A stretch of DNA of 35,510 nt from a virus: the IMG/VR virus record IMGVR_UViG_3300028883_000025, positions 1 to 35,510 of that record. One strand, 5' to 3'. The stretch's first letter is position 1; the number at the start of each line of letters is the position of its first letter. This document shows positions 1 through 35,510 of the stretch, piece by piece. The notes below the pieces were generated by a model. That model made no database searches. It saw nothing but the letters and a program-made list of their open reading frames with translations, and was not told where the DNA came from. A program made the position numbers and the translations under genes.

Positions 1-127
1 TATGACTCAGAGGCGGACTTAACTGGATTATTGGATGACAATTATGAGGGCGAGCTGGACAATGAAGCAGGGCTTTATTCGGCACTTTCCGATGTATCGC
101 AGTTTTATGAGCCAAGCGATAATATGG
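1..127. repeat. Terminal redundancy, left copy
   Basis: These 127 bases are identical to 35384-35510 at the other end of the window. The reading frame of the gene at 34112 continues without a break across the join, so the repeat closes a circle rather than being a gene duplication. An exact 127-base overlap is what a k=127 assembler leaves on a circular contig. It therefore does not by itself show true direct terminal repeats in the virion DNA. Confidence 0.95.
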
Positions 128-228
128 CTATAGGAAACGCCACCAGTACAGGAATAATGGTCATTACAGACGGCACTTACGGATTTAAATTTATACCAGG
201 TGCAACCAGCACTATGCAAGTATTTTAG
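1..228 (+). CDS. Fibre-like membrane-anchored protein, C-terminal part (gene wraps round from 34112)
   Basis: This is the 3' end of the gene that begins at 34112. The frame is open from base 1, the first 127 bases repeat the end of the window, and the stop is TAG at 226-228. Joined through the circle the gene is 1,500 nt and encodes 499 residues. The C-terminus carries an IGNATSTG stretch and ends in ATSTMQVF, giving the Thr-Ser-rich beta-strand style of the other fibre-like proteins here. The next gene starts one base after this stop, so the two are probably co-translated. Confidence 0.8.
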   Translation, partial: YDSEADLTGLLDDNYEGELDNEAGLYSALSDVSQFYEPSDNMAIGNATSTGIMVITDGTYGFKFIPGATSTMQVF

Positions 229-229
229 T

Positions 230-1813
230 ATGAAGAAATTTATAATAATCGCAATCTTAATTGTTTTGTCTGGATGCAGTCAAGAGTTTGGTGCCAATGA
301 AAACAATTTATCAATAGATAAAATATCAGAAAAGCTTGAAAACTCCGCAAAGGCAAAAGAAAAATATAAACTGGAAAAAAGTCAGCTTGTTTTTGAGAAA
401 GTTTTTAATTCAGAAAAGGATAAATACAAAGGCGAGAATAAAGACGAAATAAAAGTAAAAATAGGCGATAAGGAAACAGAATTATTGGGAGCAGGCGAAA
501 CTACATTTAATCCGTCAATTACGCTGGAAAGGTGGAATGAAGTATCTTTTAAAATTAACCCTAAAAACCTTTTAAATTCCAACGTTTTATTGGGAGGAGA
601 TGACAATTCTTCTTTGGATTTTGTAGATGAAAAAGTGGAATATACCAGCTCAAACATAGATATTGAAATGTTTGCCACTGAAGACGGTGAGGCTTATAAA
701 TATGTTTGGTATCTTAATTCAAAACCAGACAAAAATAAGTTTGAGTTTGAAATTGAAACAAACGGCCTAGACTTTTTTTACCAAGCACCGCTTAATGAGG
801 AAATGGCTGGAGAGGATTGTTGGACAGCCACTTGCACCCCGACACAATGTTGTAATAGTGAACGACCCGAAAATGTAGTGGGAAGCTATGCAGTATATCA
901 CAGCTCAAAAGGAGGAATGAACGATATTAATGGCAAGGATTACAATGTAGGCAAGGCTTTTCATATCTATAGACCGCATATTATAGATGCAGAGGGCAAT
1001 GAAACTTGGGGTATATTAAATATTAATATTGGAAAAGGTCTTTACACAATAGAAATACCACAAGAGTTTTTAGATGAAGCTGTTTATCCAGTTAAGAGTA
1101 ATGATACTATTGGTTATACAACCGCAGGAGAATCATCTGCATATAAGTCGTCTAATGACGGCTTTGTTATTAAGGCTACACCATTCTCTAGTGGAACAAT
1201 ATCAAAACATACAGCCTATTTAAGAGTGTCGAATGGTTATGGTACGGCAGACTTTAACTCTTCTTTAAGACTATATTCAGACACATCATATCTGGGTCGT
1301 GATTTTGATTCTAGTGTCAATATGCCAGAAAATACCCCTGGGTGGTATGATTCTGATTTTACAACACCCGTAGATAGCAATTCTATCACTGCAGATACGG
1401 ATTATTATGTGGGTGCTTGGGCAGGACAATATGGTATGAATTGTTATTTTGATGACGGAGAAAGCGGAGATGGCGGTGATAGTAATAATGGTATTGCTGA
1501 CGAAACAATAACAATAACTAATACAGACAGGAAATATTCAATTTACGCCACCTATTCTCCGCCAGAAGAAGAAGGCGAAGACACTTGCACTTATTCAGGT
1601 TCTGGTGTTTGGAATGTTCTTTATTCTGACGACTGTTTTGCCACTACTACAGTAACCCTAGACAACGATTTAAATATTATAAGGGACGGAGCCGGGAGTT
1701 TTACAATAAATGACGGGGTACAGATTAAAAACAGTGATGGTTCGGTGATTTTAGAGGGGCCGTTAAATATTGAAATTGAAGATACTGCCAACGGATTTCA
1801 AATTGATAATTAA
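230..1813 (+). CDS. Secreted lipoprotein with beta-rich repeats, fibre/adhesin-like
   Basis: A 527-residue protein. I use the ATG at 230 because it gives a clean lipoprotein signal: KK, a hydrophobic run, then lipobox L-S-G-C with Cys16; an ATG 30 bases upstream adds a tail before the signal and overlaps the previous gene. Residues 25-65 are charged and probably helical. The rest is beta-rich, with a central 'TIGYTTAG...' segment resembling jelly-roll surface domains and a C-terminal region resembling parallel beta-helix surface proteins (CTYSGSGVWNV, then DNDLNI and GSFTINDG). The lipobox is seen; surface anchoring is inferred. It could be a virion fibre, a superinfection-exclusion factor, or an adhesin displayed by the infected cell. 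Confidence 0.75.
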   Translation: MKKFIIIAILIVLSGCSQEFGANENNLSIDKISEKLENSAKAKEKYKLEKSQLVFEKVFNSEKDKYKGENKDEIKVKIGDKETELLGAGETTFNPSITLERWNEVSFKINPKNLLNSNVLLGGDDNSSLDFVDEKVEYTSSNIDIEMFATEDGEAYKYVWYLNSKPDKNKFEFEIETNGLDFFYQAPLNEEMAGEDCWTATCTPTQCCNSERPENVVGSYAVYHSSKGGMNDINGKDYNVGKAFHIYRPHIIDAEGNETWGILNINIGKGLYTIEIPQEFLDEAVYPVKSNDTIGYTTAGESSAYKSSNDGFVIKATPFSSGTISKHTAYLRVSNGYGTADFNSSLRLYSDTSYLGRDFDSSVNMPENTPGWYDSDFTTPVDSNSITADTDYYVGAWAGQYGMNCYFDDGESGDGGDSNNGIADETITITNTDRKYSIYATYSPPEEEGEDTCTYSGSGVWNVLYSDDCFATTTVTLDNDLNIIRDGAGSFTINDGVQIKNSDGSVILEGPLNIEIEDTANGFQIDN

Positions 1814-1827
1814 TTATTTAAAATTAT

Positions 1828-2826
1828 ATGAAACAATTTATTGCAACAATTATAGTTATCTTATTAATAGGGGGATTTGTTAATGCTGGGACAAGATTAA
1901 TTCAATCAGACCAAATAGAAAGTATAACCGAAAGCCAAATAAGCGACTTTGGCTCTTATGATGTACTTGGGCAAGCCACTTCAACCTTATCATCTCATAC
2001 TACAACATACAACCACGATAATTATGACACAGCTTATTCGTGGGGTGATTGGAGTGGAGAGGGTTTCATAACTGCCTCAACCACAGGGCTAACCGCTTCG
2101 GGGAACATTTGGGCTACGACTTTTTACGGGGATTTAGTGGGAAACGTAACAGGCACAGCTTCGGGCAATTTGGTTGAGGCGGATATAAATACACTTGCTA
2201 AAATAAACGCTATTATTGGAGAAACAATAGCCAGTACTACCGCATCAAATGCGAGCTTCATTAACGATGCAGGTTATTTGGTCACCGCCGATATAGATAC
2301 TCTTGCAGAATTAAACGCTTTAATGGGAGAAACCATAGCCAGCACAACCGCTTCAAACGCTAATTTTGTAAATGATGCCGGATATTTGACTACAGTTGAT
2401 ATGTCAGACAATACAAATTTTTCAGTAACTGCCACAGGTTTGGAAGAAGACGGCGATGCTTTAGCTTTAAGTTCTGGTTACGAGATACCGACCACAGCAT
2501 CAACAAGTAACTGGGATATTACACCTAGCACTTTATTTGCTACTTCTTCAATTCTAACTACTGCAGGAACAAGTACAATTCCTTTAGGCGTAGCTGTTAC
2601 AGATGAAATATGGGCTAATGCTCATTGTTACACAACTGTCGGAACAGCCGATATTAGATGTGGAAATGGTACGACTTATTCATCTTTATCAAACCTAACG
2701 ACAGCGACTTCAACGTCAGCCTGGTCTTATGATTTTGGGAAATACAATAAACGAGAATGCGAAATAGGAAACTTAAGTGCCTCAAATGTAGGAGTAACTT
2801 GTACAATAGAAATTTATAAGAATTAA
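1828..2826 (+). CDS. Secreted tail-fibre-like protein with a duplicated 36-residue unit
   Basis: A 332-residue protein with an N-terminal Sec-type signal or anchor (MKQFIATIIVILLIGG, Ala20 as a possible cleavage site), then a Thr/Ser/Ala-rich body. Residues encoded at 2182-2289 and 2290-2397 are two tandem copies of a 36-residue unit beginning DI(N/D)TLA and ending NDAGYL. Similar DIDTLA(E/K)LNA units occur in known phage tail fibres, which supports a fibre role. The C-terminus has a small Cys-containing beta domain (about residues 255-330). It follows the upstream lipoprotein gene by 14 bases and precedes a methyltransferase-like gene by 4 bases. A signal peptide on a tail fibre is atypical. 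Confidence 0.75.
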   Translation: MKQFIATIIVILLIGGFVNAGTRLIQSDQIESITESQISDFGSYDVLGQATSTLSSHTTTYNHDNYDTAYSWGDWSGEGFITASTTGLTASGNIWATTFYGDLVGNVTGTASGNLVEADINTLAKINAIIGETIASTTASNASFINDAGYLVTADIDTLAELNALMGETIASTTASNANFVNDAGYLTTVDMSDNTNFSVTATGLEEDGDALALSSGYEIPTTASTSNWDITPSTLFATSSILTTAGTSTIPLGVAVTDEIWANAHCYTTVGTADIRCGNGTTYSSLSNLTTATSTSAWSYDFGKYNKRECEIGNLSASNVGVTCTIEIYKN

Positions 2827-2830
2827 AATT

Positions 2831-3406
2831 ATGGAAAATATTTATAGTAAGTTTAAAGACAAGCCACTAGCAGACGCTATTGCGCACCAATCAACAATAA
2901 ATACTGTGTTAAATTCTAAGGCTAAAAAAGTTCTGGAAATGGGAGGAGGAATAGGAACATTAAGCTATGCTTGTTTAAGTAATGGGGCTGAAGTAGATAT
3001 TTATGAGCAGAGCGAAGAATGTAGAAAAGAATTAAAAAAAAATTTAGCTGAATTTGATGGTAAATATACCATAACAAAGGATTACCGTGTATTGCCACCG
3101 CATAAAAATTATGACTTATTAATTATTGATGGCGGTAGTGGAAACGGGAGAGATAAAGGATTTCCTATGTCTGTGTGGCATTATGTCAATTACATAACAG
3201 TAAAGAAGATAATTGTAGATGGTTATAGAAGAATGCAATTTGGTTTTGCAAGAAACGGATTAAGACGACAGTATATTTATAAGATAACTTTTCACGATAA
3301 GTGTAGTGAAATTGACTGTAAAAAATGCAATTCTAAAATACTTAGAATATTAAATTATATTTATTGGGAGCTAAGAGTCAAATATTATTATAGAAGTAAA
3401 AAATGA
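2831..3406 (+). CDS. SAM-dependent methyltransferase-like protein (class I fold)
   Basis: 191 residues. Motif I, VLEMGGGIGTLS at about residues 34-45, is a clear SAM-binding glycine loop, with acidic Glu59 placed where the ribose hydroxyls are usually bound. YDLLIIDGG near residue 95 fits motif IV of O-methyltransferase-like enzymes. The C-terminal third is basic and Cys-containing (DCKKCN). No DNA-methyltransferase signature (DPPY/NPPY) is visible, so a small-molecule, glycan or protein substrate is more likely. It sits between two secreted fibre-like genes and overlaps the next start by 4 bases (ATGA), which suggests modification of surface or virion components. Confidence 0.72.
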   Translation: MENIYSKFKDKPLADAIAHQSTINTVLNSKAKKVLEMGGGIGTLSYACLSNGAEVDIYEQSEECRKELKKNLAEFDGKYTITKDYRVLPPHKNYDLLIIDGGSGNGRDKGFPMSVWHYVNYITVKKIIVDGYRRMQFGFARNGLRRQYIYKITFHDKCSEIDCKKCNSKILRILNYIYWELRVKYYYRSKK

Positions 3407-4695
3407 AGAAAATATTACTTACAATTTTATTATTATTAACTGGATGTGGGCATAATATTAATTATGATAAGCCATTAGGAGCAAAGTCTGTAATAATTGA
3501 CGGACACGAAAGAAGTTTTACGTTTACAGATAATAATGAAAAAGAAAACCTAATAATAGAAACCGAGAGAAAAGATTATTATAGTATGAATGGTGGTGTT
3601 GTTATGTATATGGCAGTAACAAATATATCTGGGGTTGAACAAGATATTAATGTCGTTATTAGCACAAAAGACAAAATAATAGCGAACGATATAAAGTTAT
3701 TTTTAGGAACAAATCAGGTTTTATCTGGTGTAAAAAAAGTTTATTCTTCAACCACAGAAGAATATGTAAAAGAGAATATATATAGATATGAATCGGAGTG
3801 GGCTGATATTAATAACATTGAATATTCTGAAATAAACAAAGAGGAAGTATTATTGTCAAAGGATATTGAAATAAAGGATACCGCAGAAACAAAAAAGGTA
3901 GCCGATAAAACATTAATAAAAAAAGACGACACAAAATATTATAAAGTATTATTTGATATACCAAAAGAATCTAATGGAGAGGAGTGGTTTATTGAGGCTT
4001 ATGGCTCTAAAGGTGCTTATGGGCATTTAGACCCAAATGGCTGGACTTATGAACAAACATTTAACGATTTGAATGTTGGGACTTTAAACGGACAAGATAG
4101 TTGGGCTAATAGTAAAAATAATAATTTTTATGTTAGTACTGCTGGCACACCCTATGAGGGGACGAAACACGTTGCCAATACTACTGGCACAGACGGAGTA
4201 ATAATTAGAAGTGTAAGTGCGGTTACATACGGAACAATATATATTTCTTTATCAAAGCCAGTTTTAAATGAAGGTACTAACTATGTAAGATTATTAAACG
4301 AAGATGGGTTATCTGATATAACTGTTCGTCTTTGGAAAAGTTCTGCTGGAAATTTATTAGTTTACGATGGTAATTCTGACGCCTATGTAGATACTGGTTT
4401 TGATTTTTCTGCTGGCACATATTTTAGAGTCGGGATTGCTTTTGAATATACAAGCGGGGGATATGAGGGATTGTCTGTAGATACTTTTAAAGTAAACATA
4501 AATGACGGTTCTTGGAGTAGTGCTTATGGAGTAGAAAGAGACGGTGCTGGAGAGCAGGTAGAAGGAGTAAGACTAGATAATTATGATTTAGTTAGTGGGA
4601 CTTATTATATTGATTATATAAGTCCTAATTATTCAGACGGTGGTGGCGGTGATGAAGAAGCACCGAAACCAAAACCAGGGGTTATAATATTTTAA
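3403..4695 (+). CDS. Secreted lipoprotein with C-terminal lectin/jelly-roll-like domain
   Basis: 430 residues. Lipoprotein signal with lipobox L-T-G-C (Cys15). The first 200 residues look like an Ig-like or surface-protein region, VVMYMAVTNISG being typical of such beta-sandwiches. About residues 220-410 (QTFNDLNVGTLNGQDSW ... YIDYI) match the pattern of concanavalin-like or laminin-G-like phage surface domains, where NGQDSW and a late D-(Y/L)-I-DY-I strand are common. The tail GGGGDEEAPKPKPG is a low-complexity Pro/Lys/Glu end. It is read from an ATGA overlap with the methyltransferase-like gene. Carbohydrate binding is an inference from fold style only. Confidence 0.72.
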   Translation: MKKILLTILLLLTGCGHNINYDKPLGAKSVIIDGHERSFTFTDNNEKENLIIETERKDYYSMNGGVVMYMAVTNISGVEQDINVVISTKDKIIANDIKLFLGTNQVLSGVKKVYSSTTEEYVKENIYRYESEWADINNIEYSEINKEEVLLSKDIEIKDTAETKKVADKTLIKKDDTKYYKVLFDIPKESNGEEWFIEAYGSKGAYGHLDPNGWTYEQTFNDLNVGTLNGQDSWANSKNNNFYVSTAGTPYEGTKHVANTTGTDGVIIRSVSAVTYGTIYISLSKPVLNEGTNYVRLLNEDGLSDITVRLWKSSAGNLLVYDGNSDAYVDTGFDFSAGTYFRVGIAFEYTSGGYEGLSVDTFKVNINDGSWSSAYGVERDGAGEQVEGVRLDNYDLVSGTYYIDYISPNYSDGGGGDEEAPKPKPGVIIF

Positions 4696-4699
4696 ACTT

Positions 4700-4849
4700 A
4701 TGTGTCCAAATTGTAAAAGCGAAAAAGTAGAAGAAATAAAAGGCGATAAAAATTATAGAACTTTTTATTGCACAAATTGTGGGGAAGATTTTAGACATAA
4801 AAAAACTTGGTTATTCAATTTTTTACATAGACTAGCTTTTAATAATTAA
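4700..4849 (+). CDS. Small zinc-ribbon protein
   Basis: 49 residues with two CxxC knuckles, MCPNC at the start and CTNCG near residue 25, 20 residues apart, which is a compact zinc ribbon. A basic C-terminus follows. It starts 4 bases after the preceding stop. Nucleic-acid or protein binding is likely; the target is unknown. It is one of an unusual number of tiny zinc-ribbon genes in this genome. Confidence 0.7.
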   Translation: MCPNCKSEKVEEIKGDKNYRTFYCTNCGEDFRHKKTWLFNFLHRLAFNN

Positions 4850-4858
4850 TAGAAAACT

Positions 4859-5038
4859 ATGGAATTTTTAAAAAATCTTTACGAAAACACTAAAGTAAAA
4901 ACAGCTCTTTGGACTATTGTAAATGCTTTAATTGTAATAGTTATTGCTGCTATGGCAGGCTTAAGTGCTGTTTGGGTAGCACCAATGATTGCTATTCTCA
5001 ATATGATAACCAAACACATTAATCAAACTTATCTATAA
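4859..5038 (+). CDS. Small membrane protein, holin-like
   Basis: 59 residues. A short basic/polar N-terminus (MEFLKNLYENTKVKTA) is followed by two hydrophobic segments, about residues 17-33 and 37-51, with a very short turn between. The size and hairpin-membrane topology fit a class II-type phage holin, which would permeabilise the host membrane at lysis. The next gene encodes a one-helix membrane protein with a long coiled coil, and a papain-like peptidase gene lies 1.5 kb downstream. Holins share little sequence, so this is a topology-based call. Confidence 0.55.
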   Translation: MEFLKNLYENTKVKTALWTIVNALIVIVIAAMAGLSAVWVAPMIAILNMITKHINQTYL

Positions 5039-5042
5039 ATAA

Positions 5043-5327
5043 ATGCTGAGAGAAATAATATTTGAGTATAGCACAGTCGTCAATATTATTGGTTTTGTTG
5101 TCGTAGTATCAGCTTTTTATTGGAAAGTGAGAATAGACCTTAAAGAGCTTGATATTAAAATAGCAGAGATAACTTGCGACAGGAAAGAAAAGTGGGCTAA
5201 ATACGGAGAAGAAAGAGACAAGCAGGAGGCTTACATGCACGAATTATTAACAGCTATAAGCGAAATGAGAGGCGACATCAAATCAATTAAAACTAATATT
5301 GATTGGCTTAAAAAAAATGAAGGCTAA
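5043..5327 (+). CDS. Membrane-anchored coiled-coil protein
   Basis: 94 residues. One hydrophobic segment (about residues 9-27) is followed by a charged heptad-rich region to the end (LKELDIKIAEITC, then EMRGDIKSIKTNIDWLKK), predicted as a coiled coil. This architecture resembles phage proteins placed beside holins, including some i-spanin or holin-accessory proteins, but no specific family is recognised. It begins 4 bases after the holin-like gene, so coupling in a lysis cassette is plausible. Confidence 0.6.
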   Translation: MLREIIFEYSTVVNIIGFVVVVSAFYWKVRIDLKELDIKIAEITCDRKEKWAKYGEERDKQEAYMHELLTAISEMRGDIKSIKTNIDWLKKNEG

Positions 5328-5371
5328 AATAGTTTTACATAAGTGTGTTCATTAAAAAGGAGGTGGTTTTA

Positions 5372-5707
5372 ATGCCAAAACTTTGCGGGGCTGAAAAGCG
5401 CAAAAAGCGGAAGCAGAAAAGGCGAGACAAAGACACTAGAAGCATTAAAGAGAGAAGACTGAGCCGAAGAGATGTTGATAAATTAGCCTGGCGCATAACA
5501 CGCAAAGTCGTTTATGTAAAATCCAAAAACGCCAATCTAAAGTTTTATTGCAAGGCTTGCAAGATGTATTACTGTCAAGGGTTTAACAACGTGGATGTAT
5601 ACTGCCACGAGTGCTATTACAAAAACAGTTGTTTAAAACAAACAGAAAAAGGAAAACTTTGCAAAATTTGTGGAGGAACTTATGAAAGAATGTATATTCA
5701 GGATTAA
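5372..5707 (+). CDS. Basic, cysteine-rich zinc-finger protein
   Basis: 111 residues. I choose ATG 5372 because a strong Shine-Dalgarno (AAGGAGGTGG at 5358-5367) stands just upstream; an ATG 27 bases earlier would place that site inside the gene. Residues 6-40 are extremely basic (KRKKRKQKRRDK). The C-terminal half has three Cys pairs, CKAC, CHEC and CKIC, plus other cysteines, giving two or more zinc ribbons. Probably nucleic-acid binding. It is the first of five consecutive genes with strong ribosome-binding sites, unlike the rest of the genome. Confidence 0.65.
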   Translation: MPKLCGAEKRKKRKQKRRDKDTRSIKERRLSRRDVDKLAWRITRKVVYVKSKNANLKFYCKACKMYYCQGFNNVDVYCHECYYKNSCLKQTEKGKLCKICGGTYERMYIQD

Positions 5708-5846
5708 AACAGGCGAAAGGGGCGATATGAATTATTATTGCATCTTTTACAAGAACTATATAAACATAATGGCTAACTGTCGTTTTTGCGACAAGCGAAA
5801 GGAGGTGGAGGTAAAATGTTTGAGTGGTTCCTCATCGGAGGGATAG
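5682..5846 (+). CDS. Small cysteine-containing protein overlapping its neighbours
   Basis: 54 residues, starting inside the end of the previous gene with a TGGAGG site 5 bases before the ATG and ending inside the next gene. It contains a CRFC pair at residues 33-36 and two further cysteines. The later part overlaps the Shine-Dalgarno and start of the 5816 gene, so only the first 40 or so residues may be constrained. No family recognised. Moderate confidence that it is translated. Confidence 0.45.
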   Translation: MKECIFRIKTGERGDMNYYCIFYKNYINIMANCRFCDKRKEVEVKCLSGSSSEG

Positions 5847-5935
5847 TCCTAGTAGTACATATTTTCTGGCAATGGTACAAGGTTAAGGATGAAACATTAC
5901 CTAGCCTTGAAGACGTGGAGGTGGAAGATGAATAA
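5816..5935 (+). CDS. Single-pass membrane micro-protein
   Basis: 39 residues, with a strong AAAGGAGGTGGAGG site directly before the ATG. Residues 4-19 form one hydrophobic helix (FLIGGIVLVVHIFW) and the tail is acidic (EDVEVEDE). The stop overlaps the next start. Function unknown; small membrane proteins next to a holin candidate may modulate lysis timing. Confidence 0.55.
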   Translation: MFEWFLIGGIVLVVHIFWQWYKVKDETLPSLEDVEVEDE

Positions 5936-6104
5936 ATATATAAGCGTTTATGCTTGCCCGAAATGCGGATATGTCTGGTCTTGCAATATAGCTAATATAG
6001 TTTTCTTCCATTGCTTTGACTGCATTTTTAAAACTTGCATTCCGTCTGTATCACCTAACACTAATGTGATGTCAGCGGAATGCCCAAACTGTGAAAGGAG
6101 ATAA
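5928..6104 (+). CDS. Small zinc-ribbon protein
   Basis: 58 residues from ATG 5928, which has a GGAGGTGG site upstream and overlaps the previous stop. Cys pairs are CPKC (about residue 9), CFDC (about 30) and CPNC at the end, so one or two zinc sites. No further domain. The start 13 codons earlier lacks a comparable site. Confidence 0.6.
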   Translation: MNKYISVYACPKCGYVWSCNIANIVFFHCFDCIFKTCIPSVSPNTNVMSAECPNCERR

Positions 6105-6106
6105 TA

Positions 6107-6298
6107 ATGAAACAATGCCCTACCTGCGCCAGCGTAATGTATTTAGAAGACCGCTATATGAATTGTCCAAATTGCGGTTGCAAACTTCTCTACTTAAAAG
6201 AGTACGAAAAAATCGTTGACGGTAAGCTGGTGCGAACAGCCAAACCGCCAACCAAAAGACAACTTGAAGAAGCGGAGGCAGGAATTGGACACGCTTAA
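6107..6298 (+). CDS. Small double-knuckle zinc-ribbon protein
   Basis: 63 residues with CPTC at the N-terminus and CPNCGC at residues 20-25, a rubredoxin-like zinc ribbon, then a Lys/Glu-rich tail. The ribosome-binding site AAAGGAGAT is strong. Last gene of the strong Shine-Dalgarno block; two G-rich hairpins follow within 130 bases. Confidence 0.65.
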   Translation: MKQCPTCASVMYLEDRYMNCPNCGCKLLYLKEYEKIVDGKLVRTAKPPTKRQLEEAEAGIGHA

Positions 6299-6305
6299 TT
6301 AAAAA

Positions 6306-6428
6306 GGGGAGAAAAATAACTCTCCCCTAAACAATAGGCTAGATTGTCCGACTTTAGCCAGTCTGGCAAAATTTACATACAATAAGGGGAAAATCTACGC
6401 AATCACATAGAGAGATTCAATCCCCTTA
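6306..6428 (+). ncRNA. Intergenic stretch with two G-rich hairpins
   Basis: The 229-base gap 6299-6527 contains no convincing gene. Hairpin 1 pairs GGGGAGA (6306-6312) with TCTCCCC (6321-6327). On the - strand it is followed by TTTTT, so it would terminate transcription from that side; on the + strand there is no T-tract. Hairpin 2 pairs TAAGGGGA (6383-6390) with TCCCCTTA (6421-6428), continued by AATCT/AGATT inside. Between them GGCTA (6337-6341) can pair with TAGCC (6355-6359). From 6430 to 6527 I see only AT-rich DNA. Either a 3'-end structure stabilising the upstream mRNA or a small RNA. Confidence 0.45.
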
Positions 6429-6527
6429 AACAAAATACTATTTTATATACACCAGAAATAAATTTTAAATTAGTAGTGCTAATAATTTATATATTAGTAA
6501 TTTTATACACTATTTATAAAAATTAAT

Positions 6528-7574
6528 ATGTTCCAAGACCTAAAATATCAGCTAAATATAGCTAAAAAACTGCTTGTAGACAAATATCCACGCCTTAGAC
6601 GAGTATTAAGTATTAACTACGGTTTGCTCCCAGAAATACCGTCAGACAAGGATTATATTATGGGAGCGTCAGACGATAAGATTAACTGGGCTGTTTTAAA
6701 ACCAGATTCTAATTGGTTGCCCGAAGCTGAAAAAATGTTTGATGAAGAACAGCGTGGCAGACTGGTTGAAACGATGGGCTGTACTGGGTTTGCTCTTAAT
6801 AATGTTGAAGAAATGATTGAACTAAATAAGTGGGGCAAGGCTATAAACAGGTCGGACAGATTTTTAAACAAGATTTCAGGCACAACCAAATCAGGTAACT
6901 CAATGAATTATGTTTTAGAAGCCAGGCGCAAATACGGTTTTGTTGAAGAAAAAGACTGGTCTTGGGATAAAAATAATTTTGATTGGGATGATTATTATAG
7001 ACCTTTATCTCCAGACATAAAAGAAAAAGCCTTAATAAACGCCAAAAAGTACACATTCGGTTATGATAGTGTTTGGTCTACGTCAAAACAAATGCTTAAT
7101 GAAGCCTTAAAATATTCACCGCTTTATGTTGGCTTGTACGCTTGGTACAGGCGTGGAATGCTCTATTATTCGGTCGGTAGTCCTAACCACGCATCAGTAA
7201 TAATAAACCGTAATACTTTTATGGATTATGACAGTTATGACCCTTTTATCAAGCATTTAAACGAAGATTTTAGCGTGTTTTATGTTAAAAGAATTTATCT
7301 TGAAAAGGCTGATGTTGATTTTAATATGACAAAAATAAAAGAGCTAATGGCAGAGGGTTATAAATACGGAGTTAGACCTGATAATAATGGCGAGTTCTAT
7401 AAAATTACTGAAAACGGACTTGAATATATCAAAGATTTAAGAGTTATAGCTGACGACATCGCCAAATATATGAAAGAAACGCCTACTAATATAAATGATA
7501 TGCTTAAATTTTTAACCCAAGAAAAAAAGATTAAATGGTTGTCTGAAAAAGAATATTTATCATATTTGAACTAA
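6528..7574 (+). CDS. Papain-like (C1-fold) cysteine peptidase
   Basis: 348 residues. The candidate catalytic cysteine is Cys85 in ETMGCTGFALNN, which aligns with the papain block around its active Cys followed by an aromatic/aliphatic helix. SDRFLNKISGTTKSGNS (about 109-125) corresponds to the papain segment that lines the cleft. His221 in SPNHASVIIN and an acidic DSYDPF just after supply the likely His and Asn/Asp of the triad. No signal peptide is visible. The C-terminal 90 residues are helical. Peptidases of this type appear in some phage genomes; prohead processing, lysis of a protein surface layer, or virion-borne host attack are all possible. It follows the membrane-protein block, which favours lysis. 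Confidence 0.65.
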   Translation: MFQDLKYQLNIAKKLLVDKYPRLRRVLSINYGLLPEIPSDKDYIMGASDDKINWAVLKPDSNWLPEAEKMFDEEQRGRLVETMGCTGFALNNVEEMIELNKWGKAINRSDRFLNKISGTTKSGNSMNYVLEARRKYGFVEEKDWSWDKNNFDWDDYYRPLSPDIKEKALINAKKYTFGYDSVWSTSKQMLNEALKYSPLYVGLYAWYRRGMLYYSVGSPNHASVIINRNTFMDYDSYDPFIKHLNEDFSVFYVKRIYLEKADVDFNMTKIKELMAEGYKYGVRPDNNGEFYKITENGLEYIKDLRVIADDIAKYMKETPTNINDMLKFLTQEKKIKWLSEKEYLSYLN

Positions 7575-7753
7575 TGACAAAAAAAGAAGCCAAACACAAA
7601 TCGACTAAAGCAATTATTAGTCTTTTAAACAGCCACGTAGACGAAACAGATTTAAATGGAATAATGCACAATATTATTGACGATATAGATGAAGTAAATT
7701 ACAAACTCAAAAAAGACTGTTTTAACCTAAAAGAATTTAACAATATAAAATGA
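7574..7753 (+). CDS. Small helical protein of unknown function
   Basis: 59 residues, basic N-terminus (MTKKEAKHKSTK), then mostly acidic helices. It starts on the last base of the peptidase stop codon (TAATG) and its own stop overlaps the next start (ATGA), so it is translationally coupled to both. No family recognised. Confidence 0.5.
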   Translation: MTKKEAKHKSTKAIISLLNSHVDETDLNGIMHNIIDDIDEVNYKLKKDCFNLKEFNNIK

Positions 7754-7929
7754 TACTTATCCCACTGATAGTTTTATCTTTTTTCTTCTGTGGAAAACAA
7801 GCCATCTCTTGCGCCGAACACGAACTATTTAATGAGTTTTTAATGAATGTTTACACAATGGTTTTACTTTTAATATTAGCTATTTTTTTACTAAAACAAG
7901 ACACGCCAACCTGTGTTTTGGGGTATTAA
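7750..7929 (+). CDS. Small two-helix membrane protein, holin/antiholin-like
   Basis: 59 residues. Hydrophobic segments lie at residues 1-14 and about 35-48, separated by a polar Cys-containing stretch (CGKQAISCAEHE). The hairpin-like topology resembles small holins or antiholins. It is coupled by ATGA to the upstream gene and closes the peptidase operon; transcription signals for a small RNA start right after it. Confidence 0.45.
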   Translation: MILIPLIVLSFFFCGKQAISCAEHELFNEFLMNVYTMVLLLILAIFLLKQDTPTCVLGY

Positions 7930-7951
7930 AAGTTATGCACACCTTAGACTA

Positions 7952-8005
7952 TGTACAAATGTTTTTAATTAGTTTATAATGATTATAGTTTAATTAAAGT
8001 ATAAT
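7952..8005 (+). promoter_or_regulatory. Promoter region for the 8.0-kb small RNA
   Basis: TGTACA (7952-7957), 17 bases, TATAAT (7975-7980) is a reasonable sigma70-type promoter with start near 7987. A second TATAAT (8000-8005) without a good -35 would start transcription near 8012, exactly at the first paired base of the RNA below. One or both may be used. Confidence 0.5.
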
Positions 8006-8007
8006 AT

Positions 8008-8097
8008 ATGAACACTGGAAGGATAACTTATAATAGTTTATTGGCAGGCGACTTGTTTGCCGATTTGACCAGTTTCACCTTCCAGTGTACTGGTTGA
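8008..8097 (+). CDS. Possible 29-codon leader peptide inside the small RNA
   Basis: An ATG at 8008 opens a 29-residue frame (MNTGRITYNSLLAGDL..., stop TGA 8095-8097) that runs through the structured RNA. There is no ribosome-binding site, and the perfect pairing of the RNA already explains the sequence, so coding may be accidental. If translated, the ribosome would melt the left arms of both main helices, which is how leader-peptide attenuators work. Confidence 0.2.
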   Translation: MNTGRITYNSLLAGDLFADLTSFTFQCTG

Positions 8098-8125
8098 AGC
8101 CAATAAATTATTATAAGTTTTTTTT
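8012..8125 (+). ncRNA. Structured small RNA with interleaved helices and terminator
   Basis: Helix B pairs 8025-8045 with 8099-8119: 21 consecutive pairs with one G-T wobble, followed at once by eight T (8118-8125), a very strong intrinsic terminator. Inside B lies hairpin C (8064-8073 with 8089-8098, ten pairs, two wobbles), stacked end to end on B, and a minor GGCG/TGCC hairpin. The 15-base loop of C contains CCTTCCAGTGT (8078-8088), perfectly complementary over 11 bases to the 5' end of the transcript (8012-8022). Order is A1-B1-A2-B2, so A and B either form a pseudoknot or exclude each other. No known family is recognised. Confidence 0.75.
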
Positions 8126-8423
8126 ATTATAATTTTGCCAAATTTTTATTTTTCTTTATGGCTTTTAAAATATTAAAAGTCTTGTAAGCAAAATAAAGTC
8201 AGCCACAAACACCTAAGAGGGAAGACTATAAATTAGCCTCAAGGTCAACACATACGGATACCTTCCGTCTCAAGCAGACAAAAACGTTCTTACTATTTTT
8301 TTTAAAAAACCTTGTTTAACAAGGAATAACCCCTAGTCTACAAAGCCCACTAACATATAGTAAACTGCTTAGACAAAGGACAACGGCTGTGCGAGTGGGT
8401 ATAAGTATACTTAAGTAAACAAA
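8126..8423. other. Non-coding stretch with several small hairpins
   Basis: About 300 bases with no supportable reading frame. Hairpins seen: CTTTTAA/TTAAAAG (8162-8179), AGTCTT (8178-8183)/AAGACT (8222-8227), ACGGA/TCCGT near 8255, CCTTG/CAAGG (8310-8324), and CCCACT (8346-8351)/AGTGGG (8394-8399). GTCTA (8336-8340) can also pair with TAGAC (8370-8374), interleaving with the last stem. A T8 run sits near 8296-8303. It may hold a second structured RNA or the 5' leader of the repressor gene at 8424. Confidence 0.4.
8402..8413. promoter_or_regulatory. 12-bp perfect palindrome, likely operator
   Basis: TAAGTATACTTA is a perfect inverted repeat, 10 bases upstream of a gene for a ribbon-helix-helix-like protein at 8424. 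Ribbon-helix-helix dimers bind such short symmetric sites and often repress their own gene, so an autoregulatory operator is a reasonable inference. Confidence 0.45.
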
Positions 8424-8585
8424 ATGAAAGAAAAAAAAGAATATAAAAGTGATTTTAATAAATTAGTAAGAATAAGAAAGAGCCAGTTGGATTGGTTAAA
8501 GTTAAATAAAAAGACTAAAACTGTAGCTGGCTTTTTAGATATAATAATTAACCATTACAAGAATGACCAAAGCAGAGAAAAATAA
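8424..8585 (+). CDS. Ribbon-helix-helix (CopG/Arc-like) regulator
   Basis: 53 residues. A basic N-terminus leads to a short beta strand (KLVRIRKSQ), then two helices with a turn (LDWLKLNKKTKTVAGFLDII INHYK region, about residues 22-46), the layout of ribbon-helix-helix DNA-binding proteins. It would act as a dimer on a symmetric site, and a perfect 12-bp palindrome stands directly upstream. It overlaps the next gene by 23 bases. Probably an early regulator or repressor of its own operon. Confidence 0.55.
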   Translation: MKEKKEYKSDFNKLVRIRKSQLDWLKLNKKTKTVAGFLDIIINHYKNDQSREK

Positions 8586-8712
8586 AATAACAATGAAAAT
8601 CGGATTCTGGACTGGTAAGAAAAAAGTCAATCCTAAACTATCATCTATTTGTGATAGAGAAATTAAAAAACTAAAAGAAGAACTAAATGAAAGAACTATT
8701 TTACACAGTTAA
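8563..8712 (+). CDS. Small basic protein of unknown function
   Basis: 49 residues, highly Lys-rich (GFWTGKKKVNP, then REIKKLKEELNER). ATG 8563 overlaps the regulator gene; an internal ATG at 8593 is an equally possible start. It overlaps the following gene by 26 bases, so it is embedded in a compact early operon. No family recognised. Confidence 0.45.
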   Translation: MTKAEKNKITMKIGFWTGKKKVNPKLSSICDREIKKLKEELNERTILHS

Positions 8713-9058
8713 TTTAATCAACCACGAATATTGGGTAGCGGTTTATATAGGCAAAGACTATAAACAAGTAGAAAAAAGAATTTTAAAACACTTTGAAGGT
8801 AATAGACCAGATGATATGGAAATGGAAAAATTTAGGGGCAAATGTTGGATGAGAGAGGGTTATGCACCGTTTATTTTAGTAAATACAAAACACTGCAAAA
8901 CAATAATTAAGATTTGTGCTACTTTAGCTCATGAGTCTTTCCACGCTCTACAGGATATTTTTGAAATGATAGGCGAACCTTTTAAAGGAGAAATCCCAGC
9001 TCACTCAATTTCAATTATTTTAAAAGAGTTTGAATATTATCGTAATAAAAAAATATGA
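8687..9058 (+). CDS. HExxH-motif protein, putative zinc metallopeptidase
   Basis: 123 residues. ATLAHESFHALQDIF (about 78-92) carries the zincin motif H82-E83-S-F-H86, and GEIPAHSISI downstream offers Glu102 as a third ligand, the arrangement of gluzincin-type sites. The first 75 residues are a beta-alpha domain beginning LFYTVNLINHEYWVAV. Small proteins with an (A/V)HExxHA(L/W)Q segment followed by a conserved Glu-x-x-Ala are known in many phage early regions with unknown role. Its stop overlaps the next start by ATGA. Peptidase activity is inferred from the motif only. Confidence 0.6.
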   Translation: MKELFYTVNLINHEYWVAVYIGKDYKQVEKRILKHFEGNRPDDMEMEKFRGKCWMREGYAPFILVNTKHCKTIIKICATLAHESFHALQDIFEMIGEPFKGEIPAHSISIILKEFEYYRNKKI

Positions 9059-9183
9059 CCTACAAAACAATACAAGAAGCTAGAAAGCATCTTAAAAAAA
9101 ATCAAATAATAATTAAAACACCTAAAGGGTATATGATTATTAAAGAATTAAAGGCTATACCTGAAAAGTTGTGGGCGAAGTAG
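9055..9183 (+). CDS. Small basic protein of unknown function
   Basis: 42 residues, start coupled to the HExxH gene (ATGA). Basic helix (EARKHLKKNQIIIK) then a beta-like stretch with PKGYMIIKEL. No family recognised. It is the last gene before a non-coding gap containing a consensus DnaA box. Confidence 0.5.
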   Translation: MTYKTIQEARKHLKKNQIIIKTPKGYMIIKELKAIPEKLWAK

Positions 9184-9184
9184 T

Positions 9185-9193
9185 TTATCCACA
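9185..9193 (+). promoter_or_regulatory. Consensus DnaA box
   Basis: TTATCCACA is an exact match to the bacterial DnaA-box consensus, at the start of the AT-rich gap 9184-9341. Only one perfect copy is seen, so this is weak evidence for an origin. The same gap holds a TATAAT (9293-9298) without a good -35, which may help express the genes from 9342. Confidence 0.3.
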
Positions 9194-9341
9194 GCAGACC
9201 ACGTATTTCAATAAAAAAACAAATAAAAAAAATGAATTGGGAAATGTGTATAAAATAAGTGCTAAGATTAAAAGATAAATAGATGTGGACTTTATAATGG
9301 GTCTATGATAGAGTTATAACATAACGAACTAAACAAAAAAT

Positions 9342-9518
9342 ATGAGCAAATATCAACTAAACTTTACAGGAGATAAGGAGGAACTGCACCAAATGCTTAA
9401 AAAATGGTGTGAACAAGAGAATAAAATAATGAATGGCACTATTATAAGTTTAATAGAAAAACACTTAAAAGATAATAAGTTCGCCACAACATTAAAAGAG
9501 TGGAAAACAAATCAATAG
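9342..9518 (+). CDS. Small ribbon-helix-helix-like protein
   Basis: 58 residues: a strand (KYQLNFTGD), a helix (EELHQMLKKWCEQENK), a turn and a second helix (TIISLIEKHLK). This is compatible with a ribbon-helix-helix fold, as for the protein at 8424, but the sequence match is loose. It begins an early operon that runs to the ERF gene. Its stop is one base before the next start. Confidence 0.45.
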   Translation: MSKYQLNFTGDKEELHQMLKKWCEQENKIMNGTIISLIEKHLKDNKFATTLKEWKTNQ

Positions 9519-9519
9519 T

Positions 9520-9804
9520 ATGTCTTTAACACAAAGAGAAATAGTAATAAACCAGTTAAATGAAACTGGAAAAATTTCAAGAAACTGGTGCTTGAGAAAT
9601 TATATCTCAAGACTTGGAGCAATAGCTTGCCAACTAAAAAAAGAAGGCTGGAGCTTTGCAACACAAAACGAAGGTGGCGATTATATTTATTACACAGTAA
9701 GAAAACCAAAGACAGGTGAAACATTTAACGCCAAAAGTGAGCTTAAAGAAATTACACTTAAACAAACTGGGATGTTCCCAGCTAAAAAACATTATGAATA
9801 TTAA
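9520..9804 (+). CDS. Winged-helix/HTH protein (helix-turn-helix domain 39 type)
   Basis: 94 residues. The first 60 (TQREIVINQLNETGKISRNW, then SRLGAIACQLKKEGWSF) match the layout of the small winged-helix domain seen in many phage early proteins: start helix, TGxIS turn, recognition helix, and an EGW wing. The C-terminal 30 residues are variable. Likely DNA binding. It overlaps the next gene by 11 bases. Confidence 0.6.
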   Translation: MSLTQREIVINQLNETGKISRNWCLRNYISRLGAIACQLKKEGWSFATQNEGGDYIYYTVRKPKTGETFNAKSELKEITLKQTGMFPAKKHYEY

Positions 9805-10069
9805 AGAACAATTTGAGCTATGGAACGATTTAGATGTCTTTGAAAAGACAGGCGATATACCAAACAACAACGACTTTTTAGCCAACAAAGTCAGACAGGC
9901 TTTAGAAAAAAACAATAACCCTAAATGGCAGGAAGTCAAACAATTAGACCTAACCAAGTTATCTAGGGAAACGCTTGGCTATATCCTAGACGACCTAACA
10001 GGTTTTAAATTCTTTCCAGCTTATAAAATTAAAGAACTTATATGTCAAAATTCAAAGAACAATCAATAA
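9794..10069 (+). CDS. Conserved-type small phage protein of unknown function
   Basis: 91 residues from ATG 9794; an upstream ATG at 9716 would run 26 codons through the previous gene in another frame and is less likely. Helical and slightly acidic at the start, with LSRETLGYILDDLTGFKFF near the middle. No family recognised. It overlaps the genes on both sides. Confidence 0.5.
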   Translation: MNIKEQFELWNDLDVFEKTGDIPNNNDFLANKVRQALEKNNNPKWQEVKQLDLTKLSRETLGYILDDLTGFKFFPAYKIKELICQNSKNNQ

Positions 10070-10194
10070 ACAATCGCAACAACAAAAAAAGAGATGAGGC
10101 TTACTTTGATAACGACAGAGGAATAGTTTTATCTGAAAGCATAAAGGAAACTTTTAAAGAGTGTAATCAATATTTACAAAATAAGAATAAATAA
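10042..10194 (+). CDS. Small charged protein of unknown function
   Basis: 50 residues, Asn/Lys-rich N-terminus (SINNRNNKKRDE), then an amphipathic helix (SESIKETFKECNQYL). Overlaps the previous gene by 28 bases and is followed by the next ATG after one base. Function not recognised. Confidence 0.45.
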   Translation: MSKFKEQSINNRNNKKRDEAYFDNDRGIVLSESIKETFKECNQYLQNKNK

Positions 10195-10195
10195 T

Positions 10196-10345
10196 ATGAG
10201 TATAATTTATTGCGATTACTGCCAAAGAAACATAGATACAGATTTTGACGCTGAACATTTTGATGCAGGCGATGATTTTACTTGTATTGAAGAACAAGCA
10301 GACGAAGAAGCAGACCACCAAGAAGTAATTAATGATTTAAATTAA
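10196..10345 (+). CDS. Small acidic protein with a CxxC
   Basis: 49 residues. IYCDYCQRN gives one Cys pair and a third Cys lies near residue 30; the rest is strongly acidic (Asp/Glu). It may bind zinc, or mimic DNA through its acidic surface, a role several small phage anti-host proteins have. That second idea is speculative. It precedes the ERF gene by 4 bases. Confidence 0.5.
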   Translation: MSIIYCDYCQRNIDTDFDAEHFDAGDDFTCIEEQADEEADHQEVINDLN

Positions 10346-10349
10346 ATAT

Positions 10350-10982
10350 ATGGAAAATACATTTTTTCAAGACTATCAAAACTTAATAAACTCTTTTGAA
10401 GCACTCAAGAAAGAAGCAAGTAATCCTTTCTTTAAAAGCAAGTATGTAACCCTTAACCAGATACTACCAATAGTTAAAAAGCATTGTACTGAACATAACT
10501 TTGTTTTCACGCAAACCATTGGGAGAAAAGATAATGTGAATATTTTAGAAACAGCCTTAATACATAAATCTGACAAATCCATTACAAGCCAGATTGAAAT
10601 TATAGCTAAAGACCAAAGCGACCCCCAAAAAGTAGGTGCTGGAATTACTTATGCGAGAAGATACAGCCTAGTAACAATGTTTTGCTTAGAAGATGAAGAT
10701 GATGATGGCAACACAGCATCACAACCACAAGGGCAAAAAAACGCCACACAAGCCACGTACAGCAGTTTTACTCCAAAAAACGATAATATACCAGTAGAGC
10801 CAGAATATATGCCTATTTCTAAGATGAGCAACAGCAAGGTTATTAATAAAATGTCTAACTATAAAAAGCCAGAAAACACATTAGTAGTTGGAGATAAATG
10901 CCCAGTTTGTGGAGAAACTATAATTGCAGGAAAGTTTGGAGCTTATTGTGTGGCTTGTTGGAAGAAGAAAAATAATAAATAA
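10350..10982 (+). CDS. erf: ERF-family single-strand DNA annealing protein
   Basis: 210 residues. The N-terminal 120 residues show the ERF signature: NPFFKSKYVTLNQILPIVKK (about 26-45), a beta core, and VGAGITYARRYSLVTMF followed by EDEDDDGN. This family anneals complementary single strands during phage recombination and genome circularisation or concatemer formation. The Gln/Pro-rich linker leads to a C-terminal zinc ribbon (CPVCGETII ... YCVACW), often seen on ERF proteins. With no polymerase or helicase gene visible, this is the one clear DNA-metabolism protein here. Confidence 0.88.
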   Translation: MENTFFQDYQNLINSFEALKKEASNPFFKSKYVTLNQILPIVKKHCTEHNFVFTQTIGRKDNVNILETALIHKSDKSITSQIEIIAKDQSDPQKVGAGITYARRYSLVTMFCLEDEDDDGNTASQPQGQKNATQATYSSFTPKNDNIPVEPEYMPISKMSNSKVINKMSNYKKPENTLVVGDKCPVCGETIIAGKFGAYCVACWKKKNNK

Positions 10983-10983
10983 T

Positions 10984-11271
10984 ATGGAAAAAACGCCACA
11001 ATACCTAGCTACTAAAAGAAGACAGTTAGCTCAAGAATATAACGAGAAAATGAAAGAACTTGCCGAAATACAAAAAAAGAAAGCACTAGATATTATAAAA
11101 TTATTAGACGAGCATAAAACAGTCGCTAAGGCAGAACTTTATTTTAAAGCGACCGATGACGGACAGAAAGAAATAGAATTGACTATGTACTGCAAAGGCT
11201 TAATTGAGCTGATGCGTGCCACCAAGACCGAGATAGAAATACTAAATGCCGAATCTTTTAATCATTATTAA
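10984..11271 (+). CDS. Helical protein next to ERF
   Basis: 95 residues from ATG 10984, one base after the ERF stop; an ATG 60 bases upstream lies inside ERF and is rejected. A long basic helix (TKRRQLAQEYNEKMKELAEI) is followed by a beta strand pair (AKAELYFKATDDGQKE) and another helix. Similar small proteins follow ERF or RecT in many phages, so a recombination accessory role is a guess. Confidence 0.55.
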   Translation: MEKTPQYLATKRRQLAQEYNEKMKELAEIQKKKALDIIKLLDEHKTVAKAELYFKATDDGQKEIELTMYCKGLIELMRATKTEIEILNAESFNHY

Positions 11272-11282
11272 ATCACTCCATT

Positions 11283-11373
11283 AGGAGGATAACTGGAAGT
11301 CGGTGCAGATAGGTTCTAGGACTAATTTGCACCGGCTGAAAGTAAAGATATTAAAATACCCCAGCTTTCTCCC
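11283..11373 (+). ncRNA. Structured RNA element upstream of the lysozyme gene
   Basis: In the 148-base gap, AGTCGGTGCA (11298-11307) pairs with TGCACCGGCT (11328-11337) over ten positions with one wobble, extended by TAG/CTA in the loop. It is enclosed by a split outer stem: GGAG (11284-11287) with CTCC (11369-11372) and CTGG (11293-11296) with CCAG (11361-11364). This is far more pairing than expected for AT-rich spacer DNA, and the segment is visibly richer in G and C than its surroundings. It could be a 5' regulatory element of the gene at 11420 or a free small RNA. Confidence 0.55.
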
Positions 11374-11419
11374 AGCTATATTAAAAGCCTGAGAATGTTA
11401 AGGGAACTAAAACAAAAAT

Positions 11420-11920
11420 ATGAAAACAAAACTAACAAAATTTGCAATCATCGCTATGACAGCTTTAGTGGTGATTCTCGGAGCAAACACGCTAACCGAA
11501 ACCCTAATTAACAAATCATCAGACTTCGGAAAGTATTTGGGTAGACAAGGGAATTTGTATGCGATTTTAAATGGCAACCTAGCTATGCCAAGTTATAATC
11601 TGAATGTTATTAGGGCCGATGCCAAAGAGCCAGAGCCAACAATGCAAGAGTGGGTAAAAATGGAAATAGAAAAGGCAGGGCTTAGTTGGGAAGAAGCTGA
11701 ATGTATTATAATCAACGAAAGTCATTGGGAAAACACCTGTAATGCCAATACAAATCTTTCAACAGACTGCGGAATTTGGAGAATAAACAGCGTGCATAAA
11801 GATACAATTTCTTTTGCCGACAGGCTTGATTATAAAAAAGCTACCGAGTGGGCAATTAATAAAAGACTAACAGTAGGACACTGGAACGATTGGGTAGCGT
11901 ATAAAAATAATTGTAAATAA
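11420..11920 (+). CDS. Secreted lytic transglycosylase/lysozyme-like endolysin
   Basis: 166 residues. The N-terminus is a Sec signal or signal-anchor (TKFAIIAMTALVVILGAN). The catalytic region spans about 75-162: the probable acid Glu100 in IIINESHW, TDCGIWRINSVH resembling the G-(L/I)-(M/W)-Q core of SLT lysozyme-like domains, and a last helix with WAINKRLTVGHWNDWVAY. It would cleave peptidoglycan glycan strands outside the membrane. A signal-anchor endolysin could act without a classical holin. It stands alone after a structured RNA. Confidence 0.7.
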   Translation: MKTKLTKFAIIAMTALVVILGANTLTETLINKSSDFGKYLGRQGNLYAILNGNLAMPSYNLNVIRADAKEPEPTMQEWVKMEIEKAGLSWEEAECIIINESHWENTCNANTNLSTDCGIWRINSVHKDTISFADRLDYKKATEWAINKRLTVGHWNDWVAYKNNCK

Positions 11921-11934
11921 CTAACTTAATAATA
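11921..11934 (+). repeat. Intergenic linker repeat, copy 1
   Basis: CTAACTTAATAATA directly after the stop of the lysozyme gene. The same 14 bases, followed in the other copies by AAT, recur at 12736, 13144 and 13341. Confidence 0.7.
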
Positions 11935-11952
11935 TAATAATATAAAAAGTAT

Positions 11953-12735
11953 ATGAGTAAAGAAAAAAACAACACAGGCTACTGGAACACAGGCAACAGG
12001 AACACAGGCAACTGGAACACAGGCGACAGGAACACAGGCTACTGGAACACAGGCAACAGGAACACAGGCTACTGGAACACAGGCAACAGGAACACAGGCC
12101 ACTCGAACACAGGCTACTGGAACACAGGCAACAGGAACACAGGCCACTCGAACACAGGCCACTGGAACACAGGCCACTGGAACACAGGCCACAGGAACAC
12201 AGGCAACTGGAACACAGGCGACAGGAACACAGGCTACTGGAACACAGGCAACTGGAACACAGGCCACAGGAACACAGGCCACAGGAATACAGGCTACTTG
12301 AACACAGGCAACTGGAACACAGGCAACCGGAACACAGGCTACTTGAACACTATAAACCAGAAAGTTGTGATATTTAACAAGCAAACCGAATTAAAACATG
12401 AAGAAATACAATTTCCTAATTTCTTTTATTATATTTTAACAGAATGGATTGAAGAAGAAGAAATGACAGATAAAGAAAAAGAATCTTACCCGACTTATGT
12501 TACCACTGGAGGATATTTAAAATCTTATACAGATAAACAAGCGTGGAGAAATTCCTGGGATAAAGCAGATATGGAAGATAGAAAAAAAGTCTTAGCGTTG
12601 CCTAATTGGGATAACGAGATTTTTAAGGAAATATCTGGCATAGATGTAGAAAAAGAGCTAAATAACAACGTAGAAGAAATGACAATGGGAGAGGTTTGCA
12701 AAGCGTTAGGTAAAACAATTAAGATTAAGAAATAA
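11953..12735 (+). CDS. NTGxx pentapeptide-repeat protein with conserved C-terminal domain
   Basis: 260 residues. Residues 7-131 are 25 uninterrupted five-residue repeats NTGxx (variable pairs YW, NR, NW, DR, HS, HW, HR, YL), of the Pentapeptide_2 type (N-x-G-x-x), expected to form a regular beta-solenoid. The C-terminal 120 residues (FFYYILTEWIEEEEMT, YVTTGGYLKSYTDK, LPNWDNEIFKEISGID) match a domain that follows such repeats in many phage and bacterial proteins of unknown role. No signal peptide. DNA mimicry against gyrase is known for another pentapeptide class (MfpA/Qnr) but is not supported here. It is flanked on both sides by the linker repeat, suggesting an exchangeable cassette. Confidence 0.75.
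   Translation: MSKEKNNTGYWNTGNRNTGNWNTGDRNTGYWNTGNRNTGYWNTGNRNTGHSNTGYWNTGNRNTGHSNTGHWNTGHWNTGHRNTGNWNTGDRNTGYWNTGNWNTGHRNTGHRNTGYLNTGNWNTGNRNTGYLNTINQKVVIFNKQTELKHEEIQFPNFFYYILTEWIEEEEMTDKEKESYPTYVTTGGYLKSYTDKQAWRNSWDKADMEDRKKVLALPNWDNEIFKEISGIDVEKELNNNVEEMTMGEVCKALGKTIKIKK
11971..12345 (+). repeat. 15-bp tandem repeat, 25 units
   Basis: 25 in-frame units of the pattern AACACAGGC plus six variable bases, encoding the NTGxx repeats. Near-identity at the DNA level implies recent expansion or conversion, so copy number probably varies between relatives. Not a CRISPR array: units are contiguous and have no spacers. Confidence 0.9.
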
Positions 12736-12752
12736 CTAACTTAATAATAAAT
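12736..12752 (+). repeat. Intergenic linker repeat, copy 2
   Basis: CTAACTTAATAATAAAT, immediately after the pentapeptide gene stop and before the ATG at 12760. Confidence 0.75.
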
Positions 12753-12759
12753 TATATAT

Positions 12760-12927
12760 ATGGAGAAAGAAAAGTGTATTTGTAACAAAAGAGTTTTTGA
12801 ATATTATCCTGAACACGATAATTTGTTCTGGTCTTATAATGGAGAAAATAAAGGGAAGGCAAGTGATATGGTTATTTATGGGTGTATGGAGTGCGGTAAA
12901 GTGTGGTGTAAAAATTATGGAGAATAA
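12760..12927 (+). CDS. Small cysteine-rich protein
   Basis: 55 residues with CIC at residues 6-8 and CMECGKVWC near the C-terminus, probably a zinc site. It starts right after linker copy 2 and overlaps the next gene by 11 bases. Aromatic-rich centre (VFEYYPEHDNLFW). No family recognised. Confidence 0.55.
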   Translation: MEKEKCICNKRVFEYYPEHDNLFWSYNGENKGKASDMVIYGCMECGKVWCKNYGE

Positions 12928-13147
12928 TTGTAAGCACAAAAAAATAAAATATTTTGCAAATAAAGATATTGTCTTATGTTTGGACTGCGCAGAAGTATGG
13001 CAAAGATATACTTTTAAAGTAGGGAAAGTTGAAAAAGATTTAATTATAAAAATGAGAAAAGACGGACATACGTTTGCAGAAATTGGAAAACAATTAGGTG
13101 TAACAAGACAGAGGGTACAACAAATTTATAAGAAAGTAAATAACTAA
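12917..13147 (+). CDS. Zinc-ribbon plus sigma70-region-4-like HTH protein
   Basis: 76 residues from ATG 12917; a longer frame from 12797 overlaps the preceding gene and is not preferred. The first 30 residues have C-x-H and CLDC (NCKHKK ... VLCLDCAEVW), a zinc ribbon. Residues 49-74 (MRKDGHTFAEIGKQLGVTRQ, then RVQQIYKK) are very close to region 4.2 of primary sigma factors, which reads the -35 element. The protein lacks region 2, so it is not a sigma factor; it may retarget or block host RNA polymerase at promoters. Confidence 0.65.
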   Translation: MENNCKHKKIKYFANKDIVLCLDCAEVWQRYTFKVGKVEKDLIIKMRKDGHTFAEIGKQLGVTRQRVQQIYKKVNN

Positions 13148-13160
13148 CTTAATAATAAAT
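13144..13160 (+). repeat. Intergenic linker repeat, copy 3
   Basis: CTAACTTAATAATAAAT overlapping the stop of the previous gene and ending 2 bases before the ATG at 13163. Confidence 0.75.
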
Positions 13161-13162
13161 AT

Positions 13163-13321
13163 ATGAAAAGGGAAGTTTTATTTATATGTGATAAATGTGG
13201 AAAAGTAATGCCGACAGACCATGAAAAAAGTAATGATAATTGGTTGGTATATAAAAAGTATTGTCCTTGTGGGGGTAAAGCTAAAATAAGATTACCACAC
13301 GAAAATTATAAGGTTAAATAA
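13163..13321 (+). CDS. Small zinc-ribbon protein
   Basis: 52 residues with CDKCG (residues 9-13) and CPCGG (about 34-38), a short zinc ribbon, and a basic C-terminus. Flanked by linker copies 3 and 4, so it is a self-contained cassette. Function unknown. Confidence 0.6.
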   Translation: MKREVLFICDKCGKVMPTDHEKSNDNWLVYKKYCPCGGKAKIRLPHENYKVK

Positions 13322-13340
13322 TTAACACTTTTTCCCTTAG

Positions 13341-13357
13341 CTAACTTAATAATAAAT
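13341..13357 (+). repeat. Intergenic linker repeat, copy 4
   Basis: CTAACTTAATAATAAAT, 20 bases after the stop of the 13163 gene and 37 bases before the ATG at 13394. Confidence 0.75.
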
Positions 13358-13393
13358 ATATAAAGAAACTTTAATTATTAAACATAAAGAGTT

Positions 13394-13654
13394 ATGGAAA
13401 AAATTAATAAAGAAGAATTTTATAAAACAGCTATTAAAGCAAGGACTAGAAGTCTTGAAGATACACCTATTTTAAAAGAGCTTAATAAACTAGAAATTAA
13501 CGAAGGTGTGAAACTTCTTAAAGACGAATGGAATAAAACAACAACTTTTCCATCTTATGTGCAACAGTCATTTAGAAGTTGTAGAAGCGAAAAGAAATTT
13601 ACATCTCACGTCTTAAAAGATGGTACAGGTTGGTTAGTTTTAAGAATTAAATAA
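13394..13654 (+). CDS. Small basic protein of unknown function
   Basis: 86 residues, mixed alpha/beta: helices around KEEFYKTAIKARTRSLED and EGVKLLKDEWNK, and a C-terminal strand GTGWLVLRIK. Rich in Lys and Arg, so nucleic-acid contact is possible. No family recognised. It follows the fourth linker repeat. Confidence 0.55.
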   Translation: MEKINKEEFYKTAIKARTRSLEDTPILKELNKLEINEGVKLLKDEWNKTTTFPSYVQQSFRSCRSEKKFTSHVLKDGTGWLVLRIK

Positions 13655-13659
13655 TATAT

Positions 13660-13812
13660 ATGCCAAAAAAAATTGAAGAAGAAAAATGTGAACATTGTTT
13701 TTACCCACTATCTGTGGATAGTGAATATGAGTTTATTGTTTTAGAATGTGCTAATTGTGGAGAAAAAATATGGAGACATACATTTTTTCTAACAATAGAA
13801 GAAAATTTATAA
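13660..13812 (+). CDS. Small zinc-ribbon protein
   Basis: 50 residues with CEHC (10-13) and CANCGEKIW (30-38), 16 residues apart, a standard small zinc ribbon. It ends the cassette run, 20 bases before a long perfect hairpin. Confidence 0.6.
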   Translation: MPKKIEEEKCEHCFYPLSVDSEYEFIVLECANCGEKIWRHTFFLTIEENL

Positions 13813-13831
13813 AATAAATCATCTTATAACC

Positions 13832-13968
13832 CACATCATAAAGAAACTTTGTGGTGTGAGATTAGAAAAGGATTTGTTTGTTACCGCCTACACATTAGTG
13901 TCAAATTTATTTTGGCTACGAAGCTAAAAGATTGAATCTATAGTGAGCAGACGTGCAGTGTGTAGGCG
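13832..13968 (+). ncRNA. Structured RNA element (two domains)
   Basis: Fills the gap 13813-14003. Domain 1 is a hairpin of 12 pairs (13832-13843 with 13847-13858, two G-T wobbles) closed by an AAA loop. Domain 2 is closed by CGCCTACACA (13885-13894) with TGTGTAGGCG (13959-13968), ten Watson-Crick pairs, and contains an inner hairpin of eight pairs (13910-13917 with 13922-13929) capped by ACGA. The size of domain 2 (84 nt) recalls a tRNA, but the acceptor length, T-loop and anticodon arm do not fit. No known family recognised. Confidence 0.65.
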
Positions 13969-13992
13969 ACAGTAAATAAAACCTATATAAAT

Positions 13993-14006
13993 AATTAAAC
14001 TATATG
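13993..14006 (+). repeat. Leader repeat AATTAAACTATATG, copy 1
   Basis: 14 bases that end in the start codon of the 14004 gene and recur exactly at 14145-14158 before the next gene. A second kind of repeated junction in this cassette region. Confidence 0.55.
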
Positions 14007-14150
14007 ATAACAACTATAATACTTTATATATGGAGTAAAATAGAAGGTGAACCAACCTTTATTCATGTTATTCTATTTATATTAACAGTATTTTGTTCCC
14101 TTAACACAGACTTTGCAATATTAAAATTTATAGGAAACTTAAACAATTAA
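14004..14150 (+). CDS. Small membrane protein
   Basis: 48 residues with two hydrophobic stretches, ITTIILYIW at the start and HVILFILTVFCSL (21-33). No family recognised; small membrane proteins in this phage may serve lysis or superinfection immunity. Confidence 0.5.
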   Translation: MITTIILYIWSKIEGEPTFIHVILFILTVFCSLNTDFAILKFIGNLNN

Positions 14151-14158
14151 ACTATATG
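14145..14158 (+). repeat. Leader repeat AATTAAACTATATG, copy 2
   Basis: Identical to 13993-14006 and again includes the start codon, here of the 14156 micro-gene. Confidence 0.55.
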
Positions 14159-14245
14159 CTAAAAGCAGTATTCGCAATCTTAACAGCAATCATTATACTC
14201 CTTATCTTGGGGATAGTTTTAGCATTTAATAATATAATAATATAA
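14156..14245 (+). CDS. Single-helix membrane micro-protein
   Basis: 29 residues, almost all one hydrophobic helix (AVFAILTAIIILLILGIVLA). Preceded by the leader repeat. Too small for family assignment; the composition and conserved-looking start support translation. Confidence 0.45.
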   Translation: MLKAVFAILTAIIILLILGIVLAFNNIII

Positions 14246-14249
14246 ATAT

Positions 14250-14417
14250 ATGCAATGTGAAGATAAGTTTATAGTAGACAAAAAAATACCTATAATTTAT
14301 TACTGCTTGAAGAAAAAAGGACACAAGGGGTTACATAAAAGTTTTAATTGCACAGGCAAAGTAAAACTTAAAATAAAACAAACTATTTATTGGGAAGTTT
14401 TTAATGGAAAAATATGA
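14250..14417 (+). CDS. Small basic protein of unknown function
   Basis: 55 residues with three spaced cysteines (Cys3, Cys19, Cys34) and many Lys (CLKKKGHKGLHK). May bind zinc with a His. Its stop overlaps the next start (ATGA). Confidence 0.45.
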   Translation: MQCEDKFIVDKKIPIIYYCLKKKGHKGLHKSFNCTGKVKLKIKQTIYWEVFNGKI

Positions 14418-14659
14418 AACCCCTCCTAACAACAATCTTAATCCTAATCCTAACAGCCCTACCTGTTAAGTCAGCAGACGAACACAAAATAACCATAACC
14501 GATGAGGGGATGACGACTTCTATTGAGTATGATGTAAATGTTTCGGCAACAGTTTTACCTTCAAGATTTTATGACTGTCTTCGTGGATGCTCCTGCGATT
14601 TTGAAGATGAAAAAATGTGTGAAGAAGTCTGCCGAGGGTTTTGCTATAATAATTTATAA
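14414..14659 (+). CDS. Small secreted cysteine-rich protein
   Basis: 81 residues. Signal peptide MKPLLTTILILILTALPVKS with likely cleavage before ADEHK. The mature part has a beta region and then six cysteines in a short C-terminal segment (CLRGCSCDF, CEEVCRGFC), suggesting a disulfide knot outside the cytoplasm. No family recognised. Coupled to the gene upstream. Confidence 0.55.
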   Translation: MKPLLTTILILILTALPVKSADEHKITITDEGMTTSIEYDVNVSATVLPSRFYDCLRGCSCDFEDEKMCEEVCRGFCYNNL

Positions 14660-14672
14660 TTAAATAAAATTT

Positions 14673-14852
14673 ATGGAAGAGCCAAATATAATTGAAATTA
14701 CAACAGTATTTAACGCAGTAGGTGTTGGATTTGTTTTTCAACCAATGTGGAAATCATTATTAATTTATATTTTTTTTCTTAGTATAGAAATAAATTTTGT
14801 TGCTAAGACTGAAAATAATAAATGGTTTAATTATCAACATATTTTAAGATAA
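14673..14852 (+). CDS. Small membrane protein
   Basis: 59 residues with a central hydrophobic stretch (LLIYIFFLSIEI, 29-40) and a weaker one before it (AVGVGFVF). No family recognised. Followed by a 250-base gap that carries a cloverleaf-like RNA. Confidence 0.45.
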   Translation: MEEPNIIEITTVFNAVGVGFVFQPMWKSLLIYIFFLSIEINFVAKTENNKWFNYQHILR

Positions 14853-14858
14853 CCAATT

Positions 14859-14872
14859 CATCTACATAGATG
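14859..14872 (+). other. Short hairpin before the cloverleaf RNA
   Basis: CATCT (14859-14863) pairs with AGATG (14868-14872) round an ACAT loop. No T-tract follows. It may be a minor 5' hairpin of the RNA that begins near 14889. Confidence 0.3.
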
Positions 14873-14888
14873 GTGAGTATTAAATTGT

Positions 14889-15040
14889 TTATTAAATAGC
14901 GGTACACCTTAATTCTCTGTCGTGGAAAATTAAGAGCTGGTTAGGTGGGTCTGATGTGTACTATTACCTATCCCACTAGGCGGTGAGGAAAACTATACAG
15001 ATAACGACTGGTAAGAAAACTCACTGCCGTTATTTAGTAA
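14889..15040 (+). ncRNA. Cloverleaf-like structured RNA of about 152 nt
   Basis: A closing stem pairs 14889-14900 with 15029-15040 (12 pairs, two wobbles). Inside are three arms: CTTAATT (14908-14914) with AATTAAG (14928-14934); GTGGG (14945-14949) with CCCAC (14972-14976); and GGCGGTGAG (14979-14987) with CTCACTGCC (15020-15028, one wobble). The last arm abuts the closing stem base for base, so the two would stack coaxially. Together they form a four-way junction with no clashes. The segment is richer in G and C than flanking genes and has no reading frame. It is far larger than a tRNA; no known family recognised. Confidence 0.7.
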
Positions 15041-15100
15041 ATAATTAAACAATAATCTTAAGATATTTTAAATAAGATAAATAAATAATATAAAAAAATT

Positions 15101-15385
15101 ATGATGGGAAAAATTGGAGTTGATTCAAACATCACTCAACAAACAAAACAAACGCCAATGGAAGAAGCATTGGCTTATTTAACAAACTCTCTTGATACAT
15201 TGTCTGACTCAGTGTCAAAATTACACGTTAGACTTAATCAGATTATGACAGAAACACCAGAAAAAGAAGGTTGCCAAGAAGAAATGGGGACTAGCGGATT
15301 AGCAGGGCAAATTTTAAAAAAAGGTGATATGGTAGTAGACATAAAAAATAGGGTTGATTATATTTTAAATTGTCTTGATATCTAA
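15101..15385 (+). CDS. Helical protein of unknown function
   Basis: 94 residues (ATG ATG start; 15104 is equally possible). Central amphipathic helix/coiled coil (EEALAYLTNSLDTLSDSVSK, then LHVRLNQIM), followed by a Gly-rich segment and a C-terminal helix. This pattern is common in small phage early proteins. The next frame begins at or just before its stop. Confidence 0.5.
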   Translation: MMGKIGVDSNITQQTKQTPMEEALAYLTNSLDTLSDSVSKLHVRLNQIMTETPEKEGCQEEMGTSGLAGQILKKGDMVVDIKNRVDYILNCLDI

Positions 15386-15561
15386 TACACTACGACAAAA
15401 AAACAATTAAAACCAGAGAACAATTAACTGACTTTATTGTTAGCCTAAGAGATGATGATGGACTGACTTTCAGGGAAATAGCTGAGTATTTAAAGACTTC
15501 TTATCAATTAGTCGCTTATTATTATCAAAAAAATGAAAATTCTAATAAAAATAGAGCATAA
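15385..15561 (+). CDS. HTH-like open frame without a standard start codon
   Basis: An open frame of 58 codons from ATA 15385 to TAA 15559. It encodes TREQLTDFIVSLRDDDGLTF, then REIAEYLKTSYQLVAYYY, a convincing helix-turn-helix of the resolvase/sigma-like type. No ATG, GTG or TTG precedes the domain in this frame, and a TGA closes it at 15376. Options are an ATA or ATT start, a frameshift from the 15101 gene (whose stop lies at 15383-15385), or a decayed gene. The next gene overlaps its end by 29 bases, typical for live genes here. Confidence 0.45.
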   Translation: MHYDKKTIKTREQLTDFIVSLRDDDGLTFREIAEYLKTSYQLVAYYYQKNENSNKNRA

Positions 15562-15673
15562 AGACCTGCCTAAACTCGTAAAATTAATTGACGAAGTAAG
15601 AGGCGTTAAGGAATACGAGGGCATAACCAAAAGCGTTGATAATGCCAATAGGGAATTTAATAAATTAAAATAA
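15533..15673 (+). CDS. Small basic protein of unknown function
   Basis: 46 residues, KILIKIEHKDLPKLVKLIDE then EVRGVKEYEG, a beta-alpha mini-domain. It overlaps the HTH-like frame by 29 bases and precedes the next ATG by 3 bases. No family recognised. Confidence 0.5.
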   Translation: MKILIKIEHKDLPKLVKLIDEVRGVKEYEGITKSVDNANREFNKLK

Positions 15674-15676
15674 AAA

Positions 15677-15919
15677 ATGAAAATAGCCAAAGACATAAAA
15701 ATATACATAGACAAAGACTTAAAGGAAATGACTGTTTTTAAAAAAGCCTTAGTAGCTTTAAGAAAAGTAGACCAGTTTGAGCTCAGCACAGGGATTATTA
15801 CTATTTTTATAGACTCTAAAAATTATTCAGACCTTTTTATATCAGATGACTGGGAAGATATTAGACGATGTACTGATAAAGAATGGGGTTATTATTTTAA
15901 AAATGTGTTAAATGATTAA
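15677..15919 (+). CDS. Small alpha/beta protein of unknown function
   Basis: 80 residues: an N-terminal strand (IKIYIDKD), a helix (VFKKALVALRKVD) and a strand pair (GIITIFIDSKNYSDLFI), with an acidic Trp-containing end (SDDWEDIRRC). Overlaps the HNH-like gene by 8 bases. Function unknown. Confidence 0.5.
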   Translation: MKIAKDIKIYIDKDLKEMTVFKKALVALRKVDQFELSTGIITIFIDSKNYSDLFISDDWEDIRRCTDKEWGYYFKNVLND

Positions 15920-16325
15920 ACCAATCCTCAAAATTAAAAAGAAAAGAAACCAAAGTATTGGCTATTGGCAAAGAAAAGCCGATAAAGTATTGCAAGACAT
16001 AGGCAGAATAATGTATGAAAAAAAGGGTTGTTTAATATGTGGTGGAGTATATTCTTGTCTTCATCACTATGTATTGAAATCAAATAGCACAGAATTAAGG
16101 TATAACCTTAAAAATTGTATTAATATTTGTAATAAATGCCACTGTAACCACCACCAACACAAAGACAGCACAATTCACGCACAAATAGATATTATCAAAG
16201 GACAAGAATGGATTGAAGAAATATTAATGCTAAAAAAACAAGGGATAGGTAAAAATTACGGTTATGTATGGTATAGAGAAAAATATTATGAATTAGAACA
16301 AGCTAAAAAGTTATTAACACCCTAG
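15912..16325 (+). CDS. HNH/NinG-like nuclease
   Basis: 137 residues. CLICGG (about 38-43) and CNKCH (about 74-78) frame the zinc site, with SCLHHYVLKSNST between; a His pair, an RYNLKNC segment (the central Asn of HNH) and CNHHQH follow, matching the beta-beta-alpha-metal layout of lambda NinG and related HNH proteins. HNH proteins next to terminase genes often assist DNA packaging cleavage, and this gene directly precedes the packaging promoter and terminase genes. Alternatively it is a NinG-type recombination nuclease. Confidence 0.65.
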   Translation: MIKPILKIKKKRNQSIGYWQRKADKVLQDIGRIMYEKKGCLICGGVYSCLHHYVLKSNSTELRYNLKNCINICNKCHCNHHQHKDSTIHAQIDIIKGQEWIEEILMLKKQGIGKNYGYVWYREKYYELEQAKKLLTP

Positions 16326-16329
16326 ACTG

Positions 16330-16358
16330 TTTACAAAATTGTTTAAATGTTATATAAT
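16330..16358 (+). promoter_or_regulatory. Strong sigma70-type promoter for packaging/structural genes
   Basis: TTTACA (16330-16335), a 17-base spacer, then TATAAT (16353-16358): one mismatch from full consensus at ideal spacing. Transcription should begin near 16365. It lies right after the stop of the HNH-like gene and reads into the terminase region. Confidence 0.75.
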
Positions 16359-16364
16359 AAGATT

Positions 16365-16600
16365 AAACAGGTGTCATAGAGCAAGGACTAGTAATAGTTC
16401 CAACAACCTTGCTAGAAGACATTTCAAAAACAAACAGCTTATATCCTTAAATGGAAATAGGAAAAGGGAGAAATACCTTTATAGACTAATCATTGATATA
16501 ATTAGCCATTCCTGCCTTCGATTTAATTTTGCGTGGGGCAAAACTAATTGTTTTTTTCAGCTCTTTATTCTTTGAATAGAGGGCAGGAATTATTAATCTC
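16365..16600 (+). ncRNA. Long structured 5' leader of the packaging operon
   Basis: The 341-base gap holds a leader of about 300 nt. Near the start, TGTC/GACA and AGCAAGG (16380-16386)/CCTTGCT (16407-16413) form a two-part hairpin. Further on, ATTCCTGCC (16508-16516) pairs perfectly with GGCAGGAAT (16582-16590), enclosing TTTTGC/GCAAAA (16527-16543) and CTCT..ATTC/GAAT..AGAG (16561-16581). An alternative stem AATTAG (16500-16505)/CTAATT (16544-16549) stands one base before seven T (16551-16557) and excludes the 9-bp stem. This fits a regulated terminator/antiterminator leader. A 78-codon frame here overlaps the promoter and is not credible. Confidence 0.55.
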
Positions 16601-16666
16601 GATCAATGCTTGTCAAGAATAAATTAAGTATTCATTAAAAACTCACTATGTGGGTTGTTTTGCGTT

Positions 16667-16792
16667 ATGAGTAATACATCAACAACTTTAAAAGACAAAG
16701 AGTTAAAGATTAAAGTAACCCATAAGGGAAGAGTATTTAAAACCTGGAACGAACTAAAAAAACATTATACAGAGAAATTTAATAAAAAATAA
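16667..16792 (+). CDS. Small basic protein of unknown function
   Basis: 41 residues; KIKVTHKGRVFKTWNELKKH resembles short phage proteins with a beta hairpin and one helix. First coding gene after the long leader, and its stop overlaps the next start (TAATG). Confidence 0.5.
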   Translation: MSNTSTTLKDKELKIKVTHKGRVFKTWNELKKHYTEKFNKK

Positions 16793-17004
16793 TGCTATAT
16801 AAAAAAGGAGATACAGTAAAGTTTCTAGGTCAACCTATGGACAAGCCAAACGGTAGATTAGAAGAGCTTACAGGAAAAATAATACATACATCAAAAGACA
16901 GAACATACAAGCGATTAATAGAAGTATATCTTTATGACGTGGAGCTAGAAGACTATACTGTATATAAGATGACAGCAGACGATATAATAACTAAGATTAT
17001 ATAA
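16792..17004 (+). CDS. Small beta-rich (SH3-like) protein
   Basis: 70 residues: KKGDTVKFLGQPMDKPNGRL at the start and alternating strands (GKIIHTSKDRTYKRLIEVYL) look like a small beta barrel with a KGDxV opening, as in SH3/KOW-type domains. No family certain. Coupled to the upstream gene and 19 bases before the small terminase candidate. Confidence 0.5.
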   Translation: MLYKKGDTVKFLGQPMDKPNGRLEELTGKIIHTSKDRTYKRLIEVYLYDVELEDYTVYKMTADDIITKII

Positions 17005-17023
17005 AAAAAATGATTTAAATTAT

Positions 17024-17305
17024 ATGCCGTTCGAAAAAGGAAACAAGTTATATAAAAAAAGAAAAAAATCAGGTAGGGAAGGATTTGGTATTGAAAACGC
17101 TAAAAAACACTTACTTGAACAAGCCTATTGGATAGTAAACAAACAACTAGAAAAACAAAAAAAAGAATTAACTGAAAAAGAAAAGATTGAATTAGCTAAG
17201 CAAGTTGTTTTAAAGGAATTAGGAAGTAAAATAGATTTAGGCTTTGGCGATAAAAAACTTAAAAAAGTTTTAGTAGAGTTTAAAGATGGAGACGATAAAA
17301 ATTGA
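17024..17305 (+). CDS. Candidate small terminase subunit
   Basis: 93 residues, very Lys/Glu-rich. The opening MPFEKGNKLYKKRKKSGREG is typical of short phage small-terminase proteins (PFxxGNKLxxKR). It is followed by helices and no obvious zinc site. Position supports the call: directly before the large terminase and overlapping its start by 20 bases. It is shorter than most small terminases and no HTH is obvious, so the assignment is by N-terminal motif and context. Confidence 0.55.
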   Translation: MPFEKGNKLYKKRKKSGREGFGIENAKKHLLEQAYWIVNKQLEKQKKELTEKEKIELAKQVVLKELGSKIDLGFGDKKLKKVLVEFKDGDDKN

Positions 17306-18563
17306 AATCCCAGCAGAATATAAAGAGCTTTTTACTGACTGGTGGAGAGAAGCAGCAATATACGGTGGCAGATATTCATTAAAATCACATACAGTGGCTA
17401 GATATTTACTTATTAGAGCCAGACAACAAAAGACCAGAGTTCTATGTTGTAGAGAGTTCCAAACATCAATAAAAGAAAGCTCACATCAATTATTAGCCGA
17501 TTTAATAGAATATTACGGGCTTAATGATTTTACTGTAACCGATAATTCCATTATAAACAAAGAAACAGGCTCAGACTTTCTATTTAAAGGACTATGGAAC
17601 AACGAACAAGGAATTAAATCAACCGAAGGTGTTGATATAGCCTGGGTAGAAGAAGCTCAAACCGTAAGCAACAATAGTTTGGAGGTATTAACCCCAACCG
17701 TAAGAAAAGATAATTCTAAGATAATTTACACCTATAACAGACTTTTAGAAGAAGACCCAGTACATAAGAGATTGGTAATTGAAGGCAGACCGAATACTTT
17801 AATAATCAACCATAACTACGATATAGCCGAAAAATACGGATGGATGCCTGATGTTATTAAACAGGAGATGGAAGACGATAAAGAGAAGCGACCAGCTTTA
17901 TATGAACATAAATGGCTTGGTAAACCTGAAAGCAAAGGCAGAAGAATATATACAGGCTGGGAATGCTACGAAACAGTACCTAAAACAGCCAGACTTGAAC
18001 GATATGGATTAAACTTTGGATATTCAGCTCACCCATTAGGATTAATAGCTCTTTATTATTACAACGGAGGGTATATAGTAGACCAGATAATGTACGGGCT
18101 AGGATATAGCAATAGAAACGTAGCTGATATGCTTAAAAACCTTGAAAAAGCCCTTGTAATAGCCGACAGTGAAGATTCTAAGAGTATTGAGGAAATAAGA
18201 GGCTACAGAATAAACATAATCGGCAGTGAAAAGAAAGTAAAAAGGTCTTTAAACTTAAAAGCAGGAACTAAAAAGAAATATAAAAAATGGAGCATTCAGA
18301 TAGTACAGAATGAGAAAATTGGCTATACTAAAAGAAGCGTAGACGTTGAAAGAGAATATCAGAACTTCTTATGGATGACAGACCCAAGAACAGGTCAAAT
18401 ATTAGACGAACCAGAAGAACCTTTTCACTATTCTATGGATGCTATAAAATACGCTGTATGTTCATTAGCACCAGTTATTAATAAACAAGAGTATATTAAT
18501 CAAAACTTCTTGAATAATATGCCAAGTCAAACAAATGCCAGACCAGCCAACCCAGCCAGGTAA
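17286..18563 (+). CDS. terL: Terminase large subunit
   Basis: 425 residues. ATPase: Walker A-like GGRYSLKS (27-34) and Walker B region DIAWVEEA (117-124) with the catalytic Glu; IIYTYNR at 146-152 is the coupling motif. Nuclease: LNFGYSAHP (242-250), VIADSEDSKSIEE (291-303) and YSMDAIKYAV (382-391) are the three RuvC-like acidic motifs. It powers DNA packaging and cuts the genome. Oddly the first acidic position, Asp in typical DFG-type sequences, is Asn243 here, while Asp294 and Asp385 are kept. Length is normal for headful-type terminases. Confidence 0.92.
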   Translation: METIKIEIPAEYKELFTDWWREAAIYGGRYSLKSHTVARYLLIRARQQKTRVLCCREFQTSIKESSHQLLADLIEYYGLNDFTVTDNSIINKETGSDFLFKGLWNNEQGIKSTEGVDIAWVEEAQTVSNNSLEVLTPTVRKDNSKIIYTYNRLLEEDPVHKRLVIEGRPNTLIINHNYDIAEKYGWMPDVIKQEMEDDKEKRPALYEHKWLGKPESKGRRIYTGWECYETVPKTARLERYGLNFGYSAHPLGLIALYYYNGGYIVDQIMYGLGYSNRNVADMLKNLEKALVIADSEDSKSIEEIRGYRINIIGSEKKVKRSLNLKAGTKKKYKKWSIQIVQNEKIGYTKRSVDVEREYQNFLWMTDPRTGQILDEPEEPFHYSMDAIKYAVCSLAPVINKQEYINQNFLNNMPSQTNARPANPAR

Positions 18564-18801
18564 ATATAAAATAGAATTAAAAATTGGAGACTTTGAAACT
18601 AAAGCAGAAGCCGATAATGTTTTTGACGCTTTATCCAAACTAAAGAAACCAGAACAAATTAAAGAACTGGCTTATTTTAAGATTATATTTAATAACAGTA
18701 AGCTAGAAAGAAGACTGACCGTACCGAAACTAACCTCATTATTCGGCAGACCAGTTTATAGAAAGATAATGGCTAAACAGCTAGAGTCTTATTTAAGATA
18801 G
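18535..18801 (+). CDS. Small protein between terminase and portal
   Basis: 88 residues, overlapping the terminase end by 29 bases. YKIELKIGDFETKAEADNVF then ALSKLKKPEQ give a beta-alpha fold, followed by a basic C-terminus (RPVYRKIMAKQLESYLR). No family recognised. Last gene before the attenuator-like RNA. Confidence 0.55.
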   Translation: MPDQPTQPGKYKIELKIGDFETKAEADNVFDALSKLKKPEQIKELAYFKIIFNNSKLERRLTVPKLTSLFGRPVYRKIMAKQLESYLR

Positions 18802-18811
18802 AATATAAAAT

Positions 18812-18911
18812 CCCGTTCAATACTTGGTAGTGTCTTTAAAGGCTACTAATCTTTGAACGGGTATTAGCTATCCTTAAAAGGCACTACTTAGATAATTAAG
18901 TAGTGTTTTTT
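18812..18911 (+). promoter_or_regulatory. Attenuator-like RNA with alternative terminator and antiterminator
   Basis: Terminator: CACTACTTA (18882-18890) pairs with TAAGTAGTG (18897-18905), nine perfect pairs, then six T (18906-18911), ending 2 bases before the portal ATG. Upstream hairpin P1: CCCGTTCAA (18812-18820) with TTGAACGGG (18853-18861), containing P2 (18824-18830 with 18843-18849). Antiterminator: GTAGTGTCTTT (18827-18837, in P2) pairs with AAAGGCACTAC (18877-18887), 11 pairs with one wobble, which removes six bases from the terminator's left arm. So P2 plus terminator and the antiterminator exclude each other. The trigger is unknown. Confidence 0.75.
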
Positions 18912-18913
18912 AT

Positions 18914-20713
18914 ATGAATATTTATGAATATATTACAACCGAGGAAAATGCGTATAGGTCAACTCCTGTAGATTTACAGGGCTGGGAGTGGAGTATGCCT
19001 GAACACATTAAAAAAGGCTTTTATTATAAGCACGGCAGGCTTTTAACTGGTAACCAAGACAGCAAGCCAGTCAAGAACATAATCAGACCATTGCTTAACT
19101 TACAATACAGGACAGAAGATATTGATGTTAAGGACATATTACTTTATGTGGAAAATGAAGAAAAGTTCCATTTGTCATTCTTGGTTAAAAAGTACCACGA
19201 TGACGTATTTGTACAAAAGTATAACCTAGATGAAGTCTGGGATGACTGCAATGTGTCAAGAATAGATTTGGGGGGAGGTCTTTTAAAAAATGTTGACCAA
19301 CCAGTTCCTGAGGTAGTTCCTTTAAACACAATAGCTTTTTGCGACCAGACTGATATGCTGGCAGGCCCGATATGCTTTAAACATTTTTATAATCAAGAAC
19401 AATTACTGGTAATGGCAGACAAAGGCTGGGGAGACACTAAAAACGGTGCAACAATGAGCCTGGAGGACTTTGCAATGCTATCTGAGGCAAACAAAGACAA
19501 CCGAGACGATACTAAAGACAATAAAACCCCTGGCAAATATTTAGAAGTTTATGAATTACACGGAATATTGCCTAAAAACTGGCTAAACGACAATGCAAAG
19601 CCAGAAGAGTATGAAAAGCAAATGCACATTGTCGCCTATTATTGGGATGAAGACGGAAACAAAAACGGTGTTACTCTATTTAAGGGCAAACTAAAAAAGG
19701 ATGAAGAACTTTTAAAACTTACTATAAGAGATAAAGTAGAGGGCAGAGCTTTAGGCTTTGGCGGTGTTGAAGAAATAGAAGAAGACCAAGTATGGACTAA
19801 CTATAACCAGATAAGGTTTAAAGAGCTTTTAGACGGTGCTTCTAAGGTAATCCATTTAACAGATGATAAGGGATTTTACGCCAGAAACCCGAATATGGAC
19901 AATGTGGACAATAACAGTGTTCTGGTGGTTGAAGAAGGGGCAAATGTCAGACAAATGGACACTGTTCCGAGAACGACTAACCTGTATGAAAGGTGGGATG
20001 CAGAGCTATCAGCTCACGCCCAAGTTATGGCTTCAGCATCAGACCCAGTTCTAGGCAAGGAAGCTCCGTCAGGAACACCTTTTGCTTTACAACAATTAGT
20101 AACCCAAGAAGGAAAAGGACTGCACGAATTTAGACGAGGACAATACGCTAAATTTATTGAATCGGTATATAGAGACTGGATTATCCCTTACATTAAAAAG
20201 GAAATAACTAGAGGCAAAAAGTTCTTATCTAGCCTATCAATGGATGAAATGGAAATGGTGGGGGAGCAAATAGCAATGAATGAATCTTTAAGAAGATTAA
20301 AAGAAAAGGTTTTAAATGGTGAAACCATAGCACCAGGAGAAAAAGAAGAAATATATACTAAAGTATTGGATGAGTTTAACAAAGACAATAATAAATTCAT
20401 TGAACTATTAGAGGGCGAGCTAACCGATGACGAAATTACCGTAAAAATAAATATTGCCGGCAAACAAAAGAATATGCCAGCCTTTGTTGATAAGTTAGTG
20501 AATTTATTTAGACAAGTTGCGTCAGCCCCACAATTACTTGATGACCCTAGAATGGCTAAGTTATTTAATCAAATATTAGAAAGCTCAGGTTTATCTCCTA
20601 TTGAGTTCGGTGCTTTAAGGTTACAGTCAGCACCCGTTCAGCAACCACAAACAAATGTTGCGACAGAACCCTTAGGGCAGTTAGCCGAAGCTCAACAAAC
20701 AAATGCTAAATAA
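18914..20713 (+). CDS. Portal protein
   Basis: 599 residues. Position after terminase and before scaffold/capsid, length, and the long helical C-terminal part (KKEITRGKKFLSSLSMDEME onward, then a Gln-rich tail) fit a phage portal, the dodecameric ring through which DNA is packaged. The N-terminal half has the mixed alpha/beta wing-like region (KYHDDVFVQKYNLDEVWDDC, WEWSMPEH) seen in portals of short-tailed metagenomic phages, and an APSGTPFALQQL segment near residue 385 typical of these portals. Its ATG follows the terminator T-run by only 2 bases, leaving no room for a ribosome-binding site. Confidence 0.8.
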   Translation: MNIYEYITTEENAYRSTPVDLQGWEWSMPEHIKKGFYYKHGRLLTGNQDSKPVKNIIRPLLNLQYRTEDIDVKDILLYVENEEKFHLSFLVKKYHDDVFVQKYNLDEVWDDCNVSRIDLGGGLLKNVDQPVPEVVPLNTIAFCDQTDMLAGPICFKHFYNQEQLLVMADKGWGDTKNGATMSLEDFAMLSEANKDNRDDTKDNKTPGKYLEVYELHGILPKNWLNDNAKPEEYEKQMHIVAYYWDEDGNKNGVTLFKGKLKKDEELLKLTIRDKVEGRALGFGGVEEIEEDQVWTNYNQIRFKELLDGASKVIHLTDDKGFYARNPNMDNVDNNSVLVVEEGANVRQMDTVPRTTNLYERWDAELSAHAQVMASASDPVLGKEAPSGTPFALQQLVTQEGKGLHEFRRGQYAKFIESVYRDWIIPYIKKEITRGKKFLSSLSMDEMEMVGEQIAMNESLRRLKEKVLNGETIAPGEKEEIYTKVLDEFNKDNNKFIELLEGELTDDEITVKINIAGKQKNMPAFVDKLVNLFRQVASAPQLLDDPRMAKLFNQILESSGLSPIEFGALRLQSAPVQQPQTNVATEPLGQLAEAQQTNAK

Positions 20714-21044
20714 ATTTTTAAGTGAAAAAGAAGACATTGAAGTTAGAAGAGCCGTGCAAAACAAAAACTTAATGCAAGGCTTAAAAAAAGTATTCTTCAG
20801 CCAAGTATATAATCAAGGAGAAGTTAGAGACGATGTTGATATGGGAGACCCATCTGGAAACTTTGCCCTTAACAAGGCATTTCTAGCCATTCAACAAGAC
20901 CCACACATCACTAATCAAGAGCTAGGAGAGAATCTAAGAGCCGATGCTCAAGCATTAAGACAAATGGAATTGGCTTTTAAATCATTAGAAACATTTAAAC
21001 CACAAGACAAACCAGTTGATGAAAAATCAAACCCAGCTAGATAA
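20703..21044 (+). CDS. Small virion-cluster protein of unknown function
   Basis: 113 residues, overlapping the portal end by 11 bases. Mostly helical, with a Gln/Ala-rich centre (RADAQALRQMELAFKSLETF). It ends in SNPAR, like the terminase (ANPAR). Candidates include a head-completion or internal head protein; no family recognised. Confidence 0.55.
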   Translation: MLNKFLSEKEDIEVRRAVQNKNLMQGLKKVFFSQVYNQGEVRDDVDMGDPSGNFALNKAFLAIQQDPHITNQELGENLRADAQALRQMELAFKSLETFKPQDKPVDEKSNPAR

Positions 21045-21061
21045 CAAATTAACATAACATT

Positions 21062-21832
21062 ATGAAAACATTTATGAAGTTTATTGCATATACACTAATA
21101 GCAGTAGTCTTGTTATTAGGCTATGTAATATATCAGCTAAATTTCTCAGAAACTAACGGAAATTTAGGATTTGATGCTTATCCTCAACCAACTGGAGTAG
21201 TATTGCCAAATCCAACAGACGGAGCTGCAACATCGTCAACTTCTGGTACACTGGCAAACGACACTTATTATTTTAAAATTACAAGTGTTGATTATGCTGG
21301 CGGACAAACAAACCCGTCTTCAGAGTTTACTTGTGTTGTAGCAGGGTCTAATAACTCTTGTACGGTTACATTAACACCGACAACGGGAGCTGCTTCAACC
21401 AGATTGTGGGTTTCTACTGTTTCAGGAACTTATACAGGCTATTTAACAGCCACAAGTTCTGTTAATGTAGCAACTACCTCAAGTTTAACCACGGCAACTA
21501 TGTCGCAAGTTAATACAGCCTATTACTTTAATAGCCTTTTAGAGGTAGATAATACTTGGCTTAAATCTTATGCCACAGCAGATACAGCTGTCAAAGTCGG
21601 GGCTGGGATAGTTCATTCGGTAACATTTAGTCCGTCAGATGCAGCCGCAACCGCAGGGACTATTGCGATTCTTGATTCGACATCATCAGGAAATGGAACA
21701 ACTACAATTTATTACTTAACAGCCGCTTATCACGAGCCACAAACAGTAATACTAGACCAGGTGTTTACGAATGGAATTTACGTTGATTTTACCACAACAA
21801 ATGATGTCAATGTTTCAGTTAGTTATAAATAA
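21062..21832 (+). CDS. Membrane-anchored surface protein with beta domains
   Basis: 256 residues. One N-terminal membrane helix (about 6-24), then the motif FSETNGNLGF. About residues 45-150 form a fibronectin/Ig-like beta domain (TYYFKITSVDYAGGQTNPSS, a common surface and head-fibre fold), and residues 165-256 a second beta domain (TADTAVKVGAGIVHSVTF ... NGIYVDF) like phage head-decoration or fibre modules. It is placed between portal and scaffold, where decoration proteins often sit. A membrane anchor on such a protein is unexpected. Confidence 0.65.
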   Translation: MKTFMKFIAYTLIAVVLLLGYVIYQLNFSETNGNLGFDAYPQPTGVVLPNPTDGAATSSTSGTLANDTYYFKITSVDYAGGQTNPSSEFTCVVAGSNNSCTVTLTPTTGAASTRLWVSTVSGTYTGYLTATSSVNVATTSSLTTATMSQVNTAYYFNSLLEVDNTWLKSYATADTAVKVGAGIVHSVTFSPSDAAATAGTIAILDSTSSGNGTTTIYYLTAAYHEPQTVILDQVFTNGIYVDFTTTNDVNVSVSYK

Positions 21833-21843
21833 TATAAAAAACT

Positions 21844-21978
21844 ATGTTAATAGACAAAAAAATGAACTCGCTTAAAGACAAACTTTATAGCGAGTTAGAG
21901 GCTGAAAAGCCTAAAAAAGTGGTCGGAGAGACCAAAACAAAGGTCGAAAAATCTAATAAACCTAATAAGAAAAAATAA
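21844..21978 (+). CDS. Small Lys-rich protein
   Basis: 44 residues; about one third Lys, ending in KSNKPNKKK. Probably disordered. It is set between two signal-bearing surface proteins with 11 and 1 base gaps. Could bind DNA or acidic scaffold; unknown. Confidence 0.45.
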   Translation: MLIDKKMNSLKDKLYSELEAEKPKKVVGETKTKVEKSNKPNKKK

Positions 21979-21979
21979 T

Positions 21980-22534
21980 ATGAATAAACTTAAAGTATTT
22001 TTAACAGTAGCTTTGACGCTTGTTCTCTCCGTATCTGCCGTTTACGCATTAACTGTAAATATGAGTGTTGACGAGCTTAAACAGCTTACAAGCAATGACA
22101 CCTTTGGTGCTATGGCAAGTCCTGACCACTATCAGAGACAATATTTTCACGCTGGTTATCAAAGCGGCGGAAGTGTATATTCAACATCTTCAACCGCTGC
22201 AACCTTTACATTGTTATCTGCTAATTTTGACGGAGATGTAACATATGTTGATTGGACACCGAATGTAAGCACTACCATTACAACAATGGCTTCTACTTCA
22301 ATGTATTGGCTGGGCGAAACACCTGGAGACGAAAGGTCTTACTGGTTTAGAAATGCAAGTTCAACAGCTACTGCTTCAATTACATTTGCTGCAGGAACTG
22401 GCGTTGATTTGCAAGACAATGAAGATAGTGCTGACTTAGCATTACTTGGTCTCGATTTGATGAAATTAACATTTATAAGAAAAGCTGACAGTGATGTTCT
22501 TCTAGTATTAGACGAATATACAGAAGCTGATTAA
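21980..22534 (+). CDS. Secreted virion-cluster protein
   Basis: 184 residues. Classic Sec signal (NKLKVFLTVALTLVLSVSA, cleavage likely near VYA-LT), then the motif LTSNDTFGA, then a Thr/Ser-rich beta domain (YSTSSTAATFTLLSANFDGD ... LMKLTFIRKADSDVLLVLDE). The closing hairpin resembles small phage decoration proteins. It lies directly before scaffold and capsid genes, which suggests a head-associated protein, yet it has an export signal. Confidence 0.65.
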   Translation: MNKLKVFLTVALTLVLSVSAVYALTVNMSVDELKQLTSNDTFGAMASPDHYQRQYFHAGYQSGGSVYSTSSTAATFTLLSANFDGDVTYVDWTPNVSTTITTMASTSMYWLGETPGDERSYWFRNASSTATASITFAAGTGVDLQDNEDSADLALLGLDLMKLTFIRKADSDVLLVLDEYTEAD

Positions 22535-22600
22535 TTTATATAAGTTCTCACTCTTTAAAAGTGATTTAAGTTATTATTCTTTATAAAAATAATTAAGGTT

Positions 22601-23245
22601 ATGATTCCTAGCAAAAATCATTACCATTTATCATTTATGGACATTCAAAATGAAGACACCCAAGAAGTAGAAGAAACTTCTGAAGAAGAACAAGAAGAAC
22701 AAGAGGGAAACGAAGAAGAACAAGAAGAAGATGAAGAACAAGAAGAAGAAGCTATTGATTGGGAGGCTAAAGCAAGAGAGCTTGAGGGTCGTAATAAACG
22801 ACTACAAACCAAGCTAGAGAAGCAAAACTCAAAAAAAACAAAAGCTAAAAAAACTAATGATGGCGAGATAGATTACGGACAATTAGCATTTTATAACTCT
22901 GATGCTGAAGTACCTGTAAAAAGCGAAGCTGACATTGAATACCTGCAAGATATGATGGATGAAACTGGTATGACACAAAAAGAACTTCTTGGTAAAAAAT
23001 GGTTCATTAATGAACTCAAAGAAAAGCAAGAAGCTCAAGCTGTTAAACAAGCAGTTCCTACATCAAATAAACGTAGAGGTCAATCAGAAGTCAATGAAGT
23101 TGATTACTGGCTTGCAAAACCAGAAGGACAAGATTTGCCTCCAGTAGAGCAAGTTGAACTTAGACGTAAGGTATTGAATGAAAAAATAAAAAGAGCTAAA
23201 AACAAATCTAAATTTGCTAGTCAGGGTATAGTACAGGGTGCGTAG
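22601..23245 (+). CDS. Scaffolding protein
   Basis: 214 residues (an internal ATG at 22637 is an alternative start). Residues 15-55 are almost solid Glu/Gln/Asp (EEEQEEQEGNEEEQEE), followed by a coiled coil (ARELEGRNKRLQTKLEKQNS) and a basic C-terminus with SKFASQG. Acidic, coiled-coil proteins directly before the major capsid gene are typical capsid scaffolds, which guide shell assembly and are then lost. No protease active site is visible, so scaffold removal must be by exit or another enzyme. Confidence 0.75.
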   Translation: MIPSKNHYHLSFMDIQNEDTQEVEETSEEEQEEQEGNEEEQEEDEEQEEEAIDWEAKARELEGRNKRLQTKLEKQNSKKTKAKKTNDGEIDYGQLAFYNSDAEVPVKSEADIEYLQDMMDETGMTQKELLGKKWFINELKEKQEAQAVKQAVPTSNKRRGQSEVNEVDYWLAKPEGQDLPPVEQVELRRKVLNEKIKRAKNKSKFASQGIVQGA

Positions 23246-23274
23246 TTGTCATTAATCGTTTTGCCCTTTAAAAG

Positions 23275-24129
23275 ATGAGTAATACATTTAATTCTGGCGT
23301 GTACCCAGAAGAATGGATGACTAAACTTCAGGAAAGGTTGGATGCACCAACTAACTGGAAAGAAGTTTGCGAGGTTATCTATTCAAATACGAAGATTTTT
23401 AATCTTCCTTATATGAGTACCGAACCAGTAATCCAAACTGGTACTCGTGGAACTGCATACGGATTCTCCGATTTTGCACTTACCAATGACACCATTGACA
23501 TCTCAACCTATAAGCCAGTACCTGTCTTTATTGACAGAGCTGACCTTGCACAATGTTCTTTGGTAAACCAAATGGAACTTGCCGAAAGACAAGGTGCAAT
23601 TATTGATGAGTGGATTGAAACAGCTATCTTGGCTAACCACGCCAATTGGACAAACTTTACTAATGCTTCAATTGGTGGAGCTGCTGGAAACATCACTGTT
23701 TCTGCAACCAATATTGATGACATTATTAGAGGAATTAAGAGAGAAATTGGCGAAGCTAATGGGCAAGATTTGGCTGACAGAAAAGGAGTCTTCATTGTTT
23801 GGAGATATGCAGACCTTGAAATCTTGGAACAGTTTGCACAGGCTAATGGATTTAACCTAGCTGACAAGGCTTTGAAGAACGGTATTAAAACAGGTTATCA
23901 CTTTATGGGTGTTGACCACTATGTTTCTAACAACCACACTTCAGGACACCTTTTCGCAGGTGTTAAGGGAATACAGCAAATCGGTATTTTGAAAGAAACT
24001 TACGGACAAATCGTTATAACTCAAGACCCAAACCTACAATCTGGTATTGGCGTTATTAGTAGGGTTGACTACGGTTTGAATGTAAGAGCTGCACATTCTG
24101 GACTTGTATTTGACGTTACCGTAGCTTAG
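23275..24129 (+). CDS. Major capsid protein
   Basis: 284 residues. Position after the scaffold, size, and regions such as YKPVPVFIDRADLAQC, a long spine helix (MELAERQGAIIDEWIETAIL), VFIVWRYADLEIL and the closing GLVFDVTVA fit the HK97-fold coat proteins of metagenomic tailed phages. It would form the icosahedral shell around the portal. Codons are visibly less AT-biased than in neighbours (more C- and G-ending codons such as AAC, GAC and TTG), as expected for the most highly expressed gene. A hairpin stands between it and the next gene. Confidence 0.8.
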   Translation: MSNTFNSGVYPEEWMTKLQERLDAPTNWKEVCEVIYSNTKIFNLPYMSTEPVIQTGTRGTAYGFSDFALTNDTIDISTYKPVPVFIDRADLAQCSLVNQMELAERQGAIIDEWIETAILANHANWTNFTNASIGGAAGNITVSATNIDDIIRGIKREIGEANGQDLADRKGVFIVWRYADLEILEQFAQANGFNLADKALKNGIKTGYHFMGVDHYVSNNHTSGHLFAGVKGIQQIGILKETYGQIVITQDPNLQSGIGVISRVDYGLNVRAAHSGLVFDVTVA

Positions 24130-24137
24130 TATCTATA

Positions 24138-24161
24138 TTCTGCTCCTTTTAGGGGGCAGAA
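24138..24161 (+). terminator. Hairpin after the major capsid gene
   Basis: TTCTGCTCC (24138-24146) pairs with GGGGCAGAA (24153-24161), nine pairs with one wobble and a six-base loop. It begins 8 bases after the capsid stop and ends 2 bases before the ATG at 24164. There is no T-tract, so it more likely protects the capsid mRNA 3' end and masks the G-rich ribosome-binding site of the glycosyltransferase, lowering its expression. Confidence 0.55.
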
Positions 24162-24163
24162 AT

Positions 24164-24811
24164 ATGTATATTAAATTAGGAATAATAATACCTACGTATA
24201 ATTCGTTAAATACATTAAAAGTACTTGTAAAAAATATACTAGACTACACACAGGAAGATTTTATTATTTACGTTGTAGAAGACGGGCAAAGAAAAGAAAC
24301 TATTGGTTGGCTTAAAACACAGAACATTAAAAAAATATTACACAAAAAAAACAAAGGAGTAGCAATATCCTGGAATGACGGTATTAAAAGGGCAAAGAAA
24401 GACGGATGTACACATTTTGCGATATTTAATGACGATATAGAATTACCAGAAGGCTGGTGGGAGGAATGCAGGGATTTATTTTATAAAAACGCTAATCTGG
24501 TTACATTACCGCATTCAGTAGCGAATATAGTTATATCTGGTTGGTTCTTTATTATAGACAGAAAATGTATTGAAAGGGTCGGATATTTTGATGAACAGTT
24601 TTCTCCCTGTTTTTTTGAAGATTTGGATTATAAATACAGATGTAGCATTAACGGAATAAGGACAGGAATAGTTAATATAGACGTATATCATCACGGAGGC
24701 ACAACAACTTATGGAGAGTTAAAAGAATCAAGCAATAAATCTTTTAATAATAATTATCATAAATTTATTAAAAAGCATCCAAAGGTTAGGATGCAAGCAC
24801 AAAAAATATGA
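24164..24811 (+). CDS. Family 2 (GT-A) glycosyltransferase
   Basis: 215 residues. Rossmann-like start LGIIIPTYNSLNTLKVLV, VVEDGQ, NKGVAISWNDGIKRAK, and FNDDIELPEGW (about 87-97) in place of the metal-binding DxD. GYFDEQFSPCFFEDLDYKYR is the ED-containing acceptor region, and YHHGGTTT closes the active site. It would transfer a sugar from a nucleotide donor; glycosylation of a virion or cell-surface protein is likely, since it lies between capsid and connector genes. Overlaps the next gene by ATGA. Confidence 0.82.
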   Translation: MYIKLGIIIPTYNSLNTLKVLVKNILDYTQEDFIIYVVEDGQRKETIGWLKTQNIKKILHKKNKGVAISWNDGIKRAKKDGCTHFAIFNDDIELPEGWWEECRDLFYKNANLVTLPHSVANIVISGWFFIIDRKCIERVGYFDEQFSPCFFEDLDYKYRCSINGIRTGIVNIDVYHHGGTTTYGELKESSNKSFNNNYHKFIKKHPKVRMQAQKI

Positions 24812-25395
24812 AAATTTGCATAGGTTTATTAAGCAATAGGGGGTTTGAACAACAAATGGTATTATCCCTATTAAAAATGATAGATTTTACTGATGATGTT
24901 GAGTTCCATTTTGAAGTAGCGACCGAGGGATATACAATAGCAGAAAATCGCAACTTTTTAGCCGCTAAGTCTTGTCAGAATAATTGCACTCACTTAATGA
25001 TGATTGATGACGATATGATTATCCCAGAATTTACTTTGAAATTAATGTTATCACACGACAAGGATATGATAGGCGTTAATTATAACCCCAGAATGTTAAG
25101 CGATGGATATATGGTTTGGAAAAAGGGAGACAAAGAAGGACAGAGAACTAAAAAAGAAGATTTGCCTAACGAATTGTATGAATGTGAAGCTATAGGATTT
25201 GGTGCTGTACTTATAAAAACTAAATTATTCCACGAAATAGAAAGACCCTGGTTTGATTGGGAAATGTACGATACTGGAATGATAAAAACTGGAGAAGATT
25301 ATTATTTTTGTAAAAAAGCCACAAAGAAAGGGTTTAAAATATGGTGCGACCCACATATAAAGCCAGTACAGCATATTGGAAAGTGGCTATATTAG
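24808..25395 (+). CDS. Second GT-A type glycosyltransferase
   Basis: 195 residues. YTIAENRNFLAAKS (about 47-60), MMIDDDMIIPEFTL with a DDD metal-binding motif, CEAIGFGAVLIK, and GEDYYFCKKATKKGFKIWCDP, the catalytic ED region, match phage-encoded GT-A enzymes distinct from the preceding GT2. No membrane segment. Coupled to the GT2 gene by ATGA, so the two probably build one short glycan. Confidence 0.78.
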   Translation: MKICIGLLSNRGFEQQMVLSLLKMIDFTDDVEFHFEVATEGYTIAENRNFLAAKSCQNNCTHLMMIDDDMIIPEFTLKLMLSHDKDMIGVNYNPRMLSDGYMVWKKGDKEGQRTKKEDLPNELYECEAIGFGAVLIKTKLFHEIERPWFDWEMYDTGMIKTGEDYYFCKKATKKGFKIWCDPHIKPVQHIGKWLY

Positions 25396-25396
25396 T

Positions 25397-25633
25397 ATGA
25401 AGAAATGCAAACAGTGCGGAGATTGCTGTAAAAACTTAATACTACCACTAACTCAGTATGCTAATGATGATGTTAAAAAATGGCTTGAATATCACGGCGT
25501 AGAAGTAATTGATAAAAACCCGTTTACTTATATTAAAATACCTTTAAAATGTTCTAAACTGGTAAACAATAAATGCTCAATATACGACACTAGACCAGAA
25601 ACCTGTAGAGAATATTTTTGCGAAAACTTATGA
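25397..25633 (+). CDS. YkgJ-type CxxCxxCC metal-binding protein
   Basis: 78 residues from ATG 25397, one base after the previous stop. CKQCGDCCK at residues 4-12 is the CxxCxxCC signature of the YkgJ/zinc-or-iron-chelating family; KCSKL ... NKCSIYDTRPETCREYFC completes the cysteine cluster. The family's biochemical role is unknown, though members often sit beside glycan or flagellin-modification genes. Its partner here is the glycosyltransferase pair. The stop overlaps the next start. Confidence 0.75.
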   Translation: MKKCKQCGDCCKNLILPLTQYANDDVKKWLEYHGVEVIDKNPFTYIKIPLKCSKLVNNKCSIYDTRPETCREYFCENL

Positions 25634-26328
25634 CAATAGAAGATATAATAGCCGAAGCCAGGGATTTAGTTGATGCAAACAGCACATCTTATCCCGACAC
25701 AAAAGTGCTTAGAAGATTAACGCCTATTGAAAGAAAAATAACCAATAGGATTATTAATAATGACGGCACTTGGCAATTTGACGATTCAAATTATTCTGAT
25801 TTGCCCGTTGGCGCTGGAACTTTAACAGCCACTCAAGGCTTATATACTTTCTCAACGGAATTTCTAGACTTCCTATGGGCTAAAGTAAAAAATGCCGATG
25901 GTAACTGGGGCTTATTACAACCCTTAGACCAATCTGGGCTTACTTATCCTTATGAAGATTTACTGACTAATGACGGTTTGCCTGTATATTTTGATAAAGT
26001 AACCGATGACACAATTAGATTATTGCCAGCACCGTCTGCGACTGATGTATATGGTTCTGCTGACATTAAAATAGGCTTTAAACGTAAGTCTAAGGTTTGG
26101 GAGCAGACTGATATAGACACAGGTACAAGAGAGCCAGGATTCGCTTTAAACCATATTATAATGGCTTATGAGCTGGCTTTGCCAGAAGCTATGAAGTATA
26201 AAAAGGATAGAGTGGGGCTTATAAAGAATGAAATAGACAGTTTAATGCAAGAAATACTAGACCATTACGGGCAAAGAGAAAAAGACAAGCCAAAAGTTAT
26301 TAAAATGAGGTCAATATTACATAGATAA
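25630..26328 (+). CDS. Head-tail connector (adaptor) protein
   Basis: 232 residues. I use ATG 25630, which overlaps the preceding TGA. Helical N-terminus TIEDIIAEARDLVDANSTSY with PDTKVLRRLTPIERKITNRI, a beta middle (QGLYTFSTEFLDFLWAKVKN), and a helical C-terminus (HIIMAYELALPEAMKYKKD). This helix-beta-helix plan, repeated in connector genes of short-tailed metagenomic phages, suggests the ring under the portal. No close family can be named. Confidence 0.6.
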   Translation: MTIEDIIAEARDLVDANSTSYPDTKVLRRLTPIERKITNRIINNDGTWQFDDSNYSDLPVGAGTLTATQGLYTFSTEFLDFLWAKVKNADGNWGLLQPLDQSGLTYPYEDLLTNDGLPVYFDKVTDDTIRLLPAPSATDVYGSADIKIGFKRKSKVWEQTDIDTGTREPGFALNHIIMAYELALPEAMKYKKDRVGLIKNEIDSLMQEILDHYGQREKDKPKVIKMRSILHR

Positions 26329-26330
26329 TT

Positions 26331-26525
26331 ATGCCATTAGTAACCACAAATGAAAGTAAAAATGATTTAAGTCTTACAAATGAAGATAAAGACAGTTCTT
26401 TGACTTGGGATGGTTCTGACCCACTTACTTGGGATGATGAAGATTCACAATGGAATGCCCCAGGCGTTCCTTTTAACAAAGAATCTAAAAATGATTTATC
26501 TTTAACTAACGAATCAAAAGTATGA
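26331..26525 (+). CDS. Small acidic virion-cluster protein
   Basis: 64 residues with an internal repeat: SKNDLSLTNE near residue 8 and again near 52, around a Trp/Asp-rich centre (SLTWDGSDPLTWDDEDSQW). Short proteins with WDD repeats of this kind are common between connector and tail genes. Role unknown. Confidence 0.5.
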   Translation: MPLVTTNESKNDLSLTNEDKDSSLTWDGSDPLTWDDEDSQWNAPGVPFNKESKNDLSLTNESKV

Positions 26526-27544
26526 GTTATTACAAAATATTTATAATATCACTTTTCACAACATTAGCCACTTTGGGCTTTATTTATAATTATATTACTT
26601 TTGACCCTATTTATTTGCTTACAGAAAACGACAATCTGGGGGCTGATATAACAACAATAAACGGAAGCGATAAAATAAAAGACTCAAGAGCTGTTATAAA
26701 TACTAATTTTACTAACTTAAATAACGATAAAATAGAAACATCTACCACTAGCTTACCTTTGATAGTAACATTAAGTGGGCTAACAACAGCCTCTAGTCTT
26801 GATACAGTCGGAACAATAACTACTGGTACTTGGAATGCAGACGCTTTGACAGTAACCTATGGAGGTACTGGAACAACCACCTTAACGGCAAATTCTGTTT
26901 TATTGGGTAATGGCACAAATTCTATTGTGAGTTTAGGAGCTGGTTCTGAAAACCAGGTTTTAACAATGAAAAGTGGTGTGCCAACCTGGACTTCTACAGC
27001 TATAGACGAAACTGCTGATTATATTTGGACTGGTCATCATACTTTTAATGCCACAAGCACATTTAGCGCTTCTACCACTTGGAACATATTACCAGAATAT
27101 ACATCAGACCCTAAAAATGATAATGAGGCTGTCAGAAAAAGTTATGTTGACAATTATTTAGGAGAATATTTCGCAGACACCTGGACTATTGACCCAGGAG
27201 GAAGCACTGCGACAACATCTATAACCTATAATTTTGATGATGTTCCTAAGTTTGTTAGAGCTACTTTAGTAACAAGCGGTAGCGAAGAAACAAACGGAGT
27301 GGAAATTAGGTCTTTTGGAACTTATGACGGAACAAATTATGAAACAATATGGCAAGGCGATGGCAATGTTCTTGATTATGGGGTAAGTACAAATTATTTA
27401 GCTTATTATTTATTTTCTGGAGCAAATGACTATTATGTCAGGATGTCTGTTACATCAATGGATGCTACAAGCCTAGAGCTTTCAATTTCTGGAGAAAATT
27501 CTTCAGACCCTACAAATATTATATTAATTGAAGTAATAAGATAA
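26522..27544 (+). CDS. Membrane-anchored tail-fibre-like protein
   Basis: 340 residues. N-terminal membrane helix (about 4-26), then LLTENDNLGA, then fibre-type repeats: TVTYGGTGTTTLTANSVLLG and NGTNSIVSLGAGSENQVLTM are classic for phage tail fibres (YGGTG...ANSVLLGNGT). The C-terminal 130 residues form a beta-sandwich-like head (ATTSITYNFDDVPKFVRATL ... NIILIEVIR), probably receptor binding. It ends one base into the next ATG. An anchor helix ahead of a fibre is unusual. Confidence 0.72.
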   Translation: MSYYKIFIISLFTTLATLGFIYNYITFDPIYLLTENDNLGADITTINGSDKIKDSRAVINTNFTNLNNDKIETSTTSLPLIVTLSGLTTASSLDTVGTITTGTWNADALTVTYGGTGTTTLTANSVLLGNGTNSIVSLGAGSENQVLTMKSGVPTWTSTAIDETADYIWTGHHTFNATSTFSASTTWNILPEYTSDPKNDNEAVRKSYVDNYLGEYFADTWTIDPGGSTATTSITYNFDDVPKFVRATLVTSGSEETNGVEIRSFGTYDGTNYETIWQGDGNVLDYGVSTNYLAYYLFSGANDYYVRMSVTSMDATSLELSISGENSSDPTNIILIEVIR

Positions 27545-29025
27545 TGGGAAAAATAAAAACAATTACAATAGACAGATTTGACGGAGGTGAAGCCTTTGAC
27601 CCTAGAGATAAGAACTTTAGTGAGTATTATCATTCAAAGCATTTTGATAACTTCTCTTATAAGCATAAACTAAAACCACATCCAGAACTGACACAAACAA
27701 CCTATGAGGGTGGACTTACTAATCAAGGAATATTCAGGCTTATTTCAAAAGAAAATGTTTTGTGGGGTATAGGACAAAGAGCAAGCGATAGTAAAACAAG
27801 TTTGTTTTATTGGGATGCTTCAAACGGATATTGGGCTGTACCTGAAGGAACAAATGTTGCTACTACCGACAATGTTTCAAAGGATGTTTTTGTTTTATAC
27901 AAAAATTACGCTTACTTTTTTGATTTAGATGCTGGCTATTTACAAAGGTCTAACTTAAGTACATTCGCAAACGATATTACCGAAGATTATTATGACGGAT
28001 TTTTGGGAGCTACTACTTATTTAGCACAGCCAGTACATTTTAAAATAGACGATATTCTTTATTTCTTTGTAGGTTCTTCTGTTTTTGGATTTAATGATGG
28101 CAGTTGGGAAGAAAGCGGAACGGCATTAATAGCTTTCCCAGATAATTCTTATATTTCTTGTGGTTGTGAGTATGGTGATTTTCTGGCTGTGGCTTGTAAT
28201 AATATAAACGCAAAGAGAAGTACGATTTATTTTTGGGATAGAGATAGCTCACTAACTACAGTAAACAGAAGATTTGATTTTGACGGAAGATATATATATC
28301 ATATTGCGACATTGGGTGGAAGATTATATGCAATAATGTCTGACAATGTAAGAATAAGTATTAAGGTTTTTAACGGAGCTGAGTTTGAAGAAGTTACCTA
28401 TCTTTTAGCTACTAGGTCATCAGCAGGAGAGCCAACAAACGGAATAGAGAAATATAATTTTAACTATGATAATAAACTATATTTCCCAATGGATTTTGAA
28501 GCACCAGGAGAAAGTAATGACTACAACGAAAGGCTTGGAATCTGGTCTTTAAATGATATTGGAAGATTGTCACTTGAATATATTGTTGGGGGTGCTACTA
28601 GCTATAAAGGGATGGCAGTCCATAAAAACGACTTTTATGTTGCTTATAACAATTCAGATGTAGCTAAAGGAGGGATAGCCTACTCAACTACAACACCGTC
28701 TATATATGAGTCTTTATTCATAAGAGGAGGAGGAGAAGAAATGTATAAAACTAAAAAACTTTTAAGCGTAGGCGTGCAGACAGAAGCATTACCAGCTAGC
28801 GGGCAAGTGGTATTAAAATATAGGACATCAGAGAATAGTGCTTGGACTACAATATTCACAAATACGACCGATGATAGCGAATATCACGATGCGGTTAATA
28901 TAGAAAGCACAGGAGCAACACTACCAGAATTTAGAGAAATACAGTTTAGACTTGAAAGTACTGGAGGTGCTATTACAACAGCTATTAATATTAAATACGA
29001 GGTTAAAGACGATGAATTAAACTAA
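27544..29025 (+). CDS. Tail hub/stopper protein, beta-propeller-like
   Basis: 493 residues. Repeated beta-blades with aromatic/Gly-Asp turns (LFYWDASNGYWAV, YAYFFDLDAGYL, DILYFFVGSSVFGFNDG, GRLYAIMSDN, NKLYFPMD) indicate a beta-propeller. A propeller of about this size is the packaged-DNA stabilising/tail-hub protein of P22-like phages (gp10), and the position between connector and internal proteins agrees. The opening TITIDRFDGGEAFDPRDK is typical of such genes in metagenomic phages. The specific gp10 link is an analogy. Confidence 0.6.
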   Translation: MGKIKTITIDRFDGGEAFDPRDKNFSEYYHSKHFDNFSYKHKLKPHPELTQTTYEGGLTNQGIFRLISKENVLWGIGQRASDSKTSLFYWDASNGYWAVPEGTNVATTDNVSKDVFVLYKNYAYFFDLDAGYLQRSNLSTFANDITEDYYDGFLGATTYLAQPVHFKIDDILYFFVGSSVFGFNDGSWEESGTALIAFPDNSYISCGCEYGDFLAVACNNINAKRSTIYFWDRDSSLTTVNRRFDFDGRYIYHIATLGGRLYAIMSDNVRISIKVFNGAEFEEVTYLLATRSSAGEPTNGIEKYNFNYDNKLYFPMDFEAPGESNDYNERLGIWSLNDIGRLSLEYIVGGATSYKGMAVHKNDFYVAYNNSDVAKGGIAYSTTTPSIYESLFIRGGGEEMYKTKKLLSVGVQTEALPASGQVVLKYRTSENSAWTTIFTNTTDDSEYHDAVNIESTGATLPEFREIQFRLESTGGAITTAINIKYEVKDDELN

Positions 29026-29026
29026 T

Positions 29027-29368
29027 ATGGAAGATGAAAAAACATTTGAAAACAAAGTAAAAGAAATAATCAGAAAAGAACTAGACCAAATGAACGGTGG
29101 AGACAGGCTTTTGTTTAACAGAGATTTAGACATTGGCAACGGTAAAAACTTTAGATTAAGCACAATAAAGGGTACTAAAATAGGTACTAAAGCTAGTGAA
29201 AAAATTGGCTTTTATGGAACAACACCTGTAATACAGCAAGATAACAGCGTAACTGGTGCTTCATTTTCAGAAGAATCTGGAACAGCCGTAAACGCTGGTT
29301 CAACCTTTGGAGGTTATACAATAGGCGAAATCGTAACTATATTACAAAACTTAGGGCTTATAGCATAA
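29027..29368 (+). CDS. Short fibre/tail accessory protein
   Basis: 113 residues. Coiled-coil start (TFENKVKEIIRKELDQMN) followed by GTKIGTKASEKIGFYGTTPV and a C-terminal IVTILQNLGLI. The KIGFYGxTPV ... LxNLGLI pattern is widespread in short phage tail-associated proteins. Probably virion-associated; exact role unknown. Confidence 0.6.
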   Translation: MEDEKTFENKVKEIIRKELDQMNGGDRLLFNRDLDIGNGKNFRLSTIKGTKIGTKASEKIGFYGTTPVIQQDNSVTGASFSEESGTAVNAGSTFGGYTIGEIVTILQNLGLIA

Positions 29369-29383
29369 TTTATATAAAAATAT

Positions 29384-31021
29384 ATGGCAGTACAAAATAT
29401 AACAACTGGCGAAATAAAAGAAGAAGAACCAACACAAGCGTTGGCTGACCAGGGATTTGTTCCTGTTGACACATCGTCTTTAAATTCTTCTACTTTAAGC
29501 CCTGAAGACAATATTGATTTTAATACTTATCAGGAAACACCTGCAATGGATATAAGTAAAATTGATTCAACACTACCCCTTGAATACACACAGTCCGAAA
29601 CTCAACAAATCGGCTTAGAGAACGAAATAGCTCAAGCTACAAAAGACTTGTTGGGCGAAAGTGCTTTTAGAGCCGAGCAAGAAACAGCACAAGGGCTTCC
29701 TGATTTATTAAAAACACAAACAGACTTACAAAGCCAATTAAAGGCAATACAAGCCGAATCTCAATCAATTCCTTTGCAACTACAACAAGAATCAATCGGC
29801 AGGGGCAGAACTAAAGCAGGCTTAGCACCGCTACAAAGTGCCAGACTAAGAAATAACGCTATACAGGCTTTAACTACCAATGCTCTTTTAGAGGCGTCTA
29901 GGGGTAATATTGCGACTGCTCAAGACCAAGTTGATAGAGCTGTAGCCCAAAAATATGACCCAATAAAAGAAAGAATCGCTGTTAATAAAGCTAATTTGCA
30001 ACTATTAATTGATAGCCCCAGAACAAGCGTACAGGATAAAAACAGGGCTCAAAAACAGATTGATATTCAGAACGCCAAACTTAGGGAAGCAGCTAGACAA
30101 GAAGCTGAAGACGCTGAAATATGGAATATGAGTGTAAGTGCCGCTCAAAGTGGAGCTGATAGTGTTACATTAAATGCCATTAGAAATGCTAAGAGCAAAG
30201 AAGAAGCATTACAAATAATGACTGAAGCTGGCATATACGCTAAAACTGAAGCACCAAGAGAAACAGTTAAACTTGGAGAAAACGAATATTTATTTGACAG
30301 TCAAACAGGCGAGCTTTTAGCCGCCACTGGCGCGTCAGCTCCGTCAGAATTAGAACTTAGGGAGTTTGGATTAGAAGAAGCAAAGACTATGGCAGAACTT
30401 GATAAAACACAAGCAGAAATAGCTAAAATTTATAACGACATTAATACAAAAGGAGATATTGACCCGCTTGATTATCAAAAGAAACTTTTAGACATAAGAA
30501 AACTAGAACAAGAAGTAAACGCTAACCAAGCTAAAGTAGACCAAGAAAGAATATCAAAAGGAGACGAATTCGGTGTAGTTAAAGATAAGCTAGACTTAAT
30601 TGAAGGTTTGATGAACCATTCTGGACTTAATTCAGCGGTTGGACAAAACTTTTTAGGAAGAATACCAATCCTTGATTATATAGGAGATAAAAAAGGAGAT
30701 TTTGTTGCAGGAATAAATTTACTTGTGTCTCAAGAAACATTGGACACACTAACAGCCTTAAAAGCTAAAGGTGGAACACTTGGCGCTTTATCTGACCAAG
30801 AAAGAATTATGTTGCAAAATGCCGCAACTAAATTTGGTAATTGGGCAGTAAAAGACGATAACGGAAATACAGTCGGATATGATACGTCAGAAAGTAATAT
30901 AAGAAATGAGTTAGACAGAATTTTTGAACAACATAATAAATTATTAGCCGAGGCGCAAAAAGAAGCACAAGCCGAACCAATCGGAACAGAAGCTACTGTA
31001 GGCGGCGAATTTAGTTGGTAA
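29384..31021 (+). CDS. Internal virion/ejection-type coiled-coil protein
   Basis: 545 residues, Gln/Glu/Ala-rich and mostly helical (TDLQSQLKAIQAESQS, NKANLQLLIDSPRTSVQDKN, LEEAKTMAELDKTQAEIAKI). The C-terminal third (VVKDKLDLIEGLMNHSGLNS through GGTLGALSDQERIMLQNAAT) resembles a region common in metagenomic phage internal proteins. Placed before a transglycosylase-bearing protein, it is a likely core or ejection protein. Confidence 0.6.
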   Translation: MAVQNITTGEIKEEEPTQALADQGFVPVDTSSLNSSTLSPEDNIDFNTYQETPAMDISKIDSTLPLEYTQSETQQIGLENEIAQATKDLLGESAFRAEQETAQGLPDLLKTQTDLQSQLKAIQAESQSIPLQLQQESIGRGRTKAGLAPLQSARLRNNAIQALTTNALLEASRGNIATAQDQVDRAVAQKYDPIKERIAVNKANLQLLIDSPRTSVQDKNRAQKQIDIQNAKLREAARQEAEDAEIWNMSVSAAQSGADSVTLNAIRNAKSKEEALQIMTEAGIYAKTEAPRETVKLGENEYLFDSQTGELLAATGASAPSELELREFGLEEAKTMAELDKTQAEIAKIYNDINTKGDIDPLDYQKKLLDIRKLEQEVNANQAKVDQERISKGDEFGVVKDKLDLIEGLMNHSGLNSAVGQNFLGRIPILDYIGDKKGDFVAGINLLVSQETLDTLTALKAKGGTLGALSDQERIMLQNAATKFGNWAVKDDNGNTVGYDTSESNIRNELDRIFEQHNKLLAEAQKEAQAEPIGTEATVGGEFSW

Positions 31022-31022
31022 T

Positions 31023-31133
31023 ATGAATATAGTTTTATCATTATTAATATTTTGGGGATTAAAAGGTTTAATTCTTTCATACTTAGAAAAAAATGTTAGA
31101 CCAAGACATAGTAAATTTAGCGAAAGCGATTAG
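31023..31133 (+). CDS. Possible membrane micro-protein
   Basis: 36 residues: one hydrophobic helix (IVLSLLIFWGLKGLILSYL) then a basic tail that overlaps the start of the 31093 gene by 41 bases in another frame. Starts one base after the upstream stop. It could be real or chance. Confidence 0.35.
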   Translation: MNIVLSLLIFWGLKGLILSYLEKNVRPRHSKFSESD

Positions 31134-33291
31134 AGAACACGAAACTGGAAATAGACCAGTTCAAGGCTCTAGTGGAGAATTAGCAAGCCGTTATCAATAT
31201 TTGCCTAGCACCTGGAAATCAACAGCGTCTAGGTATCTTGGCGACCCTAATGCTCCATTGACACTTGAGAATGAAAACAAAGCTACTTATTTAAAATTAA
31301 AAGACTGGAAAGATGCTGGTTATAACCCAGCACAAATTGCTTCAATGTGGAACAGCGGACAGCCAGAATGGGAGGGGAAAGTTGGCGTTAATAAATACGG
31401 TGTAAATTATGACGTTCCTGCTTATGTCAACAGTGTTTATTCTAAATACAGACAACTTAAAAATGAGACACAGCCAGTTATTCAAGCAGTAGAAGAAAAA
31501 CCAGAACCAAAAAAGACTGGTCTTTGGTACAAAATAAAAGAAACTGCTGGAGATATAAAAGATATATTTACAGGCTCTAGTGAAGCATTAGGAAGAAGGT
31601 CAGGAGAAGCTACAGAAGCTATTAGCCAATCATTAAAAGGAGAAATAGACCCAATAACTGCAGGTGGAAAATATGTTGCGTCTATAGCTAACTTATTTAA
31701 TGATATCGCAGGAGAATTATATACTGGAATAGGCAAGATTTTGGTCTCTCAAGAAACAGAAGACCAAGTTAAAGAAGATGTAATGGATGTATTAGAAAAT
31801 TCTGGAGCAGTTGATGCACTACAAAAAGGTTCTGAAACTTGGCAAGAGTGGAAAGAAAAAAATCCAACACTTATAGCAAATATTGAAACTATCGGCAGTG
31901 TCGGTTTGGCGACTGTAGATGTTTTGGGTGCTGGAAAGATTGGGACTGTGGCAAAAGACACAGCCAAAAGAACATTAAGAGAAACTGTTAGTGGTGCAAA
32001 AAAAGCACTAGGATTAGGTGAAAAAGCTGTTAAGGGAGCAGGCAGACAAATAGCAGAAAAAGCTCCAATAGTTACAAAATATGGAGTTTCGCAGGCAACT
32101 GGATTAGCACCAGAAACAATAACTAAGGTTATAAACAGCCCAGAAGAATTTACATTACAAGCTATAAAAAATGTTGACAGAGAAGTATTTGCTAAAAACG
32201 CTATATCTAAAATAGAGAACAGGATTGAAGCCCTGAAGGACACTGGCAAGACTTACCAAGCCATACGAGAAAGTGGAGCTACTGTTGAATTAAACGACAA
32301 TTTCTTTGATGATGTGCTAAAAAATAGATATGGATTTAATATAGAAGACGGAAAAATAACAGCTACCACAAAATCAGCCACAAGAAACGCTAGCGATATA
32401 AATGCTATACAAACATTATATGATAACTGGTCTCCGTCTACCACGAATAGAACCAGTCTTGACGCTGATGAGTTTTTAAATTTAAGGGCTGATTTAGCTG
32501 ATTTAGCGAAATATGACGCTACTAGGTCAAAAGCATCACAGGATATAGCTAGAGGACTTAGAAATGAGATAAATACCAAATATAGAGGACAAATTGAGGG
32601 CTTAAAAGAACTTGATGAAGCCTACGGGACAGAAGTAAAGTTTTTAAATGATATTAAAAAGGATTATTTTAAAAAAGACGGTGGTCTTAAAGACAACGCA
32701 ATATCAAAACTAGCTAACTTAACTGGAAAAGGCAAAGAACAGGCTCTTGAAAGATTAAAAGGAATAATCCCAGATGTTGAAAAACAGGTTAATATTATAA
32801 AAGCGATTGAGGACATAAGATATGCTGGTGGTCAAAAAGTAGGAACTTATACAAGAACGGCTTTCGGTGCTGGTGGTGTTTTGACTGGCAATGTTCCGTT
32901 GATTATAGGTTCTCTTTTATCAACACCGCAAATAGCAGTACAATTATTAAGGCAATACGGAGCAATCAAGAAAATAAGCAAAGAATTAATTGAAGCAACA
33001 ATTAAAAGTGTTGAAAGTGGAAAAAAACTTGTCGGAAAACAATTACAGCTTGTCAGAGATATGATAAACGACAAAAGCCAAAAGTTCATTAATTATGTAA
33101 AAGAATTAAAGAACAACGAAAAAGGCTTTCAAAAACTTCCCTTTAGCCCAGAAGACGTACAACTAGGTGATACTATAGAAACCCTTACGAAAAAACTTAA
33201 AAATACCACAGACGGAACAGCTATAAAAAGACTAGAAAAGCAAATAGATGAACTAGAAAAACAAAGAGTAGAATTAAGAAATAAGCAATAA
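31093..33291 (+). CDS. Virion-associated lytic transglycosylase/ejection protein
   Basis: 732 residues. Residues 1-125 are an SLT/lysozyme-like domain: LAKAIREHETGNRPVQG holds the likely catalytic Glu (about residue 16), then SRYQYLPSTWK and IASMWNSGQPEWEGKVG. The remaining 600 residues are mainly helical, with amphipathic and Gly/Ala-rich stretches (GSVGLATVDVLGAGKIG, VLTGNVPLIIGSLLS near residue 600) that could insert into a membrane, and a coiled-coil end. Such proteins locally open the cell wall and form a DNA channel at infection. It could alternatively act as a short tape-measure protein. Confidence 0.7.
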   Translation: MLDQDIVNLAKAIREHETGNRPVQGSSGELASRYQYLPSTWKSTASRYLGDPNAPLTLENENKATYLKLKDWKDAGYNPAQIASMWNSGQPEWEGKVGVNKYGVNYDVPAYVNSVYSKYRQLKNETQPVIQAVEEKPEPKKTGLWYKIKETAGDIKDIFTGSSEALGRRSGEATEAISQSLKGEIDPITAGGKYVASIANLFNDIAGELYTGIGKILVSQETEDQVKEDVMDVLENSGAVDALQKGSETWQEWKEKNPTLIANIETIGSVGLATVDVLGAGKIGTVAKDTAKRTLRETVSGAKKALGLGEKAVKGAGRQIAEKAPIVTKYGVSQATGLAPETITKVINSPEEFTLQAIKNVDREVFAKNAISKIENRIEALKDTGKTYQAIRESGATVELNDNFFDDVLKNRYGFNIEDGKITATTKSATRNASDINAIQTLYDNWSPSTTNRTSLDADEFLNLRADLADLAKYDATRSKASQDIARGLRNEINTKYRGQIEGLKELDEAYGTEVKFLNDIKKDYFKKDGGLKDNAISKLANLTGKGKEQALERLKGIIPDVEKQVNIIKAIEDIRYAGGQKVGTYTRTAFGAGGVLTGNVPLIIGSLLSTPQIAVQLLRQYGAIKKISKELIEATIKSVESGKKLVGKQLQLVRDMINDKSQKFINYVKELKNNEKGFQKLPFSPEDVQLGDTIETLTKKLKNTTDGTAIKRLEKQIDELEKQRVELRNKQ

Positions 33292-33294
33292 TAT

Positions 33295-34074
33295 ATGACA
33301 CAAGAAGAAAAACTACAAAAACTTTTATCATTAATGGATTCTGACGGCTTAACAGAAGCTAAGTTTAAAAGTGCGTTTAATAAAGTTCTTGAATTCGTAA
33401 AAAAGAATAGAGAAGAAATAACAAATGCACTAAATAAACTTAATGAATTTAATCTAAGATTAGCAAAAAAGATTGAAAATGAACAACTTACTACCAGCAA
33501 CAAAATAGATAATAAAACAGACAAAGAGTTTATTAGACTACAGGGAGAATTTAATAAACTTAAAACAACTATTGATAACAGAATGGCAGAAGTTAAAGAC
33601 GGAAAAGACTCTGATGAAGACAGCATTGTTGAAAAAGTAATGGAAATGATAGAAGTTCCTGAACTAGAAGATATTGTTAATAGTATTCCGATGGAAGCTG
33701 AAAAGATAAGAGACAGCCTAGAACTATTGCAAGGAGACGAAAGATTAGATGAATCAGCCATTAAGGGGTTAAAAGAAAGATTTAAAAAATTAGAAGAAAT
33801 GATAAATGAAAAACCTTTGGGTGGCGGTGGAGGAGGGTTTTCTAATATTGCTATGCAACGTCATTTCGTAGATGATGAAACACCAAGCGGGACTTTAAAT
33901 GGAGTTAATACAGAGTTTAAGCTAGCTAAAACACCTTTTACAGGCTCACTTAAATTATATAGAAACGGACAACGGTTAAGAATTACAGAGGATTACACTT
34001 TATCAGGAAAAACAATAACATTATTAGTAGCACCTGCAAGTGATGAAATACTTTTGGCAGATTACAGATTCTAA
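33295..34074 (+). CDS. Coiled-coil tail-fibre protein with C-terminal beta domain
   Basis: 259 residues. Residues 1-170 form long coiled coils (KVLEFVKKNREEITNALNKL, EFNKLKTTIDNRMAEVKD), suggesting a trimeric stalk. After a GGGGGG hinge (about 176-182), the last 70 residues are a beta domain (DDETPSGTLNGVNTEFKLAK, SLKLYRNGQRL, EDYTLSGKTITLLVAPASDE, LLADYRF), a module found at the ends of many phage fibres. No signal peptide, in contrast to the other fibre-like genes. Last gene before the next promoter. Confidence 0.75.
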   Translation: MTQEEKLQKLLSLMDSDGLTEAKFKSAFNKVLEFVKKNREEITNALNKLNEFNLRLAKKIENEQLTTSNKIDNKTDKEFIRLQGEFNKLKTTIDNRMAEVKDGKDSDEDSIVEKVMEMIEVPELEDIVNSIPMEAEKIRDSLELLQGDERLDESAIKGLKERFKKLEEMINEKPLGGGGGGFSNIAMQRHFVDDETPSGTLNGVNTEFKLAKTPFTGSLKLYRNGQRLRITEDYTLSGKTITLLVAPASDEILLADYRF

Positions 34075-34076
34075 TC

Positions 34077-34105
34077 TTGACTTAATGTATTAAAAAAGTT
34101 ATAAT
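34077..34105 (+). promoter_or_regulatory. Near-consensus sigma70-type promoter for the fibre operon
   Basis: TTGACT (34077-34082), 17-base spacer, TATAAT (34100-34105): one mismatch from consensus. It begins 2 bases after the stop of the coiled-coil fibre gene. The expected start, about 7 bases past the -10, coincides with the ATG at 34112, so the transcript would be leaderless or nearly so. Confidence 0.75.
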
Positions 34106-34111
34106 AAAACT

Positions 34112-35510
34112 ATGAAAAATAAGGCTTCAATTTTAGGAATAATTACAATAGCAATATTGGCTTTAGTGTTTAATTATTCAAGGGCAATGACACTCACTAC
34201 AGATGAATATAAGGAATTAACAGAAGAACAAACACTTGGGGCTTCTGTGCTTCGTGTTGTTCAAGGTGGTACAGGAGCATCATCTTTTACATCAGGTGAA
34301 TGCTTAATTGGTAATGGTACTGGTGCTATTACAACACAAGCTTGTGGTGCAGGGGGCGGTGGGACAACTATTAATTATTTAAGTGATGTTAGCGATGTTT
34401 CTACTTCTACATTAGCTGACGGGTATATTTTAAAATGGAATGATTCAAGCCAAGAATGGCAGTCTACTTCTACTTTACAGACTTTTTTTTATGAGCAAGC
34501 GACTTCTACTAATAATCAAACAGTCTTTGATTTAAATACATTTACTTATGATACTGGCGACAACGAATTGGAGGTCTTTGTTAATGGTGTTTATCAAATT
34601 ATAGGGGATAGTTATGTAGAAACTGATTCTGACACTGTAACATTTAATACAGGGCTAAATACTGGCGATAGAGTGGTTTTTGCAGTAAGGGGCGGTATTG
34701 TTGACGCTGGGGGCGGTTCACAGCTCACAGAAGAACAGGTTGAGGATTATATTGGCGGTATGGTAACAGGAAATACAGAAACTGATATAACGGTTACTTA
34801 CCAAGATGATGATGGAACTTTAGATTTTGTTGTTACTGGCGGAACTGGAGGCTGGACTTTTTCAACTACAACTTTGGATTATTGGTTTGACAACACGAGT
34901 GGGATAACACGATTAACTCCTTATGTAACTCAAGCTTATGGTTCTTCTACTTATGCAATCGCTGGTGGAGCTTACCACGATGGATTTAGCGATTTTGTAG
35001 CTAACGAGCATATAGACTGGACTCAAGACCAAGGGGCGACTAATATACACGCAGGTAATTATACTGATACAACATTAGATTTAAGCAGTGCTGAAACTAT
35101 TACAGGAAACTGGGTAAACACAACTAACCCTTGGGCTGATAACGAGGTAAGTGATACTTTAACTGTTACAGGATATATGCAAGACACCGATATTGACACC
35201 TTCGCAGAGTTACAATCTTGGGCAGTTGGATATACTGATAACGATACCACTTATACAGCCGGAGATGCTTTAACTCTAGACGGCACTGAATTTGATTTTG
35301 ACGGAGGAGCCAGTCCCGGCGGAGAACTTGGAGGCACGTGGGCAAGTCCGACACTAGACCATGATGCTTTAGACGACCAATACTATGACTCAGAGGCGGA
35401 CTTAACTGGATTATTGGATGACAATTATGAGGGCGAGCTGGACAATGAAGCAGGGCTTTATTCGGCACTTTCCGATGTATCGCAGTTTTATGAGCCAAGC
35501 GATAATATGG
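34112..35510 (+). CDS. Fibre-like membrane-anchored protein, N-terminal part (continues at 1)
   Basis: 466 of 499 residues lie in this window segment. The last 127 bases here are the same as 1-127. N-terminal membrane helix or signal (SILGIITIAILALVFNYS), then LTEEQTLGA and a fibre-type VVQGGTGASSFTSGECLIGN. A central domain (NNQTVFDLNTFTYDTGDNEL ... VFVNGVYQI) is the beta module also found at the end of the 33295 protein. Later parts have DIDTFAELQSW-type fibre repeats. Expressed from the promoter directly upstream and followed by the lipoprotein gene at 230. Probably a fibre or adhesin; the export signal is the oddity. Confidence 0.78.
   Translation, partial: MKNKASILGIITIAILALVFNYSRAMTLTTDEYKELTEEQTLGASVLRVVQGGTGASSFTSGECLIGNGTGAITTQACGAGGGGTTINYLSDVSDVSTSTLADGYILKWNDSSQEWQSTSTLQTFFYEQATSTNNQTVFDLNTFTYDTGDNELEVFVNGVYQIIGDSYVETDSDTVTFNTGLNTGDRVVFAVRGGIVDAGGGSQLTEEQVEDYIGGMVTGNTETDITVTYQDDDGTLDFVVTGGTGGWTFSTTTLDYWFDNTSGITRLTPYVTQAYGSSTYAIAGGAYHDGFSDFVANEHIDWTQDQGATNIHAGNYTDTTLDLSSAETITGNWVNTTNPWADNEVSDTLTVTGYMQDTDIDTFAELQSWAVGYTDNDTTYTAGDALTLDGTEFDFDGGASPGGELGGTWASPTLDHDALDDQYYDSEADLTGLLDDNYEGELDNEAGLYSALSDVSQFYEPSDNM
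35384..35510. repeat. Terminal redundancy, right copy
   Basis: Second copy of the 127-base end overlap, identical to 1-127. Collapsing the two gives a circle of 35,383 bp. Confidence 0.95.

Follow-up and report, generated by a model that had tools for sequence, protein, structure and literature searches.

Seven proteins of an uncultured tailed phage begin with an export-type or membrane-anchoring leader followed by a short junction that pairs a hydrophobic residue (phi) with glycine, and in the tail-fibre family this glycine falls exactly where homologues that have no leader begin. Across related phages, the leader is present or absent on different appendages largely in concert. We consider it probable that these virion appendages are made as pre-proteins, exported, and then cut after phi-Gly, which would recreate the native N terminus.

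A complete phage genome with seven leader-bearing proteins

The window, the whole 35,510-base stretch that was analyzed, carries an exact 127-bp repeat at its two ends (positions 1 to 127 and 35384 to 35510) and is the complete, circularly permuted genome of an uncultured tailed phage. Since the end repeat closes the circle, gene 34112 passes position 35510 and resumes at 128 to 228, encoding 499 amino acids; the first 228 positions (+ strand) thus hold the terminal repeat and the 3′ end of this gene. An open reading frame called as a gene of its own at 31 to 228 was rejected, as it is the tail end of gene 34112. The head module (17286 to 24129, + strand) comprises genes for the terminase large subunit (17286 to 18563; phrog_3717, E = 1.4e-52), the portal protein (18914 to 20713; assigned by position and size), a probable head scaffold (22601 to 23245; phrog_1879, E = 0.056, with conserved position), and the major capsid protein (23275 to 24129; phrog_267, E = 4e-9). 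Neither the scaffold nor the capsid protein has a leader. The portal protein, which has 46% identity to its homologue in relative G001 and was found in 17 of 17 compared genomes, serves as the family marker. Neither the capsid nor the portal protein had a match among 50,697 phage records (cultured phages), and the nearest terminases, at 33 to 35% identity, were those of Nitratiruptor phages. A capsid search returned 27 viral loci and one contig from a genome bin; the latter, from a Methylococcaceae bin, belongs to a leaderless phage (L070).

Several other features of these genomes were observed. Two glycosyltransferase-like genes, recognized by eye at 24164 to 24811 and 24808 to 25395, lie between the capsid and tail genes and could add sugars to the S/T-rich appendages; relatives of the second occur in three of the compared genomes. 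The N terminus of the protein at 11953 to 12735 carries ~25 pentapeptide-like repeats (NTGxW/NTGxR) arranged head to tail. In G029 (the record of L109), the capsid gene lies in two pieces ~800 bases apart (7725 to 9388), possibly through an insertion inside the gene.

The seven genes, all on the + strand, are real, and each opens with a signal, membrane helix, or lipobox (signals being called by a hydropathy rule rather than by SignalP), as a sequence-only reading had claimed. Inspection for [LVI][ASTG][GA]C downstream of the hydrophobic core identified lipoboxes in proteins 230 (LSGC) and 3403 (LTGC) and in a protein of a related locus (L052 13388; LSGC). Protein 230 (230 to 1813; 527 amino acids) has the junction EF-G/AN, where the slash marks the putative cut (FGA at 287 to 295); the ORF finder had placed its start at GTG 200, and starting from ATG 230 yields the lipobox leader. 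A homologue search of the examined records returned none for this protein. Protein 3403 (3403 to 4695; 430 amino acids) has the junction PL-G/AK (LGA at 3475 to 3483).

By sequence, the leaders of 1828, 21980, and 34112 resemble cleavable Sec (type I) signals, and those of 21062 and 26522 resemble membrane helices that are not cleaved. AxA-like sites were seen by eye in 21980 (VYA/), 34112 (SRA/), and a fibre of relative G044 (VWA/), while the linkers of 26522 and 21062 have none. The predicted capsid spike (21980 to 22534) has the signal leader AVYA/LT, an acidic segment, and the junction TF-G/AM (FGA at 22103 to 22111). A fibre-like protein (34112 to 35510, continuing at 128 to 228) is similarly built, with the leader SRA/MT, an acidic segment, and the junction TL-G/AS (LGA at 34235 to 34243); its relative at L004 8516 to 11353 keeps both the leader and QELGA. 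The adjoining gene (33295 to 34074, + strand) encodes a coiled-coil fibre-like protein without a leader. Membrane-helix leaders precede the junctions NL-G/FD (LGF at 21164 to 21172) in protein 21062 (21062 to 21832), which ends in a beta domain, and NL-G/AD (LGA at 26636 to 26644) in the tail-fibre-like protein 26522 (26522 to 27544), which continues with the domain ITTI..SRAVINTNFTNLN. The weakest case among the seven is the S/T-rich, fibre-like protein with a Sec signal at 1828 to 2826 (332 amino acids). It has two candidate junctions, DF-G/SY (FGS at 1948 to 1956) and VL-G/QA (LGQ at 1966 to 1974); the former is closer to the consensus than the latter, which the sequence-only reading had named.

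The motif was said to lie just past the hydrophobic segment, 20 to 50 residues in, and it was confirmed at residues 20 to 49 in all seven proteins. Within the 50 residues past the hydrophobic segment, [LF]G[AFQ] is present in seven of the nine exported + strand proteins of the window; the same test on composition-preserving shuffles (20,000) gave a mean of 0.5 and a maximum of 4, and 10 of 158 other 50-residue stretches contain the motif. The two exported proteins that lack it are a lysozyme-like SLT protein (11420 to 11920, + strand; PF01464, E = 0.014), which has no junction and acts as an internal negative control, and the small protein 14414. This absence suggests a tie to structural proteins and not to export as such. 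The phi-G junction is also absent from the exported lysozymes of the relatives that were inspected. Three big exported fibre-like proteins on unrelated virus contigs (L001 7895 to 10441, L006 7667 to 10489, and L020 4890 to 7961) have a signal or helix and no phi-G-A.

Among capsid-sharing relatives, [LIVFM]GA occurs no more than 30 residues past the core in 28 of 58 exported proteins, compared with 18 of 359 stretches further along these proteins (Fisher P = 7e-16) and 9 of 384 unexported proteins (P = 1e-20). These counts are inflated by shared descent, homologues not being independent, and further tests were therefore made. Enrichment after the anchor relative to elsewhere, a check named beforehand, was found in both the window and these relatives.

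Junction and leaderless N termini in the appendage families

The N-terminal domain of fibre 26522 (ITTI..SRxVINTNFxNLN) was found at at least 80 viral loci. At many of these the fibre is leaderless and opens with M-[AS]-x-ITTI (MST-, MAD-, MAS-, or MAT-ITTI), whereas leader-bearing fibres have a leader of 20 to 64 residues followed by [LFYVA]-G-[ASTV]-x-ITTI. The junction glycine aligns with the initiator methionine of the leaderless fibres and the next residue with their residue 2. Leaderless homologues (L124 to L169) thus share the same domain and have A or S where the post-cut residue stands, and differ in having no leader and Met in place of the junction Gly. Glycine was invariant at 26 of 26 unique fibre junctions (3.8 bits). 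Position −2 was occupied by L (15), F (7), Y (2), V (1), or A (1) and position +1 by A (14), S (6), T (4), or V (2); E stood at −5 in 15 junctions, and the linker was otherwise variable in sequence and length. The motif first described as ending in (L/F)-G-(A/F/Q) therefore keeps its invariant glycine, while its flanks are better given as L/F/Y/V before and a small residue after.

The phi residue is encoded by TTA, CTT, TTT, CTC, TAC, or GTT and the glycine by all four of its codons. A start codon concealed at the junction was rejected given this variation, which indicates that selection acts on the amino acids. A different leader type appears to terminate at the same residue in the G044 fibre (L220 12405 to 13658), where a classical signal ends in SVWA/ right before STITTI. 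The structure model of 26522 (pLDDT 46) was left out of the analysis. A shared processing site past the anchor, as the sequence-only reading proposed, is the best explanation of a fibre site that coincides with the exact N terminus of leaderless homologues.

The family of protein 21980, unrelated in sequence to the 26522 fibre family, includes at least 26 loci, nearly all with a leader and a joint of the form G/[AGSV]-x-x-[GS]P[DE] behind a variable spacer. An AlphaFold model of 21980 (pLDDT 71) is folded at residues 61 to 183 and of low confidence at residues 38 to 63, around the joint. Its best solved match was the capsid spike of Pseudomonas phage Pa223 (9ny6_C; Foldseek E = 1.3e-5), with a VIA Z score of 11.3 and an rmsd of 2.5 over 98 residues. 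The next nine VIA chains (Z = 10.1 to 8.4; 90 to 102 residues aligned; later rows at 6.2 and 3.6) were phage tail, baseplate, gp9, or tailspike proteins, except 6o38, a chaperone-substrate complex (Z = 8.6). This fold match to a capsid spike and T4 gp9-gp10 points to a virion appendage, and the body of 21980 is predicted from the model to be a domain of the capsid-spike or T4 gp9-gp10 type. The likeness extends to nearness to the capsid gene, although identity to these proteins is 9 to 16%; to our knowledge, the Pa223 spike and T4 gp9/gp10 appendages are cytosolic and lack an export leader. When the spike profile was run against PDB sequences, it returned only S/T-rich noise, and hhalign detected no kinship between the spike body and three leaderless head proteins, two from G064 and one from G022. 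At L048, two adjoining 21980-like spikes (210 to 818 and 835 to 1422) keep the leader, joint, and first part and differ in the C-terminal domain, which by sequence looks like modular exchange behind the joint.

Profile matches to the C-terminal beta domain of 21062 were weak but consistent (E = 4e-5 to 6e-3) and included leaderless proteins encoded at the same gene position in the head region of related phages; this kind of head protein therefore exists in leader-bearing and leaderless forms. In several 21062-like proteins the site reads LGS or LGG or is missing. Among the leader-bearing proteins at large, those that lack a clean site include L045 (MLSA), L174 (LAAS), and L182 (LRGS), and SGA and TGA variants also occur.

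Leader state, topology, and protease across genomes

Leader state is nearly all-or-nothing per genome. In a comparison for which leaderless-fibre phages with related portals were collected, an exported phi-G appendage other than the fibre was found in 21 of 21 records with a leader-bearing fibre versus one of nine with a leaderless fibre (Fisher P = 1.5e-6, a tally that includes a few near-duplicate records). The exception, G039, has a leader on a head protein but none on its fibre. The portal tree shows at least five leader-state changes, on well-supported branches, and such block switching is as expected if the trait hangs on host or assembly mode. Shine-Dalgarno motifs were close to the shuffled-upstream background in most phages of the family, leader-bearing or leaderless, so their use does not separate the hosts of the two groups.

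Net charge drops from the N-terminal to the C-terminal side of the helix in 34 of 44 leaders and is reversed in one; this asymmetry, seen in both main families, favors an outward-facing body. Comparative genomics found no protease gene common to 15 leader-bearing genomes, and the host therefore probably supplies any cutting enzyme. A cut by signal peptidase I behind the alanine of phi-G-A is disfavored, as the glycine is invariant and V/T/F at +1 and F/Y at −2 are tolerated. A papain-like protein recognized by eye near a holin-like gene (6528 to 7574), with a counterpart at L083 4325 to 5695 and no Pfam match, may be a lysis or processing enzyme; it was rejected as the general enzyme, being present in only 4 of 15 compared genomes.

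A possible export-and-cut route and its alternatives

In the route we propose, the spikes and a beta-domain protein of the head, together with the tail fibres, would be synthesized behind an N-terminal leader, which is a Sec signal, a membrane helix, or a lipobox; an often acidic linker would follow, and then the site [ED]xx-phi-G/[ASTV]. The leader would carry the body over the host membrane, leaving the N terminus inside and the body outside, and a protease, probably the host's, would cut after the glycine. The resulting N terminus would equal that of leaderless cytosolic homologues, so the released protein could dock on the virion, either outside the cytoplasm or at lysis. A lipobox and a membrane helix lead to the same junction in the window, in agreement with the earlier suggestion of a site common to different anchors; the occurrence of the site after signal peptidase-type signals, helices, and lipoboxes alike would fit a role in releasing the protein from any kind of anchor. 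More tentatively, this tailed-phage lineage may finish its virions outside the cytoplasm, through Sec export, a host protease specific for phi-G/[AS], and docking in the envelope space or at lysis, with the trait turned on or off as a unit among sister phages. The accepted view is that tailed phages finish building their heads, spikes, and fibres within the cytoplasm, and we know of no precedent among them for assembly outside it. Among open-licence papers, we found no report of tailed-phage appendages with Sec leaders. If the proposal is true, reversible, concerted export and cutting of unrelated appendages would place part of assembly across the membrane, the appendages would be exposed to extracellular chemistry (disulfides and glycosylation), and a new host processing protease would be revealed. 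The junction would also serve as a sequence pattern by which such phages could be recognized and their hosts perhaps predicted.

The leader might instead be kept, so that anchored, fibre-derived proteins are displayed on the infected cell for adhesion or for exclusion of other phages and phi-G acts as a hinge. This would suit the leaders that are plain membrane helices, of which there are several, and the two that belong to lipoproteins, as such leaders would hold a protein outside. A hinge, however, would leave unexplained an invariant glycine, a hydrophobic −2, and a small +1 residue at the native N terminus in unrelated families, as well as what looks like an ordinary signal-peptidase site at that residue in the G044 fibre. 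Joint export of several different appendage families would be unusual for an exclusion role, and the bodies resemble virion parts, as seen in the fold of 21980 and in the end domain of 21062, which also occurs leaderless. We regard display as unlikely, and the earlier ideas of proteins held on the membrane and of fibre-derived adhesins are unsupported as stated. A cut without export is also conceivable, given that tailed phages commonly mature their virion proteins by proteolysis: the leader would be a hydrophobic arm that works inside the cell and is removed by a protease of the capsid-maturation type. Lipoboxes and AxA sites are export signals, though, and the charge asymmetry across the helix, the lack of a phage protease gene common to the 15 leader-bearing genomes, and the scaffold and capsid proteins without such a leader also make this very unlikely.

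A virion that is membrane wrapped or assembled at the membrane, with the anchored spikes and fibres as its outer proteins, would account for a single late cluster that encodes several anchored outer proteins, and filamentous phages set a precedent for exported coat proteins. We judge it highly improbable, considering the ordinary terminase, portal, scaffold, and capsid genes, the exported lysozymes that point to lysis, and the portals of leaderless sister phages, which are as similar as those of leader-bearing relatives. That the motif reflects chance, or mere descent within one family, and has no function is scarcely credible. Many of the counted proteins are indeed homologous, and short G-A motifs are frequent in S/T/G/A-rich proteins, as the later-stretch control illustrates. 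Against this stand the test confined to the window, the recurrence of the junction in families that are unrelated and after anchors of three kinds, a glycine that is invariant while the linker varies, and the repeated changes in leader state.

The proposed cleavage after phi-Gly can be compared with several known systems. Coat proteins of the Inoviridae are Sec exported, and leader peptidase removes their leader before they assemble at the membrane. The phages described here are analogous in having virion proteins with export leaders that would likewise be cut. They differ from the Inoviridae, which have a small helical coat and no terminase/portal/capsid module, in their terminase, portal, scaffold, and capsid genes, in a phi-G/[AS] site usually far from the membrane helix (median, 15 to 18 residues; range, 4 to 35), and in a leader that comes and goes among sister phages. 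The leaders themselves resemble type I signals (21980, 34112, and 1828) and those of bacterial lipoproteins (230 and 3403), whereas the conserved site lies further downstream and, with F/Y at −2 and V/T/F at +1, is unlike that of signal peptidase I. The acidic helix and GA of 21980 and 34112 are loosely like the double-glycine/C39 leader (LSxxELxxIxGG/), differing in a Gly at −1 preceded by a hydrophobic residue at −2.
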